A stretch of 64,000 nt of DNA from Argopecten irradians. Taxonomy: Eukaryota; Mollusca; Bivalvia; Pectinida; Pectinidae. The notes below the pieces were generated by a model. It worked only from the letters and a program-made list of their open reading frames with translations. It was not told where the DNA came from and did no database searches. The stretch is from NCBI RefSeq assembly GCF_041381155.1, contig NC_091143.1, positions 39,323,996 to 39,387,995 of the forward strand, written 5' to 3'. This document shows positions 1 to 64,000 of the stretch, in pieces. The translations under genes were made by a program, and so were the position numbers. How positions within the stretch are numbered: the stretch's first letter is position 1; each line of letters begins with the position of its first letter.

Positions 1-1530
1 GACTGCTTTAAAATGATTTATAGTTTTATACGGAACTCTTCAAAAGTGTGAACAAGATACATATTTCCACGGAGCAAATGAAAAGTTTCAAGAAAATTTG
101 TATACATTTAATTATTTTGCGAATGACTTAATTTCATTGAAATCGATATCCTTGATCAGATGCTGTCAGCCGTGAATGTTTCAAACCTTGTCCATTTCAC
201 GTTACGTTATAGCACCATATTAGCAGTTTTTGTCCTCTGCCATATCAAGTGTTCCTGTCATGTGTGACACAGTCCCTCTCATGAACTAAAAATAATGATA
301 TGAGATGAGATGAATAATTGATTAATTGATTGATTATTAGGGTTTTTATATTAACTGTGTTCTTTTTATCATACAATGAATTTTAAGATGCTCCATCGCT
401 GACGAATGACATTTTTAGTCTATCAAAAACATAAGCAGATGAATAAGTATTTTTATTCAGTTATAAAAGTTACTTACTTTACCAATTCCACCATTGAAAA
501 TCGAGCTTCTCATCTTAATTCAAGATGAAAATATGAAAAATAATTAATTGCATCCCGAATAAAATCCACTGCAGTAAGCCCTATATGGAATTAAGCACTT
601 CACCGAAAGCAAAATAAATTATTTCATATGCATTTTCGTATTAATCAGACACATATAAACACGATTAAACACCAGTTATTGTTCAAATGATGGGTATCTT
701 TTATGCACTGTCAGCGGTGGAGCATCTTTAAACAAATCATGCAAAACCGTAATATGCATCATTCAAGTCAAATTGATATTTTCATATACGTTCAATACAA
801 TATCATTAAGGTTAGTATATTCCTGGTACAAAACCACAACATTTCCAAAACTGTCACGTGTGACGCTTCCCAGCCTTATCCTGGAAACGCTAAGCACAAT
901 AAACGGATTTATTGTTATCTAAACACTTACCAAGTATATTCCTTATCGGCAACTTCACTGACCACTGACCAATACATAAAGTAGTCTCTATACTTTGGTC
1001 GCCTGCTCTAGTTACTGTGAAGAAGGGAGTTTCTGTGCAGGTTTGACTTATTTTTGTCTAATACAATATAATTTCATATAACTAAAGTTTATGTCTTCTT
1101 CAAATTTTCTATTTACATGGCTTGTATAGATAATACAAATCAATCATAATTTGACCTTGATACTGAATTTTCCACAGAAGATTTTTTTTTGTAGCGGTTA
1201 AGATTTCATTTTTTTATTTATTATTATTTTTTTTAATTTTAAAGCATTTCACAACTGATGAGTTGAGAAGTAAAACCAACAAATTCAACTAAATCATTTA
1301 TTATATGATTCAAAATGTCGCATATGATTATTAATAAAAAGTGTCAAAATTATAAACATCAAATAACATCAGAACGTACTAAAGTTTCAGATTATTTATT
1401 ACTCTCTCATTTTGTTCACATTCGTGCTTTACGTCCTATCCAATACTCGTACAACGAATTGTGTTCTATCTGATTATGAAATGATCACTAAATCTTGTGT
1501 GCATTAAACTATTTTTACTTTTTTACCCAG
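1..1530. other. Upstream flank of SLC10 gene
   Basis: Apart from a TTAA-type MITE at 386-727, nothing in this AT-rich stretch is recognised. The promoter and any 5' non-coding exon of the transporter probably lie here or left of the window, but no core promoter motif can be supported. Confidence 0.4.
386..727. mobile_element. TTAA-type MITE (AGATGCTCC family), copy 1
   Basis: A 342-bp non-coding element with inverted ends: left AGATGCTCCATCGCTGACG, right CTGTCAGCGGTGGAGCATCT. TTAA follows the right end, and the left flank is a near-TTAA (TTTTA). Homologous copies at 14111, 15253 and 45261 share an internal motif about AAGTAAGTAAC(TTTT) and a TACTTCATTCC(AT) tract. The TTAA target suggests mobilisation by a piggyBac-like or related transposase; no coding capacity. 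Confidence 0.8.
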
Positions 1531-1559
1531 ACGTTTCTGTACACGTAGACATCTGTAAT

Positions 1560-4500
1560 ATGACGACGTCAAGCGTTGATGTTTTCGACCATGACGTCAT
1601 GACAACTATATTTCCGAACGCGTCAGCCAATTTGACAGCAGTTTCACCGCCGTCGTCGTCTGCTTTAAAGATAGCTTCAGATGTCGTCATCAAAACAACG
1701 CTCATCATTATCATGGCCGGTATGGGCAGTACAATTGAAATCAAACCTCTTCTGCAGCATCTCAGGAAACCGGTCGGTATCGCAATCGGAATGTTGTCAC
1801 AATTCATAGTACTTCCGGCGGTCACGTTTGGACTTGCGCATGCGTTACAATTGTCTACCTACCCAGCACTTGGAATGCTTGTAATGGCCTCCTGTCCAGG
1901 CGGCTCAACGTCGAATGTCTTCTCCTACTGGATGGACGGTGATGTCCCTTTAAGGTAGTATTATAAGATTCTTTCATTCTACCAGAGGGTCACAAAAATG
2001 TTGTAAAACCCGAAGCTTGGTAAGGGTTTTGCAACATTTTGAGGTCCCGAGAGTAGAATAAGCCTATCCTTCAAATCCACATATGAAAGAGTATTGTCTC
2101 TCATACCTCGATGTTTTATTACTATTTTCTACAATGATAATCTACCGTTTTTCAAAATACATAAAAAACGCAAGTCTATTATCCATTTATCCATATATGA
2201 AAATTGCGTGATATTTTCAACGCAAATCCCTTTGTTTGCATCTTTTAAAGTAAACACAGCATAGCTTCTGGAAAAATGTTAAAATTGTACCGAAAAAATA
2301 GTCCGTCGCGAGGCTGTGTTCCATGGGTATACATGCAATAAAGCCTCAGGTAACCATGCAATACAGCTTCAGACGACATGAGTGTATTGCCCGAGACCAG
2401 CCAGTATTATACCTGTAGATATGAGAGAATAAACTTAATGTCTTTATTAATATAGGATAGTGTTGGGCATATCACTTATGTACCGGTATGACTTACATAA
2501 ATGTAGAAGTAAAACCTAATTTCGCTAGGTATCGAACTCAGTGCGTCAGGCTTTTTTAGTCTAACGCTCTACCGATCAAGCTTAGAGAAGACTTATTAAT
2601 ATCTTAATCCCATTTTTCATGAGTATCAAGGAATTATTCCAAAAATTAACGTACATTGTCCCTCTCTTTTGACGATGTAATATGAATTACGGTTTTTGGT
2701 TCTAATGACCAGTGTAGCGATGACAGCGGCGTCGACAGTGATAGCGATGGGGATGATGCCACTTAACCTGTTTATCTACAGCCGAAGTTGGACTGACCAG
2801 TCACTGGTCATTCCGTACGTCAATATCGCCATCTCGTTCGTGATGACCATCACTCCGGCCACCGTTGGTATCCTAATCCGCTGGAAGTGGCCGAAGCTTG
2901 CTGACGTTATAGTCAAGGTATGCTGTCATAAACTAGTTTTGTCCGCTGTATATGAAATCATTTATAATCCTGATGAGCTAACCTCTCATTTACGTAGCGT
3001 CCGACAGCGATCACTTCTTAAAAAGTCCGTTCGTCGATCAGAACAATTAAATTGCAGCTAAGATTCTTTGCGGATTCATACTAAAGTTCACATTTTTTGT
3101 CCATATTTCTAACTAAAAACACGTTTTGATAATTTTTGGGACTATGTTTAAAATAAGACACAAATAGAAATACTAACTTGATTTTAATCAAGTATGATAT
3201 TTTTCTATGTTTAAAAGTAGACGTACACAAAACACATGCTGATGTGGAGTTTTAATCCTTTATTTAAAGGTGTCATTTTTCTTCGATACATAATTCTAAT
3301 GTCTCTTTGCATTACCCTTCAGGCTTTGTTTTTATTGAGGTATAAGTGAAAATACACAATAATTCAGAAAACTGCATTTTGTTGAGATCATGGTATTCCA
3401 AATTTGCATATTACAGAGTTATCTGCACTTTAGGTATTGATTGTGACGTCATGTGTTTGCGAGCGTAACGTCATACGTTTCGGAGAAAACGACGTGGATT
3501 GCGCTTACAAAATAATGACGTAACAATCGATACCTACCCGCAAGGGAGCTAACTCTGTAATATGCAAAGACGGAATATGTTGACCTTGATTAGACGCGTC
3601 AAAAACAATTATTATCTTGTTGACATTCTTATACATCAACAAAATGAATAAACAACCCAACAATGAAGAAGATATATGAGTTTTATATCAAACATTTTTT
3701 ATCTTTATTTCCCGACATTTTATAATCTTAAGTCGATAATTCAAACATAAATAATGATAATTTTGAAATGATAAGTACATTGATTTCATCTAAAGGCATT
3801 CGCTATCTGAAATTACATTCGGTACTGTCCAGTAATTGACATGTAACTTAAGTCTTCTCTTCCTTGTTAAATGATGTATAGTTTGGGGCATGTGGGTTGA
3901 ATTTGAAGGCCATGAATTTCTCTAAAGCAGAACCGATATGAGTACCGTAAGATCTGGAATGTTCGGATAGCAATGCGGAACTTCAAAATTGCGTATGTAC
4001 GTTTTTATTTATGTCCATTTCGTAATAGTCTATAGAAAGTGTTTAATGATGAAAAATGTTAAATCATCTCTCAAAATTGCGTTTTTACGTTTTTAACGTT
4101 ATTATTTATGTCCATTTCATAACAGGCCATAGAAATTTTTCAAGAATGGAGAATGTTAAATCATCCCTCAAAAATGCATATTTACGTTTTTATTTATGTC
4201 CATTTTGTAACAGGCTATATAATTTTTCCAGAATCAACAATAATAGATCATCTCTTTCCCGAGTTTGACTTCTATGGACTGGTTTATAACACTGAACTAG
4301 AAACGTTTGAGCTGGATTAAGTCAGACGCTTTACTAATCTATTATAGATGGTAAAGTACAAGATAGGAAAACGAAAACGTAAAGTAATTTATAAGCCTGT
4401 TACAACTTAGTCGAGGTGGGATTTTTCTCGTCAATTACAAATGGGTTTTCTATGTAACGGCCAAGAATTTCCCGTAGCTATTGCCAAGTGTAACACTACG

Positions 4501-7500
4501 GTGCGAGCGTGCTCCTCTGGCACAGATACCACGTGAACCAGTCACACGTGTTATCGCGTAATTACTTTAATCTCACCTAGGCGTTATTTCATCATCTGCT
4601 TGGAGTTACTTCTTTTCATTTTTCCCATCGCTATGAATAATATTAATAATATACACAACTTTCCAAGGGTCGTTATTAGATTCAGGAAAACTTTCCTAAA
4701 GCATATTTACAGTACGCATAGAAAGAGCATTCATAAAATAAAATACAGCATTATAAAAAATGATAAAAGTAGCGATAAAATTACACAGTAATTGCTACTA
4801 AACCTTCTTAAATAAGTCAATGTCGTCACTGAAATTATAAATTAAAAGCTTCATTGCAAATATGTCATATATCATTGAAAAAGAGGAGTTGTTAAAGTGT
4901 TTCAATTGTTTAAGCAGTCCGTAATGCTAAGGTTGCGGAGCAATAGATTTATAAAGACGTCTTACACCACAATATTTTTTTTCCATTGGCATCCATTGGT
5001 AACTAATTAAAATATAATTCCGTTTGGCGAAAACATGGACATAAAACTAAAATTACGTTTTTCAAAAATATGCTGTTGATTGAATTACAAACCGAAGATG
5101 CATAAATCATAACGATTATTTTGAATTCTCTTCGATTTTAAATTGAAAAATATATTATCCAGTAAAGTCGTCTAACAAATAACAAAACGTCTTCAATTTC
5201 ATCAACAATATGATGAAACAAATAAGACACAGAGGATATCATTGGAATATTTAAGGATTAACTTGAATAGATTTTAATGTTATGGAGATATACCACAAAA
5301 ATCTTAGTGTACTCTAAATAAACCGCGAAGCTGTTAATGATGAGAGTACACTCAGACTTTTGTGTTATATCTCCATAACATTAAAATCTATTCAAATTAA
5401 TCCTTATAATTCAATTTACTAAATATAATCTCTTCAATATTCAAAATTCATTTTGGGATTCTTTTGTCTATGAAATCATTACGCCGCCATCTCAGCCAAT
5501 CAGAAGCAATGTTACAAACGGCGACGCCATTTTTTTTCCTTTATTGGCTGATAAAGTAAATTTTTAAGCCAATGAAAATCCTCGTAACAAGCAGAATTGA
5601 ATTATTGATGAATAACAGTTATATTTCATCAAGTGGAGTGGAAACTTTGCTAATTTTCTCTAATCTTTGTCTACACTAGGCCAACTGATAACAGTACAAG
5701 TATTTATATCTGCCGCGATTTTCCCGTTTACGAATGTAGTTCGACATATGAGGCACACATTTCGAGAAAAAATTGCATAATAAGACAATCTGATTCAACA
5801 CATCGATGCCCCAACAATTAAAAATGAAAACATAATAGAAATGATTAACGTAATGTTGAATTTTTGGTTTGATATTTCAGAAAAAAGGTATTCTCACCAA
5901 AACGATATTTTCACTGTAAATGCAGTGTTCTGATTAGTCAATATTGAATGAAAATATCAAAAGTAATATTTTCATTCATGTGAAAAATACCACATATATT
6001 GTCATCAAAAATCTTATATTTACTCTGGAAATTAAATAGATAAGGATAAAAAGATTGAAAAATCAACTCAGTATGATGTTTCAATAAAGAAGAATACCAC
6101 TTATGTAACCCGGGCACTATTTGACAAATAAAACACAACAGTTTATCAAATCCACAAAACTGACTACCTAAGTTAGATCAGACACCCCATAAATAGCAGT
6201 CAAGAAGTAGGTTAGGTACTTTCTGGTCATTCCAGTACATAATACTTAAAACAGATACGCTTAACACCCACACTCGACAGATAGATCATGTTCGTCAGCA
6301 AACCAAAATACACTTCATCACAAAATAAACTAGGTGCTAAATGCTGACGTTTTACATATTGCAGTAAATCATCGTAACTTTAAGGCAAATGTTCTTTTCG
6401 ATATAAAATTGCATCGTCAACAAAACGTAAGCAGCGAGTTACTTTAAAACCATTCACAAATTATACGGATCTGAACAATCGTCAGCGATTATTGTCTGGT
6501 TTGTCATAAATCTAAATGAATTTAAGAAATTGCATCAAAAATGATAATGACAAATTCTAATTCTACAAATAAAGGTTGCACAGCATATAACAGTTTGATA
6601 TTTCGAAATAAAGATGCTATTTTTGTAATTAATTGTTTTATAATTTATTTTTTAAATTAAGACTTAAATAAATCAATTTTGCATGTAACGAGCATTTTCA
6701 TTGGCTTTAAATATTCACTTTGTCGTCCCATAAAGGAAACAATGACACGTCAATTCTGATTGGCCGATATAACGGCGTAATAATTGAATAGTCAACAAAA
6801 TCATAAACGAATTATAGAATTTTGAAGTCATTAAGTTTAGCATATTTAAATAATGGTGAGAATGAATAAATTTCTGAGGTTATGCATGGAGAAACAAAAA
6901 AAAAAACAAATCTTAATGTGCTCTTTTTATAAACCGTTTTGCGGTGTATTTAGAGAGCACTCAGAGTTTTGTCATGTATCTCCATAACATTTTCAAAAAT
7001 ATTAAAAATATTTTAGTTAATCCTTAAATAAAGTCATTCTTCCGTTCTATCTACTGGAGAGGTCAACTGGACAAACGTACATAATCTCTGATCATTCAAC
7101 CAAACAAAACATTTATATAAATGTACTTGTTATAGGGATGTTTGATCATACATATCTACACGATTTTTTTCGTATTGACTGGCCATGAAATAGATGTTTT
7201 ACATTTTTGTCAGCGCTAGTTCTAAGGTTACCAGCAAAAACATGTAACAATTTCATGTTAACTATGAATATTTGAATAACATTTCCCTTATGTCATTTCA
7301 TGAATGTATTCTTTCTTTAGTTCGTCTATCCGTAAAGCTTTCAAAACTTTATTTCTTCATCGTGAACCAGTTTTGGGTGCTTTTGAACATATTTTTCGTA
7401 TCAGTCTCGGGTAATACAGTTCATCAGATGCAATATATGCACTCTGTTACATTCTAGAAGGCGCTGTTGAGCTTTACACATATCATAGAGGTAAAATATT

Positions 7501-8737
7501 AAATAACATATTCTTTAATTCTAAAATCCTCAAAAATAATGACTAAATTAAATTTGAATAAAAAATATATTACACTTTACATATCCAATTACGCTGTTTG
7601 CTTCAAAAACAGAAAATCAAAAATTTACTGGAAACACAAGATGCATTACTTTATTCTTTTATAATTATTCTATGTTTAATGCATTTTAATTTCTTCGTCC
7701 ATCTTGGAATTGACAATTATAACATAGCCCTAAAATGTTAATAGGAGACAAAATGACACATAACATTATCAACTTTCAACTTATGTATTTTTTTTTCTAA
7801 ATGAGGATTTTATCCAATTTGACAAGTACAATCTACATGTAAAGTAGAATTTTAATGCGGACATTATATAAAGTCCGTCTGAATATTATACAATGACTTC
7901 GTCCGTGCTCTTTAGCAGATATGCCATATTTGTACATAATTTCGACATAGACGAAAATACGCTGATCACGGCCATTAAAATGATTTTTACTTAGAATTTA
8001 GTAAATATTTTCACGTAGTTTTTGAGATCGTGTGGTAATTATTTATCTGCAATTTGTATCATTTCACAAAATATAAAATTGCTGTCAGACTAATTTCTTT
8101 ATGAGAATCAAGACTCTACATTTAAAAAGATCTCAAATAAAATACTAGAAGTCATCTTCATTTAAACTATACATATGAAAATATCTCAAATTAAACGGTC
8201 ATCTTCATTTAAACTTTACATTTAAAATGATCTCAAACGAAATAGCCATCTTCATTGACACTTTAAAATTATGAATGAATTTCGATGTTTTATGTACTTA
8301 TACAGTGTGGCAGTATTGCTGGGGCCATTGCCGTAGTTTTGACCTTGACCTTGATGAGTGTGATGTACCCGTTTATGTACCGGGCATCCTGGGAAATTTA
8401 CCTCGGAGCTCTTCTTCTGCCCATCGTCGGCTTTACGTTCGGATTCATTGTGGCCACGATATTCCGGATGGATAAATCTAGACGCATCACCGTCTCCTTG
8501 GAAACCGGAATACAAAACTTCCCTTTATGCATGACGTTGTTGACTTTGACCTTTGACCGAAGTATGTTTGCTCTGATTTCTCTATTTCCGCTAATGTATG
8601 GGGTCACGTGCATTCTGTGTAGTGTGCTATTTCTTTTTCTATACAAAATATTTGTTTACATCAAAGAGAAAATGGACAAACATGGATTTGATACAATTGC
8701 AACATCAGAAGGGAAGATCAACGGACAAAGAGTATGA
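1560..8737 (+). CDS. SLC10A: SLC10-family sodium/bile-acid-type symporter, 3 coding exons
   Basis: Predicted sodium-coupled transporter of bile acids, sulfated steroids or similar organic anions in the plasma membrane. Coding parts are 1560-1954, 2713-2917 and 8306-8737 (stop included). They join in phase (395+205+432 nt) to 343 aa, close to the 348-349 aa of human SLC10A1/A2. The first exon begins at 1531 after a tttttacccag acceptor, so a non-coding exon lies upstream. The ATG at 1560 is chosen because the N-terminus then has the family length and two N-glycosylation sequons (N20, N24). Family signatures are SCPGGSTSN (residues 111-119), the SYWMDGD stretch, GMMPLNLFIY in exon 2, and ETGIQN (266-271), which holds the conserved sodium-site Glu and Gln. 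Hydrophobic segments fit a 9-10 helix topology. A candidate AATAAA lies at 9435-9440. The paralogue (A1/A2/A6-like) and the substrate cannot be decided here. Confidence 0.93.
2250..2415 (-). repeat. Dispersed repeat, inverted relative to copy at 23.57 kb
   Basis: Read on the minus strand, this matches 23565-23730: 'caatacactcatgtcg', a tract with two copies of 'catgcaatac', then 'gcctcg(c/t)gacg' and a diverged 'cacaattttaa' region. It is a two-copy dispersed repeat of unknown class in SLC10 intron 1. Confidence 0.6.
2500..2590 (-). repeat. tRNA-derived SINE fragment
   Basis: The minus strand reads like a tRNA head: an A-box-like ttgatcggtagagcgttaga and a B-box-like gagttcgatacct at roughly normal spacing. 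The acceptor stem does not pair and the anticodon region is irregular, so this is a SINE head and not a working tRNA gene. It lies in SLC10 intron 1. Confidence 0.6.
3396..3575. mobile_element. 180-bp palindromic MITE with TA duplication, copy 1
   Basis: Almost the whole element is inverted repeat: left TTCCAAATTTGCATATTACA, right pairing with TGTAATATGCAAAGACGGAA. It is flanked by TA on both sides (3394-3395, 3576-3577), as for Tc1/mariner-type elements. The core holds several ACGTCA (CRE-like) motifs. Other copies: 13762, 25527, 27619. In SLC10 intron 2. Confidence 0.85.
5252..5408. repeat. Fold-back repeat, about 64-nt arms
   Basis: The left arm from 5252 (taaggattaacttgaataga) is almost perfectly complementary to the right arm ending near 5408, around a loop of about 30 nt. 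A diverged copy of the same palindrome lies at 6875-7033, and the pair may bound one composite element (see findings). Confidence 0.75.
5465..5590 (+). repeat. CCAAT-bearing repeat, left copy
   Basis: Contains 'agccaatcagaagcaatg' and 'gccaatgaaaatcctcgtaac'. An inverted relative with the same two blocks in reverse order lies at 6687-6800. Confidence 0.6.
6687..7033 (-). repeat. Inverted partner of the 5252-5590 repeat pair
   Basis: On the minus strand this reads a diverged fold-back (6875-7033, 'taaggattaacta' start) followed by the CCAAT-bearing block (6687-6800), the same order as 5252-5590 on the plus strand. Together they could be long inverted ends of a 1.8-kb non-autonomous element in SLC10 intron 2. 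Confidence 0.55.
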
Positions 8738-9905
8738 ACAATATACATCAAATTACCATGTCTTACATGAATAACCCTTGTCGTGAAATACATTATTATG
8801 GATAAAAATCACGGTTCTGTGATCCATGTGTTAAATGACATTTGCTGCAATTGTTTTATAAGATGCATATTTAAAATCATATAAACAGTATAGAAAAAAG
8901 CACTCAAAGAAAATCCTAACCTTGAAATAATTCAAAGATTACATCATATTCATTTCATATTTAAAGATTTCATCATCTTTATTTCATATTCAATGCAATA
9001 CATTACAAAATCACGTCGTATTTAACATTTCATCATTTCTATAGATTATATTATTTTAGAAGGTCGTGCCACTTTCAAATAATATTTTTAAAAAAACACT
9101 AAAATATCAAAGAAAATTGTATGGATTTCAAAGATTACATTGCATTGAAAAAATAGCACTGCATTCAAATATGAAACCACTTTGAAAAATGACATCGCAG
9201 AAGAGAATTACATCATATTCCAAGATTACATCATATTCAAATACACGTTACATTAAAATGTGATATCACATTACGGAGGACGTTATGCTCGCAAAGTATT
9301 GCTTCAAATTCAAATCTTTCAAAATTCAATTAAAATAAAACATTACATCATTTTAAAATTTGATTCACATTAAGAGATTTCATGGTATTCCACTATCCAT
9401 CCTTTCTGTTCAAAACATACATCACTTTACACAAAATAAAGAATAAAAAAATATGTCCAACTATATGTTAAATCATATACTATTCTTCTTCACAAGAGGT
9501 AAAATATCTCACAAATTTCAAAAATAGCAATATCCTCTAAAAGTGTATGTATCATGGTTTTATCAGCTTCCTATTAAGAAATCCAAGTCATTCAGCAAAA
9601 ATAAATACAAAATGCAGAATAATGTAATTATCATGTTATCATCCAAGTCTTTTTATTCAACCAAGTATAGATACGTATGATACAATTTGATCGTACATGC
9701 CTATCAGTATCTGCTATAAGGATTTTATCAATATCTCTCTTCATTATAGTTTCACGCAACTAAACATCTAAAATATTTAATTTTTTCTTGTATCAGTTGT
9801 ATTTGATATTGTTTTCTATTATTATTTAGACGTTCACATCTACAAAAGACACTAAAGGTGTCGCAACAAAAAATTTTATGTTATAGTTTAATATTCTTAT
9901 ATGGA
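8738..9905. other. 3' flank of SLC10 gene
   Basis: AT-rich sequence with many short 'attacatcat(a/t)ttca' echoes at 8930-9400, which look like a worn simple tandem repeat. The first clear AATAAA after the SLC10 stop is at 9435-9440. No gene is seen. Confidence 0.4.
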
Positions 9906-10095
9906 TCTTTCACATACAAGCAATGACAATGATGAAACTCGGTTCTGTAATGGCTAAAAGGTCTGCAATGGAAAGCTTGTACTCTCCTTCAGAACCTGTA
10001 TCTTTCACATACAAGCAATGACAATGGTGAAACTCGGTTCTGTAATGGCTAAAAGGTCTGCAATGGAAAGCTTGTACTCTCCTTCAGAACCTGTC
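9906..10095 (+). repeat. 95-bp tandem duplication
   Basis: Two nearly identical 95-bp copies (9906-10000 and 10001-10095) beginning tctttcacatacaagcaatg. They differ at very few bases, so the duplication is recent. No reading frame is evident. Confidence 0.9.
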
Positions 10096-11387
10096 CTGGT
10101 CGTTCTAGGTGGTCTACTAAAGATAATCTAGAACATTCTGACTTGTGCACGAGATAAACACCCACGTCATTCCGGTCAAGTATCACAATATAGACTTTCA
10201 TAAGCGCGTGCTATAGTATTGTAAACTCGCGCTATGATATATACGTAAACAAAACCGTAACTCCCTCCCTAACAAACTTACTGCGTCATAGAATTACTGT
10301 GGTAAGACTTATGTAACACCAAAATAAAAAAAAGAAAAACTGAAAACTCTACGGTTTAGGGATAAATGTAACAGGAAAAGATTACCTTTGGAGGTTTTAA
10401 TAATTATGAAATAATGAGAACAAAACAAAATTTGGACATTGATTATTCGTAAACATACGTGACCGCGGTATAGAGAGGGTTCACCGTCAGGTGCCAAGTA
10501 GGCCAAGGATGTGGCCATAAGGCTAGAATGTTTACAATTTGAGATAGGTGTGTTTCTTCGAGCTGTTTGATTGGACAAGCAAGCTGGCCAGTATCCAACT
10601 CGGAAATGTTGCCAAGGAATGCGTCATTTGGAAAATTTTGGCGAAAATGTGAGACTGTTAAATATCACGCCGTGCTATCAAGATAATGTCGATGACAGGG
10701 AAGATTGGTCAGAATTAAGGCCTGTGAATACCTGAAAGCTGCCGGCAGATGAATTGTACGCTTGCAAAACTCCTTTGAACAATTATAACGCCGCAATGGT
10801 TCAGGATCAATTGGGCAGACAGTCGGACTTGTGAATTTGCCAAATCCCGTAGTAACAGCCGTAAACAAGAAATGCTTCATTTTGCCATGTAAACAAAAAG
10901 GTCATAGAATACCTTACTGGCCTACTAACACACAGACCTACTCAGTGGTGCCCCCCTTTCTCACGCCAGCCTCTCGTTATTCAGAGAAGCACTATCGGGC
11001 GGAAACACTAAGGGCCATATTACTCGTCTCTGTTTCATGGCTGGCGTAGAATGTGTTTCCATGTTAATTCATGCCATGTTGTACTACGATTAGTTTACTC
11101 GGCCTTAGTGAATGGAGGTATTTTTTTTCTTTCGTGATAAAATCATTCTGCGTCCGATCTGGCAATCTGTCAGCTTGTCGGTATATCCGTTACTGGTAGT
11201 CTAGACATCAACGCTCAATGTTTGTAAACATACGATGGGTTATGCGTAGACATCTTAGGTGAAAGGGACACGGAGAATTAAAATAAAAACAAATCTGAAG
11301 GCATACCACCCCAAAGCCTACCCCATATAGACCAATGGTCACGTAGACATACTTCGCTATAAGTAGTTTTGACCATGTCGATTTATG
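10096..11387. other. Intergenic, no gene recognised
   Basis: This stretch is less AT-rich than its surroundings around 10.45-11.05 kb. It contains short overlapping frames on both strands (up to 89 codons) with no recognisable family and no splice-supported structure. I see nothing else that can be named. Confidence 0.3.
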
Positions 11388-12178
11388 CTTCGTTATAAGT
11401 AGTTTTATCAAACAGTCTAACGTAAGGTATCAGCAATGACTATTTAGACTAATGACTATTTAGACTAATGCTTCGCTATAAGTAGTTTTGTCAAACAGAC
11501 TAACGTAAGGTATGAGCAATGACTATTTAGACTAATGCTTCGCTATAAGTAGTTTTGTCAAACAGACTAACGTAAGGTATGAGCAATGACTATTTAGACT
11601 AATGCTTCGCTATAAGTTGTTTTGTCAAACAGACTAACGTAAGGTATGAGCAATGACTATTTAGACTAATGCTTCGCTATAAGTTAGTTTTGTCAAACAG
11701 ACTAACGTAAGGTATGAGCAATGACTATTTATACTAATGCTTCGCTATAAGTTGTTTTGTCAAACAGACTAACGTAAGGTATGAGCAATGACTATTTAGA
11801 CTAATGCTTCGCTATAAGTAGTTTTGTCAAACAGACTAACGTAAGGTATGAGCAATGACTATTTAGACTAATGCTTCGCTATAAGTAGTTTTGTCAAACA
11901 GACTAACGTAAGGTATGAGCAATGACTATTTACTAATGCTTCGCTATAAGTAGTTTTGTCAAACAGACTAACGTAAGGTATGAGCAATGACTATTTATAC
12001 TAATGCTTCGCTATAAGTAGTTTTGTCAAACAGACTAACGTAAGGTATGAGCAATGACTATTTAGACTAATGCTTCGCTATAAGTAGTTTGTTTGCAAAC
12101 ACTAACGTAAGTTCGACTATTTAGACTAATGCTTCGCTATAAGTAATTTTGTCAAACAATCTAACGTAATGTATGAGT
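11388..12178 (+). repeat. 67-bp minisatellite, about 12 copies
   Basis: The unit begins atgcttcgctataagtagtt and continues ttgtcaaacagactaacgta. Starts at 11468 and 11535 fix the 67-bp period. Inner copies are nearly identical; outer copies at both ends are diverged, as expected for expansion from the middle. Confidence 0.95.
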
Positions 12179-12189
12179 GAAATCATGCC

Positions 12190-12345
12190 TCTTTGTTTGG
12201 TTAATTAACTTCCTATTAAAGCCAGAGTCATGTAAAAACTGCCTCCCATGTATGCGGTGTGCAGTGTGTATTGAATTAAGTGCTTGGTGCGTGTTTTGGA
12301 GACTGCGTTATATTCATGTTATACTGACAAAGAAATTGTTGGGAC
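12190..12345 (-). mobile_element. SINE/LINE-tail-like dispersed repeat
   Basis: Begins 'ttaacttcctattaaagcca', a diverged form of the tail shared by the SINEs at 53.5, 58.3 and 58.7 kb, then 'cccatgtatgcggtgtgcag' and 'gcgtgttttggagactgcg'. Recognised by memory as a common bivalve repeat; the class is uncertain. Confidence 0.5.
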
Positions 12346-13761
12346 ACAATTAATCATTTTGAAATATGTTTATTTTGAAGTGAGGTAAGACGCTCAAGGT
12401 ACATGCCAATGGTGTAAAGAATTTCTCTATTACTGTTTTGAAAGAGGAGAAATGACATTCCCCAGCGGTGTAGCATCTTTCAATATTTGTTATTTTAGGC
12501 AATTTTTGAGTAAAGAAATAAAAAGTGCTTCAAATCAACCTAAAATGTAAAAAAAATGGGAAAAGTGCATGAGTTCTCACATCATTGCTTAAAACTTTGA
12601 TTACAATTAACAAAACAAATATGGGCCCGGTTGTTCAAAAGGTGATTAACTTAAACATATGATTAGTGAATTGTCAATTTCTCCTTTGTTGCAAAATCTG
12701 TGATTATATATTATGATCTTTAAACGGAAAGAAGATAAATAGAAGGCTACTTCATGTTTTGTAAACTTATTTTAGCAGGGAATAATTTTATCTTGATTTG
12801 AAAATTGTCGCTAAACTTGGCATCAAGTGATAAAAAGATGAAAAAAATGTGTGTTAAGGTCGTTCTGAATTTTGTTTTTTAAGCTACTTAGTTCTTTGGC
12901 CGGAAGTACGATATAGTGTAATTTACCATGCCTTCAAAATAATTACGATATTTTTACATTCGGTTTATCTCAAAAACATAAATAGACCTGTTTTGGTAAA
13001 GACCCCATCTATAACTCGGTTAAATATGCAATGAACTTGTTCGCAAAGCCGATGACCCTTACCCAAACAACTTCATCCGGAAAAGCGTGGGAGCATTAAA
13101 TTTATGAATGGGACGACCCCCCGTGGATATTTTTGTCATAAAACCACAAGAAAGATATTTCTGGAAGTAAAGTGGGTCATTAAAATACCGGTTAACACTC
13201 TAAGATAACCTTTCAGCATTAAAACAAATGTTGTGCTGTTAATTCTGCTTTGGTGGAAAAACCTGAGGTATTTTGTCCGAAAGGGAATTACAATTTAGTA
13301 AACAGTTGGACAGTTTTATAACATTGCAAAACAGCAAAATATCGCAGATTTTTAACTAACGAGAGAGAAAGGAATACCATTACAAACTCTCTTTTATCCT
13401 ATGGAGTTATTAGGTCTGGAATGTTCCTGATAATTAACATATACTGGTCAGTAGCTAGGAGACACCACAGTCTATAAAATGCTATATTTTTTGCTTCTGC
13501 GTAGCACTCAGCATTAAGGAAGTGGGACGACTGGTTTGCGCGATGTAAGTATAATGTGACCGGGTGGGGTGTGTTGTTCGGTGTCTCTTGTGACGTGTTT
13601 CAGTGAGATAGCACTATAAAAAGGGGCTATAGTTTCCACTATCACAAAGAGACTCAACATGAACATACTGCAGTCTTCCAAAATACACACACAATATATC
13701 GTTAACACGGAAAGCTGTTAATAGGACGTAAATATAATAAATAAATCCAAACAAGTACATA
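12346..13761. other. Intergenic, one probable dispersed repeat
   Basis: The segment from about 12620 ('gggcccggttgttcaaaagg') to about 12870 resembles a widely dispersed animal repeat by its opening motif. The rest shows no gene, no array and no clear inverted ends. Confidence 0.3.
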
Positions 13762-13947
13762 TTCCGTCTTTGCATAATACAGAGTTAACTCCCTTGCTGG
13801 TAGGTATCCATTGTTACGTCAATAATTTGGTGAGTGTAATTCACGTCGTTTTCTCCGAAAAGTATGACGGTACGCTCGAAAACACACGACGTCTCAATCA
13901 ATACTTAACTGCAAGGGCAGATAACTCTGTAACATGCATATGTAGAA
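13762..13947. mobile_element. 185-bp palindromic MITE, copy 2
   Basis: Opposite orientation to the copy at 3396. It starts TTCCGTCTTTGCATAATACA, has inverted ends and is flanked by TA (13760-13761 and 13948-13949). The CRE-like core is partly decayed. Confidence 0.85.
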
Positions 13948-14110
13948 TACAATTGGGTTGATCATTAGGCTACAATAAGATTTTGATTCCATGTAGTTTA
14001 GTTACATCCATAAATATCATAAAGTTTTAGTTTGTGTGAGGAGTTACATGTTTATGTCATTACTTGAACTATTTACCAATTGAAAACGACCAGAGAATTG
14101 TTATATTTTA

Positions 14111-14473
14111 AGATGCTCCACCGCCAACAGAGCATAAACAATACCCATCATTTGGACAATAACTAATCTTTAATCGTGAATTTATTTGTCTAATTTGCAC
14201 AAAAACACAACCATGTATAAAATAAATATTTTGCTTTTGGTATACGCGCAATCATTCCATATAGGACACAGTGCCATGGAGATATTTCGAGACGCAATTA
14301 GTTATTTTTTAATAACTTTATTTGGAAGTAAAATAAGAAGCTCAAACTTTCCAATGATGGTAATGGTGTTAAGTAAGTAACTTCTGTACCTGCATGGAGA
14401 AAAATCCTAATTCGTCTGTTGCTACCTTTTGATAGATAAAGAATACCATTCATAATTAAGCGGAAGAGCATCT
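14111..14473. mobile_element. TTAA-type MITE (AGATGCTCC family), copy 2
   Basis: Starts AGATGCTCCACCGCCAACAG and ends GAGCATCT before a TTAG remnant of the TTAA target. The body aligns with the other copies through the 'gaagtaaaataagaagctca' region. Confidence 0.8.
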
Positions 14474-15252
14474 TTAGCAAACTATCGTGAAACGAATATT
14501 GGATAAACAAATGATGAGTTTATTCATTGTGTGAACGTCTGTTTGGTGTTAGAGCTATTAGCATACCTGATATCAGTACAGAATTAAAACCACGTCGGCC
14601 GCGTCATATAAAATACGTTGACATACCTGTGACCCAATGGCTGGGCTGTCTAGCATTCTACCAACAAATTTCCATGCTTTTAGGTCGAGTGTTGTGCTGG
14701 AACCTTCGTACTGCATATTAATTTGGTCATATGATGGTGATTATTCTCCGTGAATTCCGGTTTCTTTTCACCATAGAAACATGGTATTAAGAAATGAAAT
14801 ATCTGTAAATACATAAAAGCAAAATCAAGAATACATTAGATTAAATCTCTTTTTGTCGGGAAAGCAAAATGATAAAAATATTTCAAGTACATTTTTTTTT
14901 GTAAGTGGTTGACTGTTTATTGTCAAAATTTAGAAATATACATAAATTGTTATCAACATATAAGAATGTTGTTGTCGGATGAATGAACCAAAGAAGTCGC
15001 TTGAGTTCAATAAAACGTGAGTTGCGTTCTTTTTTGTGACAGGACGAATGGTTTTAAAGGAGAAATATTCGATTGTCTTCAATGACACCTAACGAATTCG
15101 TTTAAGGCCTCGTGGTTTCTTATTGGACGACAGGTTTTAAAATAATCATTTGATAAAGGTGTAATGGTTTTGGTTCGGACGACCGATTTATGATTCGCCA
15201 ATGGTTGATATCATGTTATCACCGGATGGGTTCTAAAATTAGTTTTACATTA

Positions 15253-15612
15253 AGAATCAATCCACCGCCGACAGAGCAAAAATGGCATTCATCATTAGAA
15301 CAATAATTGGTGTTTAATCTTGTATATATATGTCTAATTAACACAAAAAATAATATAAGATAATTTATTTTGCCTTTGGTGCATGCGCAATCAGTACTTC
15401 ATTCCATGTAGGATATAGTGCCACAGATTTTTTTCGGGATGCAATTAATTATTTTTTTATATTTTCAACTTGAAGTAAAATTAGAAGCTCAAACTTTTCA
15501 ATGGTGGTAATGGTGTAAAGTAAGTAACTTTTAAAACTGAAGAAAAATATGAAATCGTCTGCTCCTGTTTTTGATAGTGAAAAAAATACCAATTGTCAGC
15601 GGTGGAGCATCT
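15253..15612. mobile_element. TTAA-type MITE (AGATGCTCC family), copy 3, altered left end
   Basis: Carries CCACCGCCGACAGAGC inside the left end and TGTCAGCGGTGGAGCATCT at the right end. The outermost left bases are replaced by flank-like sequence 'taagaatcaat', which recurs just right of the element (see findings). Confidence 0.75.
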
Positions 15613-17633
15613 TTAATTAGTTTTACATTAAGAATCAATCGACCCTTGTGATGGAGGTTCATATAAGTTATTCTTAACCTAAAATTCACTAACCGCAATC
15701 GGAGGATTGTAGTTCTAACGAAGAACGTTTTATTGAGTTTCAGTGCAGGTTTGATTTATTTAATTAGTCACCGAATGTTGTGACCGCACAAGTTGTTCTC
15801 AAGAATATATTGTATCTTACATGTGTAAAATAATACTGCGTCTAATGGGGTCATTGCAAACAGTTGATAGAGAATGAAATTATCGATATCGTAAGCGGTT
15901 GGCGAAGTGTTACGCAGGCATGAACAACATAACATCCGGTTGAGTACAAATGTTCTCATGAGACTGGACCACCCATTCACAAAAACAGTCAGTGTTATAA
16001 AAGTCCACTGTACGTACTTAAAGCTTGTAAAGGTCAAAATACTAGAGTGCGCCAATCAGATCACGGAAGGTTTTTTACAACCGGAAACTAACGGCACGGT
16101 CACGTTACTGTGGGCGGGTCCTAGTATGCAAATGAATTCTGATGGATATTAGGTAAATATTAAGAAAAAATACTTTATATTTAAAACAAAACAAAACAAA
16201 AGAGAAGCATTAAAATTTATTTAAACACACACGTTTTAAATTATACGGGTATTAAATTAAAAAAAAAGGAATTCATTATTCTCAGGATTTTGCTTTGGAG
16301 ACAAAACTACTAATTACTAAAAGCGATTTACCAAATTTTAGTCAACCTTTGTATTAGTTGACGGTGTCCGTATTTTGGAATATGTTTCAAACATACCCAT
16401 CGCGGTTCGTCACCATCACAATGGTGTCAGAGAGTCGTTCTGACAACAAACACACGGAAATTCTGTGGTTTATAAAAGATTTATCCTTCAATTCTGGGTA
16501 TTTTGATACAATTACAAACTGCCCATTTTCATACAATAAATTATCAAATTATCAAAAATAAACATTTGAAACCACATCTCTTTAAAAAGAAATATTTTCA
16601 CATTTTTACACTCGTGGAAACCTCTCAAATGATCAGAGATAACATCTGAAACCACATCTCTTCAAAAAAATGCATTTTCACATTTTCTACAATTTCTTAA
16701 CTCGTGGAAACCCCCTCAGAAATTTGGAAACCCACCAAGAATACTTCCCGGTATCCAGAACCGCTGATCATTATTAAAAATACGTTTCAAACCCACACAG
16801 TGTATGATGCAATGTAACGTGATAAGTTAGTAACAGTAGTTCTCGCCATAAAAGAGGATTTTTCTGAATGAAAATACGTCAAGGACACGGTAAAGTGCAA
16901 AACTGATAAGCCTTTATTGGCAAGCTGTGTTCAGAATACCTTCAGAGCATAGCAGTTCGCTTAGCGATATTCTAGACATCATAACGTTTATCGTTACATC
17001 GAAAAGAAACAAATTATATAATGTTAAACATTTCATGGCAATCGGTCAACATTTCATCGTTTTAAACCTGGTTTTTAAGACTTGTCCGCTAACTGGGCTC
17101 AAGGTGGATTTCTGTCTCCTCTTTATTCACAAGAATGAATACGAATTGCAGCATACAAAAGCAGATCTTTGGAATAATATTTCTTTAGTGATTCTTTTAT
17201 CTTAGTTCAAAACTCAAGTATTTATCAATATAGTATACATGTAAGTTATCATTCTGTTTTTATGATAACTCCACTGTCTTCGCTTATATATTTTCCAGAT
17301 ATTTGGGATTTGAGGTGCTTAATTAAGACTTTAGTGGGGGGATATTACATTAGATATTACATTAGGATAGATTGAAATATTATGTGTCCTGTTGGTAAGG
17401 TTATGCAAATAGTTAAACTCGTTGTGAAGTCACGAAGTATCTACCTAATTACGTGTATATCGTTGTTTCACTAGCCTCAGTCCTATGGGCCCCACCTGTA
17501 TCAACTGACCACTCTGAATGTCTAATCGCTTATGTCGAAGGCCGTATCTTTACTTTATCAAATTAAACCCGAGTCCGGCTGCTAAATAGTGCCGAAACCA
17601 TGTAGACAGTAGACACTTCAAGGTGTGATATTC
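15613..17633. other. Intergenic, no gene recognised
   Basis: Only short frames without recognisable products occur. A two-copy duplication of about 85-105 bp lies at 16569-16735 (both copies contain 'gaaaccacatctct' and 'actcgtggaaacc'). Otherwise nothing is named. Confidence 0.35.
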
Positions 17634-17862
17634 TAAGGCAAAAAAAAATGTCTGTTTAGGGTTACCCGACCGACCGGGTCGGACCCTAATTTTTTACCCA
17701 CGACCCTATTTTTTCCAATTTTCTACGAAAAAATAATTAAAAAGTCGGCATTTCGATGTCAGACTCTAGTTCCGGTCATCATTTCAGAGTGAAAGACACT
17801 AAAAAAAAAAAGTTCCTCCCGACCGACCGACCCTATTTTAAACAGACATATTTTTTGGCCTA
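17634..17862. mobile_element. MITE with 'gaccgacc' core, copy 1
   Basis: Inverted ends: left TAAGGCAAAAAAAAATGTCT, right AGACATATTTTTTGGCCTA. Inner arms are rich in GACCGACC / GGTCGG. A related, more diverged element lies at 44375-44727 with the same end and core motifs. Confidence 0.65.
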
Positions 17863-17894
17863 ATATAAGTTTATCCCTTCATGAGATATCAGAA

Positions 17895-18077
17895 CAGTGG
17901 GCCTCTATAATCCGAACACTTTTGTCCCCAGACCAAACTGTCCGGGTTGTGAATTTTCCTGTAGGATTCTGTTTACTTTATCAATAAATAAGTCCTTTCC
18001 CTGACATTTCCGTTCGGATTGTGAATTTTCCGAACTAGCGAGATCGATGTCCGGATTATCGTAAGTCAGCTGCATGT
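17895..18077. mobile_element. Short pogo-like MITE, deletion derivative
   Basis: The left end CAGTGGGCCTCTATAATCCG and the inner right tract ctgacatttccgttcggatt match the two ends of the 1.18-kb element at 39216-40393, with nearly all the middle missing. The right terminus is diverged, so the end is approximate. Confidence 0.65.
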
Positions 18078-18374
18078 ATACATTATATCATCCTTGAAAT
18101 ATGCTTGGCTACGCAATATTTGAAATTGTTTGATTGAAGGGGGCAATCCTCAATAATAAATTGGATTAAGCAGTTTATTTTTTTTATTTATCCAATATAA
18201 ACAAATATCGTCGCTTTATTGTTTGTCCTTGCTGGTTATAAAGAATCTGTAACAGCTATCATTGCATTTTGCCCACGAACCAATCCACTAAACCCATGTA
18301 CATTTTGTAGTATGACAGAGAACCCTTAAGATATTTATAAAAAAAAATAAAAGGTCCCGGGGCCTGTGCTAGGG

Positions 18375-18482
18375 ATGAATTATTGTTGCCCTCTCGAGGT
18401 GTACGCCAAGGTTCAATTTTAGGTCCAAAACTGTATCGCATTCATATTCAAACAGTACCTATTGACTTGTCGGATTCGACCT
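18375..18482 (+). pseudogene. LINE reverse-transcriptase fragment
   Basis: The plus strand reads PSRGVRQGSILGPKLYRIHI and then about 12 more sense codons. The GVxQGSxLGPxL(F/Y)xIxI pattern is the RT block around motif B of non-LTR retrotransposons (Jockey/CR1-type wording). Only about 35 codons are recognisable, with no catalytic YADD in frame after it, so it is a short dead fragment. Confidence 0.6.
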
Positions 18483-19460
18483 TATGATACCGTGGTATAT
18501 CACAATAGCCATTTTTATGTATAGGCCTATCCTATAAAAGTTCTTATTTACGAAAAAATAGATTATAAATTCAATTGACTTTTCATTTTGAATATTTTGA
18601 CCGCACATGTGTATCACGTCAGCGGGCCATTTGCACATTTTTTTTTACCACAAACAAGTCTCTTATGTTTTAAGACCGCTTGCCCTCTGATATATTCTTA
18701 TGCACAAAATAAAAACTTCCTTAGACCAAATGTTATTTAAACATAAATGGCTATCAGTAAAATTTGTTTAAATCAAAGAAATAAATTTTGAAAACCATTA
18801 CGTCTATGATCGATAGTACACTAACGCTTTCGGGATCTAAATTTATTCCGTACATTGACAAGCGATAAAATACAGTCCTTAATTTGGAAGATACTGTATT
18901 AATAAAATTTCAAAAAGTAAGTAATGAAAAATTAAATGCAAATCTTTAAAGTGCAATTTTATATTTGGTATTGATACATAAAAACAGACAATTTCATTTT
19001 TGATAGTAACTCTTTTTGTTTATTTGGGAATAATTTTACGAAGAGACAACTTGTTCGATACCATCAATAAGTACAAGAAATTCATGGTTGTTTTGACAAA
19101 ATTCTGACGATTTATTTTCATTTCGTAAGATTGAGATATAAAACTATTCATAAATCTTATAATATCACCCATAGCAGCGTTAACGAGTATCATTCATTCC
19201 GGGGAGCCAAAGAATTGATAACAAAACTGTAATAAATGTTTTAAAATAAAATGCAAAATTTGATATTCTGACAGCAGTGAAATGAAGACATTCAAATATG
19301 CGAAACTTCCATGACTCATGAAAGGTTTCAGTATCTCACTGGGTATATCGAAGGTTTCGTACAGAAATAGAAACTAATCGGACATTTTTGTCGCAGTGAA
19401 ACAAACCAAAGGGAAGTGTCAAACAGATGTCAGACATATGTCAGACATGCTTGTTATATC
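18483..19460. other. Intergenic, nothing recognised
   Basis: AT-rich sequence without inverted ends, arrays or recognisable coding frames. Confidence 0.3.
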
Positions 19461-19890
19461 CCAAGGTGATCTCCTCGGCCCACATACTCAACTGGCACAA
19501 ACTGCCTGCTTCACCAACAGTCACAAAGGGCCTGCTTCACCCAACAGTCACAAAGGGCCTGCTTCACCCGACAGATATAAAGGGCCTTCATCCAACAGTC
19601 ACAAAGGCCTAATTTACCCGACAGTCACAAACGGCCCACATACTCAACTGGCACAAACTGCCTGCTTCACCAACAGTCACAAAGGGCCTGCTTCACCCAA
19701 CAGTCACAAAGGGCCTGCTTCACCCGACAGATATAAAGGGCCTTCATCCAACAGTCACAAAGGCCTAATTTACCCGACAGTCACAAACTGCCTGTTTCAC
19801 CGACAGTCACAGAAGGTCTGCTTCACCCAACAGTCACTAAGGGCCTGCTTCACCCAACAGACATAAAGGGCCTACTTCACTTAATAGTCA
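19460..19890 (+). repeat. 27-bp minisatellite with 156-bp higher-order unit
   Basis: The unit is close to cacaaagggcctgcttcacc followed by caacagt. A block starting cggcccacatactcaactgg occurs at 19476 and again at 19632, giving a 156-bp higher-order period. It shares 'aacagtcacaaagggcctgc' with the adjoining 53-bp array, so the two arrays are related. Confidence 0.9.
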
Positions 19891-22800
19891 TAAAGGGCCT
19901 GCTAAGTCTACACGTACATACTCGCATCAAATATGTTAGACATACTAGTTGTATTATTCAACAGTCACAAAGGCCTGCTAAGTCTACACGTACATACTTG
20001 TTACTTCACTCAACAGTCACAAAGGGCCTGCTAAGTCTACACGTACATACTAGTTACATCACTCAACAGTCACAAAGGGCCTGCTAAGTCTACACATACA
20101 TACTAGTTATATCACTCAACAGTCACAAAGGGCCTGCTAAGTCTACACGTACATACTAATTATATCACTCAACAGTCACAAAGGGCCTGCTAAGTCTACA
20201 CCTACATACTTGTTACATCACTCAACAGTCACAAAGGGCCTGCTAAGTCTACACGTACATACTAGTTACATCACTCAACAGTCACAAAGGGCCTGCTAAG
20301 TCTACACCTACATACTTGTTATATCACTCAACAGTCACAAAGGGCCTGCTAAGTCTACACCTACATACTAGTTACATCACTCAACAGTCACAAAGGGCCT
20401 GCTAAGTCTACACCTACATACTAGTTATATCACTCAACAGTCACAAAGGGCCTGCTAAGTCTACACCTACATACTAGTTACATCACTCAACAGTCACAAA
20501 GGGCCTGCTAAGTCTACACATACATACTAGTTACATCACTACACAGTCACAAAGGGCCTGCTAAGTCTACACGTACATACTAGTTACATCACTCAACAGT
20601 CACAAAGGGCCTGCTAAGTCTACACTACATACTAGTTATCACTCACATCACAAGTCTACACTACATACTAGTTACATCACTCAACAGTCACAAAGGGCCT
20701 GCTAAGTCTACATGTACATACTAGTTATATCACTCAACAGTCACAAAGGGCCTGCTAAGTCTACACGTACATACTAGTTATATCACTCAACAGTCACAAA
20801 GGGCCTGCTAAGTCTACACGTACATACTAGTTATATCACTCAACAGTCACAAAGGGCCTGCTAAGTCTACATGTACATACTAGTTATATCACTCAACAGT
20901 CACAAAGGGCCTGCTAAGTCTACATGTACATACTAGTTATATCACTCAACAGTCACAAAGGGCCTGCTAAGTCTACATGTACATACTAGTTATATCACTC
21001 AACAGTCACAAAGGGCCTGCTAAGTCTACACGTACATACTAGTTATATCACTCAACAGTCACAAAGGGCCTGCTAAGTCTACACATACATACTAGTTATA
21101 TCACTCAACAGTCACAAAGGGCCTGCTAAGTCTACACGTACATACTAATTATATCACTCAACAGTCACAAAGGGCCTGCTAAGTCTACACATACATACTA
21201 GTTATATATTCAACAGTCACAAAGGGCCTGCTAAGTCTACACCTACATACTAGTTACATCACTCAACAGTCACAAAGGGCCTGCTAAGTCTACACCTACA
21301 TACTAGTTACATCACTCAACAGTCACAAAGGGCCTGCTAAGTCTACACATACATACTAGTTACATCACTCAACAGTCACAAAGGGCCTGCTAAGTCTACA
21401 CGTACATACTAGTTATATCACTCAACAGTCACAAAGGGCCTGCTAAGTCTACACCTACATACTAGTTACATCACTCAACAGTCACAAAGGGCCTGCTAAG
21501 TCTACACCTACATACAAGTTACATCACTCAACAGTCACAAAGGGCCTGCTAAGTCTACACATACATACTAGTTTATATAATACTCAACAGTCACAAAGGG
21601 CCTGCTAAGTCTACATGTACATACTAATTATATCACTCAACAGTCACAAAGGGCCTGCTAAGTCTACACCTACATACTAGTTACATCACTCAACAGTCAC
21701 AAAGGGCCTGCTAAGTCTACACCTACATACTAGTTACATCACTCAACAGTCACAAAGGGCCTGCTAAGTCTACACCTACATACTAGTTACATCACTCAAC
21801 AGTAACAAAGGGCCTGCTAAGTCTACACGTACATACTAGTTACATCACTCAACAGTCACAAAGGGCCTGCTAAGTCTACACATACATACTAGTTATATCA
21901 CTCAACAGTCACAAAGGGCCTGCTAAGTCTACACGTACATACTAGTTATATCACTCAACAGTCACAAAGGGCCTGCTAAGTCTACACGTACATACTAGTT
22001 ACATCACTCAACAGTCACAAAGGGCCTGCTAAGTCTACACCTACATACTAGTTACATCACTCAACAGTCACAAAGGGCCTGCTAAGTCTACACTACATAC
22101 TAGTTACATCACTCAACAGTCACAAAGGGCCTGCTAAGTCTACACGTACATACTAGTTACATCACTCAACAGTCACAAAGGGCCTGCTAAGTCTACACGT
22201 ACATACTAGTTACATCACTCAACAGTCACAAAGGGCCTGCTAAGTCTACACGTACATACTAGTTACATCACTCAACAGTCACAAAGGGCCTGCTAAGTCT
22301 ACACGTACATACTAGTTACATCACTCAACAGTCACAAAGGGCCTGCTAAGTCTACACCTACATACTAGTTACATCACTCAACAGTCACAAAGGGCCTGCT
22401 AAGTCTACATGTACATACTAGTTATATCACTCAACAGTCACAAAGGGCCTGCTAAGTCTACACGTACATACTAGTTACATCACTCAACAGTCACAAAGGG
22501 CCTGCTAAGTCTACACTACATACTAGTTAATCACTCAACAGTCACAAAGGGCCTGCTAAGTCTACACGTACATACTAGTTATATCACTCAACAGTCACAA
22601 AGGGCCTGCTAAGTCTACACGTACATACTAGTTATATCACTCAACAGTCACAAAGGGCCTGCTAAGTCTACACATACATACTAGTTATATCACTCAACAG
22701 TCACAAAGGGCCTGCTAAGTCTACACATACATACTAGTTATATCACTCAACAGTCACAAAGGGCCTGCTAAGTCTACACGTACATACTAGTTACATCACT

Positions 22801-23545
22801 CAACAGTCACAAAGGGCCTGCAAAGTCTACACATACATACTAGTTACATCACTCAACAGTCACAAAGGGCCTGCTAAGTCTACACGTACATACTAGTTAT
22901 ATCACTCAACAGTCACAAAGGGCCTGCTAAGTCTACACATACATACTAGTTATATCACTCAACAGTCACAAAGGGCCTGCTAAGTCTACACATACATACT
23001 AGTTATATCACTCAACAGTCACAAAGGGCCTGCTAAGTCTACATGTACATACTAATTATATCACTCAACAGTCACAAAGGGCCTGCTAAGTCTACATGTA
23101 CATACTAGTTATATCACACATCAAACAGTCACAACAGTCACAAAGGGCCTGCTAAGTCTACACCTACATACTAGCTATATCACTCAATAGTCACAAAGGG
23201 CCTGCTAAGTCTACACGTACATACTAGTTATATCACCTAACAGTCACAAAGGGCCTGCTAAGTCTACATGTACATACTAGTTATATCACTCAACAGTCAC
23301 AAAGGGCCTGCTAAGTCTACATGTACATACTAGTTATATCACTCAACAGTCACAAAGGGCCTGCTGAGTCTACATGTACATACTAGTTATATCACTCAAC
23401 AGTCACAAAGGGCCTGCTAAGTCTACATGTACATACTAGTTATATCACTCAACAGTCATAAAGGGCCTGCTAAGTCTACACATACATACTAGTTATATTA
23501 CCCAACAGTCACAAAGGGCCTGGTAAGTCTACATGTACATACTAA
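19890..23545 (+). repeat. 53-bp satellite array, about 69 copies
   Basis: The unit is caacagtcacaaagggcctg + ctaagtctacacgtacatac + tagttacatcact. Period 53 is fixed by starts at 20041 and 20094. Variation concentrates at two sites: acA/acC/acG/aTG before tacata, and ttAcatc/ttAtatc. Rare units are internally deleted (near 20630 and 23125). No stop-free frame of note and no gene overlap. Confidence 0.97.
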
Positions 23546-23564
23546 TTCTTACATAACTACATGC

Positions 23565-23730
23565 GTAATACTGGCTAGTCTAGGGCAATACACTCATGTC
23601 GCCTGAAGCCGTATTGCATGGCTACCCATGCAATACAGCCTCGTGACGTCACGGCGTCAACAAAATCTATATTTCCTCGGCACAATTTTAAACATCAATT
23701 TCTAACAGACTTCTGTTTTTGTTGTTTTAA
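23565..23730 (+). repeat. Dispersed repeat, partner of 2250-2415
   Basis: Contains caatacactcatgtcgcctg, two 'catgcaatac' type tracts and gcctcgtgacgtcacggcg. Inverted relative to the copy in SLC10 intron 1. Confidence 0.6.
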
Positions 23731-24529
23731 TGGGGCTGATTAGTTCACATGCTTTAAACATATATTGCTGTACACTTTTTGATATAAAAAGGGTGAATAT
23801 TAAGAGTATGGGCGAGGGGACATAACTCTGTGTAAAGTTTGAATAGAGAAATCTATTATCAGATTTCTACGCAAGAGCAATTAATATTATTCAAATTTAA
23901 AAAATTCTCATTAAAATGTTCTTATAGTCCAAGTTTTTTTATTTATTTTACTATCAACTGGTCATTCTATAGATACTGTTAAGACAAATCTTAGTAAATA
24001 TCTCACTGATTCCAGGAAACCATATACTTAATCAGAAACACAAATAAAAAAACCCACAAGATTTGCTTTCTTCATGCATCCATGAATAAAGGGACATAAC
24101 TGTGTCAACGCTTCCAAACACTAACCAATATAATAGTGTGGTCATTTTTGTTTGTTCGGAGGGCTTTGTCAAAGCTCATCTGAAAACAATTAAAAACCAT
24201 CATGTCCAGCTTTAAATCATAAACGAACAACTACATGTAGGTCCAACCAGTCAAACTGCATAATTGAAAAACGCCTGTGTAGTGGAAATTTAGATAAAGG
24301 GACACAACTCTGTCATAAATTTCACATTAAAAACATGTTTAGTAAAAGCTTACTATAATGAATGCCATAAAACCACGAGAAAAATTTGTTACAGCATTTC
24401 AAATTATCAAACTATAAATTAAAAGTCATTGACTGATTCCCCCCCTGACTTCACGTAGAATAAGCCAAACAAAAAATCAAAATACCTTCACAATTAATAA
24501 CAAATATTTCTTTCCATAGAAATACATTA
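23731..24529. other. Intergenic, nothing recognised
   Basis: AT-rich sequence with several 'gggacataactctgt' echoes (about 23817, 24092 and 24298). This suggests worn fragments of one dispersed repeat, but no boundaries can be set. Confidence 0.3.
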
Positions 24530-25032
24530 CAGTGGAACTCGGTTAAATACGAACTCGAAGGGACCACGGTAAAACTTCGAGTTATCCGAGTGTTCGAATT
24601 AAAAGAGTTATCATGTCTTCTGACAATCTCTTTACTTGGTAAAGATAGACCAGTTCCATGTCGTAAAATGATGTGAACAAGAGAGATGTCAAAATTGCCG
24701 ATGGTAGTTGCAAAATTATAACAATAAAACCTAGATATATAATTTAAAATGCTGTTCTACGGCAGATTTATGAAAAAGAAAAACGGCATATTCGGCGAAC
24801 TCGTTGTCCACAAAATCTCATTTCGAGTTAAAAGAACATTTTATGTATGAATGTTGTCAAATTTACTTTGTATTATCTTCGAGTTATTTTCGAGTTCTTC
24901 GAGTTTTCCTAATTCGAATTATCCAAGTTCTTTAAACAAAGATAAAGAGGGAATTCAGCCGGGACTGGCAAAGTACTTCGTATTAAGCCAGGTTGTCGAA
25001 TTATCGTAGATCGTATCAACCAAGTTCCACTG
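24530..25032. mobile_element. Pogo/Tigger-like non-autonomous element, 503 bp
   Basis: Inverted ends begin CAGTGGAACTCGGTTAAATA and end pairing with CAGTGGAACTTGGTTGATAC. TA lies on both sides (24528-24529, 25033-25034). The interior repeats the 'cgagtt(at/c)' motif and has no transposase frame. Confidence 0.85.
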
Positions 25033-25183
25033 TATCTATTTTCTTATTAACAATTTTGATCTTTTTTACATCTTATATCTTTTTTATCAAAAGGATAAAC
25101 TTGGAATAATGCATTAATTTTGCAAATAACAATATCCTATCAAACAGTAATAAAAAGACTGAAAATTACCAGAAATATGACAT

Positions 25184-25189
25184 TTTATT
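25184..25189 (-). promoter_or_regulatory. Candidate TAF1C polyadenylation hexamer
   Basis: AATAAA on the minus strand about 530 nt past the TAF1C stop. It is a plausible 3' end signal, but others nearby cannot be excluded. Confidence 0.35.
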
Positions 25190-25526
25190 TACACATGCAA
25201 TTTATTGACAGCTTGAATTGATATGAAAAATATTAAGAACAAAAATACGAAAATGAAAATTAATAATAGTTATTCCGAGCACCATGCAGTCTGACTTTAA
25301 AATCATCTTGATCTGTAAACAGACTTTGATTTGTTTAGCAGTTAGGGTATGAAAATTGTAATTATTAATATAATTAGAGTAATCAATTGAGTGTCTTTAA
25401 AGTCACAATAAAAAGAAATCCATTCATGCACAATCACATTTCTGAGGTCACTATATAAAAATATCACAAGTATTTGGCCATGGAACCATAACTGATATAA
25501 CTTCAGAGAATCACAGATCACTGATA

Positions 25527-25711
25527 TTCCGAATTTGCATATTACAGAGTTATCTGCACTTGCGGGTAGGTATTGATTGTGACGTCATGTGTTTGTGAGT
25601 GTAATGTCATACTTTTCGGAGAAAATGACGTGAATTGCGCTCACAAAATAATGATGTAACAATCGATACCTACCGGCAAGGGAGCTAACTCTGTAATAAG
25701 CAAAGACGGAA
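25527..25711. mobile_element. 185-bp palindromic MITE, copy 3, in TAF1C 3' UTR
   Basis: Starts TTCCGAATTTGCATATTACA, flanked by TA on both sides (25525-25526, 25712-25713). It begins only about 10 nt after the TAF1C stop codon, so it should form a hairpin in the 3' UTR. Confidence 0.88.
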
Positions 25712-25721
25712 TAAGTAAAGG

Positions 25722-28700
25722 CTAGGAGCCTACATCTGACATTTTTAATTTCTTTGCTGATCTAGAAGTGTTAAACGTCCTTTGTAACGATGACTGTGAG
25801 TCCTGTTGTGGAGTATTAACATTTGAGATGGACCCTGAAAACATGGTAAAAGACTGGGCAATGTCTTGTGAAAAAAACTGATGGTCAAAGTCATCCACGC
25901 TAGTGTTATCACTCTCCTGGATCAATCTATCGCTCTGTGGTGAGAAATTCCCGAATTCACACGTTAATTGTCTACTACCTCCATCATTTGAACATTCCGA
26001 AAATAAACCCACTGAAGACCTAGATGAACGCCTCTTTCTCTTCCTTGGAGTCAGCTGAATTGTCAAAGATTCCAAGTATTCCTGAGATTTGGCAAGAATG
26101 TTATCCAACTCAGCACTTTGTGGTGCTTGACTATGAGAACTTGACGCATCTTCAGGTAAGTCGTCCTCTTCCCTAAGTGTGTTTATACCAAACAATCTAT
26201 GAAAGCTAGCGTCACTATCGTATCCATTTACATCCTCTTTACTCATAGCTGACGGTGACATCGCAGTGGCCCTCTGTGATGAACCCTGCTGATTACCGCC
26301 ATCCGCAGCTAACTGAAGATTTCGTATAAATTGCTGATCTTCATTTAAAAGTCTGTTTGAATTTTTTGGCTGCGATTCTTTCTTTTCCTTCCTTTTTTGT
26401 TTTATTTCTTCATCCTGAAATATCAAATGATAAAATGTCATTTGAATGCTTTTCTACAAATGAAACTATAGTAAACTTGACCCCCTCCCCAGGAAGAAAC
26501 CTGAGACCCCAGGATCATATAATTCACAATTTTTGTAAAGGATCTTAAAACCTTTCTATCTATGAAAAGTATTTGATTCTACCATTTCCAGAATTTCAGA
26601 AGAAGATTTTTGAAGTTTTTGCCTATTTAAACCCTTTTGACCCCACCCTTAAGGCCCCTGGGGGTCAGGCATAGAAAATTTGTTAATAGGGTTTAATGGC
26701 CATCTCATACTGATAATTCTGACATCATTTGACTCATTTCCTATTACAAATGAGCAAATAATGCTCACAAATGTGTTTGCCGAATATAAATCATAGTAAA
26801 CTTAACCTCCTCCCCAGGGGGAAACTAGAGACCCCAAGGTCATATAATTCACAATTTTTGTAGAGGGCCTTGAGGCCTTTCTATCGATGTGGAGTATTTT
26901 GTGGAGTATTTGATTCTACCACATCTGTGAGTAGAGAAGAAGATTTTTGAAATTTTAGTCAATTTTACCCCTTTTGGCCCCTCCCATAGCTCCCTGGGGG
27001 GTGGGGACCATATAATTCACAATTTTGATTGGCCTTATGCCTTAGAAGGTTTGTGCAAAATTTCATTGAAATTGCTTCAGCAGTTTTGGAGAAGTTGAAA
27101 ATGTAAATTGTTTACAGAGATACGACACACTACGAACGACGCATGACGGAAGATGGACAGCGACGGACAAAAGGCGATTAGAATAGGTCACTTGAGACTT
27201 TGTCTCAGGTGACCTAAAAATCATTCATCCCTTTTGATGTGGGATAGGTAAACCAATATCTTATAATATATTATATATATAATAATATCCTATTGTAAGA
27301 ATTTTTACCTCTCTGTTTGAAATTCTTTTGTCTTACCCCAAAGGGAGTGAAAAATTAAATTACTCCTTACACCAAAGTACTCTATAGTTACTAATATTCG
27401 CGGGGGTTTTAATTCTGCTAAATTCGAAAATCCATCCAAATTCTTGGAATTGAATTCCTCTAAAAATTAATGAAAATCATGGTTATACATATTATAGCCT
27501 GTCGTAATGACGTTTTCAAAAATTACAAAGATAATTCGCAGAAATAAACCATCGCAAATAAGTTCCAAGCAGTAAATCAGGAAATTTTAAAGCTGTAAAA
27601 TTTAACAAATATACATTATTCCGAATTTGCGTATTACAGAGTTATCTGCACTTGCGGGTAGGTATTGATTGTGATGTCATGTGTCTGCGAGCATAACGTC
27701 ATACGTTTCGGAGAAAACGACGTTAATTGCGCTCACAAAATAATGACATAACAATTGATACCTACCCAGAGGGAGCTAACTCTGTAATATGCAAAGAGGG
27801 AATGGAGTCTTGTAGATATTATTGCTCATTATGTAGTCTAAAGGCAACCTCATGTTAACTTAATGCAGTGAAATGAATCCCCATATCCCATATAGTCAGA
27901 CATTGACATATCTCTTGACTTAAAATTATAAATTAGCTTGCTCCACTAAGTAACTAACATAGATCTTATATTTTGTTAGTAAATTTGATCAGAACTAAAA
28001 ATTATTGAAATTGCTTGTCTGCCTGAAATGAGCCCAAAACTTCCAGCAATCCCTTTAGATATACCAAATTCTCAGTGGAAAAATTCTTGTATTCACCCAA
28101 AATAAGGTCAATAATTGTACAATAATGGCCCTAATGGACTACTTTATTTTCAGAAAAATTACTCCAATTTGTAAGAAACTATTACATGAAAACTCACCCT
28201 CTCCAGCAGCAGAGCGGACAGATCCGGACTGTCCTCCTCCCACAATGCTACAAGGATTTTACTTAGAGCGTTCGTCTGTGGAAAATTTCCCTCAGGTTCT
28301 CCGATTGGAGAACAAGGTTTTTCTGAATGTATTCCAGAATTCCGAGCCTGCCACAATTCCTCTGCTGTTTTGTATCTGTCTTCCCAGTATCTGATTTTAT
28401 CCGGCTTGTATCCAACGACTCTCTATATAACAGATCATACATTCAAGATATTTAAAACATTACAATGTTATGCATTCATGGCCCTGGTAACAGTGTGATA
28501 TGAATGTTTATTTACCCAAGGGAAATATTACATCTTTGGGTAAATAAACCTTCATATCACACTGTCAATGGGAAACATAAATTGTTTATTATTTATGCAG
28601 ATTTATTAGAGATGGATAAATTAAGATCATCAGGCTTCGTTTTATTTTACTTCTCTGAACATATGATAAAACAGTTATAGACTTTAAAAGTCCAAGCCGT

Positions 28701-31700
28701 ATTTCTCCGTAATTAGCACCCCTTCTCTTTTCTGGAGGAGTTGCCGCCAACCCATGGATAAAACAATGTCTTATAACTCTATGATGTTTATAACATTGGC
28801 ATTTTATCCCATATTACAATCGTTGGAGACCCACAGGTGATTGCACTATACTACGCTACACTTATCAAGTGATAAGTGTTGCATAGTATAGTGCGATCAC
28901 CTGTGGGTCTCCAATGATGCATGTTACATGAAATTCATGTTATTGCATGTGCATTAACTTGTGAATCAGGTCATGACTTAATGATGTGTCACAAAGTAAA
29001 AACAGCATTATATTATGCATGTTTACAGTGACAAATCAATGTGTGGATCCCTAAAAAGTGCCCTCTTCATTACAATTTTCTAAATGCCCTGGGCACTTCT
29101 TACAGTGAATATGGTAATTGTATAATTTACAGCATTGTATTTTATTCTTCAGTAGAAGTGAAATCTACATTAATCTTCAAGTTTCATTTCATTTTGAACA
29201 CTTCTGGTGGTAAGACAAGGACTCACCTGTCCAGCCTGAACAAGCTGCTGAGCAGTGGTCAAGGTCTGATGACAGGATGGACAAGGGTCAGTGTTATCTT
29301 CAATCCTCTCCTCTTGTTGTTGTTCAGGATGACAAAGTGGACAATGTATATTAGGTTCCTCCTTCAGAGAAAGATCTAGAGGGTAACAGAATGGTTTATA
29401 TATATAGATCTAGAGGGTAAGAGAATAGTTTTAAGGCTAAATATGAATGAAGTTTTACACAATCAACTTATATTATCACAATAGAAAACTAATAAGCATA
29501 TGGAAAGATTTAAGTGCAATTAACAAAAGCAGGAAATTTAGGGCATCGAAGGCATCAACTAAAGATTGAAGAGAGCATAAACCTGTGATATAGTTATTTA
29601 TTTTGTCTCAGGTCAGATTGTACAGGATTTATTTTGTCCCAGGTCAGATTTTACAGGATTTATTTTGTCCCAGGTAAGATTGTACAGGTTTTATTTTGTC
29701 CCAGGTCAGATTGTACAGGATTTATTTCATTTTGTACCAGGTCAGATTGTACAGGATTTATTTCATTTTGTCTCAGTCCAGATTGTACAGGATTTATTAC
29801 ATTTTGTTTCAGGTCAGATTGTACAGGATTTATTTTGTCCCAGGTCAGATTGTACAGGATTTATTTCATTTTGTCTCAGTTCTGATTCTACAGGATTTAT
29901 TTCATTTTGTCTTTGGTCAGATTGTACAGGATTTATTTTATCCAAGGTCAGATTGTACAGGATTTACTTCATTTTGCCCCAGGTCAGATTGTACAGGATT
30001 TATTTCATTTTGTTTCAGGTCAGATAGTACAGGATTTATTTTATCCAAGGCCAGATTGTACAGGATTTATTTCATTTTGTCTCAGTTCTGATTGTACAGG
30101 ATTTATTTCATTTTGTCTCAGGTCAGATTGTACAGGATTTATTTCATTTTGTTCCAGGTCAGATTGTACAGGATTTATTTTATCCAAGGTCAGATTGTAC
30201 AGGATTTATTTTGTCTCAGGTCAGATTGTACAGGATTTATTTTGTCTCAGGTCAGATTGTACAGGATTTATTTTGTCTCAGGTCAGATTGTACAGGATTT
30301 ATTTTGTCTTTGGTCAGATTGTACAGGATTTATTTCATTTTGTCTCAGGTCAGATTGTACAGGATTTATTTCATTTTGTCTCAGGTCAGATTGTACAGGA
30401 TTTATTTTGTCTTTGGTCAGATTGTACAGAATTTATTTCATTTTGTCTCAGGTCAGATTGTACAGGATTTATTTCATTTTGTCTCAGGTCAGATTGTACA
30501 GGATTTATTTTGTCTTCAGTCAGATTGTACAGGATTTATTTCATTTTGTCTCAGGTCAGATTGTACAGGATTTATTAAATTTTGTCTTCGGTCAGATTGT
30601 ACAGGATTTATTTCATTTTGTCTCAGGTCAGATAGTACAGGATTTATTTCATTTTGTCTCAGTTCTGATTGTACAGGATTTATTTCATTTTGTCTCAGGT
30701 CAGATTGTACAGGATTTATTTCATTTTGTCTCAGGTCAGATTGTACAGGATTTATTTTGTCTTCGGTCAGATTGTACAGGATTTATTTCATTTTGTCTCA
30801 GGTCAGATTGTACAGGATTTATTTCATTTTGTCTCAGGTCAGATTGTACAGGATTTATTTTGTCTTTGGTCAGATTGTACAGGATTTATTTCATTTTGTC
30901 TCAGGTCAGATAGTACAGGATTTATTTCATTTTGTCTCAGTTCTGATTGTACAGGATTTATTTCATTTTGTCTCAGGTCAGATTGTACAGGATTTATTTT
31001 GTCTTCGGTCAGATTGTACAGGATTTATTTCATTTTGTCTCAGGTCAGATTGTACAGGATTTATTTCATTTTGTCTCAGGTCAGATTGTACAGGATTTAT
31101 TTTGTCTTCGGTCAGATTGTACAGGATTTATTTCATTTTGTCTCAGGTCAGATTGTACAGGATTTATTTCATTTTGTCTCAGGTCAGATTGTACAGGATT
31201 TATTTTGTCTTTGGTCAGATTGTACAGGATTTATTTCATTTTGTCTCAGGTCAGATAGTACAGGATTTATTTCATTTTGTCTCAGTTCTGATTGTACAGG
31301 ATTTATTTCATTTTGTCTCAGGTCAGATTGTACAGGATTTATTTTGTCTTCGGTCAGATTGTACAGGATTTATTTCATTTTGTCTCAGGTCAGATTGTAC
31401 AGGATTTATTTCATTTTGTCTCAGGTCAGATTGTACAGGATTTATTTTGTCTTTGGTCAGATTGTACAGGATTTATTTCATTTTGTCTCGGGTCAGATAG
31501 TACAGGATTTATTTAATTTTGTCTCAGTTCTGATTGTACAGGATTTATTTCATTTTGTCTCAGGTCAGATTGTACAGGATTTATTTCATTTTGTCTCAGG
31601 TCAGATTGTACAGGATTTATTTCATTTTGTCTCAGGTCAGATTGTACAGGATTTATTTCATTTTGTCTTTGGTCAGATTGTACAGGATTTATTTCATTTT

Positions 31701-34700
31701 GTCTTTGGTCAGATTGTACAGGATTTATTTCATTTTGCCCCAGGTCAGATTGTACAGGATTTATTTTGTCCCAGGTCAGATTGTACAGGATTTATTTTGT
31801 CCCAGGTCAGATTGTACAGGATTTATTTTGTCCCAGGTCAGATTGTACAGGATTTATTTTGTCCCAGGTCAGATTGTACAGGATTTATTTTGTCCCAGGT
31901 CAGATTGTACAGGATTTATTTTGTCTTTGGTTAGATTGTACAGGATTTATTTCATTTTGTCTTTGGTCAGATTGTACAGGATTTATTTCATTTTGTCTTT
32001 GGTCAGATTGTACAGAATTTATTTTGTCTTTGGTTAGATTGTAAAGGATTTATTTCATTTTGTCTTTGGTCAGATTGTACAGAATTTATTTCGTTTTGTC
32101 TTTGGTCAGATTGTACAGAATTTATTTCGCTTTGTCTCGGGTCAGATTGTACAGAATTTATTTCATTTTGTCTTTGGTCAGATTGTACAGGATTTATTTC
32201 ATTTTGTCTCAGGTCAGATTATACATGATTTATTTTGTTCCAGGTCAGATTGTACAGGATTTATTTTGTCCCAGGTCAGATTGTACAGGATTTATTTTGT
32301 CCCAGGTCAGATTGTACAGGATTTATTTTGTCCCAGGTCAGATTGTACAGGATTTATTTTGTCCCAGGTCAGATTGTACAGGATTTATTTTGTCTCAGGT
32401 CAGATTGTACAGGATTTATTTTGTCCCAGGTCAGATTGTACAGGATTTATTTTGTCCCAGGTCAGATTGTACAGGATTTATTTTGTCCCAGGTCAGATTG
32501 TACAGGATTTATTTTGTCCCAGGTCAGATTGTACAGGATTTATTTTGTCCCAGGTAAGATTGTACAGGTTTTATTTTGTTCCAGGTCAGATTGTACAGGA
32601 TTTATTTTGTCCTAGGTCAAAGTATACATGATCCATTTTGTCCCACATCAGATTGTACGGGATTCATTTTGTCCCAAGTAAAATTGTGCAGGATTTATTT
32701 AGAAACAGGTCTGATTGTAAAAGATTTATTTTGTCCCAGGTCAGATTGTAAAACAATTATTTTGTCACATTGTACAGGTTTTATTTTGTCCAAGGTCAGA
32801 TTGTACAGGTTTTATTTTGTCCAAGGTCAGATGCCCAAGGTCAGGCTACAGGAAGTTCCAGGTCAGATTTTAGCTATTTTTCTCTTAACTTGCATTGCCA
32901 AAACTACAGATATTCCAGAAAGTAGACTGAAATAAAGTTGATATGCTATCAAATACAACTGTGACAGTGGACAATAAGTTTTGGGTGTTACACGTAAGCT
33001 GAGGGAGAGTACCAGTTATTTTAGAAAGTATTCAGTCTATTGTCCCAGTTAACATGCATATCAATGCCACTTACTTGTATAAACACAATTATTCTGGTCT
33101 GTTGACTGTTTTCTTTTGTTTTCATCTTTCTGTGTTTCTTTTCTTTTTCTAACATATCTTGTTATCCATTTGTGCCCCTTCCTGATTGTGATATCATCCC
33201 AGGGATGGCCATCTGTTTCCACAGAGCAGGTCTTGTCATGGACCTCATCAGAGAATTGATATCCCTGGTAGAATATCTCACCATAACTGTCCAGCTGCAT
33301 ATCAATAGGAAAGCAGGAACTATTAACGGACGGAAAGATGGACAGAAAAACAGATGGACGTACAGAAGTAGGGACGGAAGGATGGACGGACAACGGATGG
33401 ATGACAGACCGTGGACGAAAGGCGATTTGAACTGCCTCACTATAGGACAAAATGTCCTCAACCCAGGAGCTTCTTAACACTTAGTCTTGTCTAAAGAATA
33501 ACATTTGTCATGTTGAGGTAATCAATCGTGAAGAAATATTGTCAGAGATAAGATAAAATGATGACATCACATTCCTGATTAATCATTTTCTGATCTTCAC
33601 ATAATATACTGTATATTCTGAATATTCTGTATATACTGTACAACTAATAAGAAATGGGTATCAAACAAACTTGTATAGTGAAGAAGTCATCGTCCAGAGG
33701 TATTGTGGTGATACCGGCCAGGGACGTGTTAAATCTGTCGGTGGTTAGAACCTCTTCTGAACCCCCACACATAGATTGATGATGGAATACATCTCTGTAA
33801 ACAACACAACAGGTCCATGATGTAACAACGCAACAGATCCACAATGTATACAACACAACATGTCCACAATGTATACAACACAACAGATCCACAATGTATA
33901 CAACACAACATGTCCATGATGTAACAATGCAACAGATCCACAATGTAAACAACACAACATGTCCATGATGTAACAACACAACAGATCCACAATGTAAACA
34001 ACACAACAGGTCTACAATGTGTACAACACAACAGATCCACAATGTATACAACACAACAGGTCTACAATGTGTACAACACAACAGATCCACAATGTATACA
34101 ACACAACAGATCCACAATGTATACAACACAACAGATCCACAATGTATACAACACAACAGATCCACAATGTATACAACACAACAGATCCACAATGTATACA
34201 ACACAACAGATCCACAATGTATACAACACAACAGATCCACAATGTATACAACACAACAGATCCACAATGTATACAACACAACAGATCCACAATGTATACA
34301 ACACAACAGGTCCACAATGTATACAACACAACAGGTCCATGATGTAACAACACAACAGGTCCACAATGTATACAACACAACAGGTCCATGATGTAACAAC
34401 CCAACAGATCCACAATGAAAACAACACAACAGGTCCACAATGTATACAACACAACAGATCCACAATGTATACAACACAACAGATCCACAATGTATACAAC
34501 ACAACAGATCAACAATGTATACAACACAACAGATCCACAATGTGTAAAACACTACAGATCCACATTGTATACAACACAACAGGTCCACAATGTATACAAC
34601 ACAACAGATCCACAATGTATACAACACAACAGATCCACAATGTATACAACACAACAGATCCACAATGTATACAACACAACACATCCACAATGTATACAAC

Positions 34701-37700
34701 ACAACAGATCCACAATGTATACAACACAACAGATCCACAATGTATACAAAACAACAGATCCACATTGTATACAACACAACAGGTCCACAATGTATACAAC
34801 ACAACAGATCCACAATGTATACAACACAACAGATCCACAATGTATACAACACAACAGATCCACAATGTATACAACACAACAGATCCACAATGTATACAAC
34901 ACAACAGATCCACAATGTATACAACACAACAAATCCACAATGTATACAACACAACAAATCCACAATGTATACAACACAACAGATCCACAATGTATACAAC
35001 ACAACAGATCCACAATGTATACAACTCAACAGATCCACAATGTATACAACACAACAGATCCACAATGTACACAACACAACAGATCCACAATATATACAAC
35101 ACAACAGATCCACAATATATACAACGCAAAAAACCACAATGTATACAACACAACAGATCCACAATGTACACAACACAACATATCCACAATGTATACAACA
35201 CAACAGATCCACAATGTATACAACACAACATCCACAATGTATACAACACAACAATCACAATGTATACAACACAACAGATCCACAATGTATACAACACAAC
35301 AGATCCACAATGTATACAACACAACAGATCAACAATGTATACAACAAAACAGGTCCACAATGTATACAACACAACAGATCCACAATGTATACAACACAAC
35401 AGGTCCACAATGTATACAACACAACAGGTCCACAATGTATACAACACAACAGGTCCACAATGTATACAACACAACAGATCCACAATGTATACAACACAAC
35501 AGATCCACAATGTATACAACACAACAGATCCACAATGTATACAACACAACAGATCCACAATGTACACAACACAACAGATCCACAATGTATACAAACACAA
35601 CAGATCCACAATGTACACAACACAACAGATCCACAATGTATACAACACAACAGATCCACAATGTATACAACACAACAGGTCCACAATGTATACAACACAA
35701 CAGGTCCACAATGTATACAACACAACAGGTCCACAATGTATACAACACAACAGATCCACAATGTATACAACACAACAGGTCCACAATGTATACAACACAA
35801 CAGATCCACAATGTATACAACACAACAGGTCCACAATGTATACAACACAACAGGTCCACAATGTATACAACACAACAGATCCACAATGTATACAACACAA
35901 CAGGTCCACAATGTATACAACACAACAGATCCACAATGTATACAACACAACAGATCCACAATGTATACAACACAACAGATCCACAATGTATACAACACAA
36001 CAGGTCCACAATGTATACAACACAACAGGTCCACAATGTATACAACACAACAGATCCACAATGTATACAACACAACAGGTCCACAATGTATACAACACAA
36101 CAGGTCCCTGATGTATACAACACAACAGGTCCACAATGTATACAACACAACAGGTCCATGATGTATGTATACAACACAACAGATCCACAATGTATACAAC
36201 ACAACAGATCCACAATGTATACAACACAACAGGTCCACAATGTATACAACACAACAGATCCACAATGTATACAACACAACAGATCCACAATGTATACAAC
36301 ACAACAGATCCACAATGTATACAACAAACAGATCCACAATGTATACAACACAACAGATCCACAATATACACACAACAGATCCACAATGTATACAACACAA
36401 CAGATCCACAATGTATACAACACAACAGGTCCACAATGTATACAACACAACAGATCCACAATGTATACAAACACAACAGGTCCACAATGTATACAACACA
36501 ACAGATCCACAATGTATACAACACAACAGGTCCACAATATATACAACACAACAGGTCCACAATGTATACAACACAACAGGTCCACAATGTATACAACACA
36601 ACATCACAATGTATACAACACAACAGATCCACAATGTATACAACACAACAGATCCACAATGTATACAACACAACAGATCCACAATGTATACAACACAACA
36701 GATCCACAATGTATACAACACAACAATCCACAATGTATACAACACAACAGATCCACAATGTACAACACAACATCCACAATGTATACAACACAACAGTCCA
36801 CAATGTATACAACACAACAGATCCACAATGTATACAACACAACATCCACAATGTATACAACACAACAGATCCACAATGTATACAACACAACAGATCTACA
36901 ATGTATACAACACAACAGTCCACAATGTATACAACACAACAGTCCACAATGTATACAACACAACAGATCCATAATGTATACAACACAACATATCCACAAT
37001 GTATACAACACAACAGATCCACAATGTATACAACACAACACATCCACATTGTATACAACACAACAAGTCCACAATGTATACAACACAACAGGTCTACAAT
37101 GCAAACAACACAACAGGTCCACAATGTATACAACACAACAGATCCACAATGTAAACAACAAAACAGGTCCACAATGTAAACAAGGTCTTACTGTATCATT
37201 ATATTTTTAAGGTAATTTTTAAATTTTGGCATCTGAAACCCATGAGTCCATTTAAGCTAACTCACCCAATTCTTGACACTCTCCAGGGTGCTCCTAATGC
37301 TTGAGCTGCCTTCCCTGAGCTACACTTATATGTATAGCAGCAAACTTCTGGAGGACCCTGACTGCCTATCAAAAGGAGGCTGTGACCTTTTGAAGGAAAG
37401 TTGACCCCTTCCAAATACTGAGGTGGATTTTTCAATATGCTCTTCCAATTTAGTACCTAAAGGGGAGTCCAAACATGATATTGTAGTGATGGCCAATCGG
37501 TTTGAAATCATAATAGATTATCGTTTTGTACTCAGAAGTCATAAACCAATCGAAAATTGATTAAATAATCTGTTTCTAGTAAATAATGGATATTCAAATT
37601 TGCTGTAGTTATACTTTTCAGTGTTTTTTTTCTTTGGATATGGAATACTTACACAAAAGTTCAGAGTTTAGAAATATTTCATTTTCTTATGAGGATAAAG

Positions 37701-40700
37701 AGTACATTTAACAGCAACCCACTAACGATTGAAAAAATATCTATTACCGGTAAATTATATGTTAATAAAAAATCTACAACATACTTTGTACCAATATTTG
37801 ATAATCGGAAAGGACATTGCCACTGATTATTTATTATAAATGATCGATAATTGGCCCATCACTATGATATTGTGATATATTTCAAAAACCATCAAACCCC
37901 ATCATTGGTAAGTCTATCTGGTATATTGTTGACATAAATATGTACTTATCTTGACACTATCTAAACTGCTTTAGGTTAATGCACTAATGAATTTGGACAT
38001 TAAAAATAACTGACAATTATTAATCTTAATAATTTCTTTCTGATAAAAGTTTACATTTTTCAAGCAGTCCAAAATGTGTGCCATGTAAATGATCATGAGC
38101 ATAAGGCAGAAACATGCAGCGAGTGGTAAAAGACCTTTACAAACTGACTAGCATTGCCACTTTAGAACAAATTCAATTTCAAGAACAACTCTGTTGAAAC
38201 TTACCGGTGTGGACGGAAATCGCTGGTCAAGTAAGAAAAAGCTGTAATCAGTTGCGACAAAGTGATGAAACTCGGACGCTGCAGACTGTGTGAACATGTA
38301 TATTCTCTCTCCTGTCATCACCATCGAACTGGGTAAGGCAAACAAGTCAACACCAGGCTTACAGGGACTTCTCTACAACATACAGGGACAAATAAATCAA
38401 ACAGATCAATGCCAGGCTGACAGGGACTTCTCTACAACATACAGGGGACAAACAGGTCAACACCAGGCTGACAGGGATTTCCCTACAACATACAGGGGAC
38501 AAACAGATCAACACCAGACTTACAAGGACTTCTCTACAACATACAGGGGACAAACAGATCAACACCAGACTTACAAGGACTCCCCTACAACATGCAGGGG
38601 ACAAACAGATCAACACCAGACCTACAAGGACTCCTCTACAACATACAGGGGACAAACATTTGATACAAACACACTTCTGTATGATTCTACTATCACACTT
38701 ATAAAGTTGTTGAAATCTGTCTAAAATAAAAGAATGTTCCACATGAAGATGTACCATTCCTAGATGCCTAACCGAAGAGTTGACAAAACATGACTGTCAT
38801 GAATAAAGAAATTGTTTTCATCATGTTCAACACATCAATATTGTAAATGATTAATATTTGAATGGCCTGGTTCACAGAAAAGCTTACCCTGACATCAAAC
38901 AGTTGTACAACAGTTGGATCAGCAGCAACCACTTCACGAGGATGTGCACCAAACTCAGCTCGTCGCCATGGTAACGTACATAAAAACCTTGTGGGTCGGT
39001 CTTCTATCAATACTGATGGACTGTAACATTAAAACAAAGTGATATTGTGTTTTACTTACAGGAGGACCATATGGTAGCCTTTGACTTAACATGTAAATCT
39101 ATCCTCTTTAAATAAAGTTTATTATCATTATCATTATTATTGAGTGAGAATTCAATAAACAGAAATATATAAGATAGATAAAGTATGTCAGTAAGATTCC
39201 TGTCATAGACATATACAGTGGACCCTCGATAATCCGGACACCTTCGTTCCCAGCCTAAACCGCCGGATTATGAGTTTTCCGGACTGCCGAATCCTGTGTT
39301 CTTAGTCAATTAAATTGTCAATTACAAGTTACTCCCCTTTACCTTGTAATCCATGATAGGCTTTTATGTTATATATGTGTATTATAATAAATACTTCATT
39401 TGTTATGTTTTAAAAGTGTTGTTTTTTTTTATATTATTACATTAATAATATTAAATAGACGTATTTCTTTTTCAAAATACAAAACCAAAAGCCATCGTTA
39501 ATTTTGTACTATGTATGCATATAGCTACGTATCCCACTCATGATCTGTCGTACGGCAAATTATGTTTCAAAATGCCTAACCAAGCATCAATATCATGTAC
39601 ATTCTTAGCATAGAAAAACTATGATAACAAATAGTTATGAACATTTCAAGAACTAATATAATTGTTATTTTGTATATTGTGTCTTTTTATTGACCATTTC
39701 CACAAGTCTTTGCTTTCTGACTCACAGACGTGTGTAACAATCACGCGCCCGGGCCCATTCACGTCTAACTTCGTGCACAATGTCAAACACGTGTAAATGG
39801 CATGTGCCGTAGCCTTTATATCTGATTCACATACATTTAAAATACTTATTATTATTCTGAGTATTATCTTTGGAGGAGAATCCGACACTCAGAGCGATAT
39901 ATTCTGCATGCGAAACCAGTAAGGTATAGATCTACAGCATATGTACCCGTATTTTAAGCTCAAACTGCATGTTTAAAAGCGTGTGGCTAAAAATATATTG
40001 CGTATCTCAATTACAACACTGAAGTTTGATCTCCGTGAACCGTTACATGACTGCATGTACCTGTGTGAAAGGTGTTCAGGTAAACACCCGTGGCTATGAC
40101 CTGGCAACCGTCGTTATGACAACACACACTAGTGTCAAAAGGTAGTGTGTATTGACTGTAGCTGGCCTTAGATTTTCTTGGCACATCGCAACAACAAATT
40201 GTCCAGATTATTGCCCAAATTTTTTAACGAAAATTACATTCCGTTCTCAAAATGGAGTTCCAGATTCTGAATCCGAATTTCCGGGCTCAAATAAGTGAGT
40301 ATAAATAACGTTATGGAAATCCGTTCCCTGACATTTCCGTCCGGATTGTGAGATTTCCGGACTATCGGCGTCCGGATTATCGCGGGTCCATTGTAGATTC
40401 ATGTTTACTGTACAATAATTTACTCTAAAACAATACTCTATCTATAGTTGTTATATTTTGTGGGTGCAAATTTTTGAGATTTTTTGTTTGGAACTTATTT
40501 GTTGTGATTTATTTTCGCGAACTTTCTTTGTAATCTTTGATATATATATATATTTATTCATACGACAGACTGTAAGATGTAAAAGTTTAAAACTACCATT
40601 TTGATCAATTTTGTAAGGTATCAAAATTTCTTGAAATTGAATGAATTTGTTAATTTAGCGATATTAAAAAAAATGAATATCAGCAAATATACAGTAACAA

Positions 40701-43700
40701 TTTTAGAGCCACATGGGAACATTTTCTAGGTGTTAAAAACTGTTGGTTGGTGATTTTTACCCATGAACTCAATTTTTCTCCACCACAAAATCTTGATATG
40801 TATGTTGTAAAGCAAGACTTTCAATAGTTACAGTTTCACAGTACATTTATATATAAAAGAGAGAATTTATTATGGGTAAGGTTATCTACAGGGACTTATA
40901 CATGTATCTACAGATATATATTCTGTGTCTCACCTTTGATCAGAAGACCATAGATACACAGCACCGGTTGTCGTGGAAACCAAACACTCCCCTGGGATAT
41001 ATTTACTGTAAAAAAATATACCGGTTATCTCATATTAACATGCACAGCACAAGTAGCATTTAACCAAGGCAGGTTTCCGAAGAGTAAAAACAAATATTAC
41101 TACAAATAATTGTTGATTATTGTTTCCAATGAATAACATCACAAGGAAACACAAATCTAAATTTGGAATACCGTCATAAATCATGATCTTGATGCTGGTT
41201 GATAGACTTGTGAATGAAGAAAGTATGTGCACCATAATTATGAAGTAAAAATGTCACATGTAAAATGTATTCAAAATAAAGATGAATCATCAAGGAGACC
41301 CAACCTGCCTACCTGAGACAAACAGAGGTTGGTTGTCCCTGCTGTGACCCAACCTGCCTACCTGAGACAAACAGAGGTTGGTTGTCCCTGCTGTGACCCA
41401 CCCTGCCTACCTGAAACAAACAGAGGTTGGTTGTCTCTGCTGTGACCCACCCTGCCTACCTGAGACAAACAGAGGTTGGTTGTCCCTGCTGTGACCCACC
41501 CTGCCTTTCTGAGACAAACAGAGGCTGGTTGTCCCTGCTGTGACCCACCTGCCTACCTGAAACAAACAGAGGTTGGTTGTCTCTGCTGTGACCCACCCTG
41601 CCTACCTGAAACAAACAGAGGTTGGTTGTCTCTGCTGTGACCCACCTGCCTACCTAAGACAAACAGAGGTTGGTTGTCCCTGCTGTGACCCACCCTGCCT
41701 TCCTGAGGCAAATAGAGGTTGGTTGTCCCTGCTGTGACCCAACCTGCCTACCTGAGACAAACAGAGGTTGGTTGTCCCTGCTGTGACCCACCCTGCCTAC
41801 CTGAAACAAACAGAGGTTGGTTGTCTCTGCTGTGACCCACCCTGCCTACCTGAGACAAACAGACCTTGGTTGCCCCAGCTGTGACCCACCCTGCCTACCT
41901 GAGACAAACGGGGTTGGTTGTCCCTGCAGTGACCCACCCTGCCTACCTGAGACAAACAGAGGTTGGTTGTCCCTGCTCTGCAGTGAAGGTTGCCGCAGCT
42001 ACAGACTTAAATTTCCTACCCTCACGTCTGTTACTGTAAAGTCTACATGAGTTGAGACCTCTGGCAGCTATGTGTTCTGTGGACCAAAAACAAACAAGTC
42101 TCAATACTGTCTTTTTAATACAAACCATTATTGAAAATATATGTAAAAATGTCCTAAGAAATGTAGGCATTTGCCACAATATTTCTCAAAAGAAATATGA
42201 CAATTCTATGCACAATCTTCTTTAAAGGAAACAATGTAAGTACCGTATTCGACCCAACAAGCGCCAAGGGCGTATACAAATTACAAAGAATGAAAAGGTG
42301 CTAATAGAACGAAATTGTATTGCAAATCTATACATTTTTGTGTAGTTTTGGTCTTAATCTATGCCTGGGCAATTGAAATTGAGGCCTCAAAAAGGGGGAG
42401 GGGCGCTTATAGGGACATGACCGCTTATTAGGTCGAATACGGTAAATCATTTCAATACTAACTAATTCTAACTAACTGTATTAATAAAGAAAACATTGCC
42501 TACAAAAATGTGTCCTGGTACTTATTTTAACGTGATGATAATTGGAACCTATCTCATTACGTCCCTTTATTTGATGCTGTTAGGCGGCACCGCCTACTTT
42601 TAGTAGTTCCAGTTAGGACGGCAATGTAAACAAGGACATTCCGCATCGTACACATCATATGTCAAGTCTATTATATTGATGTTTTCCGTTCGACTGAATT
42701 ATTAAATCTTATTTTGATCCTGTCACACAGAATTGTTTTGAGATCATTCATTGGAAGAAAATCAAGAAATCATACAGAAATTTGTATCTACGTATCTACT
42801 GATCAAATATCAGAAGAGATTTTTTTGCCTTTTTTTTGATGATCTATTTGAGTATTGTGACTGTGTAATAAAGCAATAAGTTATTAGAGAATTACATGTA
42901 CATAGATATACTGACCTTGACCTGACACACATCTGGCCGTCACCTCTCTAACTGGCCAGTCCTCTATCAACTTATCCTGCTGGCCCAGTCGCAATGTCAA
43001 TTCCTTTTGGTCAATCTTCACATGTGAGATTCCTTATAACTGTTAAGTTAAATTTTCTCTGGTTCTAACTGTATACATAAGGCACAGAGGGCCTGTATTG
43101 CTCACCTGGCATGTTAAGACAAAGCTAGCAATGTTTGATATTGGAATACAAGTCGTTAAATTAAGTCAATAACTCAACGATATTGCTAAAAGGTTACAGG
43201 TGAGAATGTTGAAGTTGTGCTACAAGTTCAAATTCCATGTGGGGCAGCTGCCAGATACTAACCGCTGGTCTCAGGAACTTCGGCTTTTCTCAATCATTAA
43301 ACCTGGCACATCCTTAAATAACCCAGATTGTTAATAGGGCGTTAAACTAATCCAACTTAACCAACAACAAAAATGAATCCTGTTGCAATTTTGTCCGAGT
43401 TAAACTCTTGACGATGTTAGATTGTGTAACTGTATTAATGTGATTAGTTTAAGTTTATCTGTTATGTATAGAAGGATACTGAGTTGAGAGAGGTTGTTAC
43501 CAGCTGCTGACACAAGGCGAACATCTGTGGTTTCATCTGATGTCCCCACTAGACAAGAAATACACCCACCAGCATACTCAGAGTTTGTTTTCTGGAAAGA
43601 AAAATAATGTTCTTGCTTATTTTGCTATTGTAAAAATTACTAGTTCAGTAAAATGTTAATGTAAGAAATCAATTAAAGGTTAAGAATATGTCATAAGATA

Positions 43701-46522
43701 AAATCATCCATTGTCTTATAGATGTACATGTACATGTATATCAAAAAATTTCATATGAAAAAAAATTAAGAGGTATATCCTGCAGTATATAGAGTATACA
43801 TCTGTTTATCTAATAATTTAACTAAACATTACAATATTTATTTGAAACAGAAAATCGTTCATTATTACAATTTAATGTAATTTTAGGCATCTTTTTAAAT
43901 ATCTTCAGAATATCATCTTATATCGTTATAAATAATTCAAAGGTAAACGACATGAAAATTATTTATAAGATATTGTCATCACGAAACATCCCATGATTGT
44001 AATATCATTCAACAAAATATTGCAATCTTGACTGGGTACATACTATCCATTTTTTTTTTTTAACTTTTATTGCTTGGCTAAATCTATAACCAGTAACCAG
44101 AGATAAAGTCCATGGAATTGATTCCTTAAGTATCTTGTTTAGACACTATTCACATGTACATGCATATAAATTCTTATCTTGGCCAAGTTCAAAAATAATT
44201 TTAGTTGTTATTTTTTTCGTTGATGGTAACTTGATAAAAAGGTTTTGGGTAAGCGCAGGTTCTAATGAGTGAGCAGTAGAAGTCACTATCACATACAACA
44301 TACAATTTTAACCATAGCAACATTATTGCTATCAGGAAAAACTAAAATCAGACTAACTCTGCTTGTAACTATAGTTAGGCCAAATTAAAAAAAAAAAATT
44401 TCGGTAACACCCTTTAAAAATGGGTCAGTAGGTAGAGATTTTTTTTTTTTTTTAAATATTTTTTCTCTTGGTCCGTTTCTTGCAGTGAAAAACTGAAATA
44501 GGCTTTATTCAACCTTATGTAAACCATGGATTTGATTCCCACAGGATTGTTGGTGTCTGAAATTGACAGACTTTGTACCAAAATTCCTGATTTTGTGCAA
44601 AACTAAACAAAATTTAGGTTGTTATTTGTTTGCTTGAGGACAAAACTGATAAAAAAATTTTTAAGTAGACACTGATTTTATAGGGTCGGTCGGGTTACCG
44701 GAAACAATTTTTTTATATATGGCCTTATTACATAGTACATGTGAAGGAATACTGAAACACACTTACAGGAATGTCAGAAAGTTCACGAAACTTCCCATAC
44801 TGTTCAGCTAGCCTCTGTAGAAGATGTAAGTCCTTACACTGTTTCCTTGTCCGTTTTAAACTGTAGTTTCTTATACGTTTCTTGGCATTCTCAGACAAGG
44901 TATCATGCTAAATATAGAACAAATGTTTGTTATCTGACATAATGACATGATGTTTTTTACATATCTTACAGATACAATTATTGCATAAAGAGTCTTTCTC
45001 TTCTCCCAGTAAATAAAAACAAACACCTCATTTAACTCATTAATAAATATCATATTTGGCATCTCCCCTTCGTTTTAAAGCTATTATCGGACAAACCATA
45101 CATTTGGAAAGATACTCAAGTCAAAGTATGCATCGTATGAAGTTATGAACAACTAGAAATATCCCACCACTACCCCTACCCACCCCTCCCCATCAAAGTT
45201 ACACACAACAGAAAGCAACACATATTTATCCTCCACTCCCCGTTCCATCGCTTACGTTAAAGATGCTCCACCGCCGACAGATCATAAATGATACTCATCA
45301 TTTGACCATCAGTTAGGGTTTAAACGTGTAACACAACAGACCATTTATTTTACTTTTGGTGCATGCATAATCAGTACTTCATTCCACAGTGGAAATAGTA
45401 CCAAAGAATTTTTTCGGGATCCAATCGACAATTTTTAATATTTTTATCTTGAAGTAAAATGGGAAGCTCAAACTTTACAATGGTGGTAATGGTGTTAAGT
45501 AAGTAACTTTTTTAAATACTAACTTGTCTGCTCCTGTTTTTGTCAGAGCAAAAATATGGTTTGTCAGCTGTGGAGCATCTTTAAATAATTTTAAACGGTA
45601 CATCCTTAAATTAATAATTATACATTCTCTTACTATTTGTTCTAATAGTTCTATTATTATCTTTATGTTATGTGAATGGGCAAATTTCTTCAAAATTTGA
45701 CAGGATTTTATCTGTCCACACTGTTGAAATAATTTCTTTGCCCCTAACTAACTGCACATATTACAAATCTAGAGGTACTTAGACTCTCCTGTTATGAGTA
45801 CTTACTTCGAAGCTGTAATGGTTTATAAGTCTCTTGAAATTTGCAGCTTCTTCCTGTACCTTTAATACATCTTTCATGAGATCACATGTGTTATTGGCAT
45901 CCACATCTGAAATGAAAAATGAAAGTGCAGGTAAGCTGGATTAATGCTTATTTCCTCAAATTAAGAATTAAAGACAACAAGAATTGATGCTACAACAATT
46001 GCTCATCTAATATGTAGAGAAATTGGAGGAAGGATCGAGAATGATCAATGTACATGTACAATGCACGTTGTCATAATTTACAATTTTTCATTGACTTACA
46101 ATTAATTATCATGAAAAAATCCACCCTGAAGACACATTTTGGCTCTTTGAAATAAAAGACTAGAAGAGTCCATTATGAAATTTCAGGGGTAAATGAGTTA
46201 AATCATTACATCATTATGAATTTGTTTTTCTGTGTTCCTAAAACCAAGTTATAATCATTAAAGCCATATTGTTATCAATGTGATTCATTGCATTTTCATG
46301 CATACTTTCTGGTGAAGAAGATAGTGGTAGTGTTGGACGTTTCGCACACAAATAATCTCCCTTTCTCAGAAAGCCTTCTGGAACCTTTTGACAAACTGCT
46401 TCATTCTTCTGTCCACGCTGTTGAACATCGACGAAACCATGGGAACCATACTCATAAAACACCTCATGTCTCTTTGTTACCTGAGCAGATGGGTTTGGAA
46501 AGTTGGCTTCAGGGAAGTCCAT
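25722..46522 (-). CDS. TAF1C: TAF1C, RNA polymerase I SL1/TIF-IB subunit, 16 coding exons
   Basis: Orthologue of TAF1C (TAF-I 110), which with TBP and other TAF1 subunits selects rDNA promoters for RNA polymerase I in the nucleolus. Coding exons, 5' to 3': 46306-46522, 45806-45906, 44767-44907, 43501-43591, 42922-43032, 41947-42076, 40934-41005, 38888-39020, 38626-38720, 38205-38328, 37266-37417, 33671-33794, 33075-33294, 29227-29375, 28198-28422, 25722-26414. Phases agree at every junction and sum to 2778 nt, or 925 aa (human 869). Matches recalled from human TAF1C are the N-terminal MDFP, PGECLVSTTTGAVYLW (exon 7), TLPWRRAEFGAHPR (exon 8), GERIYMFTQ and YSFFLLDQRFP (exon 10), HSLLLIGSQGP (exon 11), GEIFYQ (exon 13) and a basic C-terminus ending near AKKLKM. 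Exon 16 is acidic and low in complexity, with a PRKRKRR nuclear-signal-like cluster near 818-824. An acceptor 3 nt before the ATG implies a non-coding first exon. A short exon between exons 10 and 11 may be missing. Exon 9 is the least certain. Confidence 0.9.
26420..27225. repeat. Dispersed bivalve-type repeat with internal duplication
   Basis: Two diverged halves share 'ttcacaatttttgta(a/g)agg', 'tttctatc(t/g)atg' and 'tttgattctacca'. The right end reads 'aggtcacttgagactttgtc' then 'tcaggtgaccta', a small inverted terminus. It lies in TAF1C intron 15. The class is not known; no coding frame. Confidence 0.6.
27619..27802. mobile_element. 185-bp palindromic MITE, copy 4
   Basis: Same ends and CRE-like core as the other copies. 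TA precedes the left end (27617-27618) and TG follows the right end, so one target base has mutated. In TAF1C intron 15. Confidence 0.85.
28491..28564. repeat. Short hairpin, 28-nt arms
   Basis: cagtgtgatatgaatgttta plus tttaccca (28491-28518) pairs with 28537-28564 around an 18-nt loop with about one mismatch. In TAF1C intron 14, 69 nt upstream of exon 15. Confidence 0.85.
28820..28917. repeat. Near-perfect 98-bp palindrome
   Basis: 48-nt arms (28820-28867 and 28870-28917) meet at a 2-nt centre and hold only a few mismatches. The left arm begins tcgttggagacccacaggtg. In TAF1C intron 14. Confidence 0.9.
29607..32870 (+). repeat. 31/36-bp minisatellite in TAF1C intron 13, about 90-100 units
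   Basis: Two unit lengths alternate: 31 bp (ggtcagattgtacaggattt + attttgtccca) and 36 bp with an extra 'tcatt'-type insertion (…atttcattttgtctca). 29.6-30.1 kb and 31.74-32.6 kb favour 31-bp 'ccca' units; the middle is dominated by 36-bp 'ctca' units arranged in longer blocks. Units after about 32620 are degenerate. On the TAF1C sense strand every intact unit reads AATAAATCCTGTACAATC. Open frames over the array follow the repeat and are not genes. Confidence 0.97.
33800..37182 (+). repeat. 25-bp satellite filling TAF1C intron 11, about 135 copies
   Basis: The unit is acaacacaacagatccacaa + tgtat (25 bp). Starts at 34141 and 34166 fix the period. The main variant changes agatcc to aggtcc; rare units have gtccatgatgtaac. 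At the left edge the array runs straight into the 3' splice site of TAF1C exon 12; at the right edge it ends about 85 nt inside the intron 11 donor. The unit has no stop codon in any of six frames, which explains the very long frames on both strands. Confidence 0.97.
38329..38660 (-). repeat. 51-bp tandem repeat forming TAF1C intron 9
   Basis: About 6-7 units, each with the sequence cctgtatgttgtagagaagt (exon 9 end) followed by ccttGTAAGTctggtgttga (5' splice site and intron start). The first unit overlaps the exon 9 end; the last runs into the acceptor of exon 10. The period is 51 nt in the complete units. Confidence 0.9.
39216..40393. mobile_element. Pogo/Tigger-like non-autonomous element, 1178 bp
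   Basis: Left end CAGTGGACCCTCGATAATCC; the right end read inward is CAATGGACCCGCGATAATCC. Inverted ends are about 27 bp, with TA on both sides (39214-39215, 40394-40395). Subterminal 'ggattgtgag(t)tttcc' motifs recur. No transposase frame is present. In TAF1C intron 7. Confidence 0.85.
41295..41975 (-). repeat. 49-bp tandem repeat built on TAF1C exon 6 donor, 14 copies
   Basis: Each unit reads gggacaaccaacctctgttt + gtctcag (end of exon 6) then GTAGGCAGGgtgggtcac (donor and intron start). The copy nearest 41975 is the genuine exon end; 13 more follow downstream in intron 6. Variation is light (gtctcag/gtttcag), so the array is young or homogenised. Confidence 0.93.
42243..42442. mobile_element. 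200-bp MITE with CCGTATTCGACC ends
   Basis: Left CCGTATTCGACCCAACAAGC, right GCTTATTAGGTCGAATACGG, flanked by TA on both sides. Non-coding. A degraded relative of the right end may be at about 57510-57552 ('gtgtcgaatatggtta'). In TAF1C intron 5. Confidence 0.85.
43070..43125 (-). repeat. Fragment of the 56.3-kb repeat family
   Basis: The minus strand reads ccaggtgagcaatacaggcc then ctctgtgcc, matching the right end at about 57260-57282 ('caggtgagtgatacaggccctctg'-like). An isolated end fragment in TAF1C intron 4. Confidence 0.6.
43190..43376 (+). mobile_element. tRNA-headed SINE with mollusc-type tail
   Basis: A B-box-like caagttcaaattcc, a central 'gtggggcagctgccagatac', a 'cctggcacatcctta' tract and the tail 'ttaatagggcgttaaac'. 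The same central and tail blocks occur reversed at 53.5, 58.3 and 58.7 kb. In TAF1C intron 4. Confidence 0.7.
44375..44727. mobile_element. MITE with 'gaccgacc' core, copy 2
   Basis: Ends ttaggccaaatt and atatggcctta, with 'tatagggtcggtcgggttac' near the right end. A diverged relative of 17634-17862. In TAF1C intron 3. Confidence 0.5.
45261..45580. mobile_element. TTAA-type MITE (AGATGCTCC family), copy 4
   Basis: The cleanest copy: TTAA on both sides (45257-45260 and 45581-45584), left AGATGCTCCACCGCCGACAG, right TGTCAGCTGTGGAGCATCT. In TAF1C intron 2. Confidence 0.88.
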
Positions 46523-46525
46523 ATT

Positions 46526-48363
46526 ACTGTAAAAAAAATTGAGATCTTAATCTTAAACCTGATAAAGCCACTTCAACATCATCAAAACAAGTGTTAATTA
46601 TCCAATATTTTGATGTTTCATGCTTCACATTTTGGTATATTTAATTAAATTCAAATTTAATTGACATCACTATTACATCTACCAAAGCACATGATCATTG
46701 ATCAAGTATTACAGCGATCATGTACAAGTTCACGAAGCAAACTCTTGTGGCAAAGGTTGTCTCAGTTCATCTATGTAAATCATCCATATACATAAGTAGA
46801 GTTGTACAACTTTCTGATTCTGAAGTCAAAACAAGATCCATGGTAGTGTTGCATAAGACTGTATTCGAAATCACATTCTCATTTGATCACAAAATACATT
46901 GTATACAGTACACTTTCAAAAATTCATTATGAAAACATCAGTGAAACTTTCAAAGGGAATTGTTAACATAATGTTGCATTACATTTATACATTTCAAGTC
47001 CTAAATCTTATTTTAAAACCCATTTAATATGACATTACCGCTTCGGAAATTTCCACCAGGCAACAAAAATTATGTTAGGCCTAATGACGTTTCTTAATTG
47101 CACGCTTTCTTAATTGTGACAAGGTAGACAGGCAGAGATGTACGTTGTAGCATATACTAGATCATTGTTGGTGATTGAGATATAAATATAAGGATGTAGC
47201 TCGTTCTGGTGTGAATTAAAACCCTGGACTTTGTAACACTCGCCAAGAGTGAGAAGCTCATGGTAAAGCCTAAGAATAGTTGATGGTGGGTTTAACCGTA
47301 ATTTAATGGAAGGATTCGTGTCTGTCTCTTTACATTACTAAACACCACGCGAGACGCCTATGAACCGGGAATAAAAACCGTTTTTCTCAACAAATACTTG
47401 TCTTATCGAGTCAAACGAAACACCATTGTAAAGTTTATTAAATTTCACGACGTTTATAACTTGCTTTAAAGACGGAATGTTTAGGGGATATGTCTTAAAT
47501 TTTCGTTAAAAAAAAATCGACAGCTCATGAAATGACAGCACCGCTTCAGAAAGTAAGACGGTAACCCTCGCACCCGCAAGCTACATCAAAGGCTGCGCCG
47601 GCGGATATCAAAGGAAAATCAGTCGTCGCCCAACGTCACGGTCAGTGCACAAACACAAAAGCGCCTGCCTTGGACTTCCCCAAAACCCAGTGTGACTTAT
47701 CCTTCTCATATACGTCCTTGGTGGGTTTAACCGTAATTTAATGGTTGAATCGTATACATGTACAAATATTAACAAGTAAGGCTCTGCAGGCTGTACATAA
47801 GCAGAAATATAGGCAGGTTTAGCGGACTAAAGGCTCTCTAGATAGGCTAAAGAGATAAAAGTCATCACAATATTATCAGAGCAAATATAAGTACTATTAG
47901 AGCAAATATAAGTAAGGCACAGACTGACATTATGTGTCAGGTGACTTGGTAATCGTTACAATTAAATATACGAAAAGAAAACATACGTAAACAAATCCAC
48001 ATGTTGGAGGAAATCAGCTCAATCTAAACCGGAAACGGAGATATAGTGCATAAACTATTAAACGGCAGGGGCGAGGAAACATCCGGACAATCATTACATT
48101 ATTTTTTATTACTGTATGTGCTTGTTAAAATCCAGAATAATGTCAGTTGTGATATGTTTTTGTATTTGTATGAATACAATACTTGTTGGCTAAATCTATG
48201 TTGACATCTAATCTATTTATTTATATGAAAAATATTTAATTTCATATCCGGAAACATTTTCACGACTTGGATAAAAATTAGTCATATTCACTAAGTTCCG
48301 AAATAGGAAACGAGGGAATTTGATTCTTCCAGTTTACGATCAAAGTCGGTATACCACCCACAG
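46526..48363. promoter_or_regulatory. TAF1C/ANAPC11 head-to-head interval
   Basis: About 1.8 kb separate the divergent start codons of TAF1C and ANAPC11. The most GC-rich part is 47.53-47.70 kb (ctgcgccggcggatat and neighbours), the likeliest core of a shared promoter and non-coding first exons. A 25-bp direct repeat (ggtgggtttaaccgtaattt + aatgg) occurs at 47285-47309 and 47720-47744, with a partial third copy near 48410. No TATA box is called. Confidence 0.4.
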
Positions 48364-51300
48364 ATGAAAGTGAAAGTGAAGAGTGAGTTTAAACTTGATG
48401 CTTTTAAGTAAACCGTAATTTAAAAGGGAGTGGGTCAAAGTTGGTTTGCCCAACTGAATCATAAGACATCGATCTCAGCACTTGACATGGTCACCTCGGG
48501 CACTTTTTGCTTTGGTCTGTCAGCTGTCTGTTGCCAGGTACTTGGTATACTGACCTTTGAAGACCAAAGCCACTCACTGGTAAAGTGTGCCCATGGTTAA
48601 CAAAGTAATGTCCAGTTATCTCACATGTAACAAATGCGAGCAAAAAATATCTTAAAGGCCCACTACCTTTCCAAAGCAAAATTTAAAGGTTTCTTAAAAA
48701 CATAAATAACAAAAGAAAATGCCTATCCATCGCCTAAGATGAGGTAACAGCATCAAACATATGGAAAATTTTCTCTGTAACATATGATAACAGTGGAGAG
48801 TTATTTCGCTGTTTTGTCTTCTGGCATAGTAATATCCAACTACTGCGCGGTATTTAGGACGACGGCGGGAAACATAAGACGACCCGCGTTATGAAAATCA
48901 AAATTCATTTATTTTAATCAAAATTTTCTGAAGATGATGATGAGTGTAGTATTAAAGATGAGTTAATAACTTTTGCGACTCTACAAAATTATCGATCTCG
49001 TTTTACATTCCCATTTCAAAAATTAAAAGCTGTTTTGGAAAGGTAATGGGCCTTTAAATACAAAAAAACAAAAATGTGAAAAATTGCAAAATAAAGTTAT
49101 GCTAACATGTCCGATTTCTTTTTTTTTTCATGTGCAACACCAACCTACTCGTATATTTTGACGATGACCTACATTTTTCCTGCATTTATTAGGGTAAGTG
49201 CTATGTAATACATCATGTATGGGTATACACTATACAATTATTCATATTATGTTTCAAGCAATTATGGGTTGTAATATGACTGAAGGCAAGGCCCTTTTCA
49301 GTCAAATGTTTCAGTATTCATTAATAATGCAATGTTAAAAAGTGCAATTTATGGAAATAACGGAGCTGAATTTTCTGTTTATTTTTTATTCATATATTCA
49401 CCTTGTCCCCAAAACCCCCATTTGAGAAAGAAACCCCTATTATATATAATTAGGAATGAAGAAATTTCATTTCTGTAACAGATATTCCATTTGCCTGATG
49501 AAGATTACGTTTGTCAGATCATAAGAGTGTTTGAACCGCTCGATTATATTATGAGCTTATTTTACTTCAAAGCATCATATCCCATGGTAATTATCCATGA
49601 TTCCCCTCTCCATAAAAAAATGGGGGCCAGAAACTGAAGCTGTCAGTGTGTATGGCTGGATTTTGAAGATTGGGTTTTTAGGTCATCTGACCCAAAGGGT
49701 CAGGATGACCTATAGTCATCATGCACCGTCCGTCGTCGTCCGCCGTGCGCCGTCCGCCGTGCGTAAACTTTTCATTCAAACAACTTCTTCTCAATAACTG
49801 TAAGGCCCAAAGTACTCATATTTGGCCTGTAGCATACTTGGATGAAGGGCTATCAAAGTTGTGAAAATAAATGACCTTGACCTACTTTCAAGGTCACAGG
49901 GGTCAAATAGGCTAAAATCTTTGAACGACTTCTTCTAACTAACCAAAAGGTCCAGGGTACTCATATTTGGCCTGTAGCATGCTGGGATGAAGGGCTACAA
50001 AAGTTGTGAAAATTAATGACCTTGACGTACTGTCAAGGTCACCTGGGGTCAAATAGGCTAAAATCTTTGAACGACTTCTTCTAACTAACCGAAAGGTCCA
50101 GGGTACTCATATTTGGCCTGTAGCATGCTGGGATGAAGGGCTACCAAAGATGTGAAAATAAATGACCTTGATCTACTTTCAAGGTCACAGGGGTCAAATA
50201 GGCTAAAATCTTTGAACAACTTCTTTTAACTAACCGAAATATCCAGGGTTCTCATATTTGGCCTGTAGCATGCTGGGATGAAGGGCTACCAAAGTTGTGA
50301 AAATAAATGACCTTGATCTACTTTCAAGGTCACAGGGGTCAAATAGGCTAAAATCTTTGAACGACTTCTTCTAACTAACCAAAAGGGTCAGGGTACTCAT
50401 ATTTGGCCTGTATCATGATGGGATGAAGGGCTACAAAAGTTGTGAAAATTAATGACCTTGACGTACTGTCAAGGTCACCGGAGGTCAAATAGGCTAAAAT
50501 CTTTGAACAACTTCTTCTTTGGCCTGTAGCATGCTGGGATGATTGGCTACCATAGTTGTGAAAATGAATGACCTTGGCCTACTTTCAAGGTCATAGGAGT
50601 CAAATAGACTAAAACATTTGAATGACTTCTTCTAACTAACCGAAAGGTTCAGGGTACTCATATTTGGCCTGTAGCATGCTGGGATGAAGGGCTACCAAAG
50701 TTGTGAAAATAAATGACCTTGATCTACTTTCAAGGTCACAGGGGTCAAATAGGCTAAAATCTTTGAACGACTTCTTCTAACTAACCAAAAGGTCCAGGGT
50801 ACTCATATTTGGCCTGTAGTATGCTGGCATGAAGGGCTACAAAAATTGTGAAACTTAATGACCTTGACTTATTGTCAAGGTCACCGGGGGTCAAATAGGC
50901 TAAAATCTTTGAACGACTTCTTCTAACTAACCGAAAGGTCCAGGGTACTCATATTTGGCTTGTAGCATGCTGGGATGAATGGCTACCATAGTTGTGAAAA
51001 TGAATGACCTTGACCTACTTTTAAGGTCACAGGGGTCAAATAGGCTAAAACCTTTGAACGACTTCTTCTAACTAACCTTTGAACGACTTCTTCTAACTAA
51101 CCAAAAGGTCCAGGGTACTCATATTTGGCCTGTAGCATGATGGGATGAAGGGCTACAAAAGTTGTGAAAATTAATGACCTTGACGTACTGTCAAGGTCAC
51201 CGGAGGTCAAATAGGCTAAAATCTTTGAACGACTTCTTCTAACTAACCGAAAGGTCCAGGGTACTCATATTTGGCCTGTAGCATGCTGGGATGAATGGCT

Positions 51301-54300
51301 ACCATAGTTGTGAAAATGAATGACCTTGCCTACTTCCAAGGTCATAGGAGTCAAATAGACTAAAATCTTTGAATGACTTCTTCTAACTAACCGAAAGGTT
51401 CAGGGTACTCATATTTGGCCTGTAGCATGCTGGGATGAAGGGCTACCAAAGTTGTGAAAATAAATGACCTTGATCTACTTTCAAGGTCACAGGGGTCAAA
51501 TAGGCTAAAATCTTTGAACGACTTCTTCTAACTAACCAAAAGGTCCAGGGTACTCATATTTGGCCTGTAGCATGCTGGGATGAAGGGCTACAAAAGTTGT
51601 GAAACTTAATGACCTTGACTTATTGTCAAGGTCACCGGGGTCAAATAGGCTAAAATCTTTGAACGACTTCTTCTAACTAACCAAAAGGTCCAGGGTACTC
51701 ATATTTGGCCTGTAGCATGCTGGCATGAAGGGCTACAAAAGTTGTGAAACTTAATGACCTTGACTTATTGTCAAGGTCACCAGGGTCAAATAGACTAAAA
51801 TCTTTGAATGACTTCTTCTAACTAACCGAAAGGTTCAGGGTACTCATATTTGGCCTGTAGCATGATGGGATGAAGGGCTATCAAAGTTGTGAAAATTAAT
51901 GACCTTGATGTTCTTTCAAGGTTACAGGGGTCAAATAGGCTAAAATCTTTTAACTACACCTTTTAATTAACCCAAAATCCAGGGTACTCATATTTTGCTG
52001 GTGGCAAGCTGGGATGCAGGGTTACCATAGTTATAAAAATGAATGACTTTGACCTTCTTTCAAGGTCACGGGTCAATTAAGCTAAAATCTTTTAACTACA
52101 CCTTTTAATTAGCCGAAAGGTCCAGGGTATTCATATTTAGTCAGCAGCATGCTGAGATAAAGGGCTATCAAAGTTGTGGAAATGAATGACCTTGACCTAC
52201 TTTCAAAGTCACGAGAGTCAAATATTCCAAAATCTTGAATTTTGAACTTCTTCTGAAGTTCTACCAGTGTGATTTAGCTGAAATCTGCATGAAATGATCC
52301 TGACATGGTCCCGACCAAGTGTTGTTATATTTTATGTCAATCCAAAATCCAAGATGGCTGCCACAGATGATCCAAGATGGCTGCCACAGATGCCATCTTG
52401 AAAACACATTTTGAACTTCTTCTCAAGTTCTACCAGTGCAATTTAACTGAAACTTGAAACATGAAATGCGGCTTATATGATCTTGTCAAAGTGTTGTTAT
52501 ATCTCTGGTTGATCCCAGATTGAAGATGGCTACCATGACACCATATCTAATTATTTTCCTATAAAGCTATTGCCAAGATAGTCAGATGACCGTTAAGGCC
52601 CTTGGGCCTCTTGTTTCTTATATTTTCATGCAGATGTTGCCTTAGAAGTGCTTTGCACTTTGTGCCCTTTGCATGATGGGCTGTGCCCTTATTATGTTTC
52701 TTAACGCTGTCGTAATTACCGTGCGTTAGTTGACTATCATTTTGCCAGACATCAAAACAACAGCTTACAAATAGTATAGAAAAGTATCCCAATGCAATAA
52801 AAATGCAATTGTACCATGCCTCTTGATCTGAAAGATAATGAAACCTTTTGTGTTTACCCTAATCTTGCACAATTTTACATGCTTGATTTTAACGTCTGTG
52901 GGTCTCTGTGCATATGACTTGGTACACTTCAAATTTAAACAAAAAATACATGTCTATTCGATTCTGTGAACAGACCGTACAGTTTCCTCATATTTTTGTA
53001 CCGTCGCCATGTTGGATAAGGGTAACTGCAGTTATCCTAATCTGGTTCCTCCCTGTGTCCGTGAAACTAGCATTTGGTGTTATAACTTCATCTTAGACCA
53101 TTGATATCAATTATTTTTTATGCTATTATTGTTGTAAATCTCTTATATGTTTCTGGTACTACTGGATGCATTATTGGTTTATTTTTTCATGTTTAAACAG
53201 TTGGACAGCTGTGGCGACATGGCGCTGGGTAGCCAATGATGACAACTGTGGTATTTGTCGTATGGCGTTCGATGGTTGTTGTCCCGACTGTAAGCTACCA
53301 GGAGATGACTGTCCATTAGGTATGACCGGCCTTTTATTTATCAACTGTTAACTTCCATTTGGATTCAAATACCGTATTAAACGTAATAAGAGCCCAGAGT
53401 GGTTAAAAAGTCAAAATATCATTGCTTGTTTATTTACCGCAAAGGGAATAAAAAGAACTTCTAATAAAGCTTCAAAGCTTGTCAGAAAATTTTGAACGAG
53501 TTAAAGATGGGTTTAAATAGGTTCGTTTGGTTTAATGCCCTATTAAAAACCAAAGTCATATAAAGACAAGCCAGGTTTAGGAGGTGGAGAAAAGCTGGAG
53601 TATCCAAAGAAAAAAACATCAACCTAAAGTCAGTACCTTATAACTACCCCACAGGGGTTTCAATCATGCAACCTAGATGTAGAGGGCTTGTGTTAATGCA
53701 TCAAGATAAAGGAGGGACATAATGGCTCCACAAGGTAATCATGGACCTGAACACAATTTGGCCACATTGCTTTAAAGGGACAATTCACTCAGGCTTATTC
53801 TTTTACATAACCAAGAAGCAAAATATGGCATAAATGTATTGTTCTACATTTCTTATGAAACATATAACATAAAATATTGACAAATTCCACGTCATTGTAA
53901 AGTATTTTAATTGATACCATTGAAATTACAAATCGTTGATCAATATGATAAAGCAGGTACATGTATACGTTGTACCCTTACCCGAGCCAAAGTCACGCAC
54001 GCTAAACAAATGAACTACATAACCACTGAGGCGGTGATAAAATGATTTTTAGGCAAGACAATTCACCTAATAAGGTAAACACACTACTGTCAGAGCGATT
54101 TGAGCAGTTCTAGACAAAAGTTGCATTACTTTATGAGCAAGGGACAGGGTTCAGCATACAAGACTTTTGACCACAATGTGTAATGGCGGACAGCGAGCGA
54201 GTTTGAATATTTCACACACATTTCACCACCATGGGCTTTTCTGGCATATCACAGTAAAACCGACTGATCTAATTTCCATTAGAACTGGTTTGTTTCCAAT

Positions 54301-54607
54301 ATATGTACAAATTTTAATGTTCTCTTAGACCGCATTGTACCTTTAAACAAATTCTTCTCTGAAAGATGCAAATTGATCTATTGTTCATGTTTTGTATGTA
54401 GTATATGTATTCTCCATGTATATATCACTGTTTTGTGTTGACAAGGTTGGGTGAGTATTTTCACCAATGTTTGTTTTCTTTCTGTTGACAGTTTGGGGTG
54501 AGTGTTCTCATTGTTTCCATATCCACTGTATTGTGAAGTGGCTCAACTCCCAGCAAGTGAACCAGCTGTGTCCGATGTGTCGACAGGATTGGAAGTTCAA
54601 AGAATGA
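48364..54607 (+). CDS. ANAPC11: ANAPC11, RING-H2 subunit of the anaphase-promoting complex
   Basis: Catalytic RING subunit of the APC/C, which with the APC2 cullin recruits the E2 for cell-cycle ubiquitination. Exon 2 (53201-53319) and exon 3 (54492-54607, stop included) encode [19 protein letters not shown] through [12 protein letters not shown], nearly identical to human, with all the Cys/His zinc ligands visible. The start exon is assigned to 48364 because ATG there reads MKVKVK, the family N-terminus, about 4.8 kb upstream of exon 2. With an AGT serine codon split across the junction, the protein is exactly 84 aa, the human length. However, a canonical GT donor falls one base early (GTGAGT at 48383), so the junction needs a TG-AG or shifted intron (see findings). 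A candidate ATTAAA signal is at 54768-54773. Intron 1 holds a TTAA-type MITE and a 144-bp tandem-repeat element. Intron 2 holds a SINE and another TTAA-type element. Confidence 0.92.
48656..49053. mobile_element. TTAA-type MITE, AGGCCCACTACC family
   Basis: TTAA target on both sides (48652-48655, 49054-49057). Left AGGCCCACTACCTTTCCAAA, right TTTGGAAAGGTAATGGGCCT. 398 bp, non-coding, in ANAPC11 intron 1. Confidence 0.85.
49264..49368 (+). repeat. Dispersed repeat, copy 1 of 2
   Basis: gttgtaatatgactgaaggc through 'aaaaagtgcaatttatggaaataa' matches 63894-64000, with differences in the middle. Class unknown. Confidence 0.7.
49678..52620 (+). mobile_element. Repeat element with about 16 internal 144-bp units
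   Basis: The left end ggtcatctgacccaaagggt, with a GC-rich ccgtccgtcgtcgtccgccg tract, leads into about 16 tandem 144-bp units (agg(t/g)ccagggtactcatatt start). The right end holds cagatgaccgttaaggccct and then the small hairpin ggccc-tt-gggcc before 'tcttgtttct'. Short inverted termini GGTCATCTGAC are visible. The layout, unique ends around a tandem core, recalls oyster 'pearl' or Helitron-related elements, but that class is an inference. It fills most of ANAPC11 intron 1. Confidence 0.75.
53515..53715 (-). mobile_element. SINE in ANAPC11 intron 2
   Basis: On the minus strand it carries the tRNA-like head region near 53700, a central 'gtggggtagttataaggtac' block and the tail 'tttttaatagggcattaaac'. 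Same family as 58745-58970. Confidence 0.7.
53776..54342. mobile_element. TTAA-type element, AGG(G/T)ACAAT ends
   Basis: TTAA lies at 53772-53775 and 54343-54346. Left AGGGACAATTCACTCAG and right AGGTACAATGCGGTC (read inward) are imperfect inverted ends. 567 bp without a coding frame, in ANAPC11 intron 2, ending about 150 nt before exon 3. Confidence 0.6.
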
Positions 54608-55430
54608 CAAAAGCAAATCACCTTTACTGAAAAAAAGTTGATACATAATTACATATTACCCTGACCCAGGTGACACATTCGTGATATCATCCTGCACCGC
54701 AGGCAGAAAATGTTCTTTTGAAACTGTTATCAAGAGTATTCCTAGTGTGTGACAATCAATATGACTAATTAAATTATTTTGTAGAATTCAACCATTCATT
54801 GTGTATATCGTAAAATGATTTAAATTTGAACATGTACTTCGCTTGTATTTGTTATATAAAATGAATATCTCTTACTACATTGTATGCTAAAAATAACACT
54901 GTATAGAAATTGGATTTTGTTTAAGAGAATAATTACTTATAGCTTGTATTAGAAAATGCATACAGCGTTACAAGTAAATTTACAGTTGGCAAGATGTTAA
55001 ATGTTCGGTTTTTGTTGTAGATGTACAATGACTTCAGAGGAAGTTGATAAAATCATTAACAACTTTGTGATGTTTAACTTTGGTTTATCGATGATGAAAG
55101 TTTACAAGCACTTGAATAGATGTTGAAGAAAGAGGACTAATTTGGTTTAAACTTATTAAATGTGAGTTTGAGCAGATGTTTAGTGATGAAGTGAACCAAA
55201 ATAATTAAAATTAGACTTGTAATTCCACTCCACTATAATGGTCTACAATACGCTCCAATATATAAAAGCCAATCAGAATGTCGCCTACAAAATCTTTGGT
55301 TGATTATTTGTAAATATGAACAGCTAATGATACGGACGTGTTACAATTCAAGGCCATGGGGTCATGCTGAGCTGACCTCAACAGGGATTGTTAGATCTTG
55401 TATTTGAGCATCTTAGAACATCGTAGTGGA
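54608..55430. other. 3' flank of ANAPC11
   Basis: Probable 3' UTR with ATTAAA at 54768-54773, followed by AT-rich sequence with no recognised element. Confidence 0.4.
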
Positions 55431-55439
55431 GCGTATGAC

Positions 55440-56060
55440 TGTGAGCTTGAGCAAATATTTATAGTGTGACAGTGAACTGTTTGATAGTTAGCTTAATGTT
55501 TGACTGTGAGCTTGAGCAAATGTTAAGTGTGAAAGTAAGCTGTTTGATAGTGAGCTTAATGTTTGACTGTGAGCTTGAGCAAATTTATATGTTTAATGTG
55601 AAAGTGAACTGTTTGTCTGTGAGCTTGAGCAAATGTTTAGTGTGAAAGTGAACTGTTTGTCTGTGAGCTTGAGCAAATGTTTAGTGTGAAAGTGAACTGT
55701 TTGTCTGTGAGCTTGAGCAAATGTTTAGTGTGAAAGTGAACTGTTTGTCTGTGAGCTTGAGCAAATGTTTAGTGTGAAAGTGAACTGTTTGTCTGTGAGC
55801 TTGAGCAAATGTTTAGTGTGAAAGTGAACTGTTTGGCTGTGAGCTTGAGCAAATGTTTAGTGTGAAAGTGAACTGTTTGTCTGTGAGCTTGAGCAAATGT
55901 TTAGTGTGAAAGTGAACTGTTTGTCTGTGAGCTTGAGCAAATGTTTAGTGTGAAAGTGAACTGTTTGTCTGTGAGCTTGAGCAAATGTTTAGTGTGAAAG
56001 TGAACCGTTTGGCTGTGAGCTTGAGCAAATGTTTAGAGTGAAAGTCAACTGTTTGGCTGT
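55440..56060 (+). repeat. 44-bp minisatellite, about 13-14 copies
   Basis: Unit ctgtgagcttgagcaaatgt + ttagtgtgaaagtgaactgt + ttgt. The copies from about 55610 to 56000 are nearly identical; those at the left edge vary in length. It lies between ANAPC11 and the LRRC61 3' end. Confidence 0.95.
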
Positions 56061-56329
56061 TAAATGTTGATAAATGTGAAAACGTAAGAAATTGATGTAA
56101 GTACACATAAGATGATTGATAGAAAATGAACATCTAAAAAATGTAAGTTTCGTCATTGTTATTTATTTACTTTTGTTCTGACAAAATAGAATACAATGAT
56201 ATATAAAACATTATGATGTTGTAATTTGTGTTCGACACAAATACAAACAGAATTGATAATTCTCCTGTTTTCCTCACCATGTCTAGCATGACCACAATTA
56301 CAAATATACTGAATTTATTAAAAGACAGT

Positions 56330-57285
56330 TACTTTTCAGCTCACCTGGCTCGAAAGGCTGATGAGCTTTTGCTATTGCACGGCGTCTGTCGTCCGTCCGT
56401 CAACATTTCCTTTAAATCGCTACATGTCATAAAGTACTGCATGAATTTTAACATAATTTGGTCAGAAACTTTAGGGGAAGGGGATCAGATTTTGCATAAA
56501 TGGTGACCCTGACCCCCCTGGGGCAGGAGGGGCGGGGCTCAATAGGGGTAATAGAGGTAAATCCTATAAATCGCCACTTGTCCTAGAGTTCTGCATGGAT
56601 TGCAACCAAATTTGGCCAGAAACTTCCTTAGGGGAAGGGGATCAGATTTGCATAAATGGTGACCCTGACCCCCCCTGGGGCAGGAGGGGCGGGGCCCAAT
56701 AGGGGTAATAGAGGTAAATCCTATAAAACGCTACTTGTCCTAGAGTTCTGGATGGATTGTAACCAAATTTGGTCAGAAACATCCTTGGGGGAAGGGGAAC
56801 AGAACTACTTGTCCTAGAGTTCTGGATGGATTGTAACCAAATTTGGCCAGAAACATCCTTGTGGGAAGGGGAACAGAACTTGTATAAATTTTGGCTCTGA
56901 CCCCCAGGGGGCAGGAGGGGCGGGGTCCAATAGGGGAAATAGAAGTAAATCATATAAATCGCTACCTGTCCTAGAGTTCTGCATGGATTGTAACCAAATT
57001 TGGCCACAAACATCCTTTAGGGAAGGGAAACATAACTTGTATAAATCTTGGCTCTGACCCCACTGGGGGCAGGAGGGGCGGGGCCCTGGGGGAAATAGAG
57101 GTAAATCCTAAAAATCGCTACTTGTCAAATTTTGGCTTTGACCCCCTGGAGCAGAAAGAGTGGGGCCCAATAGGGAAATTAAAGGTAAATATTCGAATTC
57201 CTTCAGAAAAGAAACAATGAACTTGTATTCAGAACATTACTTGGCATTACAAACCAGGTGAGTGATACAGGCCCTCTGTTTGTGA
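56330..57285 (+). repeat. Dispersed bivalve-type repeat with internal tandem units
   Basis: The left end tcagctcacctggctcgaaa and the right end caggtgagtgatacaggccc form short inverted termini. The interior has about five units of 'cctagagttctg(c/g)atggat' followed by 'ggggcaggaggggcgggg'. The same right end is found at 43070-43125. No coding frame is accepted. Confidence 0.75.
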
Positions 57286-57566
57286 AATAACACAATTCAA
57301 CTACAAATTACAATATGGTATATATTTTATTCATTATTTAATTATTTATTTTAAATGTACCTTCTTGTCGATGCTCTAGTGAAAATAACTACAGTATTTA
57401 AACCATTAAACACTCAGAGAGTGGTTAAATAAATAAGAAACAATAAAGGAGTGCTTATAGCCAGTTATAGGACCAAATTTGTGCTGATTTTTCACAAAAT
57501 TATTGCCATCTCAAAAAAGAGGATGGGCTCTTATTGTGTCGAATATGGTTACTGTATGTTATGAAG

Positions 57567-57669
57567 ATAAGCCTCAAACTGTACAATATGTGGGAGAGAG
57601 AACTATATCAAGGCCTGTCAGGCCCGAGATCTGTTCTCTCTCCCGCATATTGTACAGTTTGAGGCTTAT
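57567..57669. repeat. Hairpin with about 36-nt arms
   Basis: ataagcctcaaactgtacaa… (57567-57602) pairs with …ttgtacagtttgaggcttat (57634-57669) with about two mismatches and a 31-nt loop. It lies just past the candidate LRRC61 poly(A) site. Confidence 0.9.
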
Positions 57670-57714
57670 TTCAAACTTAAAACATAGCAAGTCCTTGTGT
57701 TAATAAAGTACACT

Positions 57715-57720
57715 TTTATT
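57715..57720 (-). promoter_or_regulatory. Candidate LRRC61 polyadenylation hexamer
   Basis: AATAAA on the minus strand, 375 nt after the LRRC61 stop codon. Confidence 0.4.
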
Positions 57721-58094
57721 TCTAATAAAAGCCAGGTTTTTTTTGCCTTTGTCTAGGAGCTCAGGTAACTCTACCAATGTGCATTCAACCATGACATAGA
57801 TAGACTAAGTGTACTTTGTTATAATGCCAAATGCCAGTGTTCTCATTCATATTACAAAAGACAACCAAGCCCTTACAACTTTCCAACTTGTCTTTTTAGG
57901 GCTTAGACAAATGATGATATTTTAATAACACCAATTCTATTGACTTTCAGCCATGTACAAATTGATTATGTACAACACCCATCTTGTTTCTTGCTGAGAA
58001 ACCCAAGGCACCAAAATCCCATACTACCAAGATATTTGGAAATAAGGAAAATGTTTTTGACAATATAAATACAGTTGTCTACTTTCTTCCATTA

Positions 58095-61000
58095 TCAAGA
58101 TTTCTCGGTTGACTGTCCAGATTTTAATGAACTCAGAGATGCATCAGCTTTTTCACTTAGAAGTTGGCAGGAGAATAAAAGACCTGAAAACAAAAAAATG
58201 AAAAATAACTATAATTCATGGCAGAAACTCTTAATTTGAATACCACATGCAAAAGCAGCATCAAAACAGGTTTGGTTAAATGTTTTGTTTTATTGTACTA
58301 TTACATGCAACATTCAGGGTCATTCAAGGACAAAGCAGAGGTGGAGGAAAGCTGGAGTACCCATAGAAAAACCACAAACCATCACCTGGCAACTACCACA
58401 TCTGGGTCCCAGATTTGTGGACTTCTAAACCACTCGGCCAACATGGCCTGAAAAATTAGTACAGAATGTTTAGAATTCAGCAATTGAGAACAGACACTTC
58501 AGGTAAATGGGCATTTAGTTTGAAGTTCATTGTCTGCATGCATGGGGAATAAGATAGGCATGGAAACAGATTTTCCATTCTAAGTAACAATGACCTTTAA
58601 CTTTTGACCTTTTGACCTAGAAAGCAATCCCAGGCAAGCAATTTAAGAAAGGTAAATATGATGAAGATTGAGCTTGATTAATTTGTTTAAGGGATCTGAT
58701 CACACCAAAACCTCTGTTGTATGACGGGTAAAGCTTACAGCAAACAGTTTTGGCTTTATTAGTTAAATGTCCTATTTACAGCCAGGGTCATGCAAGGATG
58801 TGCCAGGTATGATGATGAAGGAAAGCCGGAGAACCCAGAGAAAAATCACTGACCAGCAGTCAGTACCTGGCAACTGCCCTCATGATATTCAAACTCATGA
58901 CCCTGAGGTGGAGGGCTTGTGGTTATATGTTGAGACATCTTGACCACTCGTCCACCACTTCAAATTAATAACAGCAAACTGTTTGTGGCAAGGATGCAGT
59001 AATCAGCAGCAAGAATCTGTAGGGGGAACAGTTCATACATGTTAAATATATGTATATCACATGGCCACTAACAAAATGTTAACAGCACATTACCTTGTAA
59101 TTGTTCATCAGCGTCAGCCAAATTTGTTTGCTCAAACTTTTTAGTGGAAAATTTCCAGTAGTCTTCTGGTAGCCAGTCCTCTGCTTTAGTGATCTTTGGG
59201 TCTCGACTGGTGTTGGATCGCACTATAATGATTAATATATCACTTGTTATAAAGAAACCGTAACAAAATTACCCAAATGAAAATAATTGAAATACTTTAG
59301 AAATAGCACCAAATACTTTGTCCATTAGGAAATCAACTATAAGGTGCAGTCATGGTCTACTAGCTAGTCACATCTTTATGTACCTATGATTTGATTTTAC
59401 TTCTATGCTAAGAAACGGACCAGTCTTTGCTTAAGTGGTTCTTAACTAAAATATCACATTCTGCAAATATTATGAAGATCAATAAATTCTGTAATTTGTT
59501 TCAAACTTAATTATATCAATTTTTTAAGTTCTACAATATTTAATTACTTTCTAATGCTTCTTCAACCTCCTTGCACATTTCAAACACCTCACTCCCTCGG
59601 CCATGTAACCGCTCTCCTAAAACAAAATCATTGTTTCATGTGTGTAAGAAGCTATTATAGGCTTTGTGGACATTCAGATAATTAACGTGCAAAATGGTAC
59701 ATGGAGATCAAGTGAATGACAAAATGCAAAACATGATACAGTTGCTCAAGTGTGCAAAATTTGTGCTTTTCAAGAAGTATATTGCTTGATATAATTTCCA
59801 AAAGTTGAAAATCAGGTGCGTAATGTACGAACAGGCTTGCGGACCTGAAGTATTGGAAGCATCACTGGTACCGGTATATACAATTTTTGAACAGGAATAA
59901 TAGTGATGAGATTTATCATTGTTAACATCTACGTACCATCAATCGTCCTCAGTTTCGGTAGTAATTTTGATAATTCTTTTCTGTATCCGACATTAACACA
60001 GAAAGGATTGGATAAGGCTTTGTCATTAACTGTCAGACTCTCGAGTTTTTCTAGACCTTGTAGACATCTAAAGTTTTCAACACTGAAATAAAATGGGGAA
60101 ATAAATGAATCAACAACTTTTTAATTTATTTTTGAATTACTTGATCCCAATAAAGTGGATTTTTTTTTCTAGACTGACTCACTTCTTTCCAAAACTGAAA
60201 ATTCATTAAAATTTCACTAAATAAACATGCATTTGAATATAAATGGACATAAAAACGCATCTTTATATCGAAAAAAACAACCCAAACTATACATGTACAT
60301 GTGTATATATAGCTAGAAGTTCATACAAATGGACAGAACATTGTGAGTACTATGAATAATGGAACTCCTTCAATATAAGGGTATATGTATTATAATTTAT
60401 TTATTCAGTTCCTCAATTTTTTTAGGATCAAATTTTCGCCACCATAGCAATGTACTGTTAAACCGCAAAAAATATTAACTCCACAAAAATAACCTTCTTT
60501 GCAGCATGCCCAGTACACTAGCTGGTTCTGGATAACATCAAGTAACTGGTGGCTGGTACATTGGTCAAAGAATATTGACAAATCCTTTTGACATTCTGTA
60601 TCAGAATTAACTCAGGTGACTATTAGGCTAGCCCTGTGTTTCTTGGTTTTTTTCTAAGTTGGGAATTTTTTTCGATACGACAACCATTATTTGGAGTGAA
60701 ATACAAACCCCATATAAATATATAGATTTTTTACTTACCCACCAATTAGATTCCCAGCTAAATTGAGAGATTGTAAATTGTCCAGGGCTTGTAATCCTTC
60801 TAGAGACAACAGAAAGGAAAAATATAAAGCTAAGAGGTCTACTGGTGAATTTGTATTTCCAGTATTGTTGAAGCTTGATCAGTAAACTTATACACATAGC
60901 CTTCATATTAGAGGCTATGGTGGCTAAGTGGTTAAGATGTCCAAATAATACCTATATAAATATGTAATACCACAGTTTAAATCTCGTGTGGGCAGTTGTC

Positions 61001-62194
61001 TAGCATGCAGGCATATTCAACCACTGAACTGATTAGGCAGGATATCACTTGAGATAATACATTAGGCTGTTTAAGGTCTATAGGTATGTACAATGGGCAA
61101 TAACTCCTTTAAAAAAGTACCAGATATTTCTTAAAAGTTACCATATCCAAAATCTTCCAGAAACACACTGGTATAAAAGATCACCATAGAAATATAATTA
61201 CATGAACCAACCATCATTTAATCTAACCAGCTTCAAATATGAAACTCATCCTACAAAGTAATTTGTATAATTAGTTGATTTTAATGGAACTCACCCAGAG
61301 TCATAATTCTGTTGGCTGAAAGATTTAAAGCAGTTAAGTTTGAAAGTCCTGCCAATTTGGTAAGCTTTGTGATGTCATTTCTAGACAGATTGGCACGCTG
61401 TAATCCAGTACACTCCCCTATACATCCAAGATCGGAAATGCCTGTATGAATAATGAAAAATATTTACCTGGGTATAACAAATTCAGCATTTTGTAGATAC
61501 AACTATTAATACCAGTATGTAAGGAAAATGAAACAAATGCATCATTTCTTTACTTTTATTTATTGTATGGAATTAGATGAACAGAAAAAAAATCTTAGAA
61601 AATATTCTGTATTTGTTGGGATCTTACCGCGAATTTTATTACAGCATATGACAACTATTGCATTACAATGTACTAAAGATGGACAAGGGACAAAAATCTG
61701 ACTTAAAGCGGAGTGTGTAAGGCAACAAACTTGGCGCATTGAAGGAGCTATAAGTATAGATGAATCTATCTGAAATTAAGTTATTATTGGAACAAAAAAT
61801 ACATTATTTTTTTTATTGCAACACTAACAGTATGATAGGTTGTAAATTAATTATTTCTCTGTAATTCAATTGAATACAGGTAGAATACATGAACACAGCT
61901 ACCTAATTCTCTAAGATTGATGGAATGGATGCTTTCTAGTTCAAACTCTCCGCTTCTGGTCTTCAGTAGGGCTTTCGTTACTTTTCCTTCTGGAAGTTAA
62001 AGCAGTTTTTTTCTTTCAACAGACAGAACATGTTCAAAACATACATACAAAGATCAGAAAGTAGTCTATTCTAGTCATTTTACAATATATCTCCACTTCA
62101 AAAAATATGGATAACATGCTGACGTTCACCAAGCAAGTACACCGTATCGATGGCATTTATGAATATTTTAAAGTATTATTAACAAACCTTCCAT
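58095..62194 (-). CDS. LRRC61: LRRC61, leucine-rich repeat protein, 8 coding exons
   Basis: Orthologue of LRRC61, a small cytosolic-type LRR protein of poorly known function. Exons, 5' to 3': 62188-62237 (coding from ATG 62194), 61903-61989, 61295-61441, 60739-60799, 59937-60082, 59548-59616, 59094-59222, 58095-58183. Phases are consistent and give 244 aa (human 259). Shared signatures are [14 protein letters not shown] near the N-terminus, [12 protein letters not shown] cores such as [11 protein letters not shown] and [11 protein letters not shown], then [20 protein letters not shown] and a Cys-containing C-terminal helix. No in-frame stop precedes the chosen ATG within its exon (frame RNQNVRDDILEINS), so a longer N-terminus from an unseen upstream exon is possible. 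A candidate AATAAA (minus) lies at 57715-57720. No signal peptide or membrane segment is seen. Confidence 0.9.
58310..58450 (-). mobile_element. Partial SINE in LRRC61 terminal intron
   Basis: The minus strand reads the tRNA-like head ('ccgagtggtttagaag'), then 'ggtagttgccaggtgatg' and 'ctccagctttcctccacctc', then a truncated tail with no gttaaac block. Confidence 0.65.
58745..58970 (-). mobile_element. Full-length-looking SINE
   Basis: Minus strand: head 'gacgagtggtcaagatgtct', B-box-like 'catgagtttgaatatcatga', centre 'gggcagttgccaggtactga', 'tctccggctttcctt', tail 'ggctgtaaataggacattta'. In the LRRC61 terminal intron. Confidence 0.75.
60908..61065 (+). mobile_element. tRNA-headed SINE, diverged
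   Basis: Head 'ggctatggtggctaagtggt' (A-box-like), 'cacagtttaaatctcgtgtg' (B-box-like), then 'ggcagttgtctagcatgcag'. In LRRC61 intron, antisense to the gene. Confidence 0.65.
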
Positions 62195-62237
62195 ACTGTT
62201 GATTTCTAAAATATCATCACGTACATTTTGGTTGCGA

Positions 62238-63528
62238 CTGTAAACAAAAGTGATGTACTCGGTAACTATTATTTAATTATTATTTTTGTTAATATAAATT
62301 ATTATATAAAAACAAAACATATTAAATCTAATTAGTGAACTATTATTTAGCTAATAATGTAGAATGTTTTTTGATATTTTATCAATGAATATTTAAAGAC
62401 GTACATTTGTTATAAATAAAATTTTTTACACTATCGCTAAAAGGTTATTTCCTGTTTAACATCCGGGTAACCGACTTGGCGGCTACTTTCAATATGGCTA
62501 CCGGGGCAAGTCACGTCAAATTCTGCAGCATTTGGACCTTTACATTTGTCTCGATTTAACACACAATACATTTCCTTATATAGGGTAAGCATTCCGAAGG
62601 GACGAAAAATGATTCAAACATGTCAAATATAAGTTATGAATAAGTAAATCACTTTACCGGCATTATTTTTTTAAACTTTAAAAATCAAGTTCATTCCTGT
62701 TGCCAGAGTGTTGGTACCATGGACTTTAGAAAAACAAGGGCTCTATATAATGTGTTGCCATTACGTCAGTTGTCACTGAATTTGAATTGATATATTATAA
62801 AACTTCATTTAATTTCCGACGTCCATGTCTTAAATTTCAAACGCAAGGTTATAGGTTTTTCTCTCTCACTAAATTTTCGATTAAATGACATTCCAGTGAA
62901 TAGGAATAACCGGTATAAATCCTGAACTGGAAATAATAAACACAAGTAGGCCTATTAGCTTCCCAAAAAGCTGAGTGGGCTATGCGGAAGCTTAAATCCT
63001 TTGATTGGACAGATTATATGGAAATTAAACAATGATATGACGATATTGTTTTCCAATTTTGATTGTTCTGTTGAAAGCCATTTTATAATTTGTGAGCTTG
63101 TGGTAGTGCAAGGTAGCCAGGTCTTGTACAGACGAACAGTTTTAATAATACTTTTTGTACCAACAAAATAAAAAGATTGATGCATAGATTGCTCATTCAC
63201 TAGCCAAGGGTACAGTAGTCTAAGATACCGTTCGGTATCGTAGACAATGTACCCTTGGCTAGCGAAGTTGGAGATTGCTAATTAATAAGCTCAGAGAAAA
63301 TATTGAACTTATCTCATATGTTTCTGTGTTTTTCTATGTTCCGTTTTCATTCCGCTTTTAGTATGTAGCTGTCATTCCACATTTTATATGTTCCGTGTCC
63401 AGTTACTTCGCATCTTAGCATTGTCTGATTATTATTGTTACACGATGGTGATTTACATTTAATGAGAAATATAAAAGTAATGTCTCGAACATGTTATACT
63501 TCTACAGATATATTTGTTCCATCTGTAA
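62238..63528. promoter_or_regulatory. LRRC61 upstream region
   Basis: The segment 62470-62535 is locally GC-rich (cttggcggctac, atggctaccggggc, and tcacgtca, a CRE-like site), making it a likely LRRC61 promoter or non-coding first exon. No start codon upstream of 62194 joins in phase with confidence. A hairpin lies at 63200-63262; otherwise AT-rich. Confidence 0.35.
63200..63262. repeat. Hairpin with 29-30-nt arms and 4-nt loop
   Basis: ctagccaagggtacagtagt… (63200-63229) pairs with …acattgtctacgatacc-type sequence ending agccaagggt reversed (63234-63262), with few mismatches around 'gttc'. Confidence 0.85.
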
Positions 63529-63756
63529 ATGGAACCAGATTTGATTTTAAATGCCCGATTAATTTCTAGACAACCGTATTTAGAATACTTTTACCACAAA
63601 AGCTTGTCCTACACTGAAAAATCTGAACAGATACAAGCGCTTTGTGATCATGCTTTATCAGGAAGATGGCGTCCGAATCCGGACAGATTCAAGTCTGTTT
63701 CAGTAATTTCGTTTTATATAACTTTAACAGGCAATGCTTGTAACACATCTGTCTGA
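63529..63756 (+). CDS. Unrecognised short reading frame, possible first exon
   Basis: An open frame of 75 codons beginning MEPDLILNARLISRQPYLEY looks protein-like up to about RWRPNPDRFK, then becomes hydrophobic and ends. I do not recognise the family. A second start, ATG at 63664 in a good AAGATGGCG context, reads MASESGQIQ in another frame. A weak donor (gtctgt) follows both near 63688. It lies divergent to LRRC61 and could be the first exon of a gene running off the right edge, or decayed repeat coding sequence. Evidence is weak. Confidence 0.25.
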   Translation: MEPDLILNARLISRQPYLEYFYHKSLSYTEKSEQIQALCDHALSGRWRPNPDRFKSVSVISFYITLTGNACNTSV

Positions 63757-63893
63757 TTCAAGCATTCTTGCTACATGGCTATCCTGCAAGATGGCGTGAT
63801 TTGCATAAGATTCTAACTGCTACGCCTCAAGGGGCATGCAATAAGAGGTTCATATGTATTTCTGTGCACTTTTGTAATTACCCAAATACTGTT

Positions 63894-64000
63894 GTAATAT
63901 GATTGAAGGCAAGGCCTTAAAGGGCGCAGCCAGATGTTTCAGTAATTAATGATTAATAATAATATTATGCAATTTTAAAAAGTGCAATTTATGGAAATAA
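63894..64000 (+). repeat. Dispersed repeat, copy 2 of 2, cut by window edge
   Basis: Matches 49264-49368 from gttgtaatatgattgaaggc to gtgcaatttatggaaataa. Runs to the end of the window. Confidence 0.7.

Follow-up and report, generated by a model that had tools for sequence, protein, structure and literature searches.

Two introns of a TAF1C homologue in the genome of Argopecten irradians carry tandem arrays of minisatellite-sized units (14 copies of 49 bp and six copies of 51 bp) that span a predicted exon-intron border, a seldom described arrangement that matches the 'mirages' of lancelets. We consider it quite probable that these arrays are mirage-type minisatellites, formed when a segment holding the border was duplicated and expanded into the intron, that splicing uses the outermost copy, and that arrays of the same kind occur at other genes. 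The gene lies within a window of 64,000 nucleotides, which is the whole stretch of DNA that was analysed and to which all positions given below refer.

The TAF1C homologue (25722..46522, minus strand) was modelled with 15 exons, 14 GT-AG introns and an open reading frame of 921 codons, and a search with Pfam profiles identified the TAF1C_beta-prop domain (PF20641, E=3.6e-16) within this homologue. Its exon borders are predicted, drawn from open frames, splice consensus sequences and similarity to human TAF1C. A single frame of 921 codons results when the outermost array copies serve as splice sites. The original prediction had described arrays with units of 49, 51 and 25 bp in introns 6, 9 and 11 of this gene and a fourth array in intron 13. 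All four, the last with a unit of 36 bp, are indeed present in the combined TRF and gene model data, where they occupy introns 6, 8, 10 and 12. The earlier numbering seems to have counted one exon too many, probably in the large intron 7. By eye, positions 39230-40440 in this intron hold a transposon-like sequence with inverted ends (starting approximately TGGACCCGCGATAATCCGGAC and ending approximately GTCCGGATTATCGAGGGTCCACTG), which we take to be of the DNA transposon kind and which is possibly the source of the extra exon.

The arrays were located with TRF and their positions compared with those of the modelled exons. The 49-bp array (41297..41977, minus strand) spans the donor of exon 6 (41947..42076, minus strand), such that the last 31 nucleotides of the exon (41947-41977) are the outermost copy of an array that continues into intron 6. 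Likewise, the 51-bp array (38339..38658, minus strand; reported by TRF as 38398-38658 with a period of 51 bp and as 38339-38658 with a period of 153 bp) spans the acceptor of exon 9 (38205..38372, minus strand), with its outermost copy forming the first 34 nucleotides of the exon (38339-38372) and the remainder residing in intron 8. The 25-bp array (33796..37183, minus strand, approximately 136 copies) fills most of intron 10 and adjoins the acceptor of exon 11, where it ends one base before the exon and includes no exon sequence. The proposal that three arrays were seeded at a splice site is thus borne out for the 49- and 51-bp arrays, which span a junction, but not for the 25-bp array, which stops one base short. 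The 36-bp array (29594..32607, no strand assigned, approximately 89 copies) resides in the interior of intron 12, at distances of 218 nucleotides from exon 13 and 467 nucleotides from exon 12, in agreement with its earlier description. When the 49-bp array is scored with a period of 341 bp, TRF also reports two copies of approximately seven units each with 92% matches, which suggests a block duplication within the array (41297-41977).

Tandem arrays comprise 25.7% of the window, compared to approximately 5% of 60 sampled loci from elsewhere in the genome. Three more of them, all outside the TAF1C homologue, are a 53-bp array of 3.6 kb (19940-23544), a 145-bp array of approximately 2.5 kb (49779-52236) and a 157-bp array (56408-57037); by eye, the 145-bp unit recurs at sampled loci L023 and L075, and the 157-bp unit at L064. 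The other genes of the window had been said to lack junction arrays, and we found none crossing a junction in the few exons that could be modelled for the SBF-family transporter and ANAPC11. A 47-bp array of 2.3 copies (8150-8256) ends 49 nucleotides before a putative exon that begins at 8306, which was placed at the end of the SBF-family (bile acid symporter) gene and has no Pfam match of its own.

Most copies in both junction-spanning arrays retain a splice signal. The sequence AGGTAGG survives in 12 of the 14 units of the 49-bp array, and GTTGTAG in all six units of the 51-bp array, including the outermost copy in each case. When each of the 17 AGGT positions in the 660 nucleotides following exon 6 is used as an alternative donor, the reading frame invariably stops at residue 264 rather than at 921. 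Similarly, all six alternative TGTAG acceptors tried before exon 9 (five of them in array copies and one elsewhere within a unit) bring the frame to a stop between residues 335 and 369. Among the sites tried, the full protein would therefore be made only from the outermost copy, and we infer that this copy is the splice site in use.

These characteristics suggest a simple series of events. A short segment that happened to hold an exon-intron border would have been duplicated in tandem, with slippage or unequal exchange then enlarging the array within the intron. The outermost copy, which runs directly into the exon, would serve in splicing, leaving the other copies as intronic decoys, most of which have intact splice sites. 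Since splicing at a decoy is predicted to end the frame early, such arrays would be tolerated, presumably as neutral sequence, provided that splicing keeps to the outermost copy. Individual arrays may be artefacts of the assembly. The same process would be expected to act at other genes, beyond TAF1C.

The idea that these arrays reflect a process specific to one gene was set aside, because the same anatomy was found in kinase, AAA and DEAD-box genes of the same genome. The assembly was searched for Helicase_C, Pkinase, AAA (21 matches) and RRM exons, and 28 exons were chosen from the eligible matches: 18 Pkinase exons with flanks of approximately 350 nucleotides, and ten (six Pkinase and four AAA) with flanks of 130 nucleotides. 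They were picked, blind to arrays, for their short open frames (the last ten for their short matches), and they form a small sample of two domain families in which some exons are paralogues of one another. Arrays span five of the 56 predicted junctions, and thus five of the 28 exons (8.9% of junctions, with a 95% interval of 3.0-19.6%). Four are located at donors, with units of 39 bp (L087, 18 exonic nucleotides), 95 bp in 2.3 copies (L099, 37 exonic nucleotides), 36 bp (L105, 24 exonic nucleotides) and 25 bp (L106, 21 exonic nucleotides), and one is located at an acceptor, with a unit of 50 bp (L095, 19 exonic nucleotides). The TAF1C homologue itself, which prompted this survey, has two of its 28 junctions spanned.

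Several details of this sample affect how the individual cases are read. At L095, exon sequence is present in the last 2.1 copies only; the preceding 5.8 copies are a related 50-bp unit that lacks it, so this array may have spread over the junction instead of originating there. The predicted acceptors of L083, L084 and L107 and the predicted donors of L085 and L104 score weakly, and at L095 and L105 the automatic caller chose a neighbouring copy of the same splice site. Two scans covered loci L101 to L110, with TRF scores set at 30 and at 50, and both positives among them score above 200. On the donor side of L105, the second 36-bp copy is in frame and open, such that use of the second donor would add 12 residues to the kinase. 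The start of locus L085 carries a 34-bp array with GAGGGTAAG in its unit, which stops tens of bases short of the acceptor of the kinase exon (60 nucleotides according to the automatic caller) and somewhat resembles the arrangement in intron 10 of TAF1C.

To judge these counts, we calculated the number of crossings expected if array seeds fall evenly and a crossing must include at least 8 nucleotides on each side of the junction. The array densities of the 60 sampled loci (L021 to L080) and of the window predict 0.0047-0.0073 crossings per junction, or 0.26-0.41 per 56 junctions, and the densities of the 28 exon loci themselves, with the crossing arrays included, predict 0.010-0.015 per junction. 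The six non-crossing arrays with a period of at least 15 in the same flanks predict 0.72-0.84 crossings (Poisson P 0.0009-0.0018), and a conditional binomial calculation based on five crossings among 11 arrays gives P 0.004-0.007; the arrays had already been seen when these controls were selected, and the flank lengths used are round averages. The observed excess indicates that a purely neutral model of array birth at any position, which would yield 0.72-0.84 crossings, is insufficient by itself to predict five.

A wider set of exons gave a different result. The 60 loci L021 to L080 are the best helicase and kinase matches, from which 34 with open frames longer than 256 amino acids were left out of the junction counts, leaving 26 loci (11 with frames of up to 166 amino acids and 15 with frames of 186-256 amino acids). 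Only arrays near the ends of the open frames were inspected and the junctions were not drawn individually, making this count less careful than that of the 28 exons. Just one of 52 junctions is spanned, which is near chance, by a 44-bp array of 2.3 copies with 10 exonic nucleotides at the acceptor of L023 that was found after the fact, by inspection. This count tells against a uniform high rate. Pooling the 28 exons with the 11 loci of shortest frames gives six of 78 junctions, and with all 26 loci six of 108. The enrichment over random placement for which the original prediction proposed a test is supported by five of 56 junctions against 0.26-0.84 expected, but not by one of 52. The 28 exons offer modest evidence that arrays are more common at junctions than even placement predicts, and the two samples are uneven in this respect.

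Genome-wide counts of splice-like words point weakly in the same direction. The whole assembly was examined for tandem triplets of a splice-like 8-mer with spacings of 10-40 nucleotides, and the same word reversed served as the control. The donor words AGGTAAGT and AGGTGAGT yielded 6231 matches (versus 807 reversed) and 3453 matches (versus 664 reversed), respectively, and the acceptor word TTTACAGG yielded 3550 (versus 1650 reversed). Splice-like words in tandem triplets thus exceed their reversed controls by 2- to 8-fold when matches are counted, and by less when arrays are counted. Single occurrences outside arrays, counted in 262,503 exon-rich bases, are closer to parity, with word-to-reversed ratios of 11:8 for AGGTAAGT, 8:5 for AGGTGAGT and 15:15 for TTTACAGG. 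The match counts are inflated because long arrays are counted many times, and one array on contig C1 accounts for 97 of the first 100 AGGTAAGT matches listed. By eye, the matches listed for this contig form approximately 12 arrays for AGGTGAGT (over 68 Mb), 13 for TTTACAGG (over 46 Mb) and six for the control word TGAATGGA (over 69 Mb), and the resulting array-level difference of approximately 2-fold between AGGTGAGT and TGAATGGA compares different words.

Unit lengths are consistent with arrays that arise in exons, in introns and across the borders between them, and that survive inside exons only when they keep the reading frame. Arrays within long open frames have periods divisible by three, including 21, 42 and 63 bp at L054, 27, 30 and 54 bp among others at L066, and 30 and 90 bp at L068, compared to three of the eight junction units (49, 51, 39, 50, 95, 36, 25 and 44 bp). 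This contrast is partly built in, because units of other lengths would tend to close the frame.

An alternative explanation for the TAF1C arrays is that a mobile or dispersed satellite, of an Introner-like or Helitron-carried kind, was inserted at splice sites. We searched the assembly from which the window derives (846 Mb in 1508 contigs) for further copies. With 401 bases of each array as the query, the 25-bp array finds matches elsewhere with 64-76% identity, the best of which, on contig C15, also has a 25-bp period, and the 36-bp array finds matches with 65-72% identity, the best of which, on contig C6, has a period of 37 bp. These two arrays may therefore belong to dispersed repeat types, and the relative on C15, together with the lack of exon sequence, led us to reject junction seeding for the intron 10 array; the TG-rich 25-mers of intron 10 and of C15 may also be of independent origin. 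In contrast, neither 301 bases taken from the 49-bp array nor the whole of the 51-bp array matched anything in this assembly beyond its own array, even though such an absence is not proof of rarity, and both arrays hold sequence of their host exon. We therefore rejected a dispersed repeat for introns 6 and 8, where the arrays look to have been born in place from their own junctions, and we regard insertion of a satellite at the splice sites as very improbable. Selection might also maintain junction arrays, if the extra splice sites regulate or buffer splicing by acting as decoys or back-ups or by diverting transcripts to unproductive splicing. Most copies keep the splice consensus, the early stops that follow decoy use could feed nonsense-mediated decay, and the second copy at L105 stays open for 12 more codons. 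However, recent copying and homogenisation would likewise preserve the consensus, and the data come from one genome; selection of this kind seems to us unlikely.

Two further explanations concern the excess itself. A genome rich in repeats will place some arrays on junctions by chance, and the high array density, the selection of TAF1C for its odd appearance and the near-expected count in the wider set all agree with this possibility. Against it stand the five spanned junctions among 28 exons chosen blind to arrays, for which the probability is approximately 0.001-0.002 from the flank density and 0.004-0.007 from the conditional binomial calculation, and chance thus appears a rather poor explanation. 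Alternatively, junctions could be mutational hotspots for tandem duplication, such that the excess reflects a bias in where arrays are born, with breaks coupled to transcription or splicing, R-loops, or slippage at AGGT/GTAAGT sequences and polypyrimidine tracts as candidate causes. For the transcription-linked or R-loop process put forward in the original prediction, the sequence data argue neither way. This possibility draws on the excess over both the general array density (0.26-0.41) and the density in the same flanks (0.72-0.84), and on splice-like triplets that outnumber their reversed words while single occurrences are near parity. It is weakened by the word counts, which are of matches and not arrays and shrink to approximately 2-fold between different words on C1, and by the single positive among the 52 junctions of the 26 wider-set exons, and nothing in these sequence data ties the arrays to transcription. 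A birth bias is accordingly conceivable, but we do not favor it over mirage-type duplication of border segments as the account of the TAF1C arrays.

The original prediction also knew of no description of such a process, but lancelet mirages have the same anatomy, and in humans, too, tandem repeats are known from exon-intron boundaries (PMC2812944). In the portions of the published accounts that we could consult, mirages are minisatellite-like tandem repeats whose unit lies across an exon-intron boundary, as found in Adh3 (units of 10-72 bp), the globins BflGb6 and BflGb9 (150-160 bp) and troponin C, with PGBD5 added as a further case (units of 60 and 108 bp) in a report that also cites troponin C (PMC3902484). 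Like these elements, the 49- and 51-bp units span the boundary at a donor or an acceptor, and many copies keep the AG or GT signals. Unlike them, the arrays reported here come from a mollusc genome in which junctions of unrelated genes were counted, and the lancelet accounts consulted give no comparable rate; lancelet mirages are backed by RNA and allele data, whereas the TAF1C arrays are known from the sequence of one assembly. The human repeats, as portrayed in the available part of that report, reside in segmental duplications and affect gene structure, with novel introns and alternative splicing in recently duplicated genes (PMC2812944), whereas the scallop cases involve conserved genes whose mRNA is predicted to be unchanged.

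A related precedent is the Rogers model, in which the tandem duplication of proto-splice sites (AGGT) leads to intron gain, and cases of this kind are reported for a potato RdRp gene (PMC4974935) and for Drosophila (PMC2891723). Here too a segment with splice signals is tandemly duplicated, but no new intron is inferred, because the arrays do not reach the splice sites at the opposite ends of introns 6 and 8. In molluscs, an intronic 27-bp minisatellite is known from abalone, with no claim regarding a junction in the part of the report consulted (PMC6905558). Among the matches listed in our search of the open-licence literature, there was no report of junction-spanning arrays in molluscs or outside chordates, and none of a genome-wide rate for such arrays. 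The anatomy of the 49- and 51-bp arrays is thus of a kind already known from lancelets, and the excess at junctions, observed in a small sample, is the more interesting part.

This excess raises the speculative and somewhat doubtful proposition that junctions in this lineage are true hotspots of minisatellite birth, with several percent of exon-intron borders carrying their own tandem copies through a junction-linked mutational process. If so, the genome would receive a continuous supply of decoy splice sites, along with raw material for the gain or sliding of introns. Mirages are discussed, in the parts of the literature available to us, as a feature of lancelets. Their presence at several percent of junctions in another animal lineage would make them the outcome of a general mutational process that could be measured by scans of annotated genomes, and would bear directly on the gain and sliding of introns and on the choice that the splicing machinery makes among nearly identical sites.
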